NCBI GenBank assembly: GCA_030765845.1
Contig: JAVCDJ010000041.1
Span: 1-60,854, forward strand
Source of the DNA: Candidatus Stygibacter australis
Lineage (GTDB): Bacteria > Cloacimonadota > Cloacimonadia > Cloacimonadales > TCS61
Length of the DNA: 60,854 nt
Direction: 5' to 3'
The notes below the pieces were generated by a model, which had not been told where the DNA came from, did not search any database, and worked only from the letters and a program-made list of their open reading frames with translations. This document shows, piece by piece, positions 1-60,854 of the stretch (the first letter of the stretch is position 1; each line of letters starts with the position of its first letter). Both the position numbers and the translations under genes were made by a program.

Positions 1-613
1 TAATACCCTATGGTTGTTCAAGCTTAACCCCTTCCATTTTCCTTATCAATATCTTAATACTAATTTCATGATGTCAATATACAATGATGTCAATATACAA
101 TGGTTGCCCCCAAAATAGTCAAATGTGCAGCGCCAGTGTACCCACAGGTGCGGCGCAGATGACGACCATTATCAGTGTCAATCTGTGTTCTATGTTTTTT
201 ACTTCGTAGAAGTTTGCTGTTTGTAGTAAAACCAACCACCTCCCCAATGTTTTCCCTGTAGGGGATATATATCAAAAAATCAATCCCGCAAACCGGTTAA
301 ATAACCTTTACGGGGTAAAGAAAGCTTCGGGAGGTATGATATTTCTACAATTATTTAACGCCTACGGCGTAAGAACACAATAAGTGTAATTCTGAAAGTT
401 CCTATAGTTCGTTTTGTTCGTAATTGTTTTGATGAGCTGTAATGCATGAAAGCTATTCGTTGCTTAAATCTTCTTTTCTCTTACATTGCGTTATTTGAGC
501 AAAACAAAATACATAATGAAATTGATCGACAGTGCCGTCATTAGTTTGTCTTTTGGAAAATTTATCAACCATTTCGGAGGTCATTCGACCATCAGCAAGG
601 TTTCGGTGGGTTT
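1..613. other. Intergenic region without a convincing gene
   Basis: This stretch lies downstream of the minus-strand kinase that ends at 614. I see no reading frame with a good ribosome site or recognisable protein. It holds a 16-bp tandem duplication (listed separately) and two small GC hairpins: CTTTA/TAAAG around a CGGGG loop near 306-320, and ACGCC/GGCGT around TAC near 358-370. An out-of-frame open stretch follows the kinase stop on the minus strand but has no start signal. The region could be the remnant of a decayed gene. Confidence 0.5.
68..99. repeat. 16-bp tandem direct repeat, two copies
   Basis: The unit ATGATGTCAATATACA occurs twice head to tail with no mismatch, followed by a partial third start (ATG). 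It lies in noncoding sequence and may be a slippage or insertion footprint. Confidence 0.8.
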
Positions 614-2506
614 TTAATTTGGCATCTCGATCACAAATTCTACTCCCCCCTCACAATTATTCGCATTGATAGTGCCATTATATTTATTCTCTATTATTTG
701 ACGGCAAATTTGCAGACCTATTCCAGTTCCCTCTTTCCCTCGCGTTGTATAGTATGGCTCAAATATCTTCTCCAGGTTTTCTGGTTTTATATGATTCCCT
801 TTATTATAAATTGTGATAGAAATCTGCTCTTTATTGCAGTTCATTCTGATCCTGATCTCTGGAGCAATAATTTTATCCCGCAAGATGGCTTCCTGGGCAT
901 TATTAATGATATTTATTATTACCTGATTTAATTCATTAGGATTTCCACTCAATCTACAATTGTCATCCAGCTCTTTGATCAGACTAATGCCACTGCTTTT
1001 GAGCATATATGCCAATAGCTTCAAAGCTTTTTCTATCGTCTCCGCCACACTGTATTCCTGCACATATTCAGGCTTAAAGAATTTACTGAAATCATTCACT
1101 GTATCTGCCATATAATGAACCTGTTCACCTATCTGCTTCACCTGATTATCCATGAATTCTTCATTAAGCTCATCAAAATGCCATGAATCATCAATTGCCT
1201 GCACCAATACCCAGATAACATTTAATGGCTGCTTCCACTGATGAGCAATTGCTGATATCATCCCTCCCATCAAAGACATTCTTGATTGAGAGCTTAAAAG
1301 ATCATCCTGAGCATTAACTCGCTCAACTACTTTTTCAAAGTCCTTCTGAAGCGATAAATAGGTAGTCTGCAAACCTGACAATGACTCATTCAATTCTGTT
1401 ATCTGATTGCTCATTGCTTTATTACTTTCATCTAATTCAGTGTTTTGTAACTTATATATCTGAGTTTTATATTTTGCTTCCAGTTCGGCAATTTTTCCCT
1501 GAGTATTTTCTTTGTTTATTTTATCTTTCAGTGATAACACTTTTTGAAGATAATCATACGCCTGCTGATAATCTCCCCTTTCTTTATAATAAAGGGAATA
1601 GGTTTCGTAGCCAAGAGCCATGTCCCATTGCAGATCATACTTTTCTGCCAGTTTCACAGATTCTTCGATATAGGGCAGAGCTTTGTCTAACTCTCCCATT
1701 TTTACAAGAGTTGTGGCAACGGCATTGCACCTCTTGCTGAGAAGATATTTTTCGTTCAAATCTTTACTGAGAGCATAAGACTTTTCCAGATAGGTAAGAG
1801 AATCTGTTAATTCTTCTAACTGGTAATAACAAAAGCCGATATTATACAGTGCAGTCGCTTCAGAGGTTTTCTGATCATTTTCGCGAAAATATTCCAGAGA
1901 AATGAAGTTAGATTCCAAAGCCTCTTTATACTTTTTCTGCTCAGTTTGAATAATTCCAATATTTACTCTGATGGAATGTTTAGCATTACTGCCAATTTTT
2001 TCTGCTATCTGCAGAGCCAGTTGATAATAGTGATATGCTTCATCTAACTCTGTTTTCATCAGGTGGATGATTCCAAGTCCATTATAACAGCTTAACAGGT
2101 CAAATTGATCATTTGTTTCCAGAAAATATTCCAGTGCCAGCAGCATATTTTGCAGTGATGAAGTGGCGTTGTTTTGGCTTAAGTCAACGCGAGCTTTCAA
2201 AGCATAGGCTGTTCCCAAGGCTTTTGGTATTTTATTTTTGGTACCTGTTCTTAGTAAGAAATTTATCCAGTGCTCAGCTTTTGGAAAATCAGAATTACAA
2301 ATATAGGCATTCGCAATATTGATCATAGCATTTATTTCCAGTTGTATATCGTTTTGTGCACGCGCTATCTCGAGCACAAGTTTCGCTTGTTTAACACTTT
2401 CCAGAGGATCAGTCTGCTGTAAATATTGAGAATAATCCATCAACGCTTTCGTCTTTTCCTCGCCTTCACTAGTGGCTATACGGTCTAAGAATTTTTTTCT
2501 TTCCAT
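614..2506 (-). CDS. Cytosolic TPR sensor histidine kinase (copy 1 of a tandem pair)
   Basis: This 630-residue protein has no signal peptide or membrane segment, so it should sense a cytosolic signal. Residues 1 to about 330 form tetratricopeptide-like helical repeats (for example the LLSCYNGLGIIHL segment). A coiled coil follows to about residue 400, then the phosphoacceptor motif AIAHQWKQPLN with His422, and a GHKL ATPase with the N-box LNQVIINIINNA and the GTGIGLQI glycine box. The start ATG has a GAGGAAA site upstream. It lies 54 bp behind a paralogue; the kinase halves are about 94% identical by my count, while the TPR halves are only about half identical. No response regulator is adjacent, so the partner is unknown. 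The family assignment is secure; the signal is not known. Confidence 0.9.
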   Translation of the reverse strand: MERKKFLDRIATSEGEEKTKALMDYSQYLQQTDPLESVKQAKLVLEIARAQNDIQLEINAMINIANAYICNSDFPKAEHWINFLLRTGTKNKIPKALGTAYALKARVDLSQNNATSSLQNMLLALEYFLETNDQFDLLSCYNGLGIIHLMKTELDEAYHYYQLALQIAEKIGSNAKHSIRVNIGIIQTEQKKYKEALESNFISLEYFRENDQKTSEATALYNIGFCYYQLEELTDSLTYLEKSYALSKDLNEKYLLSKRCNAVATTLVKMGELDKALPYIEESVKLAEKYDLQWDMALGYETYSLYYKERGDYQQAYDYLQKVLSLKDKINKENTQGKIAELEAKYKTQIYKLQNTELDESNKAMSNQITELNESLSGLQTTYLSLQKDFEKVVERVNAQDDLLSSQSRMSLMGGMISAIAHQWKQPLNVIWVLVQAIDDSWHFDELNEEFMDNQVKQIGEQVHYMADTVNDFSKFFKPEYVQEYSVAETIEKALKLLAYMLKSSGISLIKELDDNCRLSGNPNELNQVIINIINNAQEAILRDKIIAPEIRIRMNCNKEQISITIYNKGNHIKPENLEKIFEPYYTTRGKEGTGIGLQICRQIIENKYNGTINANNCEGGVEFVIEMPN

Positions 2507-2560
2507 CTATGTTTTCCTCATTTCCGGCTCATATTCAATTTCAGATAATATTTTACCCTT

Positions 2561-4462
2561 TTATCTTTGTAATTTTGGCATCTCGATCACAAATTCCACT
2601 CCATAATCACAATTATTCGCATTGATAGTGCCATTATATTTATTCTCTATTATTTGACGACAGATCTGCAAACCAATTCCAGTTCCTTCTTTCCCCCGGG
2701 TAGTAAAGTATGGCTCAAATATCTTCTCCAGGTTTTCGGGTTTTATATGATTCCCTTTATTATAAATTGTGATAGAAATCAGCTCTTTATTGCAGTTCAT
2801 TCTGATCCTGATCTCTGGAGCAATAATTTTATCCCGCATTATAGCTTCCCGGGCATTATTTATAATATTTATTATTACCTGATTTAATTCATTAGGATTT
2901 CCGCTCAATCTACAATTGCCATCCAGCTCTTTGATCAGACTAATGCCAATGCTTTTTAGCATATATGCCAATAGCTTCAGTGCTTTTTCTATTGTTTCAG
3001 CCACACTGTATTCCTGCACATAGTCAGGCTTGAAGAATTTACTGAAATCATTCACTGTCTCAGCCATATAATGAACCTGTTCACCTATCTGCTTCACCTG
3101 ATTATCCATGAATTCTTCATTAAGTTCATCAAAACGCCACGAATCATCAATTGCCTGCACCAGCACCCAGATAACATTTAAAGGCTGCTTCCACTGATGA
3201 GCAATTGCTGATATCATTCCTCCCATCATAGACATTCTTGATTGAGAGCTCAAAAGATCATCCTGAGCATTAACTCGTTCAACTACTTTCTCGAAGTCAT
3301 TCTGAAGCGATAAATAGGTGGTCTGCAAATCTGACAGTGACTCATTCAATTCTACTATCTGATTGCTCATTCCCTTATTTTTCTTATCTAATTCTGCAGT
3401 TTTCAGCTTATATATTTCTGTCTTATATTTCGTTTCAAGTTCTGCCAGTTTCTCATGATTACTTTCCTGAGTCAGTTCTTTATTGAGGTTAAATCTTTTA
3501 CGAAGATATTCATTTGCTGCCTGAAAATCACCCTTAGCCTCATGGTAACTGGAATAGCTGTTATGAACTGCTAATAAACTAAATTTCAGATCATGTGTTT
3601 CCCCAAGCTGTTTCGCTTCTTTTAAATATTCTTCAGCTTTAACCCAATCCTGACTATCGATATATAAATTTGCCAAAGAATTGCAGCATCTGCATAATTC
3701 ATTATACTGCTTTGTCTTATGATAAAATAAATATGCTTCCTTGAAATATTCCAGAGCCTTCTCAGAATCTCCAAGGTTTCTATGACAAAGGGCGATATTA
3801 TTCAAAGCTGTCGCTTTCATACTGATCCTGTCATTGTCCTGATAGAATTCCAGCGTCTTCATATTTACTGCTAAGGCTTCTTCAAATTTTCTTTGACCAT
3901 ATAATATATTGCTAATATTAAGTCTTATTGAATGCTGAGCCTCACTTCCCTTCTGTTCAGCAATCTCTAAGGCAAGATTTAGAAAATGATGCGCTTCATC
4001 CAGTTCCTCTTTTGCCAGATGAATTAATCCTAATCCATTATAACAGCTTAGTAAATCCATTAATGAATCGGTTTTGATCAGATACTCTAATGCCTTCAGC
4101 AGATTCTCCTGAGCGGTTGTCAGATCATCAAGACTAAATGCCAACCGCGCTTTCAGGTTATAGCTGTCTCCCATGGATTTATTATCACCATATTTTTGGC
4201 CTTTCTCAAAAAGCTGGTCACTCCAATAGATAACCTGATCAAAATCTGATTTATAGAAATAAGCGGTACAAATATAAGCTAATGCAACTGTTTCCAGATA
4301 ATTTTCCTGGTGGCTAAGGGCATATTCAAGCACTATTTTAGCTTGATTAGCACTTTCTTCTGCGTCTACCTGACGTAAATATAAACTGTATTCTAATATT
4401 TTATCTATTCGCTTCTTACCTTCACTACTTGATATCGCATCTAAAAATTTCTGCCTTTCCAT
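2561..4462 (-). CDS. Cytosolic TPR sensor histidine kinase (copy 2 of a tandem pair)
   Basis: This 633-residue paralogue of the next gene downstream has the same plan: N-terminal TPR repeats, coiled coil, phosphoacceptor AIAHQWKQPLN with His422, and a GHKL ATPase with N-box and the GTGIGLQI box. It differs from the downstream copy at about 16 of the last 262 shared positions, but diverges widely in the TPR half, which suggests different inputs feeding a common output. It ends three residues later (KLQR against a terminal N). A GGAG site sits just before the ATG. It follows a 48-codon basic gene by about 125 bp and is probably transcribed from that gene's promoter through both kinases. Signal and cognate regulator are unknown. 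Confidence 0.9.
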   Translation of the reverse strand: MERQKFLDAISSSEGKKRIDKILEYSLYLRQVDAEESANQAKIVLEYALSHQENYLETVALAYICTAYFYKSDFDQVIYWSDQLFEKGQKYGDNKSMGDSYNLKARLAFSLDDLTTAQENLLKALEYLIKTDSLMDLLSCYNGLGLIHLAKEELDEAHHFLNLALEIAEQKGSEAQHSIRLNISNILYGQRKFEEALAVNMKTLEFYQDNDRISMKATALNNIALCHRNLGDSEKALEYFKEAYLFYHKTKQYNELCRCCNSLANLYIDSQDWVKAEEYLKEAKQLGETHDLKFSLLAVHNSYSSYHEAKGDFQAANEYLRKRFNLNKELTQESNHEKLAELETKYKTEIYKLKTAELDKKNKGMSNQIVELNESLSDLQTTYLSLQNDFEKVVERVNAQDDLLSSQSRMSMMGGMISAIAHQWKQPLNVIWVLVQAIDDSWRFDELNEEFMDNQVKQIGEQVHYMAETVNDFSKFFKPDYVQEYSVAETIEKALKLLAYMLKSIGISLIKELDGNCRLSGNPNELNQVIINIINNAREAIMRDKIIAPEIRIRMNCNKELISITIYNKGNHIKPENLEKIFEPYFTTRGKEGTGIGLQICRQIIENKYNGTINANNCDYGVEFVIEMPKLQR

Positions 4463-4587
4463 ACATCTCCATCTCTATTTCGTTTCGAATTTATTAAATT
4501 ATCCCATTATAAGCCGTCTGCTACTGCTTATAATACTACTTCAATTCCATAATTGAATAGTAAATATTCTCCCTGTTTTTTTATCAA

Positions 4588-4734
4588 TTATTTATTCTTA
4601 GTATTAGTGCTCCTGCTTTTGGTAAAACCTTCACTACTTTGTACTTTATCATTACCCTTTTTGTTTTTCGATTTCTCATCTTTACTTTTTTTCTTTAATT
4701 CCAATAATACATCCCGATGCTTTCTACCAGTCAT
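4588..4734 (-). CDS. Very small, strongly basic hypothetical protein (48 aa)
   Basis: A 48-codon frame starts MTGRKHRDVLLELKKK and continues with a Lys/Ser/Asn-rich tail ending TNTKNK. I do not recognise the family. Two signals make it credible. GGAGG lies five bases before the ATG, and further upstream TTGACA and TATTTT are separated by exactly 17 bases. It has no hydrophobic segment and would be a soluble, highly positively charged peptide, possibly nucleic-acid or ribosome associated (inference). It is the first gene before the two TPR kinases on the same strand and may be co-transcribed with them. The opposite-strand frame here is hydrophobic only because it is the complement of lysine-rich codons. 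Confidence 0.55.
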   Translation of the reverse strand: MTGRKHRDVLLELKKKSKDEKSKNKKGNDKVQSSEGFTKSRSTNTKNK

Positions 4735-5062
4735 AATTTCCTCCAATTCACTTTTTTATAAAATAGTTTTTTTCTTATCTTTTGTCAATTTAATTATAGT
4801 TTAACCCTTCTCAATGTAGGTCAATCATCCCGGATTGACTGATAATAAGAACTTAATCAAGGACGATTAAGCTACAAACAGCACAATTCTCCTCCCAGCT
4901 CTGATTACATTACATTAAATCGCACCTTCGTTTACCCCCCCCCAGCTAAGCAGGAGTTTTGAACGGTACTCCGGGCAAGACTTCTGGCGATCAGTTACCA
5001 CTCCTGTCCGTCCAAAACTACTACTCCGAATACTGTTTCCCTGATGTTCCGGTGCTAATTTT
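4735..5062. other. Intergenic region with two stem-loops and a C9 tract
   Basis: Between the secreted-protein gene and the small basic gene. It holds two adjacent inverted repeats, GTCAATC/GATTGAC (4820-4839, loop ATCCCG) and CTTAATC/GATTAAG (4852-4871, loop AAGGAC), neither with a clear T-tract, plus a run of nine C at 4935-4943. The promoter-proximal part is listed separately. I see no other gene. Confidence 0.5.
4760..4788 (-). promoter_or_regulatory. Sigma70-type promoter for the small basic gene and the TPR kinases
   Basis: On the minus strand TTGACA (4788-4783) is followed by a 17-base spacer and TATTTT (4765-4760). The predicted start lies about 20 bases before the GGAGG ribosome site of the 48-codon gene. 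The sequence TTGACAAAAGATAA around the -35 box also occurs upstream of the secreted protein gene starting at 7936. Confidence 0.6.
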
Positions 5063-7936
5063 CTATTTCAGCAAGAGTATCTTACTTGTAGCTGTCTGCT
5101 TACCAGATTTGATCCGACAGAAATATACGCCTGTGGTACAAGAGCGATTTTGTGAATCTTTCCCATCCCAGATAATAGAGTTAATTTTAGATTTTGTCCC
5201 GATTACATCGGGATGAATTATGAATGAGCGAATGCGCTGTCCTTTTGTATTGTATATACTAATCTCTGTGTTCTCTGTGCCCTTTGTGGTGAAAAAAGAA
5301 ATTGTTGTCTGCGGATTGAAAGGATTTGGGTAACAACTGATGGAAATAGATGCGGGAGCAAGCTCTATAGCATCAGAACCCTCATAGGGATAAATATAAG
5401 TGCGCATCATTATATTGCCATCATTGATTTCATCCCAAATATGTCCTCCTCCGGTGGTAATCCAGCTATTTCCAGCAGTATCTGTATCTTTGCCAATCGC
5501 AGACAGGTTTGAGAAATAGTGAATTGAAATGAAGAAACAATCACTTGTGTAATCCGGGATAGATACCGGAGAAAACTCAACCATATTCCAGCCAGCATGC
5601 AGGTTCTCCGCTTCTTCAATAAACAGACCGATCCTTTCACCTGGTAGTCCGGTACTGCCTTCCAGAATTTCAAATATAGTACGACCAATATCATGAGTTT
5701 CAATATAAAAATTTAATTGCGAGATTGATCTTGTATAATTAGCTGGGGGAGTAAATTTTACTGCCATATTTTGGCTAATTCCCACATATAATCCCTCTTC
5801 GCATGATCCGTCATCATAAGCCAGTTCCACGGCATCATCACTCAGCACATAAGCTCTGGCTTCATTGCTGAAGGCTCCATCTACGCTATCATACAAGGCA
5901 GTGACCACATAATAATTCCAGGACGAAGCAATTGGCTCTTCATCAAGAAAATAGGGAGTATCTATCATTTCACAAGCACCAATATTCTGATAATCCAGAC
6001 CACTTTCAGTTGATCTCCAGATATTATATCCGGTAATTTCACGTTCACGACTGTTTTGGGGGAACAGGGGCAAACGACGTTCTCCGGCTTCAATATAAGC
6101 ATGGATATTCCAATTGTAATCAAGACCATAACTGGATAATTCCTCCCAGTTACCTGGCACAAATGCAAAGTAATCTCCTTTTCCTATTACTGCTGGTCCT
6201 GCATCTGCTCCGGCAGTATTAGAAAATTCATCAATTGTCACTTCATACCCTATCCAGTACTCTGTATTGCTTTCAATCAGAATCGGTGTATCCAGATCAA
6301 TCAGGTTCCAGTTGTTTTCGTTAGGGGTATATGGTTGATTTACCAGCTCATTTTGTGCGTCAGGACCACTCCAGATATGAATTATCATTTCCTCTGGCAG
6401 ATCACCGGTGTAGAACTCAAGCTGAGTGATCTCTCCACCAATATAAGCCCTCATATCACCCGTATCAAAACGGGCTGCTGCATGCAAGGTTCCCCCAAAA
6501 TCAAGACCAATTGCATTATCATTAACACTATTATCCCATTGAATCCAGCCTTCACCTCCTCCTTCACTGAGAGCATCCCAGCTTAATTCCACCTGCTGGT
6601 CAGCATTTGTCACAGCGATCAGGTTTTGTGGTCCAGGTCCAAAATATATTTCCTGCTGGACCCTAAAATTATCAATTTTAAATCCACCGGGTACAACTTC
6701 ATTTTCTTCATTACTGAGCAGTATAAAGCGTAATTTCACGTTACATCCGGCATACTCAGATATATTGCTGTATTCAAGACCCCAATGTGGAAAAAAAGGC
6801 ACCCAGGTTTCAGAATTTCCTGTAAAGGCAAAACCTTCGATGTCTGGACTACCCTGTGGATAAGAAATCAGGTACCAGTTTGACCAGTCCTCTCCAGGTA
6901 TCTGGTAACACTTTTTTACCATTAAATAGTCACAATCCGGAAAAGTACTGTCATCATCAAGCATCAGTTTTATATCTAAATCCCAGAAGAAGTTTCCATT
7001 TGCAGGCAAATAGAATGCCGGAGTAGTAATGCTATTATACATTCCGGGCAGGTAAGTATCGGTTTCTTCATCAAAGCATCCCATGGCATGAGTGGGACTG
7101 GGAGCTTCGCTGTCTTCATAAATATGCCAGAGATCTCCTGTACTGGTTGCGCCATATTCGGCAACCATTTCACTATCTCCAGAAGCTCCATCACCATTGG
7201 ATTCAAAAATCCCCGTAGCAGTATCAATTGCTATATCATCAAGCCTGAATCCGAACATACTGGCATCATCTGCCGTATTATAGTTATCATCAGAGGCAAA
7301 GGCAAAACGTATTTTCACACTTTCTCCCGCATAAGCGTCTAAATTAAATACTGCTTCTGTCCAATTTACCCACTCCGTGGTGCTGCCCCAGCCGGGAACA
7401 CCTTGACCTTCACCAAATCCTACTCCAAATGAAAAGAAACTTACTTCATTATATTCCGGCGAACCAGCCAGAACTGACCAGTTTTCTCCTCCATCAGTGG
7501 AAATACGCACATTAGCTCCGTCCCAGGCATTGTATCCTGCTCCTCCTCCTCCCGTATCCTGGCAGCATAAGCTGAACCAGAAATGCAATTCAGGATTATC
7601 CTCTGCCAAAATCAATTCTGGAGTATTTAATACCAGATAGCGATGATCAGTATAACCACCCAATTCTTCGTCACCCATCCACCAGGAATTACCCTCATAA
7701 GCTCCCGTCGTACTTAAATGCCAGAATTCTATCCCGTGCGATATTCCAGTTGCATCAAAAGTTTCCCAGCCTTCAGCTCCGTTCTCAAAATCTTCACTAA
7801 AAAGCGTAATAAAATCCCGCGATACATTATACTTACTATGCAGCTGATTTCTCTTTGCTAATTCTAATTCATTTCCCATGCCAGCAAAAAGAATAGCTGA
7901 AATAATTATTAACAGTAATACAACATAAATTTTCAT
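5063..7936 (-). CDS. Secreted multidomain protein with C-terminal sorting (T9SS/FlgD-like) domain
   Basis: This 957-residue protein begins with a signal peptide (MKIYVVLLLIIISAILFAG). I place the start at the ATG at 7936, which has AGAGG before it, rather than at an upstream GTG. The body holds beta-sandwich modules of the MAM/choice-of-anchor type (FSEDFENGAEGWETFD and a second similar unit). A fibronectin type III-like pair follows (PQNLIAVTNADQQVELSWD, then ITGYNIWRS). The C-terminus is a typical sorting/FlgD Ig-like domain with YPNPFNPQTTISF, an IYNTKGQ strand, a TGVYF strand and a short basic-hydrophobic end. The family knowledge points to export across the outer membrane and surface attachment or release. 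No catalytic motif is evident, so the role is unknown; adhesion or a structural role is plausible. Confidence 0.85.
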   Translation of the reverse strand: MKIYVVLLLIIISAILFAGMGNELELAKRNQLHSKYNVSRDFITLFSEDFENGAEGWETFDATGISHGIEFWHLSTTGAYEGNSWWMGDEELGGYTDHRYLVLNTPELILAEDNPELHFWFSLCCQDTGGGGAGYNAWDGANVRISTDGGENWSVLAGSPEYNEVSFFSFGVGFGEGQGVPGWGSTTEWVNWTEAVFNLDAYAGESVKIRFAFASDDNYNTADDASMFGFRLDDIAIDTATGIFESNGDGASGDSEMVAEYGATSTGDLWHIYEDSEAPSPTHAMGCFDEETDTYLPGMYNSITTPAFYLPANGNFFWDLDIKLMLDDDSTFPDCDYLMVKKCYQIPGEDWSNWYLISYPQGSPDIEGFAFTGNSETWVPFFPHWGLEYSNISEYAGCNVKLRFILLSNEENEVVPGGFKIDNFRVQQEIYFGPGPQNLIAVTNADQQVELSWDALSEGGGEGWIQWDNSVNDNAIGLDFGGTLHAAARFDTGDMRAYIGGEITQLEFYTGDLPEEMIIHIWSGPDAQNELVNQPYTPNENNWNLIDLDTPILIESNTEYWIGYEVTIDEFSNTAGADAGPAVIGKGDYFAFVPGNWEELSSYGLDYNWNIHAYIEAGERRLPLFPQNSREREITGYNIWRSTESGLDYQNIGACEMIDTPYFLDEEPIASSWNYYVVTALYDSVDGAFSNEARAYVLSDDAVELAYDDGSCEEGLYVGISQNMAVKFTPPANYTRSISQLNFYIETHDIGRTIFEILEGSTGLPGERIGLFIEEAENLHAGWNMVEFSPVSIPDYTSDCFFISIHYFSNLSAIGKDTDTAGNSWITTGGGHIWDEINDGNIMMRTYIYPYEGSDAIELAPASISISCYPNPFNPQTTISFFTTKGTENTEISIYNTKGQRIRSFIIHPDVIGTKSKINSIIWDGKDSQNRSCTTGVYFCRIKSGKQTATSKILLLK

Positions 7937-7984
7937 AATAACCTCTCTAAATAGCACAAATACTAACTTTTTTATCCAAAGTAA

Positions 7985-8013
7985 AATATCATTATTCTTT
8001 TATCTTTTGTCAA
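7985..8013 (-). promoter_or_regulatory. Probable promoter of the secreted sorting-domain protein
   Basis: TTGACA (8013-8008) and GATATT (7990-7985) are 17 bases apart on the minus strand, about 50 bases before the ATG. The -35 context TTGACAAAAGATAA is identical to that of the promoter at 4760-4788. Confidence 0.45.
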
Positions 8014-8082
8014 ATGAATTATATCCTCACCTGTTTTGAAAAACTTATTTTACTACTTATTCCTATCCAGAAATCCCTTAAC

Positions 8083-8136
8083 AGAACAACTTAGCACTAT
8101 CTAACAAAAAAATGTGAGTACGTGCTTTGTTGTTGT
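8083..8136. repeat. 54-bp palindromic element, copy 1
   Basis: In reverse complement it matches the copy at 26707-26760 at about 47 of 54 positions, including the shared block GTGAGTACGTGCTTTGTTGT. Its ends (AGAACAAC and GTTGTTGT) are decayed relative to the GGAACAAC/GTTGTTCC ends of the other two copies. Confidence 0.75.
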
Positions 8137-8156
8137 GGGAGATTGGCGGGATATAG

Positions 8157-8186
8157 GTCATATAAGTCCTAAATGTCTTATATGAC
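8157..8186. promoter_or_regulatory. Perfect 10-bp inverted repeat upstream of the dikinase-like gene
   Basis: GTCATATAAG and CTTATATGAC flank a 10-base spacer, immediately followed by another ATATAAGTC-like half on the other strand (GACTTATAT). The position just before the TTGACT box suggests an operator, but it could equally be a simple A/T-rich repeat. Confidence 0.4.
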
Positions 8187-8197
8187 TTATATTAATC

Positions 8198-8226
8198 TTG
8201 ACTAATGAGAAGCTGAGTAAAGAAAT
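8198..8226 (+). promoter_or_regulatory. Candidate promoter of the dikinase-like gene
   Basis: TTGACT (8198-8203) is followed after 17 bases by AGAAAT (8221-8226). The -10 match is poor by the usual consensus. The same arrangement, TTGACA/T, 17 bases, AGAAAA, precedes the RRM gene and the lysine-reductase operon. Confidence 0.35.
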
Positions 8227-8267
8227 AGAGATGTGAAGTTAAAGAAAATATAAGAGCAGGGAAATTT

Positions 8268-11200
8268 ATGGCAAAAGATAATATAGAAAAATCAACGGCA
8301 CTGATCAGGAATCTGGAAGAAACGCAGAAGGGCAGTCAAACCTTACCCAAGGATTATCAATGGCTGCTGGATCTATCAATTGGCAAAAAGGGAATAAATG
8401 AGCGTTGCCGGACTTTACTGGATGAATATTATCATCGCTATTCCAATCATAAAGTGGTAACAGAAGACCTGGTGCAGGTGGCATTGAGCGATCTGTGGTT
8501 TTATGATCAATGCGCAGAACGTGACCAGGCATTTAAATTGATCCTGGCAATTTTCTCTAATCTCTTACAACAGTATATTGATACTGGGATACTGGACAGG
8601 CTGATGCAAACACTGATCCGTTTTGCCGGTAAACTTGCAGAGCAGGATAATCCATGTATGTCAGCAATAAATGAGTGCCTGGAGCTAATCAAAAATATAT
8701 ATCAAAGCGATCCTTATATTGTAGAGCGGAACAGCACTTATATCAAAAACCACTTTAAGGTGGTTTATGAGATAGGGGAAATTGGCGAAAGTTGTGTTAG
8801 TTATTGCCGTGAAATACTTCAGGGTGTTTATGCGAGGTGGTTTGAACTGCCTGAGCTGGAAGTATGGTATGCGGAAAAGAAGCAGTTATTTGGGAGTGAT
8901 TATAGCGATTTAATCAGAGGTATGGGCAGGGAATATATAAAGAGTCAGCGAGACCAGTTAATAAAAATTGATAACTGGGAAGAACTAAGCAAACTGGCGT
9001 TTTTTGGAGATATTGCCCAGAAATACCGCAGTATGATAACGAAATTCAATACCAGTCAGGAGAAAATATATTATATTTTATATCTCTTTAAGCTGGAAGA
9101 TATGTATCAGATGCGCAAAAGCTTACTTATGGATTTGAACAGGATCATGCGAAAAGTGGGAGAAGAGATCCAGGCCAAGGAGATGAAAAAATTCACGGTT
9201 GAGATATTTGGTCTATTTAAGGAATTAAAGGATAAGTATCGGGAAACCGTTCTGGATAGTACCTTATCGTTGGGGAAAACGATATTGGGATTAAAGGATC
9301 ATGATCTAACCCACAAATTTATAGATTTAGTGATAGAACTGGGATTTGTGTCACCGCAGGGTATGAAAATAGATAAAGAGTGGCAGGTGGTGATAGACAG
9401 TAATCATATCAAGAATATCAGAATCTGGCTACAACTTGTGGAACTTGATCCAATCAGGATGAACCGGTTATTAAGTGCCTTGATAGTGAATCTGCGGATC
9501 GGTGGGATATTTGTTTCAGATACTGATCTTTTTCAGAAGGATATTTCCTGGTTCCTGAATGGAAAAGTGCAAGCGATTTTTAAGCAGGTGAAACAATTAG
9601 CCCGGCTGTTCCCCATATATTATAATAAGATCGGAGCTGAGGGCGAATTACGGGAATTAACCACAGCCATAGATGAAATTGGCAGACGCCAGGACAGACT
9701 GATGCACTTTTTCAGGAAACAGGTGCACACAGAAAGCAATAATACCAATGTTAATCTGGCATGTAATATCCTGATATACTGGGAGACTGGAGCTATAGCA
9801 CCAATGGAATCTGCTCTACCGGCAGATGTGCTGAAATTTCTGGATACCAGTAGCGAATATTACATTCATAATCATGAACTGGTGGAACTGCTCAGCAATG
9901 AATATGATTGTGATGTGATAGGATTGACGAAGCTGAATCAGCGTAAACTGGAACAATCAATTGAAGAGCATACTCAAATACCAAAAATATATCGTAAAAA
10001 AGTATTCTACCTGATCAGGATCTATAATATTCTGGTAGAAAAATATAGTTTTGGAATTACAGATTTGAATAAAACCCTGAGCAGGAGTCACTTTTTTAAT
10101 AAAGCAGAGATAGACGATCTGCTGCACCTTTTGAATTCTAATAAAAATGAGGAAGCACTGGGAAAATTATTTCTAATGATGAAGAAGCTGATGGGAGTGA
10201 TATTTGCCGAGGGAAAAACGGAAGCAAGAGAGGATATATATTATAAACGGCATGTTGCAGCGGGAATACCATCAATGTATGGTGAATACAGTGAGCCGAG
10301 GTTTGATGCCCTGGGATTGATATTCCGTCTGGAAAAAATAGCTAAAATCCTGCTGGAAGAGATAGAAGCCAGTGTGGATCTTAAGTATTTGACCCATAAA
10401 ACTTTGAAGCGGGTTTACCGATTATTAAGGCTATATGAGACCGGACTTGAGATGGATGGCATCAGCAATCCAGGATTCAGTTCTAATCTGGAGATGTTCC
10501 ATTACAGTCTGGAATCCAGTTTCACTCTCGATCAATACCAGAACTTAGTTCAGTTTCTGGCAGAAAACACCAAAGAGATCGTAAAGGAATATTTTTACCG
10601 GATATATGAGCAGCCTTTGAAAGAGATCACACATCAATATATTGATACGGAAGATAAAGAAGAAATATTAAAGCAGTCAGATAAGCTTTCTGAGCAGTTT
10701 TATCGTGATCTGCTCACTTCGGCATTCATAATCCAGAAACTTGATAATTTCATTATGACACTTTTGAAATCTATTCGTGATGTTGTGCAGGATTATGAAA
10801 AGCATCATTTGCCCCTGCTCATGAGCTATGAACCTGATCAGATAGTGAGTCCGCTCTATTTATTAACACCTGAACTGGATAATCCCATATTTCTGGGTTC
10901 TAAGGCGTATTTTTTGAAAGTTATGCTCAGCAAGGGTTTTCCTATCCCACCGGGCTTTGTATTATCTACTGAGCTTTTCCGTCATCGACCTTTGGTATTA
11001 AGACCGGGAGTACTTCGAGATGATATTTTGTTCAAAATCCGTAAACAAGTTAGTAGATTACAGAAACTTACAGGTAGAATTTATGGAGAACCATCTAATC
11101 CACTATTATTGAGTGTGCGATCAGGAACTGCAATTTCCATGCCCGGAGCTATGAACACTTTCCTGAATGTGGGTATGAATGATGAGATTGCCGAAGAGAT

Positions 11201-12368
11201 GAGCAAACAGGAAAATATGGGCTGGACAGCCTGGGATTCTTACCGTCGTCTTTTGCAAAGCTGGGGAATGGCACAACAAATCAAACGTGATGAATTTGAT
11301 GATATTATTCAAGGCTATAAAGAAGAATTTGGCATTGAAATGAAGCAGAATCTGAGCAAAGATCAGATGAAAACCATTGCTAAAGCCTATAAACAGAAAA
11401 TCCTGGATTGTGGAAAAAAATTCATTGATGATCCTTATGAACAATTAACTGGGGCGATCGGCTATGTGCTGGATAGCTGGGATTCCAAACGAGCACTGGT
11501 TTATCGGGAACAAATGCAGATAGCAAATGAATGGGGGACAGCAGTAGTAGTCCAGCAGATGGTGCTGGGTAATATGAGCGAAAATTCCGGTACAGGGGTG
11601 CTTTTTACTCATGATCCATCAAGTAATCAACCGGGCTTGAAACTTTATGGTGAATATACAGTGTGCAGCCAGGGAGAAGATATTGTGGCAGGATTGGTGA
11701 ACGTTTTGCCTTTGACAAGCAATCAGGCAAAAATCGCCGGAAATGACGGAAGTGAAAGTCTGGAAGCAAAATTACCTTTGATCTATAATCGCTTGAATGA
11801 ATTAGCGGCTCAGATGATCTATGAGCATGGGTTTAGCCATCAGGAGATAGAATTTACTTTTGAATCTGACCAGCCGGAAGGATTATATATATTACAGACC
11901 CGTAATCAGGATATCCAGACTAAACAGGATTTTGAAATATTTTCTCAAAAACGTGAAGAAATGGAATTTGCCGGAAGCGGAATCGGAATTGGCGGTGGAG
12001 CCCTGAACGGGATACTGGCATTTGATGATGAAGACCTACAGAAATACCGGGAGCAATATCCTGATAAGGCGATGATCCTGGTTCGTCCTGACACGGTACC
12101 AGATGATATTGGAATGATTTTTAAGTGTGATGGCTTGATAACCGGCAGAGGTGGAGCAACTTCTCATGCAGCAGTTACGGCAGTGCGTTTGGGAATTGTG
12201 TGCATAGTAAATTGTAAGCAATTAGAAGTTGATGAAGATAATAAATGCTGCAAAATCAATGACAAGAAACTTCGAAGTGGTGATGAAGTAGCAATTGACG
12301 GTCATTTTGGAAGTATCTTTGTTGGGAATTATGATGTTCATACTGAGCGGATGGCATATCAGGGATAG
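8268..12368 (+). CDS. PEP-synthase/PPDK-like dikinase with a large novel N-terminal region and no PEP/pyruvate barrel
   Basis: This 1366-residue protein has two recognisable parts. From about residue 878 runs a pyruvate phosphate dikinase-type ATP-grasp domain (GSKAYFLKVMLSKGFPIPPG, then SVRSGTAISMPGAMNTFLN and ILQTRNQ). The last 180 residues are the swivelling phosphohistidine domain with TGRGGATSHAAV, catalytic His near 1300. The TIM-barrel that binds PEP or pyruvate in true PPDK and PEP synthase is absent; the protein ends about 66 residues after the histidine. Residues 1-870 are helical, cytosolic and unrecognised. Known relatives without the barrel (rifampicin phosphotransferase, glucan-water dikinase) pass the beta-phosphate of ATP to another acceptor, so this is probably a dikinase for an unknown substrate. 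A GGGA site precedes the ATG, and the GAPDH gene follows 72 bp downstream. Confidence 0.8.
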   Translation: MAKDNIEKSTALIRNLEETQKGSQTLPKDYQWLLDLSIGKKGINERCRTLLDEYYHRYSNHKVVTEDLVQVALSDLWFYDQCAERDQAFKLILAIFSNLLQQYIDTGILDRLMQTLIRFAGKLAEQDNPCMSAINECLELIKNIYQSDPYIVERNSTYIKNHFKVVYEIGEIGESCVSYCREILQGVYARWFELPELEVWYAEKKQLFGSDYSDLIRGMGREYIKSQRDQLIKIDNWEELSKLAFFGDIAQKYRSMITKFNTSQEKIYYILYLFKLEDMYQMRKSLLMDLNRIMRKVGEEIQAKEMKKFTVEIFGLFKELKDKYRETVLDSTLSLGKTILGLKDHDLTHKFIDLVIELGFVSPQGMKIDKEWQVVIDSNHIKNIRIWLQLVELDPIRMNRLLSALIVNLRIGGIFVSDTDLFQKDISWFLNGKVQAIFKQVKQLARLFPIYYNKIGAEGELRELTTAIDEIGRRQDRLMHFFRKQVHTESNNTNVNLACNILIYWETGAIAPMESALPADVLKFLDTSSEYYIHNHELVELLSNEYDCDVIGLTKLNQRKLEQSIEEHTQIPKIYRKKVFYLIRIYNILVEKYSFGITDLNKTLSRSHFFNKAEIDDLLHLLNSNKNEEALGKLFLMMKKLMGVIFAEGKTEAREDIYYKRHVAAGIPSMYGEYSEPRFDALGLIFRLEKIAKILLEEIEASVDLKYLTHKTLKRVYRLLRLYETGLEMDGISNPGFSSNLEMFHYSLESSFTLDQYQNLVQFLAENTKEIVKEYFYRIYEQPLKEITHQYIDTEDKEEILKQSDKLSEQFYRDLLTSAFIIQKLDNFIMTLLKSIRDVVQDYEKHHLPLLMSYEPDQIVSPLYLLTPELDNPIFLGSKAYFLKVMLSKGFPIPPGFVLSTELFRHRPLVLRPGVLRDDILFKIRKQVSRLQKLTGRIYGEPSNPLLLSVRSGTAISMPGAMNTFLNVGMNDEIAEEMSKQENMGWTAWDSYRRLLQSWGMAQQIKRDEFDDIIQGYKEEFGIEMKQNLSKDQMKTIAKAYKQKILDCGKKFIDDPYEQLTGAIGYVLDSWDSKRALVYREQMQIANEWGTAVVVQQMVLGNMSENSGTGVLFTHDPSSNQPGLKLYGEYTVCSQGEDIVAGLVNVLPLTSNQAKIAGNDGSESLEAKLPLIYNRLNELAAQMIYEHGFSHQEIEFTFESDQPEGLYILQTRNQDIQTKQDFEIFSQKREEMEFAGSGIGIGGGALNGILAFDDEDLQKYREQYPDKAMILVRPDTVPDDIGMIFKCDGLITGRGGATSHAAVTAVRLGIVCIVNCKQLEVDEDNKCCKINDKKLRSGDEVAIDGHFGSIFVGNYDVHTERMAYQG

Positions 12369-12440
12369 GATAATTATTGACAGGAAGTAATAGTATAGCA
12401 ATAAATAGATATAAAAAATAAAACATTAAGGAGAATTCTG

Positions 12441-13673
12441 ATGGAAAATATCTTAGGAATCAATGGGCTTGGCAGAATCGGTAAACTAACCTTATGGAAC
12501 CATATCGCCCTTGGTCACTTTGACGGATTTGTTGTTAATGTTGGCAGGGAAGTGGGGAATAGCCTGGAAGATCTGATCAATACACTTGAATCTGATTCTA
12601 CTTATGGGCATATTGACAGGTTCATTTACGGAGTTTCTGGCAAAAAAGTGGAATTTAAAATCATAGACCGGGAAACGGGGTTTATAACCGTAAACGGTAA
12701 ACAATTGAAAATCCTACGCAATGCCCGTAATCCTCTGGATATACCCTGGGCAGAAGAGAATGTCCGGCTGGTGGTGGACTGTACGGGAGTCTTTTTAGAT
12801 CCCACAGTAACAGCAGATGATCCCAGGGGCAGCGTACGGGGGCATCTGGAAGCTGGAGCAGAGAAAGTTATCTGTTCAGCACCCTTTAAGATCAAAAATA
12901 AGGCATTAAATATGCCGGATGACAGTAAATTATTTGTTTATGGTGTAAATCATCATGATTATGACCCGGGCCATCATAATGTCCTTTCTGCCGCAAGCTG
13001 CACAACTACGGGACTTGCTCACATGATGATGCCTCTTCTGGAAAATGAAGCATCATCTCAAATTGTTACTGCTTCTATGTCTACTATCCATGCTTCCACC
13101 AATACACAAAGTATCCTGGACAGCGTTCCTAAAAGCGGGGCTAAAGACCTGAGAAAAAACCGCTCAATAATGAATAATATTATCTTAACATCTACTGGGG
13201 CGGCAAAAGCTTTGGAACAGATCTTACCCCAGATCAAAGATATCGGATTTATGGCAGATTCAGTAAGGATACCCACTAATACAGTATCAATGATCAGCCT
13301 GAATATTACTTTCCATGAGCATGTGAATGATGCTTCGGAACCCGTAATAACCGGTGATTATTTGAATAATATCTATTCTGAGGCTGCTGATGGGAAACAG
13401 AAGGGACTGCTTGTGTACAGTGAGCGTCAGAATGTTTCCAGTGATTTGATCGGTATCAGAGCAGCAGCCGTTATTGAAGGGCATGATACCCACACCAGAA
13501 CCGGATTTATGAAATTATCCTCTCAGATGCTTAATGAATTGGGGCTGGATTCTACTGATAATATTTCCATGCCTGTAACTCATGCTAAAATATTTGGCTG
13601 GTATGATAATGAGTTTGGCAGTTATGTGAATATGCTTGGCAAACTCACAATCCATGTAGATGAAAATATGTAG
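12441..13673 (+). CDS. gap: Divergent glyceraldehyde-3-phosphate dehydrogenase
   Basis: This is a GAPDH-family oxidoreductase of 410 residues against the usual 330-340. The Rossmann start INGLGRIGK, VDCTGVF, SAPFK, the active-site block SAASCTTT (Cys187), the catalytic His217 in STIHA, STGAAKAL and the end motif WYDNEFGSY are all visible. Deviations from the common enzyme are SAASCTTT for SNASCTTN, a VVNVGRE segment where most NAD-dependent enzymes have an acidic residue after the second strand, and extra length before the catalytic core and around residues 325-370. It should convert glyceraldehyde 3-phosphate to 1,3-bisphosphoglycerate in glycolysis, but cofactor preference and exact substrate are uncertain. 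AAGGAG lies before the ATG. It follows the dikinase-like gene closely, and a terminator comes later, just before nadC. Confidence 0.85.
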   Translation: MENILGINGLGRIGKLTLWNHIALGHFDGFVVNVGREVGNSLEDLINTLESDSTYGHIDRFIYGVSGKKVEFKIIDRETGFITVNGKQLKILRNARNPLDIPWAEENVRLVVDCTGVFLDPTVTADDPRGSVRGHLEAGAEKVICSAPFKIKNKALNMPDDSKLFVYGVNHHDYDPGHHNVLSAASCTTTGLAHMMMPLLENEASSQIVTASMSTIHASTNTQSILDSVPKSGAKDLRKNRSIMNNIILTSTGAAKALEQILPQIKDIGFMADSVRIPTNTVSMISLNITFHEHVNDASEPVITGDYLNNIYSEAADGKQKGLLVYSERQNVSSDLIGIRAAAVIEGHDTHTRTGFMKLSSQMLNELGLDSTDNISMPVTHAKIFGWYDNEFGSYVNMLGKLTIHVDENM

Positions 13674-13804
13674 GAAGATCAGAATATAGATAAATAGATA
13701 TAGTATAAGTATTAAGGGGGCAGAGAAGAAACAAGGGATAAAAATATTGACAGAACGGCAAGTGAGAAATTACTGACGTTAAAGATAGTTTAAGGGAAGC
13801 ATAT

Positions 13805-13933
13805 ATGGTGTTTAATTCCGAGGATAAGACGGGAATAATGAAGAAAGTAGAGAGCTCTGAACAAGCTCTTGAAAACATAAAAATAAAAGCATTCACTCTC
13901 AAGGTGGATGCTTTTTTTGTTGGTGAGAAATGA
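13805..13933 (+). CDS. Possible 42-residue leader peptide before nadC
   Basis: A short frame (starts MVFNSEDKTGIMKKVE, ends FFVGEK) has AAGGGA upstream of its ATG and ends in an ATGA overlap with the nadC start codon. Its last third runs straight through the terminator hairpin at 13885-13918. It resembles nothing I know. It may be a leader whose translation affects termination or restarts at nadC, or it may be chance. Confidence 0.25.
   Translation: MVFNSEDKTGIMKKVESSEQALENIKIKAFTLKVDAFFVGEK
13885..13918 (+). terminator. Rho-independent terminator between gap and nadC
   Basis: AAAAGCATTCAC pairs with GTGGATGCTTTT (12 bp with one G-U) around a seven-base loop, followed by a run of T. It ends about 12 bases before the nadC start, close enough to act as an attenuator for nadC as well as the end of the gap transcript. 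Confidence 0.7.
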
Positions 13934-14757
13934 ATACTGAAGAATTAATTCGGTTAAGTCTGGAAGAAGACATTTGTCATGGTGATATCACCACTGATAG
14001 TCTAAAGCTTGAAGACAAGCATCTTGCAGCCAGATTAATTGCCAAAGAAAAGGGCGTGATTGCCGGTTTGGATGTTTTTTGCAAGACCTTTGCCCTGGTA
14101 GATAGCAGAACAGAGATAGAGCGTCTGAGAGTAGATGGTGATGAAGTGGAAAAGGGAGATGTACTCTGCTTATTGTCAGGCTCATCAGCTTCAATGTTAA
14201 AAGCAGAACGTGTAGCCTTGAACTTTTTGCAAAGATTAAGTGGAATCGCTACTCAAACCGCTGCAATGGTAGCCAAGATTGGTGATAACCGGGCAAAATT
14301 GCTTGATACCCGAAAAACCACTCCTCTGTTGCGTCAGTTGGAAAAATATGCCGTCAGAACAGGAGGTGGCTATAATCACCGGTTTGGTTTATATGATATG
14401 CTGATGCTTAAGGAAAACCACATATTATCTGCAGGTTCCATCAGCAAAGCCGTGGAGTTGGTTCGCAAAAACGATACCAGCCATAAGCTGGAAGTGGAAG
14501 TAACAAATCTTCAGGAACTGCTGGAAGCCGTTTCCTGTGGTGTGGATAGGGTGATGCTTGATAATATGAGCCTTGATGATATGAAGCAGGCGGTGACGGA
14601 ATTTCATGGCAAAGTGGAACTTGAGGCATCTGGAAATGTTAGCTTATCCACAATATCCCAGATAGCAGAGACTGGAGTAGATTTTATCTCCAGTGGTTCT
14701 ATGACCCATTCTTACAAATCATTGGATATCAGTTTGATATTTGAGGAGGTCAAATAA
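13930..14757 (+). CDS. nadC: Nicotinate-nucleotide pyrophosphorylase (carboxylating), quinolinate phosphoribosyltransferase
   Basis: It converts quinolinate and PRPP to nicotinate mononucleotide, CO2 and pyrophosphate in de novo NAD synthesis. The length of 275 residues is typical. Diagnostic motifs are LDTRKTTPLLRQLEKYAV, GGGYNHRFGLYDMLMLKENH, EVEVTNLQEL, VMLDNMS, LEASGNVS and ISSGSMTHS. The start has GGTGAG upstream and lies directly behind a terminator-like hairpin. The stop overlaps the next start in a TAATG junction, indicating translational coupling with the zinc-ribbon gene. nadA and nadB are not in the window. Confidence 0.97.
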   Translation: MNTEELIRLSLEEDICHGDITTDSLKLEDKHLAARLIAKEKGVIAGLDVFCKTFALVDSRTEIERLRVDGDEVEKGDVLCLLSGSSASMLKAERVALNFLQRLSGIATQTAAMVAKIGDNRAKLLDTRKTTPLLRQLEKYAVRTGGGYNHRFGLYDMLMLKENHILSAGSISKAVELVRKNDTSHKLEVEVTNLQELLEAVSCGVDRVMLDNMSLDDMKQAVTEFHGKVELEASGNVSLSTISQIAETGVDFISSGSMTHSYKSLDISLIFEEVK

Positions 14758-15467
14758 TGCGTAAAGATTTAGAAGTTTTGATTGAGATGCAAAAGTGTGA
14801 TGATGAGATCACTAAATTACAGGTATTAATAGAAAATCTGCCTAAGCAATTAAGCAATTTAAAGACAAATTTAGCGGAAGCTCAATTAGAGCTGAAAAAC
14901 CTGAAAGAAGAAATAGAAAATAACAAGAAAGAACAGGATAAGCGTGAACTTTTGATTCGCAGTAATAAAGACATGATGGGAAAATATCAAAATCAGTTAT
15001 TGACAATTCAAACTAATAAGGAATACAAAGCTTTAAATAAAGAAGTCAGTCATTTGGAAAAGAAGAACGAAGAGCTGGAAGATGAAATTGTAGAATTAAT
15101 GGAGAGCCAGGAAGATTTACGGACTAATCAGCAGGAAGCCGAAAAGAACTTGAAATCTGCTGAACAGGAACTGGCTGCGAATGAACATCGTCTGGAAAAT
15201 GAGATAGCTGAAGTGAATAAGAGTATGGAAGTAATTCGGGCAGAACGCAAAGAGCTTGCCAGGGGTCTTCCCGTGCCGATAGTAAAAAAATATGTAACCT
15301 TGATAAAAAATAGACATAGGAAAGCATTAGTATATAATTCGGGAAATACCTGCGGAGGATGTGGGTTTATGATACGTCCTCAGGTGATGGTTGAGCTTCA
15401 TGAAGGAGAAAAGTTAATTTTCTGTGAAAGCTGCAGCCGTATAATTGTGTTAAATAAAGAAGATTGA
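14757..15467 (+). CDS. Coiled-coil C4 zinc-ribbon protein (zf-RING_7/CdsZ family)
   Basis: Residues 1 to about 170 form a long charged antiparallel coiled coil. The C-terminus is a zinc ribbon with two Cys pairs, CGGC and CESC, separated by about 20 residues (TCGGCGFMIRPQ ... LIFCESCSRII). The family, about 240 residues, is widespread and linked by published work to nucleic-acid or translation-associated roles; exact function here is unknown. It overlaps nadC by one base and sits immediately upstream of the RNase P RNA gene, with only seven bases between. Confidence 0.85.
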   Translation: MRKDLEVLIEMQKCDDEITKLQVLIENLPKQLSNLKTNLAEAQLELKNLKEEIENNKKEQDKRELLIRSNKDMMGKYQNQLLTIQTNKEYKALNKEVSHLEKKNEELEDEIVELMESQEDLRTNQQEAEKNLKSAEQELAANEHRLENEIAEVNKSMEVIRAERKELARGLPVPIVKKYVTLIKNRHRKALVYNSGNTCGGCGFMIRPQVMVELHEGEKLIFCESCSRIIVLNKED

Positions 15468-15474
15468 TATAAAT

Positions 15475-15866
15475 CTGTCGGAGAGGATCATATATCTGCT
15501 TTACCGCTTGCGGTGAAGAGGAAAGTCCGAACACCACAGGGCAGGATACTTCTTAATTGGAAGTCTTTGCGAAGAGGAGCCAGCTCCACAGAAACAAACC
15601 GCCTATATGGTAAGGGTGAAATGGCAGAGTAAGAGCCTGCCAGATTCTGACGTGAGTCAGAATGCTCGGAAAGCCTTATCCGGTGCAATGCCAAATAGGG
15701 AAGCAGTCTTCGGACCCGGATCTGCCCGATCCGGTTTGCTTTCGGGTAGGCAGCTTAAGCCGGCAATATGTCCCCGTTGGGAATAGCAATATCCGGCGTA
15801 GAGAAATAGATATAGAATCGCTTGTTAGGTGATTTACAGAATTCGGCTTATGACCGTCTCCGACAG
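15475..15866 (+). ncRNA. rnpB: RNase P RNA (class A)
   Basis: The catalytic RNA that trims the 5' leader of tRNA precursors. The ends form a perfect 10-bp P1 helix (CTGTCGGAGA with TCTCCGACAG). The conserved core is present: GAGGAAAGTCCG (15518-15529), GTAAGGGTGAAATGG (15611-15625), AGAGCCTGCCAG and ACAGAATTCGGCTTA (15836-15850). In helix P4 the common CCGGG/CCCGG pairing is CCGAA/TTCGG here, so both sides changed and pairing is kept. The 392-nt length fits a bacterial A-type RNA. It lies between the zinc-ribbon gene and recJ on the same strand. Confidence 0.95.
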
Positions 15867-15892
15867 TACTAGAGATTAAATTAGGAATTATA

Positions 15893-17617
15893 ATGCAGAA
15901 AAGATGGAAAATTGCTGATACATTGACAGCAGCAGAGATTGAAGCACAGAAACATATTACTGAAGAGATGAAGTGCCCTGAAATGATAGCAGAAATGCTC
16001 ATCAGGCGCGGCTTAAGAACACAAGAAGAAATAGGGTTATTCTTTCAGCCGGAATTAAAATCTATTCATGACCCCTTCCTGTTCAGGGATATGGAAAAAG
16101 CAGCTCTCAGGGTTGTAAAAGCTATCAATGATAACGAATTGATTACTATATACGGAGATTATGATGTAGATGGAACCACATCAACCTCTCTTCTCTATCT
16201 GGGTCTTAAGAAAATGAATGCCAGGGTGGATTATTACATCCCTCATAGAATGATAGATGGGTATGGATTATCCATTTCTGGAGTTGATCGGTTAAAAGAA
16301 AATGGAACTTCCCTGATCATCAGCGTTGATTGCGGAATAAACTCTATTAATGAAGTGGAAACTATCAATGAATTGGGAATGGATATCATCATTACTGATC
16401 ATCATAATCCCAAAGAGCAATTACCCCGGGCTTATGCAATCATCAATCCCAAGCTGCCAGGTAGTAAATATCCCTGTCTGGAACTGGCAGGTGTTGGCGT
16501 AGCCTATAAAATGCTCATGGCAGTATATATCAAGCTGGGTGTGGATACTCATGAAATGTGCAATAAGTATCTTGATCTTGTAGCACTGGGTACAATCGCA
16601 GATATCGTCCCACTGGTGGGAGAGAACAGGATATTTGCTTCCATAGGTCTTGAAAGACTTATCAAGAAACAGAATATTGGCTTAAATGCTTTGATCAATC
16701 TTGCAGGGTTAACTGAGAAAACATTAAATGCCAGTGATATTGTATTTGGCATTGCCCCCAGGATCAATGCTGCCGGCAGGATGGGTACAGCACTCACTGC
16801 TGTAAAGCTAATGGTATCTATTGATGAAAAGGAAAGCCGGGAGCTGGCACAGCAGATCGAGCACCAAAATTCTCTGCGACAGCAGATTGATCAGCGAACC
16901 TATAATGAAGCCTGCCAGATAATTGAAGAAAAATACAAAAATATGGATGAAACACTGTTCATAGTGATTTCATCTGATGAATGGCATCCAGGAGTGATCG
17001 GTATTGTTGCCTCCAAACTGGTGGAGAAGTATTACCGTCCGGCGGTGATGATCTCATTCAAAGATGGGATTGGCAGTGGATCTGGACGTAGTATTGCAGA
17101 TTTTGATCTCTTTGAAGCCCTTACTCATGTTGAGGACTGTCTTGATACTTTTGGTGGACATAAGTATGCTGCAGGTTTATCTATTATGGCAGAATATCTG
17201 GATACATTTGAAAATCAGATCACTAAATACATGAAATCCAGGATTTCTCCTGACCTGCTGCTACCTCCTCTGAAGATAGATTCCAAATTGGAATTATATG
17301 AGATAAATGAGAATTTGCTGGAATGGCTTAACCGGTTTGCTCCCTTTGGACCCGGTAATATGAAACCTGTTTTCTTTACTACCCTGGTCACGATTGTGGG
17401 TTATCCCTATTGTGTGGGGAAAAACCATCTAAAATTAAAAGTAATGAAAGATGGTTGTGAATTAGACCTGATCGGATTTAACCTGGGTGATTACCTGCCC
17501 TTCCTGAAGAAAGGTGAAAAAATCGATATCGCCTATTCTCTGGAATTTAATACCTGGCAGGGAAGAACCAGTATCCAGGGAAAATTGAAAGACCTGCATT
17601 TTGAGAAAGATATTTAA
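15893..17617 (+). CDS. recJ: Single-stranded-DNA-specific 5'-3' exonuclease RecJ
   Basis: A DHH-family nuclease for recombination and mismatch repair, 574 residues, the normal size. The metal motifs are clear: GDYDVDGTT (residues 88-96), the VDCGINS segment, ITDHHNP, and a third block LVALGTIADIVPL. The DHHA1 domain has EWHPGVIGIVASKLVEKYYRPA, GSGSGRSI and GGHKYAAGLS, and a C-terminal OB-like domain follows. The start ATG has TAGGAAT upstream, 26 bp after rnpB. The end overlaps the following lipoprotein gene by 17 bases. Confidence 0.97.
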   Translation: MQKRWKIADTLTAAEIEAQKHITEEMKCPEMIAEMLIRRGLRTQEEIGLFFQPELKSIHDPFLFRDMEKAALRVVKAINDNELITIYGDYDVDGTTSTSLLYLGLKKMNARVDYYIPHRMIDGYGLSISGVDRLKENGTSLIISVDCGINSINEVETINELGMDIIITDHHNPKEQLPRAYAIINPKLPGSKYPCLELAGVGVAYKMLMAVYIKLGVDTHEMCNKYLDLVALGTIADIVPLVGENRIFASIGLERLIKKQNIGLNALINLAGLTEKTLNASDIVFGIAPRINAAGRMGTALTAVKLMVSIDEKESRELAQQIEHQNSLRQQIDQRTYNEACQIIEEKYKNMDETLFIVISSDEWHPGVIGIVASKLVEKYYRPAVMISFKDGIGSGSGRSIADFDLFEALTHVEDCLDTFGGHKYAAGLSIMAEYLDTFENQITKYMKSRISPDLLLPPLKIDSKLELYEINENLLEWLNRFAPFGPGNMKPVFFTTLVTIVGYPYCVGKNHLKLKVMKDGCELDLIGFNLGDYLPFLKKGEKIDIAYSLEFNTWQGRTSIQGKLKDLHFEKDI

Positions 17618-18416
17618 TTTACTAATTCTGAGTACCCTTTTTGCCTGTTCAATCAATACGGGCACAAAAAATCTTCAACCGGTGGAATTCACTGAGATAT
17701 TTGCTTTAAAAACTGATATTAAGATCGAAAAAGCGTGTTATAATTCCATCGAGCAGGTAATATATATCTGGGAATCCAATACAGATAAAATCCACATTTT
17801 TAAAGACGGCAAAGAAATAAATACCATTGGTGGAAAGGGATTTGACAAAATCAGTTTTCAGAAACTGGCTGATATTTGCCTGGCACCTGATGGTGACCTT
17901 TTTGCTCTGGATAGCTATGATAACAGTTTGAAGAAATTTAATAAAGCCGGAAAAATGACGGGGAAAATGCAAATAAACAGCAATCTTGATCCTCAATTGG
18001 TGGTTATTGCCCTTGACCAGAAAATTTATATTTATGATGATAAACGCAATGAAATTGTTGTCCTGGATTATAAGGGCAATGAAATAGCTACCTGGGGAAA
18101 TCTGCAATTTGGCGATATTGCCAGTCTCGAATTATATAATGACCTTCTGGCTGTATATGACCTTGAGAATGATCAAACTTACTTTTTCAGCACTTATGGA
18201 CAGTTAGTAGATCAGCATCCCGGACACTGCTATCTGGAGAATGATCAATTATACAGCGTTAAAAGATATTACCTGGAGCATCAGAAGAATATGACAAAAT
18301 TTGCTGTAAACACAAATCCATGGCAAAAAGTTTTCTTCCAGGCACCTGAGATTATCTTATATGATGGGAAAAAACTAATCTTAGGAAAAATTAGATATGA
18401 AAAATATTCAAATTAA
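17601..18416 (+). CDS. Lipoprotein, probable beta-propeller
   Basis: This 271-residue protein starts with TTG inside the recJ end. It carries a lipoprotein signal (RKIFNLLILSTLFAC) whose lipobox LFAC predicts lipidation of Cys17 and periplasmic anchoring. The rest shows repeating strand units with Asp/Gly turns, such as ICLAPDGDLFALDSYDNSLKKFNKAGKM and IALDQKIYIYDDKRNEIVVLDYKGNE, typical of NHL-like or 6-bladed beta-propellers. No enzyme motif is seen. It overlaps recJ by 17 bases and lnt by 20, so it is co-translated with the enzyme that would complete its acylation. The specific role is unknown. Confidence 0.65.
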   Translation: MRKIFNLLILSTLFACSINTGTKNLQPVEFTEIFALKTDIKIEKACYNSIEQVIYIWESNTDKIHIFKDGKEINTIGGKGFDKISFQKLADICLAPDGDLFALDSYDNSLKKFNKAGKMTGKMQINSNLDPQLVVIALDQKIYIYDDKRNEIVVLDYKGNEIATWGNLQFGDIASLELYNDLLAVYDLENDQTYFFSTYGQLVDQHPGHCYLENDQLYSVKRYYLEHQKNMTKFAVNTNPWQKVFFQAPEIILYDGKKLILGKIRYEKYSN

Positions 18417-19875
18417 TAAAATACTGCTGCTGCCATTTCTTGCTGCACTTTTAACAGGAATTGCCAGACTACCAATTCATTTGGGATTTATCAGTTACTG
18501 CGGTTTTATACCTCTGCTGTTCTTTTTTGACCGTAAGCCGAGTTATCGGGTGATTAACCAGGGAGCATTTGTATTTAGCTTTGTTTATACCATAACTGCT
18601 CTCCACTGGATAACACTGGTTACATTACCTGGTTTTGTGGGCATGATTCTTCTTTTCTATCTTTATTTCTTGATCATTTTTCATTTGAATAATGTTATCT
18701 GGATAAGAAATCACAAGTTTCGCTTTCTGGGTTTTCTCCTGCTCTGGCTGGCTTTTGAGCATCTCCTGAACTATGGTCAGTTCAGCTTCCCATGGTTCTA
18801 TACTGGTTATTCACTGGCTGATTACAATATCCTCCTGCAACCTGCAGAAATTGGCGGTGTGACCCTGATATCACTCTACGTTATACTCACAAATATATTG
18901 ATATATCAATTTGTAGTAATAGGCAAAAAAAGCCCAATTATCTGGCTGCTGGCAATTCATCTTATCTGGGTGGGATATTCAAATTGGCGTTATCATACCA
19001 TCAAACTTGAAAACACTCATCGCAGAGCGGGAATTGTCCAGATAAGTATTCCGCAGAATTTAAAGTGGAAAAGTGCTTACAGGGATACCACATTTAATCT
19101 TTATGATGAATATATCGGTAAATTATCAGATGAAACTGACATGGCGATATTACCTGAATCAGCAATCCCAGGCTATGTTATGCGCCGTTTCGTATTCAAA
19201 AATTTTGTTAATAGAATGGTAAAAAAGCATAAAAAAGCTATTTTCACGGGATTTCCCGATTATATTTATGATGCTGAAAATGATGAAGCTCTATATTATA
19301 ATTCCTGCAACCTATTTGATTCCACTGGATACGCCTATAAACCCTATTACAAAAAAATACTGGTGCCCTTTGGTGAGAGAATTCCTCTTTTGAATGTGAT
19401 GCCGGTGCTAAATAGAGTTGAATTGGGTCAGGCAAACTGGGAATATGGCAAAGAATTAAGATATTATGAATATGAGGGTTTGAAATTCACTCCCCAGATC
19501 TGTTTTGAAGTTGCTTTTCCTGATATTAATGTTCAGATGGCATCCAATGACCCGGTATTTATAGTTAATCTTACAAATGATGCCTGGTTCTATCATTCTG
19601 CCGGTACATATCAACATGCAATGATGACCAGATTCCGGGCAATTGAAACTAGAACTCAGTATTTTCGCTCTGCTAATACAGGTATTTCTCTAATCGTAAA
19701 TCCCCGGGGAGATATTCTAGCAAAAACGGATATATTTACTCGAGAAACAATAGAAGCAGATATTTATGATTACCAGGGAAAATCGCTTTTTGTCCGGTAT
19801 TTCCATATTTTTCCGAACATCCTAATAGGACTTTTGGTGCTTCTGCTGTTATGGTCGCTAATAAAAAAAGATTGA
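18397..19875 (+). CDS. lnt: Apolipoprotein N-acyltransferase
   Basis: This inner-membrane enzyme adds the third acyl chain to lipoproteins. It has 492 residues, several N-terminal membrane helices (to about residue 195), a periplasmic nitrilase-fold domain and a last helix near the C-terminus. The catalytic triad is visible: Glu254 in LPESAIPGY, Lys319 in YKKILVPFGERIP and Cys369 in TPQICFEVAFPD. The segment FPWFYTGYSLADYNILLQPAE matches the family loop once shortened. The start overlaps the lipoprotein gene by 20 bases. Confidence 0.95.
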   Translation: MKNIQINKILLLPFLAALLTGIARLPIHLGFISYCGFIPLLFFFDRKPSYRVINQGAFVFSFVYTITALHWITLVTLPGFVGMILLFYLYFLIIFHLNNVIWIRNHKFRFLGFLLLWLAFEHLLNYGQFSFPWFYTGYSLADYNILLQPAEIGGVTLISLYVILTNILIYQFVVIGKKSPIIWLLAIHLIWVGYSNWRYHTIKLENTHRRAGIVQISIPQNLKWKSAYRDTTFNLYDEYIGKLSDETDMAILPESAIPGYVMRRFVFKNFVNRMVKKHKKAIFTGFPDYIYDAENDEALYYNSCNLFDSTGYAYKPYYKKILVPFGERIPLLNVMPVLNRVELGQANWEYGKELRYYEYEGLKFTPQICFEVAFPDINVQMASNDPVFIVNLTNDAWFYHSAGTYQHAMMTRFRAIETRTQYFRSANTGISLIVNPRGDILAKTDIFTRETIEADIYDYQGKSLFVRYFHIFPNILIGLLVLLLLWSLIKKD

Positions 19876-19928
19876 CTGCAATTTCCAAATATCTAATTTC
19901 ATCTTAAATTTGTTATGGAAGGAGTATT

Positions 19929-20408
19929 ATGCCTAAGCATTACTATCTCATAGGAGAAGTCGCCAAAATGCTTGGTATTAAAAAGCATACTCTCCGTTAC
20001 TGGGAAGCTGAATTTCCTAAGCTGAGACCTAAAAAAAATAACAGCGGAAAACGGAATTATACCCTTGAAGATATAGAAACTATCAAAACTATTAAATATT
20101 TACTTCATGTGCAAAACTTCAGCATCGAAGGTGCCAGAAAAAAAATGTCATCTCATAGTCCTGTGCCTGAAAATGAACAAATAGAAATCAGCATACCTCC
20201 CAGAGAAATCAAAACCATACTCACTTCCAGAATTGAAAAAATCCAGGATATTATCAGTTTGCCTCCCAGATCCTTACAGAAATTTGAAAAAAAGAAAGAA
20301 TTAAAAGCCAAACTCGGTCAGCTTAGAGCTCTCCTTTCCCAAAAAGAAGAGAAGCAGGAATTGGATCCTGCTTCTACTAATTCTTCCAGTTCGATTAATT
20401 CTGATTAA
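19929..20408 (+). CDS. MerR-family transcriptional regulator
   Basis: This 159-residue protein has an N-terminal winged helix of the MerR type (YLIGEVAKMLGIKKHTLRYWEAEFP, listed here only as far as its WEAEFP hallmark, then RNYTLEDIETIKTIKYLL). It lacks the Cys ligands of metal sensors and has a basic C-terminal tail. The form resembles the small MerR proteins found next to translation and division genes, whose targets are mostly unknown. GGAAGGAG precedes the ATG. Its stop overlaps the stop of the convergent Spy-like gene by four bases, leaving no room for a separate terminator. Confidence 0.85.
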   Translation: MPKHYYLIGEVAKMLGIKKHTLRYWEAEFPKLRPKKNNSGKRNYTLEDIETIKTIKYLLHVQNFSIEGARKKMSSHSPVPENEQIEISIPPREIKTILTSRIEKIQDIISLPPRSLQKFEKKKELKAKLGQLRALLSQKEEKQELDPASTNSSSSINSD

Positions 20409-20980
20409 TCGTCGTCATCCATTTCATCATCATCGTCATCCATCATTCTGTTTCTCTGATGTCCCATTCCCTTCTTCTCACTCATTTTTTCCTGCATCAT
20501 CTTTCGGGGATGTTTCATCAGTTCCATTGCCTGCTCTTTTTGTTCAGCAGTTAAGAGATTCCAGCATTTTTCCTGATTATCTATATGCTTGTTTTTCAAT
20601 TCTTTCTTTAGATCAAAGATGTTATTACTAACTTTTTTTATCTGAGAAAAATTCATTTCTTTCATGGCTACTTGTGCGTCTATTTCCAAAATCTTGATCT
20701 GGGCATTGAACTCGATAGCTGTTTTCTGCATTTTGACATGCTGATCTTCCAATTGTTCCTGCTGATCTTCTGTTAATTCCAGTTGATGCATGATCATCAT
20801 CATTCTATCGCCTGGGTTTCCCTTTCCCTGCATTCCCATTCGGCCTTTATCCATCATGCCCATTCTTCCATTATCTCTGCCTTGTCCTTTCTGACAGTCC
20901 ATTCCCTGGTTAAAGTGATTCTGAGCAAATACTGCGGTTGCTATCAGCAGTATTGCGGCAATTACGAGTAACTTCTTCAT
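20405..20980 (-). CDS. Periplasmic Spy/CpxP-like (LTXXQ) protein, Met- and Asp-rich
   Basis: This 191-residue exported protein (signal MKKLLVIAAILLIATAVFAQ) contains two LTxxQ motifs, LTEDQ and LTAEQ, in a helical core as in the Spy/CpxP/ZraP family of envelope chaperones. A Met-rich stretch (GRMGMMDKGRMGMQGKG) precedes the core and the end is nearly all Asp (DDDDDEMDDDD), features suited to binding metal. It overlaps the upstream gene by four bases and is last in a four-gene unit led by an ECF sigma factor. Its likely job is periplasmic chaperone or metal buffer in an envelope-stress regulon (inference). Confidence 0.7.
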   Translation of the reverse strand: MKKLLVIAAILLIATAVFAQNHFNQGMDCQKGQGRDNGRMGMMDKGRMGMQGKGNPGDRMMMIMHQLELTEDQQEQLEDQHVKMQKTAIEFNAQIKILEIDAQVAMKEMNFSQIKKVSNNIFDLKKELKNKHIDNQEKCWNLLTAEQKEQAMELMKHPRKMMQEKMSEKKGMGHQRNRMMDDDDDEMDDDD

Positions 20981-21381
20981 TTTCTTCTCCTTTGAGGTCT
21001 TTGTAATCTGTCTTCTGGTGGTCTTCTGAAATCCTTATCATTAAACTCACCTTTTTTTCTCATTTCTATAAGTCTTTTACCAAAAGCCGTTTCCAGCTTA
21101 ATTTGCCTGTTCAAAGTTTCTTGTCGCAGACTGTCTGCCACTTCTTCATTAAATTCTTCTCCACTCAGATAATCCATAAATTGACTTCTGAAATTCATAA
21201 ATTCTCGCTTATCAGCTTCTATCTCACCGGGTTTCTGACGCATATGCTCTTTGAAATCATGAAATTCAGGTCTATCAAAAGGTCTTGGTGCATGCGTGCG
21301 ATGCCAGATGAACATCCCGATAAAGGCAAGATTAAATGCCAGGGAGATCACAATTACAAAAAGTAATATCTGCTTCTTCAT
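20977..21381 (-). CDS. Small membrane-anchored periplasmic protein, possible CnrX/Spy-like sensor
   Basis: This 134-residue protein has one N-terminal membrane helix (ILLFVIVISLAFNLAFIGMFIW) and a charged helical periplasmic domain rich in Arg, Glu and Phe, ending in a basic tail. The layout matches heavy-metal-resistance/CnrX-like sensors and other short Spy relatives, although metal ligands are not obvious beyond a few His near the membrane. It overlaps the anti-sigma-like gene by one base (TAATG) and the Spy-like gene by four. I infer that it senses envelope state for the sigma/anti-sigma pair. Confidence 0.5.
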   Translation of the reverse strand: MKKQILLFVIVISLAFNLAFIGMFIWHRTHAPRPFDRPEFHDFKEHMRQKPGEIEADKREFMNFRSQFMDYLSGEEFNEEVADSLRQETLNRQIKLETAFGKRLIEMRKKGEFNDKDFRRPPEDRLQRPQRRRK

Positions 21382-21689
21382 TATTCACCCTCCATCACAT
21401 AACTATATAAACCCGTTTCCCCATAACTCAAATCTGCACTGCTGGTGCTGGTTGAAGCAAACACCTGATTGCTCATCACTATTCCCAGTGCAAAAGCGGC
21501 AATGGAAGCTGCCAGAGATAAGCGTTTCCACATGGGCTCAAGTTTTATTATTACTGGAGATAAAGAAGAATTTCTGGCAGCATCAAGAACTCTTTCCCGT
21601 AGATCTACCGGAACATCTTCATCCTGGTAGGCTGATAAGAAATCTCTTATCTTGTTGTCTGTCATACTTTCTTTTTCATTATTTTTCAT
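21381..21689 (-). CDS. Probable anti-sigma factor
   Basis: A 102-residue protein with a cytosolic acidic N-terminal part (IRDFLSAYQDEDVPVDLRERV), one membrane helix near residues 55-75 (LSLAASIAAFALGIVMSNQV) and a short outside tail. There is no zinc-binding HxxxCxxC motif, so it is not of the ZAS type. The call rests on size, topology and position: immediately downstream of the ECF sigma gene by 16 bp and coupled to the next gene. Sequence similarity alone would not prove it. Confidence 0.5.
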   Translation of the reverse strand: MKNNEKESMTDNKIRDFLSAYQDEDVPVDLRERVLDAARNSSLSPVIIKLEPMWKRLSLAASIAAFALGIVMSNQVFASTSTSSADLSYGETGLYSYVMEGE

Positions 21690-21705
21690 TTTACTTACCT
21701 CTATT

Positions 21706-22233
21706 CTACAGGACAGCAGCCAGAAGGTTATCCTGCAATTTATTTATTCCTTTACTCTCTAAAATCTCATGAAGCTTACGTTTAGCCCTCACCAATCTTG
21801 AATCTGTGGCACTTTCACTTTTTCCAATAATTTCTGATATTTCTTTATAACTCTTGCCCTGGAAAAACTGCAACTCGATCAGCAGTGCTTCCTGAGGCTT
21901 AAGTAATGCCAGACTTTCCCTGACCAATTTATTTCGTTTTTCGATTACATTCTCTTTTTCATCTACTATCTGAGGTTGATTAAGTTGTCCCATCATAAAT
22001 TTTAAATCCCGCTTGCGAGCCTTGATCTGATTTAGAGTTTTATTATAGGCAATTCGGTAAAGGTATGATTTCAATGCCGATTCCTGCACTTTTTCAATAT
22101 TCTGATAAAATGCCATGAATACCTCTTGAAAAAGATCCTCAGCTTCCTGACGCTGCCTTACCATCCTCAGTATCATGTTAAATACCTTCTTGCCTTCTTT
22201 TTCCATCAGGTCTTCTAATATTTTTTCTTTCAT
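21706..22233 (-). CDS. ECF-type RNA polymerase sigma factor
   Basis: This 175-residue sigma70-family protein has region 2 (VRQRQEAEDLFQEVFMAFYQN, hallmark DLFQEVFM; then SYLYRIAYNKTLNQIKARKR) and region 4 (LKPQEALLIELQFFQGKSYKEI, then GKSESATDSRLVRAKRKL). There is no region 1.1 or 3, as expected for ECF. It leads a four-gene unit with a probable anti-sigma factor and two envelope proteins. A CAGGA site lies before the ATG, and a possible autoregulated promoter is listed separately. Confidence 0.9.
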   Translation of the reverse strand: MKEKILEDLMEKEGKKVFNMILRMVRQRQEAEDLFQEVFMAFYQNIEKVQESALKSYLYRIAYNKTLNQIKARKRDLKFMMGQLNQPQIVDEKENVIEKRNKLVRESLALLKPQEALLIELQFFQGKSYKEISEIIGKSESATDSRLVRAKRKLHEILESKGINKLQDNLLAAVL

Positions 22234-22252
22234 TTTTCCTGCTCTTTACACC

Positions 22253-22277
22253 TTAGACACAATTCCCTACACATTCC
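22253..22277 (-). promoter_or_regulatory. Candidate ECF-dependent promoter of the sigma operon
   Basis: On the minus strand GGAAT and GTCTAA are separated by 14 bases, with the expected start only about a dozen bases before the sigma gene ATG. GGAA plus GTC-type boxes are typical of ECF promoters, so autoregulation is possible. The spacing is shorter than usual. Confidence 0.3.
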
Positions 22278-22424
22278 TGCAAAAAAACATCTTTCAGATA
22301 ACCTAATAAAATTTACTTCCAGGGCAATTTTTGTCATAATATATAATATTTATAATAATTTACTTGCCATAAATCAAGCAATACAATTTTTTGGCGAGAC
22401 AGAATATTATGTGGAAGGTGAATT

Positions 22425-22616
22425 ATGTCAAGAGTATGTGATATTTGCGGAAAAAGAGCTTTGACTGGCAATAATAGAAGTCATGCTTTAAACGCTACCA
22501 AGAGAAAGTTCTACCCTAATCTTACCAAAATGAAAGCCGATTTCAATGGCGTAATTAAATCCGTCAAAGTTTGCGCGGCTTGCCTTAAAGCTAATAAGGT
22601 AAAAAAAGTAGTATAA
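22425..22616 (+). CDS. rpmB: 50S ribosomal protein L28, zinc-binding form
   Basis: A 63-residue ribosomal protein with the L28 core ([19 protein letters not shown], then [19 protein letters not shown]). Two Cys pairs, CDIC near the start and CAAC near the end, mark the four-Cys zinc form. GGAAGGTG precedes the ATG. The gene has its own terminator directly after, and lies divergent from the sigma operon. Confidence 0.97.
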
Positions 22617-22620
22617 AGAT

Positions 22621-22645
22621 AAAGACCGCTTGCCGGTCTTTTTCT
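22621..22645 (+). terminator. Rho-independent terminator of rpmB
   Basis: AAAGACCG and CGGTCTTT form an 8-bp stem with a CTTGC loop followed by a T-rich run, beginning four bases after the rpmB stop. Confidence 0.85.
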
Positions 22646-22770
22646 TTATCACTTATCCAGATTTTTTATAATTCTTATTGACCTTTTACTCAACTTATAA
22701 ATTTTTATCATATCTTAGTTCTCTCAGCAAGGGGATATTATATCCAAAAACTAAATTTATGGAGATTTGT

Positions 22771-23259
22771 ATGAAGACGATTATCGAACCGATAAAAGTG
22801 CCTGAGGATTATAATATCATTTTTGGTATGTCACACTTTATCAAAACCGTAGAAGACCTCTATGAAGCTCTTGTGAACTGCGTTCCTGGTATTCAATTTG
22901 GTCTTGCCTTTAATGAAGCCTCCGGTCCCTGCCTCATCCGTAAGGAAGGAACCGATCCTGAACTGATTGAAATGGCAATGCAAAATCAAAAAAGATTACT
23001 GGCTGGTCACACATTCCTGATCATTCTCAAAAATGCTTTTCCCATTAATGTTCTCCCGGCGATAAAAGATTGCCGTGAAGTTGTTTCCATTTTTTGTGCC
23101 ACAGCCAATCCCGTTCAGGTCATCCTGGCAGAAACTGAACAGGGAAGAGCTGTCCTTGGTGTAATTGACGGATACTCCCCCAAAGGCGTAGAGCTTGATA
23201 GTGATGTAACCCGGAGAAAACAATTCCTGCGTAATATCGGCTATAAAAGGTCACAATAA
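22771..23259 (+). CDS. Adenosine-specific kinase family protein
   Basis: This 162-residue protein matches the compact adenosine-specific kinase family (PF04008), known from archaea and some bacteria and thought to phosphorylate adenosine. The family core PGIQFGLAFNEASGPCLIR is followed by GHTFLIILKNAFPINVL, IFCATANPVQV and a C-terminal RRGVLGVIDG-like strand (here RAVLGVIDG). I place the start at the ATG with GGAG ten bases upstream rather than at an earlier in-frame ATG whose N-terminal extension is not family-like. It is followed after four bases by thpR. Confidence 0.8.
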   Translation: MKTIIEPIKVPEDYNIIFGMSHFIKTVEDLYEALVNCVPGIQFGLAFNEASGPCLIRKEGTDPELIEMAMQNQKRLLAGHTFLIILKNAFPINVLPAIKDCREVVSIFCATANPVQVILAETEQGRAVLGVIDGYSPKGVELDSDVTRRKQFLRNIGYKRSQ

Positions 23260-23263
23260 TTTA

Positions 23264-23812
23264 ATGCGCGCCTTTATAGCTTTGGAATTATCTGATGATC
23301 TAAGATCACAGTTTGCTTCCGTCTGCCAGGATTTACAACAGTATAACCAGAAGAATGCCAATTGGGTCATACCAGAAAATCTACATATCACTTTTCAGTT
23401 TCTGGGTGATATCTATGAATTTCATCTACCAGAGATCAAGCAGATAATTACGGATAAATTTGCTGATTTTCAACCTATTCAATTATCAAAACCAAAACTG
23501 CAATTGATCCCTTCCGGCAAGCCACGCCTGCTTTGGGTTAATTACCAGGCAGAATCAGATGAACTTAAAAGTATTCATAGACATCTGGTTTCTGATATTT
23601 CTGATCTGGGATATAAATTAGACAATAAATCTCTTGTTTTTCACGTTACTCTCGCAAGATTCAAAGCTGCTCTGCAAGAGAACTTTACGGCTGCTGCCAT
23701 GAAGCTCCAGTTAGATCAAATCAGCTTTTCACCAGATAAAGTTACCCTGTTCAAAAGTATTCTTAAACCTCAGGGTCCTATCTACCAACCTCTATTTTCT
23801 TTTGCTTTGTAA
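23264..23812 (+). CDS. thpR: RNA 2',3'-cyclic phosphodiesterase (2'-5' RNA ligase family)
   Basis: A 182-residue 2H phosphoesterase. The two catalytic HxTx motifs are seen, HITF in LHITFQFLGD and HVTL in FHVTLARFK, and the start MRAFIALELSD is typical. The enzyme opens 2',3'-cyclic ends of RNA; the physiological substrate is unclear in bacteria. There is no separate ribosome site, so it is probably coupled to the preceding kinase gene. recA follows after about 20 bases. Confidence 0.92.
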   Translation: MRAFIALELSDDLRSQFASVCQDLQQYNQKNANWVIPENLHITFQFLGDIYEFHLPEIKQIITDKFADFQPIQLSKPKLQLIPSGKPRLLWVNYQAESDELKSIHRHLVSDISDLGYKLDNKSLVFHVTLARFKAALQENFTAAAMKLQLDQISFSPDKVTLFKSILKPQGPIYQPLFSFAL

Positions 23813-23833
23813 ATATCTAAAGGAGACTATATT

Positions 23834-24874
23834 ATGAATAGCAAAGACAAAAATTCGGCTCTCAAAACCGCAATGAGCCAACTCGAAAAACAATTCGGCG
23901 CTGGTACTATTATGAAACTGGGTGAAAAACCCCAAATTGATGTAAATGTGATTCCCACTGGCGCTCTCTGTCTTGATGCTGCCCTGGGAATTGGCGGTAT
24001 CCCCCGCGGGCGTGTCTCTGAAATCTATGGCCCTGAAGCTTCAGGAAAAACTACTCTTGCTCTCCACGTTGTGGCAGAAGCACAAAAATTGAATGGTATT
24101 GTGGCTTTTATAGATGCCGAACATGCGCTTGACCCCATATATGCCAAAAGTATTGGAGTTGATACTGATAATCTGCTCATTTCTCAGCCCGATGGTGGTG
24201 AACAGGCACTGGAAATTGTGGAAACCCTGGTTCGGAGTAATGCCGTTGATCTCATTGTAGTTGATTCTGTGGCTGCCCTGGTGCCAAGAGCTGAGATTGA
24301 AGGCAGTATGGGTGATTCTCACGTGGGTCTGCAAGCCAGATTAATGTCCCAGGCTCTTAGAAAACTTACCGGTATTATTAGTAAAACCAATACCGCTGTG
24401 ATTTTTATTAATCAAACCAGAATGAAAATTGGCGTTCCTTCATATATGAACCCTGAAACCACAACTGGTGGAGTAGCTCTCAAATTTTATGCTTCTGTGA
24501 GACTGGAAGTCCGTAAAATAGGCTCAATCAAAAAAGTTGGCGTAGCTGACGAAATAGTAGGCAATATGGTTCGCGTCAAAGTTGTTAAAAATAAGTTTGC
24601 TCCTCCTTTCAAAAAAGTGGAATTCCCCATTACCTTTGGTTTGGGAATTTCCAAAATTGATATTATCCTTGATCTTGCCATTAAATACAAACTCGTTAAT
24701 AAAAGCGGTTCATGGTACTCTTGCGGTGAAACAAAACTTGGTCAGGGTGCGGAAAAGGTTAAAGAATTTTTCAACGAAAATCCCGAGATATATCTTGATA
24801 TAGAAAACAAGATCAAACAGGAATTAGGAATGATCGTGGCTGATGATACTGCTAAAGATAAAACAGAAAAATAA
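23834..24874 (+). CDS. recA: Recombinase RecA
   Basis: The 346-residue strand-exchange protein and SOS coprotease. Walker A is GPEASGKT (residues 66-73), Walker B is [10 protein letters not shown], and the L1/L2 loops, the [10 protein letters not shown] motif and [10 protein letters not shown] all match. AAAGGAG lies before the ATG. I see no inteins and no SOS box of the E. coli type upstream. The end overlaps recX by 32 bases. Confidence 0.99.
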
Positions 24875-25490
24875 TAGAGTTTTTGTCATTGAATTTGATG
24901 ATCAGATCCGGGGTATCCTCACTTCAAAAGCGCTCCGGAATCTGGGTCTTGATAATAAAATAGAGCTGGAGATTGATCAGGATCTTGCTGATAAAATTAA
25001 TCAGGAAATAATCTCTATAGTTTGGAATAAATTTCTTAACTGGCTTGCATTTCAGGAACGCTCAATTGCCCAAAGCAGACAATATCTTCTCCATCTGCCT
25101 TTTGCTGCAGATATCGTTGAGGTCTTAATTGATAAAGCCAGCAAATATAACTATCTTAATGATGAAAGATTTACCCGATTGCTGATCGAATCGCTCATTG
25201 ATAGAAAGAAAAGCCTGGCTGAAATTAAAAGTAAACTCTATGAAAAACAGATACCATCTCACTTGATTAATACATTACTTTATGAGATATATGATCAGGA
25301 ATCTCAAAATAAGGTTCTGGAAAATTTAGTTGAACAGCTTTATTTTCGCTGGAAACTGCCAGACCAGAAAAAAAGAGAAAGAAAAGTTTGCGAATATCTT
25401 GCCAAACGCGGATTTGATTATCATGAAGCAAAAAATATTTTTTACAGGATAAAAGATGACCCGAAAAATTACGACCAGTACTCTGATTAA
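24843..25490 (+). CDS. recX: RecA regulator RecX
   Basis: A 215-residue helical protein with the three-helix repeats of RecX ([36 protein letters not shown] and [16 protein letters not shown]). It binds RecA filaments and limits their activity. The start lies inside recA and the end inside the next gene, so the three are translated as a coupled set. Confidence 0.92.
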
Positions 25491-26469
25491 AATTATTCAC
25501 GATTGTGCTCCTCCAGCCCTTGCCTATGATTGGGATAATGTGGGCTTCCTGCTGGGAGATGCCTCCACTGAGATCAATAATGTACTCCTTTGCCTTGATA
25601 TTACAGATAGAGTTGTTGATGAAGCGATCCGTATAGGTGCAAACCTGATCATCTCGCATCACCCGCTCATCTTTAAGCCCATTAAAAAAATCACTAATCC
25701 GCTCTACATCAAACTCATAAAGAACAATATTTCTGTCATATCTGCTCATACAAATCTGGATATTGCACCCGGTGGAGTAAATTCGCAACTCGCTGAATTA
25801 TTTGAATTAACGGAACTGCAATCTCTTTCCACTTCTATTGGCAGTGAACTTTATCAGGTATCTGTATATATCCTGCCTTCAAATCAGGAAATCCTCTCAC
25901 AGGCACTGATCAAAAACGGTGCCCGTAATCTGCATTACTATCCTACCCCTGAGGAGATCAAACTTGAGTTTTTCTGTGACAGCTTCAAACTCAATAAAGT
26001 TATTGCCGCTATCCATAAAAATCATCCTTCTCCTGATCCGGTATATGCAGTTAATCCCCAAAATAGAGAAAATGATGTCTATGGCATGGGAGTGATTGGT
26101 ATATTGCCTGAACCCCTTACTATCTCAGATTTTGCTCATAAAGTCAAAGATGTCCTCTCTTCTCCATTCGTGAGAGTCTGGCTCGCAAATAAAAAACCCG
26201 ATACTCTTATTCAGAAAATCGCTGTCTGTGGTGGTAGTGGCAGCAGTATGATTTCTTCTGCTTCCAATAGGGCTGACGTCTATCTCTCCGGTGAATTCGG
26301 CTATCATTCCCGACTTGATAGTCCCATCCCCCTCATTGAAGCAGGACATTTCCACACCGAATTCCCAGTCCTGAAATATCTCAAAAAACTTCTCGACTCT
26401 GCTGATGTTCCCGCTCAAATATTCCCCATCGCCAGTCACGAAACTTCCACCAGCACTCTCTATCTTTAA
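25456..26469 (+). CDS. NIF3/DUF34-family dinuclear metal protein with inserted PII-like domain
   Basis: This 337-residue member of the NIF3 family has the metal-site motifs LAYDWDNVGFLLGD, ISHHPLIF, ISAHTNLDIAPGGVN and, at the C-terminal half, GEFGYHSRLDS with AGHFHTEFP. The length shows the extra central domain (about residues 125-230, ELYQVSVYILPSNQ), as in YqfO. The family is widespread; proposed roles include GTP cyclohydrolase I-like or metal-insertion activity, but none is settled. It overlaps recX by 35 bases. Confidence 0.9.
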   Translation: MTRKITTSTLIKIIHDCAPPALAYDWDNVGFLLGDASTEINNVLLCLDITDRVVDEAIRIGANLIISHHPLIFKPIKKITNPLYIKLIKNNISVISAHTNLDIAPGGVNSQLAELFELTELQSLSTSIGSELYQVSVYILPSNQEILSQALIKNGARNLHYYPTPEEIKLEFFCDSFKLNKVIAAIHKNHPSPDPVYAVNPQNRENDVYGMGVIGILPEPLTISDFAHKVKDVLSSPFVRVWLANKKPDTLIQKIAVCGGSGSSMISSASNRADVYLSGEFGYHSRLDSPIPLIEAGHFHTEFPVLKYLKKLLDSADVPAQIFPIASHETSTSTLYL

Positions 26470-26706
26470 TATTTTTCTACCCTGCCAGTAACATCAATTC
26501 TGCACTGTTTATACGTATATCCCATATCTTGATGATTTCCCTGATCCTTACACTCATTTTCTCCATTTTCATCACCAGATGAGCTATTTTTCTCAAAATT
26601 ACTGATTTTATTTAAATAATTTCTTCCCATATCCAGCAAAATACACACACAGTAGTGCTTTCAGGATTTCCCCAATTCCTTCCCACCCCTAAAAAGCATT
26701 AGACCC

Positions 26707-26760
26707 GGAACAACAAAGCACGTACTCACATTTTTATGTTAGATAGTTCTTTGTTGTTCC
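26707..26760. repeat. 54-bp palindromic element, copy 2
   Basis: Perfect 12-bp terminal inverted repeats, GGAACAACAAAG and CTTTGTTGTTCC, enclose 30 bases. It shares its whole length (reverse complement) with the copy near 8.1 kb, and its ends and centre (AACATAAAAATGT on the other strand) with the copy near 47.2 kb. Confidence 0.85.
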
Positions 26761-27291
26761 ACCTTAATACCACCTTATAGGAGATGATTAAACAGATGTT
26801 ATAGAGTATAAAAACTGAAAATTTGTATAAATTGAACAAGTATATTTGCCAATCTCCCATCAATCATATTGCTTTTCCATATTTTTCTGGTACACTTTCG
26901 AGTATCATGGACAATAAAAAACTCATAGCTCTTATATTGAGCCTGATTTGTATGAGTGAATAATATTTAAGAAAAACTATATAATTTATTAATTAGGAAT
27001 CATATCAATATATAAATAATAATTCTAATTTATTTCTTTTAAATAGCTACATTCAAGGAAACATCACTAAAAATATAGTACTAAGGTTAATAACTAATTT
27101 ATTGTATAATATTTTAGATATTTAAATAAAGACTATCAAATTATTAATTATAAGTACATCTTCACCTTGTTTATCTTGACAAGAATAATACAAAAATCTT
27201 ATCAAAAAAAGAAATACAGAGTTAATAAATAAGTGAATTTAGTAATTAAAGAGAATTGGTTTCTTATTATCGTAATCAAGCAGTATATATC

Positions 27292-27335
27292 TTGCACTAA
27301 TGAATATTAAAGATGTAAGCAACTTGTTAGTGCAA
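27292..27335. repeat. Spaced 9-bp inverted repeat before the giant surface protein
   Basis: TTGCACTAA and TTAGTGCAA are separated by 26 bases, about 95 bases before the gene start. The left arm lies in ATCTTGCACTAATGA, similar to ATCTTGACTAATGA near 8.2 kb. It could be a regulator site. Confidence 0.4.
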
Positions 27336-27429
27336 AGTTAATCTACTATATGAAACCGGTTACGAAGTAGTTATATTAATCTTTGCTAATGAAAAGGTTG
27401 TTTATATAGTAAAATAATTGGAGGGAAAA

Positions 27430-30400
27430 ATGAAAAAATTGATTACAATTACCATATTTGTAATCTTGATTTCTACTGTTTATAGTCTCTATGCAGTTCC
27501 AGTCTCAGATGGATTCGATTATCCTGTTGGTTATCCAGATGGAGATGGATACAATACAACCGCTGGATGGGGATGGTTGGAATTGACAGATGAGGAAGTA
27601 TATCATCCTGCGAATGATTTTAATGGAAATGGAGGTAGTGATACAGATTTAGGAGATCCTGTTTATGCTGCATCGCATGGTACTGTTGTTGAGCTTGGTA
27701 ACTACGGAACTGGATGGGGTAATATTATATTAGTTGAGCATTTGTTACCTGATGGGACGCAAATATGGACTCAATATGCCCATTTGCAAGATATATTTGT
27801 TTCAGTTGGTGAAAATGTGGTAAAAAATCAAACAATCGGAACCATTGGAAAAGGATATAATAATGAATATTGGGCACATCTACATTTTGAAGTGCTGAAA
27901 GTATATCGTAGCCCTTCAGCGTGGGTGACTGGATGGACAACTGATGAGATCAATCAAAGTTACTACGAGCCTACCGCTTTTATAGATAAAAATAGAGATT
28001 TAAGGGATGTGCCTATTCTTAATGAACCTGCTGATCAGGCAGAATTCAATAAAGGTGAAAATGATATTCTCTTTGATTGGACTGATGTATCAGGAGCTTC
28101 ATATTATGAAATATGGATTGATAATAATGAAGGTTTTGGTTCACCGGCTATAGGATTTAATAATGGAAATAATGACTGGATTGCTGAGGGATTTACAAGT
28201 CAAAGCAGTTTCAATTTGACAACCTCTCTGCAAAACCAGCTTGATCAGAATTTATACTATTGGAAAGTTTGGATAGTGAATAGCAATCAGGTTCCTATCA
28301 CAGGGGATTGGTCGGATGTAAGGCAATTTACCTTATTTGTTCCACTCGATGAACCTACCCTTATCGAACCTGCTGATCAAGCGGAGTTCAATAAAGGTGA
28401 AAATGATATTCTCTTTGATTGGACTGATGTATCAGGAGCTTCATATTATGAAATATGGATTGATAATAATGAAGGTTTTGGTTCACCGGCTATAGGATTT
28501 AATAATCAAAATAATGACTGGATTGCTGAGGGATTTACCAGTCAAAGCAGTTTCAATTTGACAACCTCTCTGCAAAACCAATTTGATCAGAATTTATACT
28601 ATTGGAAAGTTTGGATAGTGAATAGCAATCAGGTTCCAGTTACAGGGGAATGGTCAGATATACGAGAGTTTTATTTGTTGAATCAACCCAATGCACCTAC
28701 CCTTATCGAGCCTGCTGATCAAGCGGAGTTTAATAAAGGTGAAAATGACATACTCTTTGATTGGACTGATATATCAGGAGCTTCGTATTATGAAATTTTG
28801 ATTGATAATAATGATGGTTTTGTTTCCCCGGCTATAGGCTTTAATAATGACAGTGGAGATTGGTTAGCAAATGGAATAGTAACAAGTAGTCAGTTTACAC
28901 TGAGTATAGCACTGCAAAATCAGTTAAGTCAGAACACATACTTTTGGCAGGTACACGCTTTAGATTCTAATCAATTGCCTATTTATGATTGGTCTGCTTA
29001 CCGAGAATTTGATTTACTTGATATTCTTCTTCCAGAAATCAAATTAATTGCCTCGGATGGAACGGTAAATGATAAGTTTGGGGGTTCCGTATCAATTTCA
29101 GGTGATAATGTCCTGATCGGTGCTTATTGGGATGACGATAATGGCTCTAACTCCGGATCAGCTTATATATATAATTATGATGGCACATCCTGGGTAGAGC
29201 AGCAAAAACTCACGGCATCGGATGGAGATACAGGTGATCGTTTTGGGGCTACCGTATCAATTTCAGGTGATTATGCCCTGATTGGTGCTTATTTTGATGA
29301 CGATAACGGAGATAATTCAGGCTCTTTATACGTCTATCATTATAATGGCACATCCTGGGTAGAGCAACAAAAACTTACGCCATCGGATGGATATGCAGGT
29401 GATTATTTTGGGCATTTCGTATCAATTTCAGGAGATTATGCCCTGATCGGTGCTTCTGGTGATAACGATAATGGCAATAGAACCGGATCAGCATATATCT
29501 ACTATTATAATGGTGCAGAATGGGTAGAGCAGCAAAAGATAACGGCATCGGATGGAAATGAATGGGATGAATTTGGGGATAAGGTATCAATTTCAGGAGA
29601 TTTTGCACTGATTGGTGCTAATAAAGATGACGATTATGGCTCTTGTTCCGGATCAGCTTATATTTTCCATTATAATGGTACAGAATGGGTAGAACAGCAA
29701 AAACTCACGGCATCGGATAGTGATGTTGATGATCATTTTGGGAATTCCGTATCAATTTCAGGTGATCATGCCCTGATCGGTGCTTGGGGGGATGACGATC
29801 ACGGTGATTGGTCTGGATCAGCTTATATATACAATTATAATGGTGCAGAATGGGTAGAGCAGCAAAAACTTACAGCTTCAAATGGAGATGAAAGTGATCG
29901 TTTTGGATGTTCCGTATCACTTTTAGAAGATTATATTCTGATTGGTGCTAGTTGGGATGAAGATAACGGCAATTATTCCGGATCAGCTTATATCTTCCAT
30001 TATAATGGTGCAGAATGGGTAGAGCAGCAAAAAATCACAGCATCGGATGGTGGTGTTGAAGACTGGTTTGGGGGCCATGTATCACTTTCAGGAGATTATG
30101 CCCTGGTCGGAGCTTCTGGAGATGGTGCCGGATCAGCTTATATATACAATTATAATGATAGTGGCAATACTTTGCAGGCAGATTTCACAGCAGATCAAAC
30201 AAATATAACATTAGGTGATGCAATACTGTTCACTGACTTATCTACTGGTGACCCAGTTAGCTGGGCATGGGATTTTGAGAATGATGGAGTAATTGACAGT
30301 AATGTTCAGGATCCAATATTTACTTATCCGGAACCTGGAGTTTACAGCGTGAGTCTTACTATCAGTAATGAAGAGCAACGTGATAGCGATACAGAAGTCA

Positions 30401-33400
30401 AGATGGACTATATTAATGTAAGTTTTAATTTGGAAGAAATCAAATTAATTGCCTCAGATGGAGCTTCAAGTGATTATTTTGGGGGTGGCGTATCAATTTC
30501 AGGAGATTTTGCCCTGATCGGTGCTAGATATGACGACGATAACGGCTCTGCTTCCGGATCAGCTTATATTTTCTATTATAATGGCACATCCTGTGTAGAA
30601 CAGCAAAAACTCACAGCCTCTGATGGAGCTTCTAATGATTGGTTTGGGTCTTACGTATCAATTTCAGGAGATTTTGCCCTGATCGGTGCAATGTGGGATG
30701 ACGATAACGGAGATTATTCTGGATCAGCCTATATTTTCTATTATAATGGCACATCCTGGGTAGAGCAGCAAAAACTCACGGCATCAGATGGAGCTTTTAA
30801 TGATAGATTTGGTTCTGTATCAATTTCAGGTGACCTTGCCCTGATCGGTGCTTATCAAGATGACGATAACGGCTCTGATTCCGGATCAGCTTATATTTTC
30901 TATTATAATGGCACATCCTGGGTAGAGCAGCAAAAACTCATTGCATCAGATGGAGATGCAGATGATAGATTTGGTTTTGGATCAATTTCAGGTGACCTTG
31001 CCCTGATCGGTGCTTATCAAGATGACGATAACGGCTCTGATTCCGGATCAGCATATATTTTCCAATATAATGGTGCAGAATGGGTAGAGCAGCAAAAACT
31101 TTTGGCATCGGATGGAGCTGCAGATGACCATTTTGGGAGCTCCTCAGTTTCGGGTGACTATGCCCTGATCGGTGCTTCCCGAGATGATGATAATGGCTCT
31201 AACTCCGGATCAGCTTATATCTTCCATTATAATGGTACAGAATGGGTAGAGCAGCAAAAAATAACAGCTTCGGATGGTGATGCAGAGGATTGCTTTGGGG
31301 CTCCCGTATCAATTTCAGGTGATTATGCCCTGATCGGTGCTAGATACGGCGACGATAATGGCTCTAACTCCGGATCAGCATATATCTTCCATTATAATGG
31401 AGCAGAATGGGTAGAACAGCAAAAAATCACAGCATCGGATGGAGATGCAGAGGATTATTTTGGGAGTTCCGTATCAATTTCAAGTGACTATGCCCTGATA
31501 GGATCCCCTTCCGATAACGATAACGGCTCTAATTCCGGATCAGCGTATATATACAATTATAATGATAGTGGCATTACTTTGCAGGCAGATTTCACAGCAG
31601 AACAAACAAACATAACCGTAGGTGATGTAATACAGTTCACTGACTTATCTACTGGTGAACCAGTTAGCTGGGCATGGGATTTTGAGAATGACGGAGTTAT
31701 AGACAGTGGTGTGCAGAATCCGGTATGGACTTATGAAGAAGCTGGAATTTACAGTGTAAGTTTAACGATTAGTAATGATACTGATAGTGATAATATCTTA
31801 AAGAATAATTATATTACCGTATCTGAAGGTTTAGAAAACCTCGAATGGGTAAAATCTGAGGATAATCCAATACTAACGGTCAATGGAACTGGATGGGAGC
31901 ACTATTTCGTAAATAATTATGTTTTGGATGATGATGATGAATACAAAATGTATTATACTGCCATGGTTCCTAACTATATGGAAGTCGGTTTAGCTACCTC
32001 AAGCGATGGTATAAACTGGACAAAAAGTACTAATAATCCGGTTATCCAAAGAGATGTTCAGAACTGGTCTTCATTTCGTATCAAAATAGGTTCAGTGATT
32101 AAGAGAGAGGGGACATATTATGCATTTTATTATGGAGATGATCAAAATTTAAATGCTAATGGTTCAATTGGAGTTGCAACTTCGCCTGATGGAATAAATT
32201 GGACTCAATATGAAAATAATCCAATTATTTCTTATACAGAAATACCACCTGGAGATCACGGGATATTGAATCCTAATGTAGTTTATGTAAATGGCATTTT
32301 TAAAATGTTTTTTTGCCATTCTTATTATGGCGATTGTTATTATGCCGAATCTGATGATGGATTTAACTGGGAGATAAATAATGATCCGGGCATTTACGTT
32401 GGAACTTCAATCCGGCATGACGGAAATCAGTATTATGCGCTAAGATCTTTTGCTGAGGAAGATAGTGTCGGAGTATGGACTTCGAACGATGGTATATCCT
32501 GGAATCAGTATTCGATATCTTCATTTCTACCTTATCAAGATTGGCAAATAAGCAGTTATGATACTTCTCAAGGATATTTCTCGTTATTACCTGAGATAGA
32601 ATCAAATGAACTCAAGCTTTTTTTCAGTTCATATCAGGGAGCATGGGGATATCAGAGAATGGGATTTGCCATCGCAGAAGTAAATTTTGTTAATGACTTA
32701 GAAGCAGATTTTATTGCTGATAACACATCCGGACTGGCACCTTTAGAAGTTAATTTCACTGATTTATCTGCAGGCAATATAACAAGTTGGGAATGGGATT
32801 TCCAGAATGATGGAGTTATAGACAGTAGTGTGCAGAATCCGGTATGGACTTATGAGGAACCTGGAGTTTATAGTGTGAGTTTGACAGTTTCTAATGATGT
32901 GTCACGTGAAAGTTCTACTGAATTGAAAGAGAATTATATAACTGTTTTAAGTCCTGATCCTATACTAAATCTGCCTGAAACAATAACCTTTAATGAGGAT
33001 GAATCTACAATTCTTGATCTGGAAGATTACATTACATATTACAATCTCGAGGAATTGACTGTAAACTGGAACGGAAATGTCGAAGTCCTGATTAGCAATG
33101 AAGGTTTGGTGTTGGACTTTACAGCCTCTCTAAACTGGTTTGGTGATGAAATGATTGCATTCACAGTTAGTACCGATTCATCAAGAGAAAGTGTAACAGA
33201 TAATCTGGATGTAATTGTCACTCCTGTTAATGATCCACCAATTTTAGAAATCACTGGTTCATTTGAAGCCGAAGAAGATATGCTATCCAGTAGTTATGAT
33301 TTTGGCACTTTTTGTTCTCAAGTTTGGGGAGAGAATGATATTTTGACATTAAGTGCTGACAATTCGGAACACATCAATGTTCAAATTTTAGACTTGGAAG

Positions 33401-34656
33401 TAGTTTTTGAATCCAATACACCGAACTGGTTTGGGACTGAGGAAATTACATTTTTCCTTAATGATAATATCTCAGAGAGATTTAGCAGAGAGACATCAAC
33501 TTTTAGCAGTAAACTAATAAATCAGTTTTCAACAGATGATAACGACTCATTAAGAGATATTGTACAACAGATTATAGAAGTAACAATAAATCCTGTAAAT
33601 GATATACCTGAGTTAAATATGCCTGAACAACTCTTCCTGGATATCGCTGGAGAGCTGAATATTGATCTAAGCGATTATGCTTTTGATATAGATGATGATG
33701 CTTTACTTTATTCTGCCATACCGGGAGATGAACTGGAAGTAGAGATTTTGGGAAACCTGGCAATAATTTCATCTGAAATTAACTGGTCAGGAGCAGAAAA
33801 TGTGATATTTTATGCAGATGATCAGCAGAGTCGAGCTACTGTCAGTGATACAGTTCTAGTAATAAGAGAGTTTATTGCTTATCCTGTAATAGAAGATATT
33901 GTAGATGTACCTGATGATCAGGGAGGAAAGGTGATAGTTTCATTCACAGGGAGCTGTTTTGATACTGACAGTCTGATCGTGCGTCCAGGTGAATCATATC
34001 AGGTAGAGTATTTATTTGAAGATAACTGGACAGCAGCTAATTCCACTATTGCTTATGGAGCAGATAATTATTTCGTACAGGTTAATACTTTGCAGGACTC
34101 AATGCCTGGATATCCCAATGTATATGATTTTCGGGTTATTGCAGCAATGGAAGAGGGGAACTTTGTAAGTAATATTATGTCTGGTTATTCACTGGATAAT
34201 ATATGTCCGGCAGTGCCGTCAGAGCTGCTCTTTGATTCTGGTTATCTCGTTTGGAATGAATCCGTTGATGAAGATTTTGCTTATTTCAGCATTTATCGGG
34301 ATGGTGATTTGCTGGATTACAGTACAGAGCCAATAATGAGTATTATCGGAGATTCAGGTGACTATCAGGTTACGGCAGTGGATTGTCATGCTAATGAAAG
34401 TGAACTTTCGTCAGCAGTTTCTGGGGGTTATCCCTATGGAGATATTGATCATAACCAGGAGGTGGAAGCTATGGATGCATCACTGGTATTACAGTATTTC
34501 TGTTTGATAGTCACAGATTGGGAAGAATGGCAGATTGAGGTTGGTGACGTTGATGGTAACGGTAGTGTGGAGGCTTATGATGCCAGTTTAATTTTACAAT
34601 TTACTGTTGGTTTCATTGATGAATTTCCAGTAGAAGAGGATAGTAGAAAAAATTAA
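27430..34656 (+). CDS. Giant secreted surface protein: M23 peptidase, Ig-like repeats, two FG-GAP heptads, PKD, dockerin-like end
   Basis: A 2408-residue exported protein. I choose the ATG with GGAGGG just upstream over an earlier TTG. Order of parts: signal peptide; M23/LytM peptidase with zinc ligands His59, Asp63, His152 and catalytic His118 and His150 (HLHFE); three 114-residue Ig-like repeats (about 200-537); seven FG-GAP repeats (536-915); PKD; seven more FG-GAP repeats (1003-1385); PKD; a five-bladed glycosidase-like propeller (about 1471-1755, with SDGINWTK-type repeats); a third PKD; cadherin/Ig-like domains; and a dockerin-like pair of calcium loops (DIDHNQEVEAMDASLVLQ and DVDGNGSVEAYDASLILQ). 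There is no T9SS-type tail. The peptidase looks active; the rest suggests adhesion or polymer binding at the surface. A terminator follows directly. Confidence 0.85.
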   Translation: MKKLITITIFVILISTVYSLYAVPVSDGFDYPVGYPDGDGYNTTAGWGWLELTDEEVYHPANDFNGNGGSDTDLGDPVYAASHGTVVELGNYGTGWGNIILVEHLLPDGTQIWTQYAHLQDIFVSVGENVVKNQTIGTIGKGYNNEYWAHLHFEVLKVYRSPSAWVTGWTTDEINQSYYEPTAFIDKNRDLRDVPILNEPADQAEFNKGENDILFDWTDVSGASYYEIWIDNNEGFGSPAIGFNNGNNDWIAEGFTSQSSFNLTTSLQNQLDQNLYYWKVWIVNSNQVPITGDWSDVRQFTLFVPLDEPTLIEPADQAEFNKGENDILFDWTDVSGASYYEIWIDNNEGFGSPAIGFNNQNNDWIAEGFTSQSSFNLTTSLQNQFDQNLYYWKVWIVNSNQVPVTGEWSDIREFYLLNQPNAPTLIEPADQAEFNKGENDILFDWTDISGASYYEILIDNNDGFVSPAIGFNNDSGDWLANGIVTSSQFTLSIALQNQLSQNTYFWQVHALDSNQLPIYDWSAYREFDLLDILLPEIKLIASDGTVNDKFGGSVSISGDNVLIGAYWDDDNGSNSGSAYIYNYDGTSWVEQQKLTASDGDTGDRFGATVSISGDYALIGAYFDDDNGDNSGSLYVYHYNGTSWVEQQKLTPSDGYAGDYFGHFVSISGDYALIGASGDNDNGNRTGSAYIYYYNGAEWVEQQKITASDGNEWDEFGDKVSISGDFALIGANKDDDYGSCSGSAYIFHYNGTEWVEQQKLTASDSDVDDHFGNSVSISGDHALIGAWGDDDHGDWSGSAYIYNYNGAEWVEQQKLTASNGDESDRFGCSVSLLEDYILIGASWDEDNGNYSGSAYIFHYNGAEWVEQQKITASDGGVEDWFGGHVSLSGDYALVGASGDGAGSAYIYNYNDSGNTLQADFTADQTNITLGDAILFTDLSTGDPVSWAWDFENDGVIDSNVQDPIFTYPEPGVYSVSLTISNEEQRDSDTEVKMDYINVSFNLEEIKLIASDGASSDYFGGGVSISGDFALIGARYDDDNGSASGSAYIFYYNGTSCVEQQKLTASDGASNDWFGSYVSISGDFALIGAMWDDDNGDYSGSAYIFYYNGTSWVEQQKLTASDGAFNDRFGSVSISGDLALIGAYQDDDNGSDSGSAYIFYYNGTSWVEQQKLIASDGDADDRFGFGSISGDLALIGAYQDDDNGSDSGSAYIFQYNGAEWVEQQKLLASDGAADDHFGSSSVSGDYALIGASRDDDNGSNSGSAYIFHYNGTEWVEQQKITASDGDAEDCFGAPVSISGDYALIGARYGDDNGSNSGSAYIFHYNGAEWVEQQKITASDGDAEDYFGSSVSISSDYALIGSPSDNDNGSNSGSAYIYNYNDSGITLQADFTAEQTNITVGDVIQFTDLSTGEPVSWAWDFENDGVIDSGVQNPVWTYEEAGIYSVSLTISNDTDSDNILKNNYITVSEGLENLEWVKSEDNPILTVNGTGWEHYFVNNYVLDDDDEYKMYYTAMVPNYMEVGLATSSDGINWTKSTNNPVIQRDVQNWSSFRIKIGSVIKREGTYYAFYYGDDQNLNANGSIGVATSPDGINWTQYENNPIISYTEIPPGDHGILNPNVVYVNGIFKMFFCHSYYGDCYYAESDDGFNWEINNDPGIYVGTSIRHDGNQYYALRSFAEEDSVGVWTSNDGISWNQYSISSFLPYQDWQISSYDTSQGYFSLLPEIESNELKLFFSSYQGAWGYQRMGFAIAEVNFVNDLEADFIADNTSGLAPLEVNFTDLSAGNITSWEWDFQNDGVIDSSVQNPVWTYEEPGVYSVSLTVSNDVSRESSTELKENYITVLSPDPILNLPETITFNEDESTILDLEDYITYYNLEELTVNWNGNVEVLISNEGLVLDFTASLNWFGDEMIAFTVSTDSSRESVTDNLDVIVTPVNDPPILEITGSFEAEEDMLSSSYDFGTFCSQVWGENDILTLSADNSEHINVQILDLEVVFESNTPNWFGTEEITFFLNDNISERFSRETSTFSSKLINQFSTDDNDSLRDIVQQIIEVTINPVNDIPELNMPEQLFLDIAGELNIDLSDYAFDIDDDALLYSAIPGDELEVEILGNLAIISSEINWSGAENVIFYADDQQSRATVSDTVLVIREFIAYPVIEDIVDVPDDQGGKVIVSFTGSCFDTDSLIVRPGESYQVEYLFEDNWTAANSTIAYGADNYFVQVNTLQDSMPGYPNVYDFRVIAAMEEGNFVSNIMSGYSLDNICPAVPSELLFDSGYLVWNESVDEDFAYFSIYRDGDLLDYSTEPIMSIIGDSGDYQVTAVDCHANESELSSAVSGGYPYGDIDHNQEVEAMDASLVLQYFCLIVTDWEEWQIEVGDVDGNGSVEAYDASLILQFTVGFIDEFPVEEDSRKN
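28027..29052 (+). repeat. Three tandem 342-bp repeats (Ig-like domains)
   Basis: Copies start at 28027, 28369 and 28711, exactly 342 bases (114 codons) apart. Copies 1 and 2 are nearly identical in DNA over most of their length; copy 3 has diverged in its second half. Confidence 0.9.
29035..30165 (+). repeat. First block of seven FG-GAP repeats
   Basis: Seven units of about 55 codons, each built on TASDG..D.FG, SISGDYALIGA, a DDDNG calcium-type loop, SGSAYIY and WVEQQK. The last unit is shortened and leads into a PKD domain. Seven units match one integrin-like seven-bladed propeller. Confidence 0.9.
30436..31560 (+). repeat. Second block of seven FG-GAP repeats
   Basis: Again exactly seven units with the same framework, the last ending in the same YNDSG.TLQ link to a PKD domain as in the first block. 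Units 3 and 4 of this block share long identical DNA runs, showing recent duplication or conversion. Confidence 0.9.
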
Positions 34657-34673
34657 AAAAACCAAACTATATT

Positions 34674-34704
34674 ATGGGCAGACTTAGGTCTGCCCATTTT
34701 TTTT
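34674..34704 (+). terminator. Rho-independent terminator after the giant surface protein
   Basis: ATGGGCAGAC and GTCTGCCCAT form a perfect 10-bp stem with a TTAG loop and then eight T. Confidence 0.95.
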
Positions 34705-34892
34705 AATCCGATAATTGAATTAGAATACGCTACCAGAAATTGAAATATCAGTTAAAATACAAATGTCATAATTTTCAGATCAAGGGAAAATATGTGATTG
34801 ATTTGAATCTTAGAGAAACCTTACTTTTCTATTTATTGAGAGTAGAATTTCAGAAAAAGATAGCGTAACTATTTAAATAGAAAAGATTTTTC

Positions 34893-34921
34893 TTGACATA
34901 AAAGTGATGTGTTACAGAAAA
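34893..34921 (+). promoter_or_regulatory. Candidate promoter of the RRM protein gene
   Basis: TTGACA, 17 bases, AGAAAA. The downstream box is poor by standard consensus but is embedded in ACAGAAAAG, identical to that at the lysine-reductase operon promoter. Confidence 0.4.
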
Positions 34922-35019
34922 GACACAACTTATCTTGAGTTTCTAAAGAACCTTTCGGTTTACTCCGATTTGGAACTGACAGCAAACCACAGGAAAAGTT
35001 AACAAAGTCTAAGGATATT

Positions 35020-35059
35020 TGTGAGTTGTATCCAAGATTAAAATTGACTAAAACTCACA
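35020..35059 (+). promoter_or_regulatory. Hairpin abutting the RRM gene ribosome site
   Basis: TGTGAGTT and AACTCACA form an 8-bp stem whose 3' arm ends directly before the GGAG of the ribosome site. It could regulate translation, for example by temperature or by the RNA-binding protein itself (inference). Confidence 0.4.
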
Positions 35060-35069
35060 GGAGAAAAGG

Positions 35070-35342
35070 ATGAATATTTACGTAGGAAATTTGGATTATC
35101 AGGTCACAAGTGAAGATTTGAAAGAAGCTTTCGGCAATTTTGGCGAAGTAGCTTCAGTTAATGTTATCATTGACAGAGAAACAGGAAGATCAAAAGGTTT
35201 TGGATTCGTAGAAATGCCTGATGATACCGCTGCAGAACAGGCTATTACTGGTTTAGATGGCACCCCACTTCTGGGACGCAACCTGAGAGTTAACCAGGCA
35301 AAGCCAAGAGAAGAACGCCCAGCAAGGCGCAATCGTTATTAA
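35070..35342 (+). CDS. RRM-domain RNA-binding protein
   Basis: A 90-residue protein consisting of one RNA recognition motif with RNP2 (IYVGNL, residues 3-8) and RNP1 (KGFGFVEM, about 43-50), plus a short basic Arg-rich tail (EERPARRNRY). Such single-RRM proteins in bacteria often respond to cold or act as RNA chaperones; this is family knowledge, not shown here. It has its own promoter, long leader and terminator, so it is a single-gene unit. Confidence 0.95.
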   Translation: MNIYVGNLDYQVTSEDLKEAFGNFGEVASVNVIIDRETGRSKGFGFVEMPDDTAAEQAITGLDGTPLLGRNLRVNQAKPREERPARRNRY

Positions 35343-35390
35343 TCAACAATAATCAACCTGCTCAGATTATCTGACAGGTTCAGGTTAATG

Positions 35391-35424
35391 AAAGGTTCAC
35401 TTCACAGTGAACCTTTCTTTTTTG
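35391..35424 (+). terminator. Rho-independent terminator of the RRM gene
   Basis: AAAGGTTCACT pairs perfectly with AGTGAACCTTT around TCAC, followed by TTTCTTTTTT-like sequence. Confidence 0.95.
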
Positions 35425-35506
35425 TCTGCATTTTAAGTAATGCCGTCTGACGAAACTGAATATCACAATTAAATCTAAAAAAAAGAACAAAATTTTGTGA
35501 TTATAC

Positions 35507-35535
35507 TTGACTAACTATTTCAAAACTACAGAAAA
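35507..35535 (+). promoter_or_regulatory. Candidate promoter of the lysine-reductase/lyase operon
   Basis: TTGACT, 17 bases, AGAAAA. The region between and just after the boxes is flanked by an 8-bp inverted repeat (35511-35518 with 35541-35548), a plausible operator. Confidence 0.4.
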
Positions 35536-35674
35536 GTGCCATAGTTAGCTGGAGAGAAACAGGACAAAAATTGACTCCAGCGGAACTGAAGATCATTAAG
35601 GAACCAATTGAACTGACCTTTGTTTCGGCAAAGGTTTCTATAACTAATAATTAAAAAATATAAAAGAGGTAGTA

Positions 35675-36973
35675 ATGAAAAGATTAGGAATAATGAAAGA
35701 GACTAAGAATCGCTGGGAACGCCGGGTGCCTATGAATCCGCAATCTGTCAAAAAACTGGTGGATAATGGTTATCAGGTGGTGATCCAACCTTCTGAGATC
35801 AGAATATATTGCGACGAAGAATATCGTGATGCCGGAGCTGAACTGAGTGATGACCTTAGTAAATGCGATCTGATCGTGGGAGTGAAGGAAATACCAATCG
35901 AAAGCCTTATACCGGGCAAGCCTCATCTGTTTTTTTCACACACTATCAAGGGACAGGATTATAATATGCCACTTCTGCAGTACTTTCTGGATAGTAAGAG
36001 CACTTTGTTAGATTATGAGAAGATCATAGACGAGAAAGGCAGAAGACTGGTATTTTTTGGCAAGTTTGCGGGAAATGCCGGCATGGTAGATGCACTTTGG
36101 GCAGCCGGACAGCGCTACTTTCAGGAATATGGCATCAACACACCTTTTTTGAAAGTAAAACAAAGCTATCAATATGACTCTCTGGAGCAGTGCCTGGCAG
36201 AATTAAAAGAAATTGGTGAAGAAATCAAAAGAGATGGATTGCCGGCAGAAATATGTCCCTTTAATATTTGTCTGCTTGGTTATGGCAATGTATCTATTGG
36301 TTGTCAGGAAATATTATCAGCTTTTCCAATACGCCAGGTTGAGCCATCAGCATTAGCTGGACTGGAAGTAAATCATAGAGCAGACGAGATGTATCTTTCT
36401 ATCTTCAAGGAAGAACACCTGGTTGAACGAAAAGACGGAACTGGGTTTGAGTTAATTGATTATTTTGTGAATGGTGATCAATATAAATCAAAGATGGAGA
36501 AGTATTTGCCTTATTGTACCATGTATATGAGCGGTATATATTGGGCATCTGGATATCCGGTGTTTCTAAAAAATAGTGAACTGAGTAAATTACAGAGTAA
36601 GCAGCCTAAGCTTGTTATGATCGGTGATATTACCTGCGATCTGGAAGGCTCTATTGAAGCTACCCGCAAAGTGACTATGCCAGACAATCCCGTATTTATC
36701 TATAATCCAACCACAGATGAACTTACAGACGGTTTCAAGGGCAAAGGTTTTGCAGTATGTGCAATTGATAATCTTCCCTGTGAATTTCCCCGGGAAGCCT
36801 CAGATTTCTTTAATTCAGTACTGGAACCATTTGTACCTGCCATGCTCGATAATGATTACGAGAGATCAATAGCAGATTCTACTCTGCCGGAAGAAATAAA
36901 GCCTGCCTGTATTGCTCATCAGGGAAAGCTTGAAGAAAATTATCAATACCTTAAAGAATTTTTAAATAGATAA
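35675..36973 (+). CDS. Lysine-ketoglutarate reductase (saccharopine dehydrogenase, lysine-forming type)
   Basis: This 432-residue protein has an alanine dehydrogenase/PNT-type N-terminal domain and a Rossmann domain (CLLGYGNVSIGCQ). Recalled from memory, it matches the reductase half of animal AASS closely and colinearly: WERRVP, GYQVVIQPS, FFSHTIKGQ with NMPLLQ, DYEK, GKFAGNAGM, GNVS, VEP, SGIYWASG, GDITCDLEGSIE and AIDNLPCEFPREAS. That enzyme condenses lysine and 2-oxoglutarate with NADPH to saccharopine. The saccharopine-cleaving half is absent here. It starts a seven-gene operon; the CitD-CitE gene begins 13 bases after its stop. A GAGG site precedes the ATG and the leader looks structured. 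Direction of flux is inferred, not shown. Confidence 0.85.
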   Translation: MKRLGIMKETKNRWERRVPMNPQSVKKLVDNGYQVVIQPSEIRIYCDEEYRDAGAELSDDLSKCDLIVGVKEIPIESLIPGKPHLFFSHTIKGQDYNMPLLQYFLDSKSTLLDYEKIIDEKGRRLVFFGKFAGNAGMVDALWAAGQRYFQEYGINTPFLKVKQSYQYDSLEQCLAELKEIGEEIKRDGLPAEICPFNICLLGYGNVSIGCQEILSAFPIRQVEPSALAGLEVNHRADEMYLSIFKEEHLVERKDGTGFELIDYFVNGDQYKSKMEKYLPYCTMYMSGIYWASGYPVFLKNSELSKLQSKQPKLVMIGDITCDLEGSIEATRKVTMPDNPVFIYNPTTDELTDGFKGKGFAVCAIDNLPCEFPREASDFFNSVLEPFVPAMLDNDYERSIADSTLPEEIKPACIAHQGKLEENYQYLKEFLNR

Positions 36974-36986
36974 AAGGAGGTAGATT

Positions 36987-38210
36987 GTGACAGGAAAAGC
37001 AACTGCCGGTAACTCAGGAAAATCAGTTCGCAGTGACTGTTTTGTATCCTTGGAACTTACTAAATCCGGGGGTATCGAGATTAATCTTAAAAGCAAAGTG
37101 GAAGTGCTTTATGGTGAAAATATCCGTCAGGAATGCCTGAAAGTTCTTAAATTTTATAATATCAAAAATTGTAAGCTGGCAGTGGAAGACAGTGGTGCTT
37201 TGAATTTTGTAATTCAGGCACGTCTGGAAGCAGCAATTCGAGAAATTATCGAAACCGATAAAGAATATCTGCCAGAGATGCTGACTCAAAATCTTTATGG
37301 TACAAAAAAAGACCGTTATCGCAGAAGCAGACTTTATCTACCGGGCAATACACCCAAACTGGCTATTAATGCCGGATTACATAAACCTGATGGAATCATT
37401 CTCGATCTGGAAGATTCTGTTGCTCCTGCAAAAAAATATGAAACACGCTTCCTGGTGCGAAATACTCTAAGAGCTCTTGATTTCTATGGGGCAGAACGGA
37501 TGGTGAGAATTAATCAAATCCCTGCCGGGCTTGAAGATCTGAAATATTTGTTACCTCATAACGTAAATGTGATACTGATACCTAAATGTGAAGATCCTGA
37601 ACAGATTGGAGTTCTGGAAGAAGTAATAGGTGAGATGAAAGATAAGCATGATCTGGAACATCCTATCTGGCTGATGCCAATAATTGAAAGTGCTCTGGGC
37701 GTGATAAAAGCCTATGAAATAGCAACTGCTTCTCCCTATATAGTTGGACTGGCAATTGGTCTGGAAGATTATACAGCAGATCTGGGTACACAGCGCACCT
37801 TGGAAGGAAATGAGACATTTTTTGCCAGATGTCAGGTCGTCAATGCCGCCAGAGCAGCTGGGATCCAACCGATAGACAGCGTGTTCAGTGATGTTTCTAA
37901 TATGGAGGGTTTGGCGAAGAATGTACAGAATTCCAAGCAGCTTGGTTTTGATGGTATGGGTTGTATTCATCCTCGTCAGATACCTGTAATTCATGAGAAT
38001 TTTGCTCCTGATGAAAACGAAATTGCCAAGGCAAAGCTAATCGTGAATGCCTATATTATAGCTGAGGAACAGGGACAAGGAGTCGTTTCACTTGGTTCTA
38101 AGATGATTGATGCACCTGTTGTGAAACGTGCTCAACGCACTATAGATATTGCACTTAAGCTAAATAAGATAGACGCAAACTGGCGTGATGAATTTCTGAA
38201 GGAGGACTAA
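36987..38210 (+). CDS. CitD-CitE fusion: acyl-carrier and lyase subunits of a citrate-lyase-type enzyme
   Basis: A 407-residue fusion of two proteins usually encoded separately. Residues 1 to about 100 match CitD, the carrier subunit, including a Ser16-Asp17 pair (SVRSDCFVSLEL) that aligns with the serine carrying the phosphoribosyl-dephospho-CoA arm, and ALNFVIQARLEA. From about residue 112 is CitE, the CoA-ester lyase beta subunit (RRSRLYLPGNTPK, GIILDLEDSVAP, MVRINQI, IGLEDYTADLGTQ, GCIHPRQI). The start is GTG with AGGAGG upstream. Family members cleave citrate, citramalate or related acids. The lyase accessory genes citC, citX and citG are not in the window. Substrate is uncertain. Confidence 0.85.
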   Translation: MTGKATAGNSGKSVRSDCFVSLELTKSGGIEINLKSKVEVLYGENIRQECLKVLKFYNIKNCKLAVEDSGALNFVIQARLEAAIREIIETDKEYLPEMLTQNLYGTKKDRYRRSRLYLPGNTPKLAINAGLHKPDGIILDLEDSVAPAKKYETRFLVRNTLRALDFYGAERMVRINQIPAGLEDLKYLLPHNVNVILIPKCEDPEQIGVLEEVIGEMKDKHDLEHPIWLMPIIESALGVIKAYEIATASPYIVGLAIGLEDYTADLGTQRTLEGNETFFARCQVVNAARAAGIQPIDSVFSDVSNMEGLAKNVQNSKQLGFDGMGCIHPRQIPVIHENFAPDENEIAKAKLIVNAYIIAEEQGQGVVSLGSKMIDAPVVKRAQRTIDIALKLNKIDANWRDEFLKED

Positions 38211-38212
38211 AA

Positions 38213-39772
38213 ATGGCAGCCGAATTAGTAAAAAACTTTGTAGGACGCACAGTTCCAACTGAAGTAAATGGTAAGAAAGAAGTTCCCTATCTGGGTAATG
38301 GAAAATATAGACCAGAAGGTCGCCGTTATGGTCCGCCTATAGTATGCGCCGAAGATTATCCATCTGATGGAAATAAAGTAGTTCCCAACTTAAAAGAAGC
38401 ATTACAGGCAGCCGGACTGAGAGATGGTATGATTATCAGTACTCATCATCATTTGCGTAATGGCGATCTGGTAGCGAATGAGGTTTTCAAAATCGCCAGT
38501 GAGATGAAAATCAAAGACCTGGTCTGGTTCCCTTCGGCTTCTTTCCCCTGCCATGCCGAGGTCATAAAATATTTGGATGATGGCACTATCCATCATATCG
38601 AAGGCAGTATGAATGGACCTTTGGGCAGATACTGTTCAGAAGGTAAAATGCGTGGAACAGCTATACTGCGTTCACACGGAGGACGCTATCAGGCAGTGGA
38701 AGATGGTGAAGTGGTTATAGATATTGCCGTGCTGGCAGCCCCTGAAGCCGATCCATTTGGTAATGCTAATGGTTTGCATGGACCTTCTGCCTGCGGTGGA
38801 CTCGGTTTTGGTCTGGCAGATAGTCAATATGCCCATAAATCTATAATAGTAACAGATAATCTGATACCATTCCCCTGCATACCCATGCAGCTTCATGGCA
38901 ATTATATTGATTATGTGGTGGTAGTGGATAAAATAGGTATTCCTGAAATGATCGTAAGCGGGACTACTCAGATAACTAAAAGCCCTGATCGACTTTTGAT
39001 TGCAGAACTTACAGCAAAATTCTGTGAAGCTGCGGGACTTATCTATGATGGATTCTGTTTCCAGGCGGGAGCTGGTGGAACTTCGCTTTCCATTGGAATA
39101 TATATCCATGAAATTCTAAAGAGAAAAGGCTGGAGAGCTCGCTGGTCCATAGGTGGCACCACCAAATACAGCACCAAAATGCTGGAAGAAGGCTCTTTAG
39201 AATATATGCTGGATGGTCAAACTTTTGATCATAATGCTGTGGAATCAATGGATAAAAATGATAACCATTACGCAATTTCAGTATTCCACTCTTATGATTA
39301 TCACAGCAAAGGATTTTATCTGACCATGATGGATTTGGTGGTTTTGGGTGCCACAGAAGTGGATGTTAATTTTAATGGCAATGTGGTTACGCATTCTGAT
39401 GGTTTGCTGCTGCATGGCATTGGTGGCTGGCAGAACTGCCTGTTTGCCAAATGTACTATTTTACCGATTCCTCTTTTCCGTAACCGGATGCCCGTTATAC
39501 TTGATCAAGTAACTACTATAGTGGGGCCAGGCAGTATGGTGGATGTGATAGTTACAGAACGTGGTATTGCCATAAATCCTCTGAGAAAGGATTTGATAGA
39601 TAAAACAAAGCATTCCGGATTGCCAATTAAAACAATTCAGCAACTCAAAGCAGAGGCAGAAGCGATTTGCGGAAAACCTGCTAAACCAGAACTGGAAGAC
39701 GATATAGTTGCCATTATCAAATGGGTAGATGGCACAGTGATAGATAGCGTAAAAAAAGTAAAAACTAAATAA
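38213..39772 (+). CDS. CitF-type CoA-transferase alpha subunit of a citrate-lyase-type enzyme
   Basis: A 519-residue protein matching the alpha subunit that swaps the acetyl group on the carrier for the substrate acid. Family segments include STHHHLRNGDLVANEV, GPLGRYCSEGKMRG, RSHGGRYQAVEDGE, VLAAPEADPFGNANG, GIYIHEILKRKGWRARWSIG and VTERGIAINPLRKDL. It starts two bases after the CitD-CitE stop, with GGAGG upstream. Together the two genes supply all three lyase functions. By sequence family alone, citrate, citramalate and homocitrate cannot be told apart. Confidence 0.88.
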   Translation: MAAELVKNFVGRTVPTEVNGKKEVPYLGNGKYRPEGRRYGPPIVCAEDYPSDGNKVVPNLKEALQAAGLRDGMIISTHHHLRNGDLVANEVFKIASEMKIKDLVWFPSASFPCHAEVIKYLDDGTIHHIEGSMNGPLGRYCSEGKMRGTAILRSHGGRYQAVEDGEVVIDIAVLAAPEADPFGNANGLHGPSACGGLGFGLADSQYAHKSIIVTDNLIPFPCIPMQLHGNYIDYVVVVDKIGIPEMIVSGTTQITKSPDRLLIAELTAKFCEAAGLIYDGFCFQAGAGGTSLSIGIYIHEILKRKGWRARWSIGGTTKYSTKMLEEGSLEYMLDGQTFDHNAVESMDKNDNHYAISVFHSYDYHSKGFYLTMMDLVVLGATEVDVNFNGNVVTHSDGLLLHGIGGWQNCLFAKCTILPIPLFRNRMPVILDQVTTIVGPGSMVDVIVTERGIAINPLRKDLIDKTKHSGLPIKTIQQLKAEAEAICGKPAKPELEDDIVAIIKWVDGTVIDSVKKVKTK

Positions 39773-39787
39773 AACATGGAGGACACA

Positions 39788-40975
39788 ATGGCTAAAAGAA
39801 CCGTTGTAACAATGCCCGGAGATGGCATAGGAAAAACCGTATTACCTGAAGCGATTCGCGTACTTGATGCAGTAGGATTTGAAGCAGAATATGTTCATGC
39901 CGATATCGGCTGGGAATTCTGGTGCAAAGAAGGAAATCCACTTCCCCAGAGAACTTTGGATTTATTAGAAGAACATGGTATCAGTCTTTTTGGCGCTATC
40001 ACAAGCAAGCCAAAATCTGAAGCAGCAAAAGAATTGTGCTCTACTCAGCAGGATAAGGGTCATGTATATTACAGCCCTATCGTGGGTTTACGTCAGCATT
40101 TTCTGCTTGATATCTGCCAGAGACCATGCAAAACATTTAAGGGTAACCCTTTGAACTTTATTCGTCGTGGTGCTGGAGATACAATCGAAGAACCTGAAGT
40201 AGATGTGGTTATTTTCCGTCAAAATACCGAAGGTCTTTATGGTGGTGTGGAATGGACAAATCCTCCTGATAAGGTGTATGAAGGCTTGATGACACATCCT
40301 AAATTCGTGAAAAATTTTGGCTGGTGCCCCCGCGAAGAGCTGGCGATCAGTACCCGCATTTTCACTAAGAAGTATTCTCAGCGTATTTGCGAACAGGCTT
40401 TTGAATATGCCAAGGAATTTGGTTATAAGAAAGTAACACTTTGCGAGAAACCAAACGTGATCCGTGAAACTTCTGGCATGATGCTGGCAATCTGTCGTGA
40501 ATTAGAAAATAAATATCCAGAAATCACCTTTAATTATACGAATATAGATGCCCAGATGATGTGGATGACCAAGAATCCAGAAACTTATGGTGTGATCATT
40601 GCCGGAAATATGTTCGGTGACATCGTATCTGATGGTTTTGCTGGTTTAACTGGTGGATTAGGTTTTGCCTGCAGTGCTAATATTGGCAAAAAAGTGGCTA
40701 TTTTTGAACCGACTCACGGTTCTGCTCCCAAATATGCTGATTATGAAGTATCCATAGTATCTCCTATCGCTATGGTATTATCTGCCTGCATGATGCTGGA
40801 TCACATTGGTGAGACAGATAAGGCGATTACGATCAGAAAAGCCGTTTCCAAAGTAGTGGAGGAAGGCAAAGTTCGCACTTATGACATGATGAAAATGAGC
40901 GGTAAGCCAGATGTAGTTTCAAAAGGTGCAGCAAGCACTCAGCAGATGACTGATGCTATCATTGCAGCTTTATAA
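39788..40975 (+). CDS. Isocitrate/homoisocitrate dehydrogenase family enzyme
   Basis: A 395-residue beta-decarboxylating dehydrogenase. The start is the ATG preceded by GGAGG; the nearer upstream ATG overlaps that site. Family motifs are MPGDGIGK, FRQNTEGLYGG, NVIRETSGMM, AGNMFGDIVSD and THGSAP. The substrate loop reads SPIVGLR (residues 96-102): the Ser and Arg of isocitrate dehydrogenase are kept but its Asn is Ile. The same SPIVxLR form is, as I recall, that of yeast homoisocitrate dehydrogenase Lys12. Lys315-Tyr316 after THGSAP match the residues that bind NADP in E. coli isocitrate dehydrogenase, suggesting NADP use. It would run reductively in a catabolic reading of the operon. Confidence 0.8.
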   Translation: MAKRTVVTMPGDGIGKTVLPEAIRVLDAVGFEAEYVHADIGWEFWCKEGNPLPQRTLDLLEEHGISLFGAITSKPKSEAAKELCSTQQDKGHVYYSPIVGLRQHFLLDICQRPCKTFKGNPLNFIRRGAGDTIEEPEVDVVIFRQNTEGLYGGVEWTNPPDKVYEGLMTHPKFVKNFGWCPREELAISTRIFTKKYSQRICEQAFEYAKEFGYKKVTLCEKPNVIRETSGMMLAICRELENKYPEITFNYTNIDAQMMWMTKNPETYGVIIAGNMFGDIVSDGFAGLTGGLGFACSANIGKKVAIFEPTHGSAPKYADYEVSIVSPIAMVLSACMMLDHIGETDKAITIRKAVSKVVEEGKVRTYDMMKMSGKPDVVSKGAASTQQMTDAIIAAL

Positions 40976-40987
40976 ATAGGAGGAATA

Positions 40988-41533
40988 ATGACAGTAAAGG
41001 AATTGTGGCCGGAACTGGAATGGATAAAAGATGAGCAATTGCGTGCCCAGACAGAAAAAACCTGGAAAATTGCTTTGGAAAGAAGCGTACTTACGGCAGA
41101 AGACCTGATGCGTATTCCTTTCACTTTGCTTTGCGGTCCTGACCTTAAGGTTACTTTTATGGATCATAAACGCAGCGTGGTGCATATTGCCAAAGATGCT
41201 GGTGAGATAGTTAATAACTCATATCATGGTGAATTGCCGGTTGATATGGACGTACTGATAGCTGGTGCCATTCTTTGTGATGTGGGCAAGCTGGTGGAAT
41301 ATGTTCTGGATGAAAATGGCAAAGCGGTGCAGGGCTCTTATGGCAAATATCTGCGTCATCCATTCAGTGGAGTATCACTGGCAGAAGAATGTGGTGTTCC
41401 AGCCCCTGTTTCTCACATTATAGCAGCTCACGCTGGCGAAGGTGATATGATCAAGCGCACTACCGAAGCATACATTGTTCATCATGCTGATTTCATGACC
41501 TTTTTACCCTTTAAAAGCAGATTGCAGGTTTAG
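40988..41533 (+). CDS. HD-domain protein embedded in the lyase operon
   Basis: A 181-residue protein of the HD phosphohydrolase fold: VVHIAKDAGEI, then GAILCDVGKLVEY, LRHPFSGVSLAE, HIIAAHAGEG and IVHHADFM. The central HD pair is Cys-Asp (LCDVGK), so one metal ligand is changed, although several other His remain. It sits between the dehydrogenase and the first aconitase with tight spacing (12 and 8 bases), so it likely works with the pathway, perhaps as a repair or regulatory hydrolase. The substrate is unknown. Confidence 0.7.
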   Translation: MTVKELWPELEWIKDEQLRAQTEKTWKIALERSVLTAEDLMRIPFTLLCGPDLKVTFMDHKRSVVHIAKDAGEIVNNSYHGELPVDMDVLIAGAILCDVGKLVEYVLDENGKAVQGSYGKYLRHPFSGVSLAEECGVPAPVSHIIAAHAGEGDMIKRTTEAYIVHHADFMTFLPFKSRLQV

Positions 41534-41541
41534 GAGGACGT

Positions 41542-43353
41542 ATGAGTTTAACCCTTATAGAAAAAATCCTGGTTAATCACAGTGATAAAACTGATGTGAA
41601 TCCTGGTGATATTGTAGATATCTTTATAGATGCCCGAGTAGCACGTGATTTTGGCGGAGCTAATGTAGTAAAGAATATGCAGGATAATAACCTGACATTA
41701 GCTGATCCTAAACTCACAATGTTCACCTTTGACTGTAATCCCGGCGGCAGCGATCAGAAGTATGCTGTTAATCAGCAGATATGTCGTGTTTATGCTCGTG
41801 AGCAGGCCCTAAAAGTGTTTGATATTAACAGCGGTATCGGAACTCATATTCTCATGGATAAGGGTCTTGCTTATTCTGGATCCACAGCAATCAGCACAGA
41901 TTCTCATGCCAATATTATGGGTGCCGTAGGTGCTTTTGGTCAAGGTATGGGTGATAAGGATATTGCCGCAGCCTGGGCAAATGGCAAGGTATGGTTCAAA
42001 GTTCCCAAATCGGTAAAACTCACTATAAAAGGCAAACGCCCAGCGAATATTGCAGCAAAGGATATTGCGCTTAATCTGCTGGCAGAATTTGGTGCAAATA
42101 CTCTTCTGGGATACGCTGTGGAAATTTATGGTGAAGATATTGATAAACTCACTCTGGATGAACGCATCACAATCTCCAGTATGGCTACAGAGATGGGCTG
42201 CATTGCAATTCTCTTCACGCCTAATGAAGAAATTATGAAGTTCTCATCTAAAATGGCAGGTAGAAAGCTGGAACTTGTGGAAGCAGATAAAAATGCTGAC
42301 TATGACCAGGTTCTGGAGCTGGATTTCAGTACTTTTGTGCCTCGTACATCTCAGCCTGGTAAACCGCATGACACGGTTGCTGTAAAATCACTTGATAAAA
42401 TTAAAATAGATAGTGCCTTTATTGGCAGTTGCACAAATGGCAGAATAGAAGATCTGCGGGAAGCTGCTGTAATTTTGAAAGGTAGAAAAGTAGCTCCAGG
42501 CGTTGTGCTTAAGATAGTTCCATCCACAGATGATGTCTGGAATCAGGCACTTCAGGAAGGATTGATCAAGATATTCAAAGATGCTGAAGGTCTGGTGGGT
42601 AACGCTGGTTGTGCTGGTTGTGCTGCCGGGCAGATAGGTCAAAATGGCGCTGGTGAGATCACTATCTCTACTGGCAATCGTAATTTCCCTGGCAAACAGG
42701 GGAAAGGAAGTGTATATCTGGCTTCTCCAGCCACTGTAGCAGCTTCTGCTGTAGCTGGCTATATCACAACTCCAGATTGTATTCCTGATCATCCGGCATT
42801 GTTTACTCAAACTGCTTCCCAGGCTCAAGCAAAGACAACTCATGATACGGAGAAGAAAACGGCTAAACCCGAACAGATTGAAGGACGTGTCTGGTTCATC
42901 CAAGAAGATAATATTGATACTGACATGATCTTCCATAATCGCTACCTCACCATTACTGACCTGGCTGAAATGGGACAATACACCTTTGATAATCTGGCTG
43001 GATATGAAGATTTTGCCAAAAAATCAAAACCCGGTGATATTGTTGTTGTGCAAAAGAATTTTGGTTCGGGCAGCAGCAGACAGCAGGCAGTGGATTGCTT
43101 TAAATCACTGGGAGTTCAGGCGATTATAGCTGAATCCTTTGGTTCAATTTATGAGCGTAATGCCATTAATGCTGCCTTCCCGATCATGACATATAATGAT
43201 ATCGCTATACTTGATCTCAAAGATGGCGATATGATCAAAGTAGATTTTACCAGTGGTAAGATCACTAATAAAACTAATAATAATAGTATTCAGGCAGAAC
43301 CATTCTCTGATGTGCAAATGGAAATCTACCATAAAGGTGGAATCTTCGGATAA
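41542..43353 (+). CDS. Aconitase/isopropylmalate-isomerase family hydro-lyase A, fused subunits, divergent site
   Basis: A 603-residue single-chain enzyme with LeuC-like and LeuD-like parts. Iron-sulfur ligands are seen in GSCTNGR and GCAGC. Compared with the standard family, the Asp-His pair is Asp-Cys (FDCNPGG), GDSHT is TDSHA, and the small-domain motif GCGSSREH is GSGSSRQQ. The substrate loop following NIDTDMIFHN is RYLTIT rather than the YLRT of archaeal homoaconitase or the YLVM type of isopropylmalate isomerase. GGAGG precedes the ATG. It is followed after 14 bases by a second, more canonical family member, suggesting that the two catalyse successive hydro-lyase steps. Confidence 0.82.
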   Translation: MSLTLIEKILVNHSDKTDVNPGDIVDIFIDARVARDFGGANVVKNMQDNNLTLADPKLTMFTFDCNPGGSDQKYAVNQQICRVYAREQALKVFDINSGIGTHILMDKGLAYSGSTAISTDSHANIMGAVGAFGQGMGDKDIAAAWANGKVWFKVPKSVKLTIKGKRPANIAAKDIALNLLAEFGANTLLGYAVEIYGEDIDKLTLDERITISSMATEMGCIAILFTPNEEIMKFSSKMAGRKLELVEADKNADYDQVLELDFSTFVPRTSQPGKPHDTVAVKSLDKIKIDSAFIGSCTNGRIEDLREAAVILKGRKVAPGVVLKIVPSTDDVWNQALQEGLIKIFKDAEGLVGNAGCAGCAAGQIGQNGAGEITISTGNRNFPGKQGKGSVYLASPATVAASAVAGYITTPDCIPDHPALFTQTASQAQAKTTHDTEKKTAKPEQIEGRVWFIQEDNIDTDMIFHNRYLTITDLAEMGQYTFDNLAGYEDFAKKSKPGDIVVVQKNFGSGSSRQQAVDCFKSLGVQAIIAESFGSIYERNAINAAFPIMTYNDIAILDLKDGDMIKVDFTSGKITNKTNNNSIQAEPFSDVQMEIYHKGGIFG

Positions 43354-43367
43354 AGGAAGGAGAAATT

Positions 43368-45146
43368 ATGGGAAAGACTTATGTAGAAAAAATATTTGGT
43401 GCCCAGACGGGTTCAATAGTATTTGCCAAACCTGATCTGGTGCTCACACACGATAATACTGCCAGTATTGCAAACACATTCAAAAAGATGGGTGGTACTA
43501 AGGTTGCTGATCCTAACCAGCTTCTGGTTGTACTGGATCATAATGCTCCACCCACTACTGATAAACTCGCTAACCAGTATCAGGCAATACGTGACTTTGT
43601 AAAAGTTCAGGGTATCAAGAAATTTCATGATGTTGGTGATGGTATTTGTCATCAGGTGATGAGCTATCATGCCAAACCAGGAATGATCATTGTTGGTTCA
43701 GATAGTCATACCTGCACCGCAGGAGCTTTTAATACAATGTCTGCCGGAATTGATAGAACTGAATCTGCAGGACTCTGGAAACGTGGTGAAACCTGGTTTC
43801 GCGTACCTGATTCCATCAAGATCAATCTCACTGGCTCACTTTTAAAAGGAGTTTTTGCCAAAGATATCTCGCTGTGGATAATCGGTATGATAGGTTCTGC
43901 GGGAGCTAATTACTGCTCTATCGAATATCATGGTGATGGTGTGAAAACCCTCACTATTTCTCAAAGAATGACCCTGGCAAACCTGGCTTCAGAGATGGGT
44001 GCAAAAAATGCTGTATTCCCTCCAGATAAAGTACTGGCAGACTTTCTGAGTGTAGATACTATCGAAAATGGCACCTGGGCAGATCCTGATGCCACATATA
44101 TTCAGGAAATTAATATCAATCTCAGCGAGGTATTCCCGCTGGTTGCCTGCCCACATCACGTAGATAATGTGAAAGCGCTTTCAGAAGTTGAACGTACCCC
44201 GATTCATCAGGCTCTTATTGGCACCTGCACAAATGGTCGTCTGGAAGATATGCGCATTGCTGCCCAGATATTGGATGGCAAGAAGATCCCGAAAGGCTTC
44301 CAGCTCCTGGTATGCCCGGCATCAAAAGAAATCTATCTTCAGGCTATGGAAGAAGGACTCATCGCCAAAATGATGAATGCCGGTGCTGTGATCCTCAGCT
44401 CTTCCTGCGGTCCCTGCCTGGGAACTGGTCAGGGAATTCCTGCTGATGGTTATAATATATTATCAACTGCTAACCGTAATTTCCTGGGACGCATGGGTAA
44501 TAAAAAGGCTTTTGTTTATCTGGCTTCACCTGCAGCAGTAGCATATTCAGCTCTTAAGGGTGCAATCACTGATCCTCGCGGGTTCAAAGCTAATGATAAA
44601 TTCCCTTATCAGCATGAACAATCAGACACCGTTACAATTGCAGAAACAGATAATCGCAGATTAGGCACTACCTGGAATTATGCCGATGTGGATAACCTGA
44701 ATACTGACCAGATGTTTGCCGGGAATCTTACCTACAAAGTGCTCAGCTCAGATCCCGAAGCTATCATGCCCTATCTTTTCATAGATTTCGATCCTAATTT
44801 CACCAGGAATGTGCAATCCGGTGATGTATTGATAGCTGGTGAAAACTTTGGCTGCGGTTCATCCCGCGAGCATCCTGCCGTAGGACTTGCTCATGCCGGA
44901 GTGAAAGCTGTTATCGTGAAATCAGTTAACCGGATTTTCTATCGTTCTTCAGTTAATCAGGGTTTACCTATTATTGTTCTGCCCGATGTGGTTGATGCCT
45001 ATAATCCTGGTAATGAAGTCAATGTTGATCTGGAAAAAGGGCTGGTTATTATTGCTGGAAAGGAATTCCCCTTCCCACCACTACCCCCGGCTCTGCTGGA
45101 AATATTCCAGGCAAAAGGTCTGGTAAACTGGATAGTTAATAATTAA
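43368..45146 (+). CDS. Aconitase/homoaconitase family hydro-lyase B, fused subunits
   Basis: A 592-residue single-chain enzyme with canonical family features: LDHNAPPT (Asp-His pair), GICHQV, VGSDSHTCTAGAF, the iron-sulfur ligands GTCTNGR and CGPC, and the small-domain NFGCGSSREHP. The loop equivalent to YLRT reads GNLTYK. It interconverts hydroxy-tricarboxylic acids by dehydration and rehydration; citrate/isocitrate and homocitrate/homoisocitrate are both possible. It ends the operon, and a strong terminator follows 12 bases later. Confidence 0.88.
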   Translation: MGKTYVEKIFGAQTGSIVFAKPDLVLTHDNTASIANTFKKMGGTKVADPNQLLVVLDHNAPPTTDKLANQYQAIRDFVKVQGIKKFHDVGDGICHQVMSYHAKPGMIIVGSDSHTCTAGAFNTMSAGIDRTESAGLWKRGETWFRVPDSIKINLTGSLLKGVFAKDISLWIIGMIGSAGANYCSIEYHGDGVKTLTISQRMTLANLASEMGAKNAVFPPDKVLADFLSVDTIENGTWADPDATYIQEININLSEVFPLVACPHHVDNVKALSEVERTPIHQALIGTCTNGRLEDMRIAAQILDGKKIPKGFQLLVCPASKEIYLQAMEEGLIAKMMNAGAVILSSSCGPCLGTGQGIPADGYNILSTANRNFLGRMGNKKAFVYLASPAAVAYSALKGAITDPRGFKANDKFPYQHEQSDTVTIAETDNRRLGTTWNYADVDNLNTDQMFAGNLTYKVLSSDPEAIMPYLFIDFDPNFTRNVQSGDVLIAGENFGCGSSREHPAVGLAHAGVKAVIVKSVNRIFYRSSVNQGLPIIVLPDVVDAYNPGNEVNVDLEKGLVIIAGKEFPFPPLPPALLEIFQAKGLVNWIVNN

Positions 45147-45158
45147 ACATATAAAAGC

Positions 45159-45184
45159 AAAAAGCCCGGAATTCCGGGCTTTTT
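45159..45184 (+). terminator. Terminator of the lysine-reductase/lyase operon
   Basis: AAAAAGCCCGG and CCGGGCTTTTT form an 11-bp perfect stem around AATT. It is symmetrical and followed by T-rich sequence. Confidence 0.95.
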
Positions 45185-45215
45185 CTTTATTTTCTCTAAT
45201 CCCAACTAAGTTATC

Positions 45216-45303
45216 GAGTTAAGATGATGTACTCATCAGATTGACTTGAGCACGACCATTATTCCCTCCCAGTCTTAAGTCAATCTGCTTCGCATCTTAA
45301 CTC
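45216..45303. repeat. Composite double-stem inverted repeat
   Basis: Outer arms GAGTTAAGATG and CATCTTAACTC (11 bp) enclose an inner 14-bp stem (45237-45250 with 45274-45287, one G-U) and a 23-base loop. The 88-base structure lies between a terminator and the next gene, so it is not needed for termination. It may be a small mobile palindromic unit. Confidence 0.7.
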
Positions 45304-45388
45304 AATACCTCCCAGCCAGAAAAAATTTATTTACACTTTTTTCAGGATATTGTTTTTTTACTCTGTGAAATTAGAATAGGAAAAATTT

Positions 45389-46972
45389 ATGGACATATTA
45401 AAAAAGTTGATTAATGAATTATTAAAAGAATGGCAGGGAGGTAATTCACCCGGATTTGCCATTTCTATCATTAGTAAAAAATCTTACTTTGATTCATATT
45501 ATTACGGCTGTGCCTCTCTGGAACACTCTATCCCTATTGATCAGGATACCATCTTTTATCTCTGTTCACTTTCTAAACAGCTTACTGCTGCCTGCCTTGC
45601 TTTCCTGATCGAGGAAAATAAAATATCCCTCTCTAATCCTCTCAGAAAATTTTTCCCAGAATTACCCGCTGGCGTTTACGACCCCATCAATATCGGTCAT
45701 CTCGTTCATATGACAAGCGGAATACATGAATGGTATGATATGATGGAATTTTCCGGCAGTTATAATGATGAATATCCCTGGCGAAAATCAATTATTTCAC
45801 TACTTGCAAGACAGAAAAAACTAAGCTTTACCCCCGGTGATCGTTTTTCATACTGCAACACGAATTATTCACTGGTGACACTGATCATCGAAATGATCAC
45901 CAGCAAAAGCCTGACAGAATTTGCCCGACAGATGATCTTTGAACCCCTGAACATGAATTCCACCTTCTTTTGTGAAGATAATAGCCGGGTAATTCCTCAT
46001 CTTGCCGCAGGCTATTACAGGATTGCCAATACAAATAAAATTGCTGATAAATTGCCTCCCTTGATCGGTGCCGGAGGAGTATATTCTAATCTTCCCGATA
46101 TGACCACCTGGCTTCAGACCATTCTTAATCAAAAGTGGCAACCTTACATTTTTAAAACTTTGTTTGAACCCAATCTGCTCAATAATGGCAAGCCTAATCC
46201 TTATCTGATGGGATTCAAAAACCACTATTATCATGATCATTTCATCCTTGATCACGGTGGAGCAGTCCCCGGTTTCTTTACCCATATCTCTTATTTACCT
46301 CACCAGAATTGCGGGTTTGTCTGGCTGGCGAATCACAGTAATTTCAAACCGGATCAGTTCACAAATGCTTTGCTCAGCTATCTGGAAACCGAATTCAAAC
46401 CAGTTAATAATTCAATCGGAAATTCAATCCCTCAGCTTGATGATCCTGCCAAATATTCAGGTAATTATATCTACCTGGATGATGAGAAATCTCTTACATT
46501 GACCGCAGAGAATAGCTACCTGCATATTGAAGGAAATCCAAACGAATTTCAGCAGCAGCAGGATAATGTCTTTGTGAATGTCAACGACAACTCTAATTTC
46601 ATCATAATTGAAGAATATCACCAGCTTGTTATTTTGCGTATTATCTCAGAAAATGACGATAAATTTCTTCTTAAAACTCTGAATCTTCCCAGACTGAAGG
46701 ATTATAAGCAGTTCTTTGGAAGTTATTACAGTCCAGAACTGGATGTTACTTATTCACTCACTTATTGCAAAGATAAACTTTATATAGATGCCGTGAAAAG
46801 ATTTTCTGGTACTGACCTTATTCTCATTGCTTCAGATGTTTTTCTTAGTCCCATAAAAGGATTTAAACTTCGCTTTCAAAGAAATAATAAACAGAAAATT
46901 ATTTCCTTTATTCTGGACAGCTCCCGTTCACAGAATTTCACCTTCCACAAAATCCTCGGCACCAATTTCTAA
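45389..46972 (+). CDS. Serine beta-lactamase-family hydrolase (class C-like), cytosolic
   Basis: This 527-residue protein of the penicillin-binding-protein/class C beta-lactamase fold has SLSK (Ser60 to Lys63), YCN in SYCNTNYSLV and HGG in LDHGGAVPGF. No signal peptide is visible, so it may act inside the cell, unlike true beta-lactamases. Residues 340 to the end form a beta-rich accessory region with Asp- and Asn-rich turns, as in other esterase/peptidase members. Likely an esterase or peptidase on small substrates; resistance to antibiotics is not implied. It stands alone between two intergenic repeats. Confidence 0.85.
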   Translation: MDILKKLINELLKEWQGGNSPGFAISIISKKSYFDSYYYGCASLEHSIPIDQDTIFYLCSLSKQLTAACLAFLIEENKISLSNPLRKFFPELPAGVYDPINIGHLVHMTSGIHEWYDMMEFSGSYNDEYPWRKSIISLLARQKKLSFTPGDRFSYCNTNYSLVTLIIEMITSKSLTEFARQMIFEPLNMNSTFFCEDNSRVIPHLAAGYYRIANTNKIADKLPPLIGAGGVYSNLPDMTTWLQTILNQKWQPYIFKTLFEPNLLNNGKPNPYLMGFKNHYYHDHFILDHGGAVPGFFTHISYLPHQNCGFVWLANHSNFKPDQFTNALLSYLETEFKPVNNSIGNSIPQLDDPAKYSGNYIYLDDEKSLTLTAENSYLHIEGNPNEFQQQQDNVFVNVNDNSNFIIIEEYHQLVILRIISENDDKFLLKTLNLPRLKDYKQFFGSYYSPELDVTYSLTYCKDKLYIDAVKRFSGTDLILIASDVFLSPIKGFKLRFQRNNKQKIISFILDSSRSQNFTFHKILGTNF

Positions 46973-47351
46973 ACAACCCGCAATTTCTCTTTAATAAATA
47001 GCATATTACATATTATTACCGCTTAATATATGTTAAAGTGGTATTTAGTAGCTAATTGTATTTAATCCACTCCATTCAGAGTTTGCCAGAAGGTGTTCCT
47101 GCAAAGCTCCAAAATCATTAAAATCCCCACTACAAAACTGTTTCAGCTTCTTTACAGCTATAAAGTGACCTTCCAGAGGAACAACTCAACCCGGCATAAC
47201 ATAAAAATGTTATGCCGGGTTGAGTTGTTCCTCTGGAAGTCTGGTAATAGTCTACAAATAATAGAAAGTAGGGATTGGCAATTTTCAGTTGAATATCTGT
47301 GATGAGGTATAAAGGTTGACATTTATTTTAGGGGAAAAAGTGATGTAATTT
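46973..47351. other. Intergenic region with a 33-bp perfect hairpin
   Basis: No gene is seen. It contains the long palindrome at 47170-47239 and otherwise A/T-rich sequence. A TTGACA at 47316 lies close to the next gene but has no clear partner. Confidence 0.6.
47170..47239. repeat. 33-bp perfect hairpin containing copy 3 of the 54-bp palindromic element
   Basis: Two 33-base arms, fully complementary, flank an AAAA loop. The central 54 bases (47178-47231) begin GGAACAAC, end GTTGTTCC and hold AACATAAAAATGT in the middle, as in copy 2, while the sequences between ends and centre (TCAACCCGGCAT and its complement) are different. There is no T-tract. Confidence 0.9.
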
Positions 47352-48326
47352 ATGAAAGAGATATTAAAAGAGCATTTGGAGTCAGGGGTAGTACAATTAT
47401 CTGATAGTGCCGGTATCGTGGCATTTTTTGGTGATGGTAAGATGCTGATGTGTGCGATGACGAGTGATATATCAGCATACCTGGCAGTATATTTTGGTGA
47501 TGATATCGATGATAAGAACATCGGTGAATTATTAGAGCAATGCGATAAAATAGGCTACTGGGAGACTGATAGGATATTTTCAGCATTACTGGGATATAAA
47601 GCCCTTGAGCAGAAGTATAATCCACCTTTTAATCGAATAATAAGATATTATGATGATTATCAATACCTGGGATTAAATTTCGTAAAAATACCCTTTATCA
47701 AAGTAGAAAGCACAACAATAAATGACTTTTTTTATATTGGGCCTTTCAGGAGCCGTTATTTTGTACATGATGTGATAGATGCCTCTGCGGAATATTTTAA
47801 AACGCCGTCCTGTCCAGGAGACTCCTTTCCCTGCGAATTACTTGAAGCGAAAAAATGCACGGGATACTGCATCCAGAATCAAGAGCAGCTGGCAGCGGAT
47901 CTAACAAAGTATTTTCTGCAGCCAAAACAAGAGAATCTGGATATACTCACTAAGGAAATTGATACTTTACTGGATGGTTTTTTATTCACCAAAGCAGAAG
48001 CAGTGAAGCATCAGAAGAAATTATTAAGTAATTTTTATCATCAGGTTGCTTTTCTAATAGTTACCAAGCATTTGAATTTAAAATATGAATATGATGGCAA
48101 AAACATAGAGATAGCTAATGGTTTGCTCAAGCGGATAGATGGCAGAATACTGGAGCGTGTAAACCAGAAATATCAGTTAAATGAATTATTTGCTATAGAT
48201 AAATCTGAGCTGGATGAGAGATGGGTGATCTATAATGAAGTGAGTAGCAAAATACCTGAAAAACTGCTTGAGTGTTATGAAACCACACAGCAGCAGTTGA
48301 GTAAATATTTGTTAAATAAGGAATAG
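47352..48326 (+). CDS. UvrC-like protein with a degenerate GIY-YIG domain
   Basis: A 324-residue protein that resembles the N-terminal part of UvrC: QKYNPPFNRIIRYYDDYQYL (compare the QPRYN and DDKSYP segments), FYIGPFRSRYFVHDVID, and a Cys cluster CPGDSFPC with KKCTGYCI. The catalytic Glu of GIY-YIG nucleases falls on a Tyr in my alignment (ALLGYKALEQ), and the usual GIY and YIG strands are not preserved, so nuclease activity is doubtful. Residues 200 to the end are helical. It is followed after two bases by a response regulator. A role in nucleic-acid binding or DNA-damage signalling is possible but not shown. Confidence 0.55.
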   Translation: MKEILKEHLESGVVQLSDSAGIVAFFGDGKMLMCAMTSDISAYLAVYFGDDIDDKNIGELLEQCDKIGYWETDRIFSALLGYKALEQKYNPPFNRIIRYYDDYQYLGLNFVKIPFIKVESTTINDFFYIGPFRSRYFVHDVIDASAEYFKTPSCPGDSFPCELLEAKKCTGYCIQNQEQLAADLTKYFLQPKQENLDILTKEIDTLLDGFLFTKAEAVKHQKKLLSNFYHQVAFLIVTKHLNLKYEYDGKNIEIANGLLKRIDGRILERVNQKYQLNELFAIDKSELDERWVIYNEVSSKIPEKLLECYETTQQQLSKYLLNKE

Positions 48327-48328
48327 GA

Positions 48329-48730
48329 ATGGAGAGGAGCAAGAAAATAAATTTGTTAATAGTTGATGATGATGTAAGCACGGCCCGTAGCCTGCAATTG
48401 ATGATCAGCAAGAAATATGAAAATATCAATGTTGAAACAGCTAATGGAGGATTTGCAGCCATGCGACGGATACGTCAGGGTGGGATAGATGCAGTATTGA
48501 CCGATGTGGCAATGCCTGATATGAATGGTTGTGACTTATATAGAAAGATCATGGAGACTAATGATAATATCCAGGTGATCATGATGTCAGCCTATTATGA
48601 TCCATCTCATTCAGTGGTTAAAGCTAAATTGGAAGGACTTAAGGACGTGGTTCCCAGTCTGGAGCTGATAGAGAAAAAGGATCTTGTCGAACAGATATTT
48701 AAAAAAATAGAAGAGCACTTTTTAAAATAA
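48329..48730 (+). CDS. Stand-alone response regulator receiver protein
   Basis: A 133-residue CheY-like receiver without an output domain: acidic pocket VDDD (13-15), phosphoacceptor Asp59 in LTDVAMPDMNG and the conserved Ser in MMSAYY. The usual Lys-Pro near the end is replaced (LKDVVPS), so signalling may be atypical. It is coupled to the UvrC-like gene and lies 1.7 kb before a membrane histidine kinase in the same run of genes, a possible partner. Confidence 0.88.
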   Translation: MERSKKINLLIVDDDVSTARSLQLMISKKYENINVETANGGFAAMRRIRQGGIDAVLTDVAMPDMNGCDLYRKIMETNDNIQVIMMSAYYDPSHSVVKAKLEGLKDVVPSLELIEKKDLVEQIFKKIEEHFLK

Positions 48731-48751
48731 AGGGAGTACATAGCTGCTGAT

Positions 48752-49675
48752 GTGAAATTACTTGCAATAGTTCTATTTATCCTGTTGATATTGCCCTGTT
48801 ATTCAGAAGTATTGAATTATGATAATATCTACGTAACTTATCATGGTTCAGACGGTAAAATAGCCTCGGAACTAGGTAGGCAATTAGCAGCAGATATTGG
48901 CGACTTTCAGAAACAGACGGGACATTACCCAGAGCTTAAAACCCAGATCATAATAGCAAAAGACCATGCAGAATACCAGAGTTTTGTGGAAAGCAGTGGT
49001 GGAATCCAGGAATTTTCTCAGGCAATATTCAGGAGAAGCACAAATACGATCTATATCCGCAATCCCAAAGATAACCTGCGATTTAATCAGTTGAATAAGA
49101 TATTACTGCACGAATATATCCATAGTTTTGTGTTTCACTATTTCAGGAATGCTCCTTTATGGTTCCACGAAGGTATGGCAGTATATTTCAGCAATGATTT
49201 TGGCAGTAACCGGGAACTAGGTCTGGCAAGGGATTACCTTTTTGGCAATACCAGACCATTATCACAGATGAGGACGAATTATCCGCGAAACCGGATAGAG
49301 TGGGAATCGTTTTATGCCAAGTCAGCTTTAGCGGTACGTTATCTGTATCAGAACAAAAAAGAACAATTTTACCGCATGTGGGATCTGGCAGAGGAAAATC
49401 ATAGTTTTAATTCTGTATTTCTAAGAAGTATAAAATATACGGCACTCGATTTTTCCTTATTTTTTGAGGAGTATTGTGCTTCACATTTTCGATCTGAGAT
49501 CATCCTTGCACTCAGTGGAATGATCTGGCTGTTGTTCCCCTTATTGTTCATTATTGGCTATTTACGCCGTCAGCATAAAATACGACAAAAACTAGCAGCA
49601 ATGGAAGCAGAGGAAATGGAGCAGGAAGCGGAATTGATTGAAATATATGAGAATGGAGTTGACGAGGAAGATTAG
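48752..49675 (+). CDS. Membrane-anchored gluzincin peptidase (MA-like), periplasmic
   Basis: A 307-residue protein starting at GTG, with signal peptide (KLLAIVLFILLILPCYSEV), a zinc peptidase core HEYIH with a second Glu in FHEGMAVYFS, and a C-terminal membrane helix (about residues 250-272, SGMIWLLFPLLFIIGYL) followed by an acidic cytosolic tail. The fold matches Peptidase_MA-like proteins. It is probably a periplasmic protease; the substrate is unknown. MazG follows after 36 bases. Confidence 0.8.
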   Translation: MKLLAIVLFILLILPCYSEVLNYDNIYVTYHGSDGKIASELGRQLAADIGDFQKQTGHYPELKTQIIIAKDHAEYQSFVESSGGIQEFSQAIFRRSTNTIYIRNPKDNLRFNQLNKILLHEYIHSFVFHYFRNAPLWFHEGMAVYFSNDFGSNRELGLARDYLFGNTRPLSQMRTNYPRNRIEWESFYAKSALAVRYLYQNKKEQFYRMWDLAEENHSFNSVFLRSIKYTALDFSLFFEEYCASHFRSEIILALSGMIWLLFPLLFIIGYLRRQHKIRQKLAAMEAEEMEQEAELIEIYENGVDEED

Positions 49676-49711
49676 AAGATTAAAATAGTATTATAAAATA
49701 CAGGAGCAGCC

Positions 49712-50485
49712 ATGGAGGAATTTGACAAGCTGGTGCAGATAGTTGCGGATTTACGTAATCCAGAAGCAGGATGTCCCTGGGATAAAATCCAGACCCATAA
49801 AAGTCTTGTACCTAATTTTATAGAAGAGCTTTATGAAAGCATAGAAGCGATAGAAGCAGGGGATATGGAAGATCTACGGGAAGAACTGGGAGATCTGATG
49901 CTGCATATTGTGATGCAAAGCAGGATAGCAGAAGAAGCTGGAAATTTTAAGATGGGTGAAGTTCTGCAGAGCATCAATGAGAAATTGATCCGTCGTCATC
50001 CACATATATACGCTGATGAACAGGTGGAGGATGCCAAAGGAGTGAAATTGAACTGGGAGCAAATCAAGCTGAAAGAGAAGACACATCGCAAATCAGCTCT
50101 GGAAGGCGTTCCTCTGGGTATGCCCAAACTGATAGTAGCTCAGAGGATGCAGGAAAAGGCAGCTGCAGTAGGCTTTGATTGGGATAATCACCACCAGGTA
50201 TTTGATAAACTTTCTGAAGAAATTGCAGAATTAAAGGAAGCTATCGAAGAAGAAGATCCTGTTCATATTGAGGAAGAGTTGGGAGATTTGCTTTTTACAG
50301 TGGTGAATTTAAGCCGCAAGCTGGGAATTGATGCGGAGATGGCATTATCAGGCACAAATCGCAAGTTTGAAAGACGGTTTATGCAGGTCGAAGAAATTTA
50401 TAATGGAAAAAAAACAAAGATGCATGATAGCAGTCTTGAGCAGTTAGATGAAGTTTGGAAAACAGTTAAAGATACTGAAAAATAG
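49712..50485 (+). CDS. mazG: Nucleoside triphosphate pyrophosphohydrolase MazG
   Basis: A 257-residue double-domain MazG. Domain 1 has GCPWDKIQTHKSL and ELYESIEAIEAGD with EELGDLMLH; domain 2 has EEIAELKEAIEEED and EEELGDLLFTVVNLSRK with the EExxE and ExxD metal sites. It hydrolyses NTPs, including aberrant ones, to NMP and pyrophosphate. CAGGAG precedes the ATG, and the end overlaps the kinase gene by 38 bases. Confidence 0.96.
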   Translation: MEEFDKLVQIVADLRNPEAGCPWDKIQTHKSLVPNFIEELYESIEAIEAGDMEDLREELGDLMLHIVMQSRIAEEAGNFKMGEVLQSINEKLIRRHPHIYADEQVEDAKGVKLNWEQIKLKEKTHRKSALEGVPLGMPKLIVAQRMQEKAAAVGFDWDNHHQVFDKLSEEIAELKEAIEEEDPVHIEEELGDLLFTVVNLSRKLGIDAEMALSGTNRKFERRFMQVEEIYNGKKTKMHDSSLEQLDEVWKTVKDTEK

Positions 50486-51707
50486 TACTTCCAATACAAT
50501 AAAGCTGTATTTTATAATTGGAAGTTTACTGATATTGATCAGTTTTCTGGTATTTACCAATCTCTTGAGCAAAGATATTCAAAGAGATGTATCAGTGGTA
50601 CCTGATCTTTATGCTCAGTTTATTGGTTTGCCAGACAATGTAAATCTGGAGAATTTCCTGACAGATTATTTTATGACAGAGATCATCCCTTTTATAGATT
50701 ACCCCATAATCTTTTGTGATAGTTTACGGGTACCTTTTTCCTGGGAAAATATCAATGTGGAGATGCGTAATTTTGAATCATTAGATCAGGCAGATAAGGA
50801 TAAACTTCATAAGATGGTAAAGCGTCTTCATAACCGGGGAAGTTATACATTGCTATATCAGAACCGAAGAAAAGATAATCTGATCGGCTACGTATATTTT
50901 GGGGAAACTAGTTCCATGAAGCAATTGCGATATATGCCTTATGTGGCAAGTATATTCGTGGTGATATTTATTGCAGTGGGAGCATTTGCCTTGGGATATA
51001 TGCGCAGAAATGAGAAGAATCAGCTCTGGATCGGACTGGCAAAAGAGACTGCACATCAATTTGGCACACCCACGTCATCACTTGTGGGCTGGCTCAGCAT
51101 CATGCGTAGTAGACTGGAAACGGCAAGTAATCCAGAAGAATCGAAAGAGCTTCTGGAATATATAGACCATATTGAGACGGATGTGAACCGACTTCAGAAC
51201 GTAGCTTCCCGGTTTGGTAAAGTGGGCTCCACCATAAAACTGCAGAATACAATTTTGGATGCGATAATAGAGGAAACAGTAACTTATTTTCGCTCACGAG
51301 TACCGCAGGACAATAATAAGATAAGTATATATTATTTTAGTGAAATACACGGTGTGGTATTAAAGATAGATAATGATCTGATCAAGTGGACGCTGGAGAA
51401 TATGATCAAAAATGCTATTGATGCCATGACCGGCAAAGGTGGTAAGATAATACTTACATCAGTGGTTAGGGAAGGCAATGTGATGATCAGGATAAGTGAT
51501 GAAGGTAAGGGTATAGCAAGAAATATGTTCCAGCGGGTATTTCTGGCAGGGGTAACCAGTAAAGAACGGGGCTGGGGACTCGGCTTGAGCCTGGCAAAAC
51601 GAATTATCGAAGAATATCATCAGGGAAAGATCAGAATTGTGCAAAGCGAATTGAAAAAAGGTACTACCTTTGAGATATTATTACCAATAAAAGATCTGGA
51701 GGCATAA
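50448..51707 (+). CDS. Membrane sensor histidine kinase
   Basis: A 419-residue kinase with two membrane helices (about 20-40 and 166-185) enclosing a periplasmic sensor of about 125 residues. The phosphoacceptor is His203 in AKETAHQFGTPTSSLVGW, and the ATPase has the N-box MIKNAIDAMT and the GWGLGLSLAKRI box. It overlaps mazG by 38 bases and nnr by one (TAATG), unusual neighbours for a kinase. The receiver protein at 48329 could be its partner. Confidence 0.9.
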   Translation: MKFGKQLKILKNSTSNTIKLYFIIGSLLILISFLVFTNLLSKDIQRDVSVVPDLYAQFIGLPDNVNLENFLTDYFMTEIIPFIDYPIIFCDSLRVPFSWENINVEMRNFESLDQADKDKLHKMVKRLHNRGSYTLLYQNRRKDNLIGYVYFGETSSMKQLRYMPYVASIFVVIFIAVGAFALGYMRRNEKNQLWIGLAKETAHQFGTPTSSLVGWLSIMRSRLETASNPEESKELLEYIDHIETDVNRLQNVASRFGKVGSTIKLQNTILDAIIEETVTYFRSRVPQDNNKISIYYFSEIHGVVLKIDNDLIKWTLENMIKNAIDAMTGKGGKIILTSVVREGNVMIRISDEGKGIARNMFQRVFLAGVTSKERGWGLGLSLAKRIIEEYHQGKIRIVQSELKKGTTFEILLPIKDLEA

Positions 51708-53194
51708 TGTATTTATTATCCAGACAGCAGATGTATGATTGTGATCGATATACAATCAATGATGGCATACCGGGCAAAGAATTAATGGAAAATGCCGGCA
51801 GGGGCAGTGCAGAATACATTAGAGATAATATTCTGAGTGCTGGTGAAATAATAATTTTCTGTGGAAGCGGTAATAATGGGGGAGACGGATTTGTAATAGC
51901 CAGATATCTGTGCAGCTGGGATTATAAAGTAACGGTAATTTTAACTGGTAAAACTGAGAAGATGACATCAGAAACTCTGGAAAACTATCAGAGTTGCCTG
52001 GATATGAATATCACAATGAAAACCATCGGCAGCTATGAAGATTGGCAGGCTTTGCAAATAAATATCACCAATTTTTCTCTGGTTATAGATGCAATCTTTG
52101 GAATTGGTTTTAAGGGAAACCTTCGAGGCTGGATAGTGCAATTGATAGCAGAGATAAATGATAGATCAAAGCTGACAGTTGCAATAGATATTGCCAGTGG
52201 GGTTGATGCCGATAATGGGGCAGCCCGGTCAGCTATACAGGCAGATCATACTCTAACTGTGGCAGCAATAAAATATGGCTCGATTATGGAAGCAGGTAAA
52301 TGGCATTCGGGAAAGATCACAGTTATTGATATTGGCATTCCTCAGGAAGTGATCAGCGGGAAAAGACCGAAAAGTGTGCTTATTGATGCCGGATCCGTAA
52401 TATTACCAGAGCGAAAAGGATATTACCATAAGGGTAATTATGGCAGAATTGCAATAATTGCGGGGTCACCAGGCTATTCAGGAGCAGCAGTGCTCTCCTC
52501 CAGGGCTGCTTTGCGCAGTGGAGCAGGATTGATCACGCTTTTTCATCCCCAGGGAATGGAATTGATCTTTGAAACCCAACTATTGGAAGTGATGACCAGA
52601 GTAATACCAGAAAAATCAGAGGAATTAACCAGGCAGTTAGAGAATTTTGAAGCTGTATTATTTGGACCAGGAGTTGGTCAAAGCAAAGAGGCAGAAACTA
52701 TTCTGGAAATGCTGGTAAAAGAGTGGAAAAAACCGCTGTTAATAGATGCTGATGGTCTGAATCTGTTAAGTTTCCGGAAAGACCTTTTGCCACGGCTTAT
52801 GGATAGAGATGTGTTACTCACTCCACATATTGGTGAATTCTCTCGATTAACAAGAATAAGTACTGAAGACATTCTTTTAAATCCAACTGAGATTCTTATG
52901 ACCTTCTGTCAGGAAAATAGACTTAAGGTGCTATTGAAAAGCTCTACCAGTATTTTCTGCGATGGAGAAAAGCTGGTGTTTTGTACTGCGGGTAATGATG
53001 GACTGGCAACTGGAGGTAGTGGAGATGTACTTAGTGGGATTATCATCAGTTTTATCGGTCAGGGGTTGAGTGTATCAGATGCTGGAACAGCGGCTTCCTG
53101 GGTGCTTGGTGAAACAGCAGAAAAACTGGCATCGAAGCGAGAGACAAGGTCTATTATACCTTCTGATATAATTGAAAATCTGTTTACTATTTAA
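51707..53194 (+). CDS. nnr: Bifunctional NAD(P)H-hydrate epimerase/dehydratase
   Basis: A 495-residue repair enzyme for damaged NAD(P)HX. The N-terminal half (YjeF_N) has MENAGRGSAEYI, CGSGNNGGDGFVIARYL and IDAIFGIGFKG; the C-terminal half (ATP/ADP-dependent dehydratase) has GNYGRIAIIAGSPGYSGAA, DADGLNLL, LTPHIGEFSRL and GLATGGSGDVLSG. Its stop overlaps the stop of the convergent NtrC-type gene. Confidence 0.97.
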   Translation: MYLLSRQQMYDCDRYTINDGIPGKELMENAGRGSAEYIRDNILSAGEIIIFCGSGNNGGDGFVIARYLCSWDYKVTVILTGKTEKMTSETLENYQSCLDMNITMKTIGSYEDWQALQINITNFSLVIDAIFGIGFKGNLRGWIVQLIAEINDRSKLTVAIDIASGVDADNGAARSAIQADHTLTVAAIKYGSIMEAGKWHSGKITVIDIGIPQEVISGKRPKSVLIDAGSVILPERKGYYHKGNYGRIAIIAGSPGYSGAAVLSSRAALRSGAGLITLFHPQGMELIFETQLLEVMTRVIPEKSEELTRQLENFEAVLFGPGVGQSKEAETILEMLVKEWKKPLLIDADGLNLLSFRKDLLPRLMDRDVLLTPHIGEFSRLTRISTEDILLNPTEILMTFCQENRLKVLLKSSTSIFCDGEKLVFCTAGNDGLATGGSGDVLSGIIISFIGQGLSVSDAGTAASWVLGETAEKLASKRETRSIIPSDIIENLFTI

Positions 53195-54582
53195 GATTTA
53201 TCGGCTTCAATTTCGAATTTTTTTAGCCTTCTACTAAGTGCATGTCGTGAAATACCCAGAAGATCAGCAGCATTCTGATGATTATATTGAGTTTTTTCTA
53301 GAGCGATCAGGATCAGTTGTTTCTCATGTTCATCAAGTTTCAGGCTTTTATCAGCGATCAAATCAGCTTGAGCGGGTAGATCAAATTTATCATCAAGCAG
53401 GAAATGCTGAGGTTGAAGATTACCTCCTTTACTTAAAATAAATGCCCTTTCTATGAGGTTCTTGAGCTCACGAACATTACCAGGAAAACTATATTGCTGC
53501 AATTTGTGGATAGCTGAACGAGTGATTTCAGGTTTAGGAAGATTCATCTCTCCTGCCAATTGATTGATAAAGTAATCAATTAAAGGAGGAATATCAGATA
53601 TTCTTTCCCGCAGGGGAGGGATATGAATTTCCACGGCATTTAATCTATGCACCAGATCAAGCCGAAATCTTGAGCTTTTCACCAATTCTTCTACGTTTCT
53701 ATTTGTGGCAGATATAATTCTGAAATCATAGCTGTATTCTTTTTGGTCACCAATCTTTTTGATCTTTTTACTTTCAATTGCCCTGAGCAGTTTTGCCTGT
53801 AATTCAATAGGCATATCCCCTATTTCATCCAGGAATATTGTCCCCTGGTCTGCCAGTTCAAAATAACCTTTCTGATCTGAGATAGCACCGGTAAAGGAAC
53901 CCTTCTTGTGTCCAAAGAATTCACTTTCTAAAAGAGATTCGGGTATTGCGCTGCAATTTACCGGGCAAAAGTTATTATCCTGTCGTGGGCTGGCATAATG
54001 TATCAAACGGGCAATAATCTCTTTACCACATCCACTTTCACCCGTGATCAATACATTGGAATTCTTAAATTTTGCTGCTGTCATCGCCAGTTCATAAACT
54101 TTCTGTAATGCTTCGCTGTTGCCGATCAAGTCATATTCTACCTGTTTCTTAAGCTCTCTACTGAGTAATGAATACTGGCTTTCCACCTTCTTGAGCTTGC
54201 GTGAAACTTCCAGAAATTTTCTTGTCCGCTCTATTGCCAGCTTGATATCAATATGGCGGAAGGGTTTTTTGAGAAAGTCACAGGCACCCAGACGCATGGC
54301 TTCAATCACTGTGTCCATATCTCCATGTCCAGTGACCATGATCACTTCCAGTTCAGGATAGTTCTTTCTTACCTTTTTAAGAACCTGAATTCCACTCATT
54401 TGAGGAAGCCTGATATCTAGAATGAGAATATCTACAGAATTTGATTTCAAGTAATTGAGAGCATTTTCCGGCAGTTCCTCGGCTGATGCCTGAAAATTCA
54501 TGCTTTCTATAAATTCTATCAGTTCTTCATTGAAACTGGGCTCATCATCAAGTATCAAGATTTTCATTTTACTGTTTTGCAT
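53191..54582 (-). CDS. Sigma54-dependent response regulator (NtrC family)
   Basis: A 463-residue regulator: receiver with Asp56 in LILDIRLPQMSG; AAA+ domain with Walker A GESGCGKE, the sigma54-contact loop GSFTGA (a known variant of GAFTGA), FLDEIGDMP and R-finger region; and a Fis-type helix-turn-helix (NAADLLGISRHALSRRL). It activates sigma54 promoters when phosphorylated. It overlaps the upstream receiver-kinase by 14 bases and is the clear output of the three-gene phosphorelay. Confidence 0.96.
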   Translation of the reverse strand: MQNSKMKILILDDEPSFNEELIEFIESMNFQASAEELPENALNYLKSNSVDILILDIRLPQMSGIQVLKKVRKNYPELEVIMVTGHGDMDTVIEAMRLGACDFLKKPFRHIDIKLAIERTRKFLEVSRKLKKVESQYSLLSRELKKQVEYDLIGNSEALQKVYELAMTAAKFKNSNVLITGESGCGKEIIARLIHYASPRQDNNFCPVNCSAIPESLLESEFFGHKKGSFTGAISDQKGYFELADQGTIFLDEIGDMPIELQAKLLRAIESKKIKKIGDQKEYSYDFRIISATNRNVEELVKSSRFRLDLVHRLNAVEIHIPPLRERISDIPPLIDYFINQLAGEMNLPKPEITRSAIHKLQQYSFPGNVRELKNLIERAFILSKGGNLQPQHFLLDDKFDLPAQADLIADKSLKLDEHEKQLILIALEKTQYNHQNAADLLGISRHALSRRLKKFEIEADKS

Positions 54583-55804
54583 CTTGCTTTTCCCTTGATT
54601 GCGAAATAGGTAAGGTTACAATTGCCTTTGTTCCTTTACCTTGAATACTTTCTATTTCCAGATTTCCATCCATGTCTTTTACTATTCCATAAGAAATTGA
54701 AAGTCCTAATCCCGTTCCCTCTCCCGGCTGCTTGGTTGTAAAGAAGGGATGGATCACCTGATCGATAATATCGGGTGCAATTCCTTCCCCATTATCTGAT
54801 ACTATCATTAATATCTGATTTTCATGAAGACTAGTAGTTACTTTTATCTCACCCTTATTATTATTGATAGCATCCCGTGCATTACTGACCAGATTTAGAA
54901 GCACCTGCTCCAAACGGAAAGGATTGCCAAAAACAGGCAGAGATTGGGGATCCAAATCTATCTTTAATTCAATCCCATGATTACGATATTGCTCATAGAG
55001 AAGATTGATAGCATCATTTACGGGTTGATTAAGATCAAAAACTTCACTATTACCTTCCTTTTGCTCCCGGGAAAATGTTTGAATATGCTGAATAGTATTT
55101 TTCATGCGGAAGATGTTCTGGAAGATCTTCTCCATTTTTTTCTGGAGATAATCTCTATTCAAGCTATCAGATTTGATATGCGCAAGAACATTATCCATTG
55201 TGAAGGAGATAATATTGAGCGGTTGATTTATTTCATGAGCAATTCCGGCTGCGAGTTCACCCAATGAAGCCAGTTTGGATTGCTGAATTATTACTTGCTG
55301 CTGCTTATTTCTTTTTTCCACTTCTTCTCTAATTCTGTCTTCAAGCTCGGAGTTGATCTTATTAAGTTCTGAAGTTCTTTCCTCAACAAGCAGTTCAAGA
55401 TGATTACGATACTTTTCCAGCTCCTGTGAGGTTCTATGTTTAAATAGAGCAATCTCTATAGTAGCATATAATTCGCGTTCTTCAAATGGTTTCACCAGAT
55501 AGCCATAGGGATAGGTATATTTTGCATTCTGGATTGTCTTATCATCAGAATATGAAGTCAAAAACACAACCGGAAGGTCAAATTTATCCTTAATAATTGC
55601 TGCCGCCTGGACGCCTGACATTTCACCACGTAATCTAATATCCATCAGTATCAAATCCGGTTTCAACCCTTCTATTGCAGTAGTTACTTTTTCACCCCAG
55701 GCTTCAATTCCGCATACACTGTAATTCAATTTTTCGATAGAAAGCTTGATGCTTTCTGCAATGATCCTTTCGTCTTCAACAATAAGAACTTTTACAATAT
55801 CCAT
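54569..55804 (-). CDS. Receiver-histidine kinase hybrid
   Basis: A 411-residue soluble protein with an N-terminal receiver (Asp55 in LILMDIRLRG, Lys-Pro in GYLVKPFEE), a coiled-coil linker, the phosphoacceptor His190 in AAGIAHEINQPLN and an ATPase with LVSNARDAIN and the GTGLGLSISYG box. Placed between a membrane TPR kinase and an NtrC regulator, and overlapping both, it probably takes phosphate from the first and gives it to the second. Confidence 0.93.
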   Translation of the reverse strand: MDIVKVLIVEDERIIAESIKLSIEKLNYSVCGIEAWGEKVTTAIEGLKPDLILMDIRLRGEMSGVQAAAIIKDKFDLPVVFLTSYSDDKTIQNAKYTYPYGYLVKPFEERELYATIEIALFKHRTSQELEKYRNHLELLVEERTSELNKINSELEDRIREEVEKRNKQQQVIIQQSKLASLGELAAGIAHEINQPLNIISFTMDNVLAHIKSDSLNRDYLQKKMEKIFQNIFRMKNTIQHIQTFSREQKEGNSEVFDLNQPVNDAINLLYEQYRNHGIELKIDLDPQSLPVFGNPFRLEQVLLNLVSNARDAINNNKGEIKVTTSLHENQILMIVSDNGEGIAPDIIDQVIHPFFTTKQPGEGTGLGLSISYGIVKDMDGNLEIESIQGKGTKAIVTLPISQSREKQDAKQ

Positions 55805-58179
55805 CAGGTAGAAATCCCCGGGAAGGTGATAATAAACTCAGTACCGTTATCTGAGCCAATTTCAACTTTTCCCTCTAATTGATCTTCACTGAGCAGATAT
55901 ACAAGTCTCATGCCCAATGATCTGGTTTTATTTACATCAAATCCCTCTGGCAAACCGATACCATTATCTTTGATCTTTAGTATATACCCGCTAAATAAAT
56001 CGTGGGTCATATTAATTATCACTTTTCCATGTTCTCGGTCAGCAAAGGCATACTTAAGTGAATTTGTAATTATTTCGTTAATAATCAATCCACAAGGAAT
56101 AGCAATATTTACATCCAGCAGAATATCTTTGAGATCAAATTCAAAATCGATTTGACAGGGAGGAGTAAAGGTATTCATTAAAAGACTGGTGAGACTTTGC
56201 ACATAATCCTGAAAATCTATCCTTGCCAGATCATCAGAACGGTATAGCTTTTCATGGATAAGCGACATAGATTTCACACGGTGATAGCTGTCATCAAAGA
56301 TTCCCACAAGAGTTTCATCATCAATGTAATTTGCCTGCATCTTTAAAAGACTGGAGATCACCTGCATATTGTTTTTTACCCGATGATGGATCTCTTTCAT
56401 CATCACATCTTTTTCTTCCAGTGAAAGCTCCAGTTTTTCCTGATATTGACGACGATCACTGACTTCCTTTTGTAATGACTCATTTAATCTGGTTAATTCC
56501 GAAGTTCTAAGTGCTACTCTTTGTTCTAATTCAGATTTAATTTTTTTCAGCTCATTTTCAGTGCGGGTGCGCTCTCTAACCTCGACCTTTAAAGCTTTAT
56601 TAACATTGGATTTGGATGCATTCACCCAGACCATTAATACAACTAAAACTGCAAGCGAGATCATCCCCATCCACATTCTGGATTTCTGAAGATTTAAAAT
56701 TGTATTCTGCTTCTTGAGCAGTTCTACTTCATATCGTTTTTTCCCTACTTCAAACCTGGTTTGCAAGTCAGCAATATTCAATTCATAATTAAGATCAGAG
56801 TATTTTTTATGAAATTCCAGGGCTTTTTTATAATCTCCCGTTTGAGTATAAAGCTCTGCCAGACGAAAATAGATCTCTTTTATTAAAAAATCTTCACCTA
56901 AACCTTGAGATAATTCCAGGCTCTGCAAAAAGCTTTTTACTGAATTATCATAATTACTTAAGATAAGATAAAGGTTTCCCAGATTATAAAGAGAAGTAAT
57001 TATCCCAATCATATTTTCATCGCTTTTTTCCAGATTCAATGATGTGATATTTTTCTTGATTGCTTCATCATAATTTTTATTGATCTCAGCAATCACTGCC
57101 AGGTTATTTTCCAGGGAAGCAAGACCAGTAACATGATTGTATTTATTTGCCATATCCCTTGCTTGAAGGTAAGTTTCTTTTGCCTGCTTTATTTTACCTG
57201 AACGCATTTGAATATTACCAATACTGATCAATATTTCAATCTGACTTGAGAAATCTTTGATCTCGTTATAAATCTTCAAGGCTGCGTTGTAATCTCTTAA
57301 TGCCAGTTCATATTTTCCCATTTTCCCATGCAGATAGCCTCGAAACCCCAAACCATCGGCATATTCCCATCTATTTTTCCCCTGATCAGCATTTTCCAGA
57401 AGCAGATTGATATTCTTTTGTGCTTCAGCAAAATCTCCCAGTTTAAAATATGCCATGGAAAGGTTATGACGGATCAAACCCTGCCGCCAGACGAGTTGAT
57501 TAGCATCCTCTATATCTAGCGCTTGATAATAATAATCAAGGGCCTGTTCGTAATTAAAGAAATGAAAATATACATTACCAATTTTGATCAACTGGTCTGA
57601 TATTGATTTAACATCGCCTTCCTGTTTTTGCAATTCATAAGATTTTACGGCATATTCCAAAGCTTTTTCTTCATTTTGGGCGACTATCCAGACTTTGGTT
57701 AGGCCGTCATATATCTCTGGCAATTCTTTTTTATCACGCAATTTAAGGATTACTGATTCTGCTTCCAGATATTCTTCTGATGCTTTTTCATATTCCTCCA
57801 TATGCAGATACGTTTCTGCCAGGGTGAGTAATGAGATCACTACTCCAAAATCAATATGTGAACTACGAGCTATTTCCAGTGCCTGATGGCCATATTCAAG
57901 GCTTTGGTCATAAGATTTTTTCCAACTATCCCGAGCCAGTTTATTCAAAATATACATTTTCTTTTTATTACTAGCCTGTTCAAGGATACGCTCAGGATGA
58001 TCAATATATTCCTGTGGTAGTAATACCTCCGGAATTTTAAATGCCTGAGCATATAATCCCGGTTCTTCAATCGTAGTAGTTCCCTTAAGTTCTTTTAGGG
58101 CAATATTAAGATCTACAGCATTTGCTATGCCTATTAGTAAAAGCAGCAAAATGAGAAAAATTCTTTGTTTAGCAACCAT
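55804..58179 (-). CDS. Membrane TPR sensor histidine kinase (HisKA_2/HWE type)
   Basis: A 791-residue protein: signal or first membrane segment (IFLILLLLLIGIANA), about 450 residues of TPR repeats (SYYN-type units such as YEQALDYYYQALDIED), one membrane helix (about 510-530, MGMISLAVLVVLMVWV), coiled coil, and a HisKA_2-type kinase with EIHHRVKNNMQV near residue 597 and an ATPase (LIINEIITNSLKYAF). The TPR part should face the periplasm, in contrast to the soluble TPR kinases at the window start. It overlaps the receiver-kinase by one base (TGATG). A ligand cannot be predicted. Confidence 0.9.
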   Translation of the reverse strand: MVAKQRIFLILLLLLIGIANAVDLNIALKELKGTTTIEEPGLYAQAFKIPEVLLPQEYIDHPERILEQASNKKKMYILNKLARDSWKKSYDQSLEYGHQALEIARSSHIDFGVVISLLTLAETYLHMEEYEKASEEYLEAESVILKLRDKKELPEIYDGLTKVWIVAQNEEKALEYAVKSYELQKQEGDVKSISDQLIKIGNVYFHFFNYEQALDYYYQALDIEDANQLVWRQGLIRHNLSMAYFKLGDFAEAQKNINLLLENADQGKNRWEYADGLGFRGYLHGKMGKYELALRDYNAALKIYNEIKDFSSQIEILISIGNIQMRSGKIKQAKETYLQARDMANKYNHVTGLASLENNLAVIAEINKNYDEAIKKNITSLNLEKSDENMIGIITSLYNLGNLYLILSNYDNSVKSFLQSLELSQGLGEDFLIKEIYFRLAELYTQTGDYKKALEFHKKYSDLNYELNIADLQTRFEVGKKRYEVELLKKQNTILNLQKSRMWMGMISLAVLVVLMVWVNASKSNVNKALKVEVRERTRTENELKKIKSELEQRVALRTSELTRLNESLQKEVSDRRQYQEKLELSLEEKDVMMKEIHHRVKNNMQVISSLLKMQANYIDDETLVGIFDDSYHRVKSMSLIHEKLYRSDDLARIDFQDYVQSLTSLLMNTFTPPCQIDFEFDLKDILLDVNIAIPCGLIINEIITNSLKYAFADREHGKVIINMTHDLFSGYILKIKDNGIGLPEGFDVNKTRSLGMRLVYLLSEDQLEGKVEIGSDNGTEFIITFPGIST

Positions 58180-58181
58180 TT

Positions 58182-59555
58182 TTAATCCAATTTTATATTT
58201 TCATTATTCAATTCAATATTTTCCAACACAGATGGACGAGATGCGGATACTTCCACTCTTCCTTTGATCACCACATTCTCCCCAAAGTGTACATCTCCCT
58301 CGATAGACAATGCTTCACAATCTTCCAACGATGGATAATGACCATTCATCCTTTGATCAAAATCATTCACGGTTTTATAATATTTCTCATCAAGCTGAAT
58401 TTGAGGAGCATAAGCTTTGCCTTCTATTAATTTTATCTGCCAGTTCTCATCAATTGCATAAGCATTTGAGCGTACTGCCAGAAATTCATTAGTCTTTTTT
58501 ACTGGAACAAAACGCTCTCTTCCCACAACTACTGCCCGACTATCTTCAAATACATTTATCGCTGATCCCATAGCAGATTCCAATTGAATTAAGGAAATTC
58601 CATCTAATTTCTTCTCGTTCATGATTGGTGTAAGCTGCAGAAAATTTTCATTTTCATGCAATTTCTGCTCCAAAGTCTGCAGATTGACCCATAGGTTATT
58701 TGTATTGAAATATTTATAAAAATCAATATTCTGAAAATCTTTGATCTCTTCTTCAGGACATTGAGCAGATTCTCTTAAGATCAATCTACCCTGCTTGTCC
58801 TGTGCCAGATGCCCACCTTTTTTATCCATTTCTGTACGGTGGCACACTTCCATGATGAATGGGACATCTTCTTCTGCTATATATTGTAGTATCCTGCCGT
58901 CTGCAACCGCCCCTAAATTATCAGAGTTTGAGATAAAGATATATTTATATCCCTTTTTCAGCAGAAGATCAAGCACTCCTGTTTTCTTCATAACCATATA
59001 TATCTCACCATGTCCAGGAGGATTCCAGTTTAGTTTATCATCAGCCATCTCCAATGGTTTCAAGGTATCTTTGATCACTTTAGGAAATTTATTCTGCAAA
59101 AAATCCAGAGGTAGATCATTTATCTTGAGGCTATTATATTTTGCCAGATAAGATAGAGTATCATCGCTGGTATTAAAACTATTCATGAATAGGAGCGGAA
59201 TAGCAATATCCTTTTGCTTTCGTAAATTGATTATCTGCAGGGCAATAATATCCAGAAAAGTATATTCATCCTTGACTTTCAATAGTGATTTTGCCTTATC
59301 CAGACCCATTGAGGTTCCCAGTCCACCATTTAATTTGATCACTGCCATTTGCTCAAGTGGTGCTTTTTTCCCGTCTGGCAGGTCTGCATAAAGTACTAGA
59401 CGGTCATCTGCCGGCTGATCAATTTCAGTTCTGCACAATTTCCCGCTTTCTCCCGCTGCCAGTTTATCATAAAGATATCTAAAAGAGTCTATAACGATCT
59501 GATCTAATTTTTCTGCCTGCATCTTGGCTTTAAAAAGCTCAAAATTATTTGCCAT
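58182..59555 (-). CDS. UTP-glucose-1-phosphate uridylyltransferase (eukaryotic-type UDPGP family)
   Basis: A 457-residue enzyme of the UDPGP family, distinct from bacterial GalU. Motifs are VIKLNGGLGTSMG with DKAKSLL, and PPGHGEIY, SNSDNLGA and a C-terminal left-handed helix (GDVHFGENVVIKG). It makes UDP-glucose from UTP and glucose 1-phosphate for polysaccharide or glycolipid synthesis. I choose the ATG with GAGGAAAG upstream rather than an earlier TTG; it lies inside the end of the preceding glycosyltransferase gene. Close relatives may use other sugar phosphates. Confidence 0.92.
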   Translation of the reverse strand: MANNFELFKAKMQAEKLDQIVIDSFRYLYDKLAAGESGKLCRTEIDQPADDRLVLYADLPDGKKAPLEQMAVIKLNGGLGTSMGLDKAKSLLKVKDEYTFLDIIALQIINLRKQKDIAIPLLFMNSFNTSDDTLSYLAKYNSLKINDLPLDFLQNKFPKVIKDTLKPLEMADDKLNWNPPGHGEIYMVMKKTGVLDLLLKKGYKYIFISNSDNLGAVADGRILQYIAEEDVPFIMEVCHRTEMDKKGGHLAQDKQGRLILRESAQCPEEEIKDFQNIDFYKYFNTNNLWVNLQTLEQKLHENENFLQLTPIMNEKKLDGISLIQLESAMGSAINVFEDSRAVVVGRERFVPVKKTNEFLAVRSNAYAIDENWQIKLIEGKAYAPQIQLDEKYYKTVNDFDQRMNGHYPSLEDCEALSIEGDVHFGENVVIKGRVEVSASRPSVLENIELNNENIKLD

Positions 59556-60510
59556 CTCTTTCCTCTCCAAGATTGATAGTTGTTTGAATAGAAAGGTTTT
59601 TTTCTCGATTAAGTCTGCGATTCTGATTTACAATAAGCTCGCTCAATAAACCCAGTGAAAAGAATTGCAGTCCCACCATGATCAATAGCATTGCCAGAAA
59701 AAGCAGGGGACGATTTGATAATGGTTGATCAAAGAAAATTTTAAGGACAGATAGATAAAGAGCTATCAAAAAACCCAGAAATGAAATACTGGCACCAATA
59801 TTTCCAAATAGATACAAAGGGCTGCGGGAATAATGGGTGAGTAATTTCACAGTGAGAAGATCAAGAAAACCCCTAAAATATCTTTCCCAGCCATATTTGG
59901 AATTGCCAAACTGTCTGCTTCTGTGTTCCACCACAATTTCTGCAACTTTAAATCCCCGTGAATATGCAAGAGCTGGAATATAGCGATGCATTTCACCATA
60001 AATATCCAGTTCTTTGATAACTTCTGCCCGATATGCCTTAAAACCGCAATTATAATCATGCAGTTTGAGACCAAAGGATTGGGAAGTGATAAAATTAAAG
60101 AATTTTGAGGGCAGTCTTTTTGATAAAGGGTCATGACGTTTCTTTTTCCAGCCCGTAACCAGATCATTTCCTTCTGCCAGTTTCTCCAAAAAATGGGGTA
60201 TTTCTTTGGGATCATCCTGCAGATCAGCATCCATCGTAAAGATAACATCACCACTGGCAATATTAAAACCACTTTGTAATGCCGCTGCCTTTCCCAGGTT
60301 CTTGCGGAATTTCACCACCTTCACATTAGCATCTCTGCCAGCGAGCTCTCTCATCACCTCAAATGTGCCATCCGTGCTGCCATCTTCTATAAAGATGATC
60401 TCATATTGATGTTCACCGCGATTGCCAATGATCTCTTCATAAAGCTGAATTATGCTTTCTTCTTCATTATATGCTGGAATAACAAATGATAATTTCACTT
60501 CTATTACCAC
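59545..60510 (-). CDS. Family 2 glycosyltransferase, polyprenyl-phosphate type
   Basis: A 321-residue DPM1/GtrB-like enzyme: LSFVIPAYNEEESI, IFIEDGSTDGTFEV, KNLGKAAALQSGF and the DADLQDDP metal motif, then two C-terminal membrane helices (about 235-258 and 268-292). It transfers a sugar, often glucose from UDP-glucose, to undecaprenyl phosphate. The UDP-glucose enzyme gene starts within its 3' end, consistent with supply of its donor. Acceptor and sugar are inferred. Confidence 0.92.
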   Translation of the reverse strand: MVIEVKLSFVIPAYNEEESIIQLYEEIIGNRGEHQYEIIFIEDGSTDGTFEVMRELAGRDANVKVVKFRKNLGKAAALQSGFNIASGDVIFTMDADLQDDPKEIPHFLEKLAEGNDLVTGWKKKRHDPLSKRLPSKFFNFITSQSFGLKLHDYNCGFKAYRAEVIKELDIYGEMHRYIPALAYSRGFKVAEIVVEHRSRQFGNSKYGWERYFRGFLDLLTVKLLTHYSRSPLYLFGNIGASISFLGFLIALYLSVLKIFFDQPLSNRPLLFLAMLLIMVGLQFFSLGLLSELIVNQNRRLNREKNLSIQTTINLGEERDGK

Positions 60511-60513
60511 CCT

Positions 60514-60854
60514 TTATATGAATATTATACTTGCCAGATACATTACAAATCCCGAGATTAATGGGATCTTAAAATTATCATCAAATCTTATCCGCCAGGC
60601 TTCCGCCAGAGTAGCACTTGCCGCTCCCATCAATATTGCCGCTAATGATAATCCTAACTGATAATCAAATTTATAATATACTACCCCAAAAATAAAAGTT
60701 CCCAGAAAACAGGCAATACTACCTTCCACGCTTTTCTTTTGACCCGGCAATTTACGCCTGCCAAACTTAATCCCTATAAATGCTGCCAGTGTGTCTCCTA
60801 TCGCCAGAAATGATAAGCACATAAAGGCAATATTACCTGGAAATAATGCAATAC
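60514..60854 (-). CDS. Partial SEC59/dolichol kinase-like or CTP-transferase membrane protein
   Basis: The frame continues past the end of the window, so the N-terminus is missing; 113 codons are visible. Motifs AIGDTLAAFIGIKFGRRKLP, KSVEGSIACFLG and further membrane helices match the PF01148 family (phosphatidate cytidylyltransferase, dolichol/phytol kinase). The short form and lack of the CdsA signature favour a dolichol or phytol kinase-like lipid kinase. It lies four bases before the glycosyltransferase gene, so lipid-linked sugar metabolism is a likely context. Confidence 0.75.
   Translation of the reverse strand, partial: IALFPGNIAFMCLSFLAIGDTLAAFIGIKFGRRKLPGQKKSVEGSIACFLGTFIFGVVYYKFDYQLGLSLAAILMGAASATLAEAWRIRFDDNFKIPLISGFVMYLASIIFI

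Follow-up and report, generated by a model that had tools for sequence, protein, structure and literature searches.

The open reading frame at 8268..12368 (+ strand; 1366 aa, ATG start) lies in a window of 60,854 nucleotides, the whole stretch of Candidatus Stygibacter australis DNA that was analyzed. Its product combines the nucleotide-binding and phosphohistidine domains of PPDK with a very long N-terminal region, carries no PEP/pyruvate barrel, and is encoded next to a GAPDH gene. The question is which molecule such a dikinase could phosphorylate, and whether the adjacent gene points to it.

Domain composition of the dikinase

Only two Pfam families match the product, PPDK_N (residues 923-1145, E = 1e-27) and PEP-utilizers (residues 1267-1346, E = 2e-17); the PEP/pyruvate TIM barrel PF02896 was absent in a Pfam search of all 1366 aa. 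The top PDB match is the PPDK of C. symbiosum, over residues 875-1214 and 1233-1360 (E = 4e-77), and the alignment to this structure was used to map PPDK residues onto the homologs. The PPDK-type ATP-grasp nucleotide-binding domain (residues 875-1214; 10890..11909, + strand), defined by the PDB alignment and 81 homologs, contains K879, R951, R994, G1110, E1195, Q1210, and R1212, which correspond to PPDK K22, R92, R135, G254, E323, Q335, and R337, respectively. The phosphohistidine (swivel) domain (residues 1233-1360; 11964..12347, + strand), identified by Pfam and the PDB alignment, has the motif GGATSHAA with the predicted phospho-carrier His1300 (codon 12165..12167, + strand), aligned to PPDK His455. 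Histidine occupies this position in 79 of 79 homologs that cover it. In PPDK numbering, K22, R92, R135, G254, E323, Q335, R337, and H455 are kept in essentially all of the 81 homologs, the D321 position is always Glu, and the T253 position is Thr or Ser; the roles of these residues are taken from general knowledge of PPDK. The chain ends 66 residues beyond His1300. The original prediction, which described both domains with their motifs, a missing barrel, an early C-terminus, and about 870 unrecognized leading residues, is borne out in each of these points.

In profile comparisons the ATP-grasp/His half groups with PPDK (NCBIfam E = 1e-112, PDB E = 4e-77) and not with PEP synthase (3e-17 and 1e-12, respectively) or with rifampin phosphotransferase (NF041857, 24.8 bits against a cut-off of 999, the match being confined to the ATP-grasp domain). 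Judged by its sequence, the product would be dikinase-like in its working, yet it cannot be classed as a PPDK: it has no barrel, and its score for the PPDK equivalog TIGR01828, 377.7 bits, is below the cut-off of 843.45. A complete ordinary PPDK is encoded on another contig of the same genome. This separate copy, together with the constant length and ending of the homologs, rules out a frameshifted or truncated PPDK. A barrel protein acting in trans, named in advance as a finding that would speak against the original prediction, is ruled out as well, because PF02896 occurs elsewhere in the genome only in the complete PPDK and in a complete enzyme-I-like protein.

The N-terminal helical region

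Residues 1-870 (8268..10877, + strand) fall outside known families by Pfam, PDB profile, and AlphaFold2 analysis. No Pfam family scored above the cut-off for this region in any of 12 homologs, and a PDB search with the 12-sequence profile returned nothing credible. The structure prediction, suggested earlier as a check, was run with AlphaFold2 on a 12-row alignment; the model is all-helical (mean pLDDT 84) apart from one beta hairpin, the loop of which has low confidence. Foldseek matched the model only to generic HEAT-like solenoids; the top TM-score was below 0.2, and such low values led us to leave the fold without assignment.

Conservation along this region is uneven, two cores having values of 0.72-0.84 and most of the remainder lower ones, down to 0.3. 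Core 1 (residues 380-510; 9405..9797, + strand; GGIFVSDTDLFQKD...IGAEGELR...HFFRKQVHTESNN) has a column conservation of 0.72-0.79, equal to that of the ATP-grasp domain. Core 2 (residues 655-690; 10230..10337, + strand; EDIYYKRHVAAGIPSMYGEY...) includes the sole beta hairpin of the model, and its residues 661-690 form the most conserved bin of the whole dikinase (0.84). Both cores are rich in invariant Arg, Lys, His, Asp, or Glu residues: the invariant or near-invariant positions are H380, R385, D418, D420, K442, E458, R462, H480, R483, K484, H487, and E489 in core 1, and K660, R661, and H662 in core 2, together with the loop IPSMYG. Such a pattern would be expected of a pocket that binds a small molecule carrying charge and probably a phosphate group, and it fits the earlier suggestion that the N-terminal part may bind the acceptor.

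The analogy with glucan phosphorylation, also made in the original prediction, is not supported: no starch- or glucan-binding module of the kind found in alpha-glucan water dikinase was seen, the model being all-helical and carbohydrate-binding families being absent from the Pfam matches of the window protein and the 12 homologs. As for a new acceptor in general, the intact half-site, the lack of a barrel in cis or in trans, and the conservation of the N-terminal region agree with it; that such an acceptor exists we infer.

Distribution of the family

A scan of 40 relatives found full-length or nearly full-length homologs in 11 genomes in addition to the source genome; one further homolog is split across two contigs. 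Ordinary PPDK matches are present in essentially all of these 40 genomes. A single-sequence scan of genome contigs with the dikinase gave no match, and a search for plasmid relatives found none. When the query was built from aligned N-terminal regions only, the scan of genome contigs matched more than 570 related stretches. The best 80 of these come from Bacillota, Bacteroidota, Desulfo- and Geobacter-type bacteria, Calditrichota, Cloacimonadota, Chloroflexi, Ignavibacteria, and others, and the hosts among these 80 are mostly anaerobes. The 81 near-full-length homologs from many phyla have a median length of 1365 aa, of which about 63 residues follow the His, and the helical domain is fused ahead of the dikinase half in every homolog. 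The family is patchy: 37 of 75 Cloacimonadota genomes have it, as do 8 of the 119 examined from a Bacteroidales order. The window dikinase is thus a member of a widespread, uncharacterized bacterial family, not a one-off.

Linkage and co-occurrence with GAPDH

The adjacent GAPDH gene is the strongest clue to the function of the dikinase. The gene-neighbor survey, another check suggested at the outset, showed a GAPDH gene no more than 300 bp away from the dikinase in 67 of 88 distinct loci, or in 62 of the 73 loci that have sequence on both sides; the neighbor noted in the window is therefore a recurrent one. Three arrangements are observed. GAPDH is located 3' of the dikinase on the same strand in 56 loci, and is then nearly always about 415 aa long; a GAPDH of about 335 aa is located 5' in the same orientation in 16 loci, where the ends of the two genes often overlap; and a canonical-looking GAPDH is divergently transcribed 5' of the dikinase in seven loci. 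GAPDH genes flank the dikinase on both sides in 11 loci, and three GAPDH groups are represented among the neighbors. GAPDH is missing next to the dikinase in six Acetobacterium loci and in five further ones; the Acetobacterium loci, whose neighbors are unrelated genes, are the main exception.

Co-occurrence was assessed in 75 Cloacimonadota genomes, each at least 90% complete. The dikinase and the 415-aa GAPDH occur together in 36 genomes, each occurs alone in one, and neither is found in 37. The dikinase-only case (G080) is a fragment of the gene, and the GAPDH-only case (G079) is located at a contig start. Among the 119 genomes of the Bacteroidales order, the 415-aa GAPDH (59-64% identity) was found in five, all five of which have the dikinase; three further genomes have the dikinase without this GAPDH, and in two of them a different GAPDH is encoded close to it on the contig. 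The p-values, 4e-19 (Fisher) for Cloacimonadota and 3e-7 (hypergeometric) for Bacteroidales, do not account for shared descent, so that the case is at most as strong as they indicate. From the two distributions it follows that the 415-aa GAPDH depends on the dikinase, whereas the dikinase can pair with another GAPDH. Protein distances of the dikinase and GAPDH correlate with r = 0.84, to which shared descent adds; for the two halves of the dikinase itself r = 0.90.

The partner GAPDH

The GAPDH gene of the window (12441..13673, + strand; 410 aa) was assigned to the 415-aa clade by alignment, tree, and NCBIfam. Its product is a divergent GAPDH, with 311.9 bits against the cut-off of 367 for TIGR01534. 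The gene starts 72 bp after the dikinase gene, with an RBS-like AAGGAG at 12428..12433 (+ strand) and no terminator-like site on the + strand within the gap. A terminator-like hairpin is located 3' of the GAPDH gene (13885..13915, + strand), identified by consensus match, the number of such matches being close to the chance expectation. Dikinase and GAPDH are probably a two-gene operon that ends at this hairpin.

In the alignment, the partner GAPDH keeps the catalytic Cys (SCTT), the His, and the substrate- and phosphate-binding Arg, and it has inserts and altered residues near the substrate site (HAATNNQ versus HSYTNDQ). The NAD-binding Asp32 is replaced (N-V-G-R). This residue is missing in 55 of 55 proteins of the 415-aa clade, in which the next Gly-Arg is invariant, and is retained in 30 of 30 canonical GAPDHs. 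Since Asp32 hydrogen-bonds the 2'-OH of the NAD+ ribose (PMC3728087), its loss makes a preference for NADP(H) likely. The 415-aa proteins form one branch of the tree with 100% SH-aLRT support. Gluconeogenic second GAPDHs of the GapB type are likewise an extra enzyme beside the canonical one; unlike them, the 415-aa proteins branch separately, have lost Asp32, and have a distribution that depends on the dikinase.

Comparison with known dikinases

PPDK (TIGR01828) and the window dikinase have in common the ATP-grasp and swivel His domains, and the ATP- and phosphate-site residues that were checked are kept, with one change of D to E. The dikinase differs by the lack of the PEP/pyruvate barrel, by the 870-residue helical region ahead, and by a shorter linker between ATP-grasp and His domains. 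Rifampin phosphotransferase (RPH), which works by a swiveling mechanism (PMC4844700), likewise joins an ATP-grasp and a swivel His domain to an acceptor domain that is not a barrel. In RPH, however, this domain is smaller and located between the other two, whereas the candidate acceptor domain of the dikinase is N-terminal; moreover, the RPH ATP-grasp is PEPS-like, and RPH has no sequence match to the N-terminal region of the dikinase. HpeHI, CreHI, and PpsAB are further dikinases in which a different acceptor serves a specific pathway (PMC12167813), but they are two-protein systems with phenolic acceptors and are RPH-type rather than PPDK-type.

A new role for a PPDK derivative is exemplified by VadK (Rv1127c) of M. 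tuberculosis. VadK is about 490 aa long. It is reported to be a regulatory kinase, and the abstract mentions no N-terminal domain like that of the dikinase (PMC13400623). As far as found, none of these systems shares the N-terminal domain or the GAPDH partner, and searches of open-access full text turned up no dikinase that works at phosphoglycerate or has GAPDH as a partner.

Proposed function and alternative explanations

The explanation that we tentatively favor is an AMP-forming dikinase whose helical domain would bind a metabolite that takes part in the GAPDH reaction, most probably 3-phosphoglycerate or 1,3-bisphosphoglycerate, the identity of the acceptor being taken from gene context only. 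ATP, with phosphate or water, would phosphorylate His1300, yielding AMP and PPi or Pi. The His domain would then swing to a putative basic pocket of residues ~380-510 and ~655-690, and the phosphoryl group would go to, or come from, a metabolite made or used by GAPDH, the likeliest acceptor pair being 3-phosphoglycerate/1,3-bisphosphoglycerate. This would create a second route beside PGK in which two ATP phosphate bonds, not one, are spent (or saved), and in which the redox step would be done by the 415-aa GAPDH, perhaps with NADP(H). By general thermodynamics, cleavage of ATP to AMP favors formation of 1,3-bisphosphoglycerate more than PGK does, and on these energetic grounds the gluconeogenic direction would be favored. 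Such a reaction would help gluconeogenesis in energy-poor anaerobes, a role that an NADPH-linked GAPDH would suit. Two observations were counted against this explanation: PGK is present, so no pathway gap demands the dikinase step, and the six Acetobacterium and five other loci lack an adjacent GAPDH.

The dikinase may be an unrecognized step of central sugar metabolism. It is possible, though doubtful, that a dikinase for 3-phosphoglycerate (1,3-bisphosphoglycerate) that has a novel acceptor fold forms, with a dedicated NADP-type GAPDH, a PGK-independent branch midway through glycolysis/gluconeogenesis in many anaerobic phyla. Few steps in biology are as conserved as that of GAPDH and PGK, and a family tied to GAPDH in several phyla, of which existing models recognize the PPDK half only, would point to an overlooked reaction at this step. 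It could alter the energy and redox accounts of acetogens, syntrophs, and other anaerobes.

Another scenario, which we consider rather unlikely, is phosphorylation of a different small acceptor, such as a carboxylate, a sugar phosphate, or an aldehyde hydrate, to give an unusual substrate of the 415-aa GAPDH in place of 1,3-bisphosphoglycerate. The divergence of this GAPDH, with its inserts and changed substrate site, would agree with a novel substrate, as would the canonical GAPDH and PGK already being there. However, the retained catalytic Cys, His, and phosphate-binding Arg do not, and the canonical-looking GAPDH that adjoins the dikinase in some lineages favors the ordinary substrate.

Less probable again is a regulatory histidine kinase that phosphorylates GAPDH or another protein, with the helical domain as a docking solenoid, and so tunes flux through the GAPDH step. 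VadK, a PPDK derivative reported to autophosphorylate and to bind enzymes of the methylcitrate cycle (PMC13400623), provides a precedent; the N-terminal region is modeled as a helical solenoid, and the dikinase adjoins three different GAPDH groups, canonical-looking ones included. Yet conservation is concentrated in two short stretches that contain many invariant charged residues and a GIPSMYG loop, a pattern that resembles a metabolite site more than a docking surface. Furthermore, the 415-aa GAPDH without the dikinase was seen only once in two surveys, at a contig end, and this near-absence would fit participation in a common reaction better than regulation of an enzyme already in place.

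Operation in the ATP-making direction, in which 1,3-bisphosphoglycerate, AMP, and PPi would yield 3-phosphoglycerate, ATP, and Pi and the energy of PPi would be saved as by PPDK at pyruvate, is improbable: the PPDK-type Pi-site residues R135, T/S253, G254, and R337 are retained, the hosts of the best 80 of more than 570 matches are mostly anaerobes, and essentially all of the 40 relatives searched have PPDK matches, but these residues do not firmly distinguish Pi users from water users, and a partner GAPDH that probably prefers NADP better suits an anabolic role.

Setting in central metabolism and other neighbors

PGK was found in 48 of 50 and in 33 of 37 dikinase genomes in two surveys, which rules out a general replacement of PGK. 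Because a genome with the dikinase/415-aa GAPDH pair nearly always has canonical GAPDH and PGK too, the pair supplements the standard route instead of replacing it. In four genomes (G071, G075, G101, and G049) the 415-aa GAPDH is the only GAPDH found, and PGK was not found. Here the pair might stand in for canonical GAPDH and PGK; incomplete assembly is an equally possible reason for the gap.

A 2-hydroxyacid dehydrogenase of the phosphoglycerate dehydrogenase (SerA) type is located 3' of the pair in five loci of Bacillota and Calditrichota, the SerA-specific intervening and ACT domains being confirmed in one of the five (L042). These SerA-type neighbors point to 3-phosphoglycerate. Other genes near the dikinase, encoding HydE/HydF-type maturases, transporters, and LepA, as well as nadC, are lineage-specific neighbors.

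GAPDH and PGK genes in dikinase-carrying genomes

The draft genomes G071, G075 (Cloacimonadota), G101, and G049 encode both the dikinase and its 415-aa partner GAPDH. Neither canonical GAPDH nor phosphoglycerate kinase (PGK) was found in these four drafts, which may reflect assembly gaps. In Acetobacterium and other dikinase-carrying Bacillota, second, divergent GAPDH and PGK genes adjoin each other (genome and contig G042:C33, G043:C26, G041:C17, G044:C9, and G044:C71).

Bacteroidales and other dikinase loci (e.g., L075, L022, and L107) contain a further GAPDH variant of approximately 335 aa upstream of the dikinase, thus forming GAPDH-dikinase-GAPDH gene trios. The upstream gene often overlaps the dikinase start, and several of these variants carry an HPxTNNQ motif. 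At locus L058, the active site of the upstream copy is altered and reads GTCTGNC.

Other genes in the window

Four ORFs of 191-324 aa, at 17601-18416 (+), 20405-20980 (-), 47352-48326 (+), and 48752-49675 (+), had no Pfam matches at an E-value of 1e-4. The gene at 5063-7957 (-) encodes a secreted protein that carries a MAM domain and a C-terminal sorting domain of the type IX secretion system. In the giant 2412-aa protein at 27418-34656 (+), an M23 peptidase is combined with PKD domains and 14 FG-GAP_2 repeats, and a dockerin lies at the C-terminus. Two genes, at 614-2506 (-) and 2561-4462 (-), each encode TPR repeats together with a histidine kinase; they are arranged in tandem, share the same build, and probably arose by duplication.
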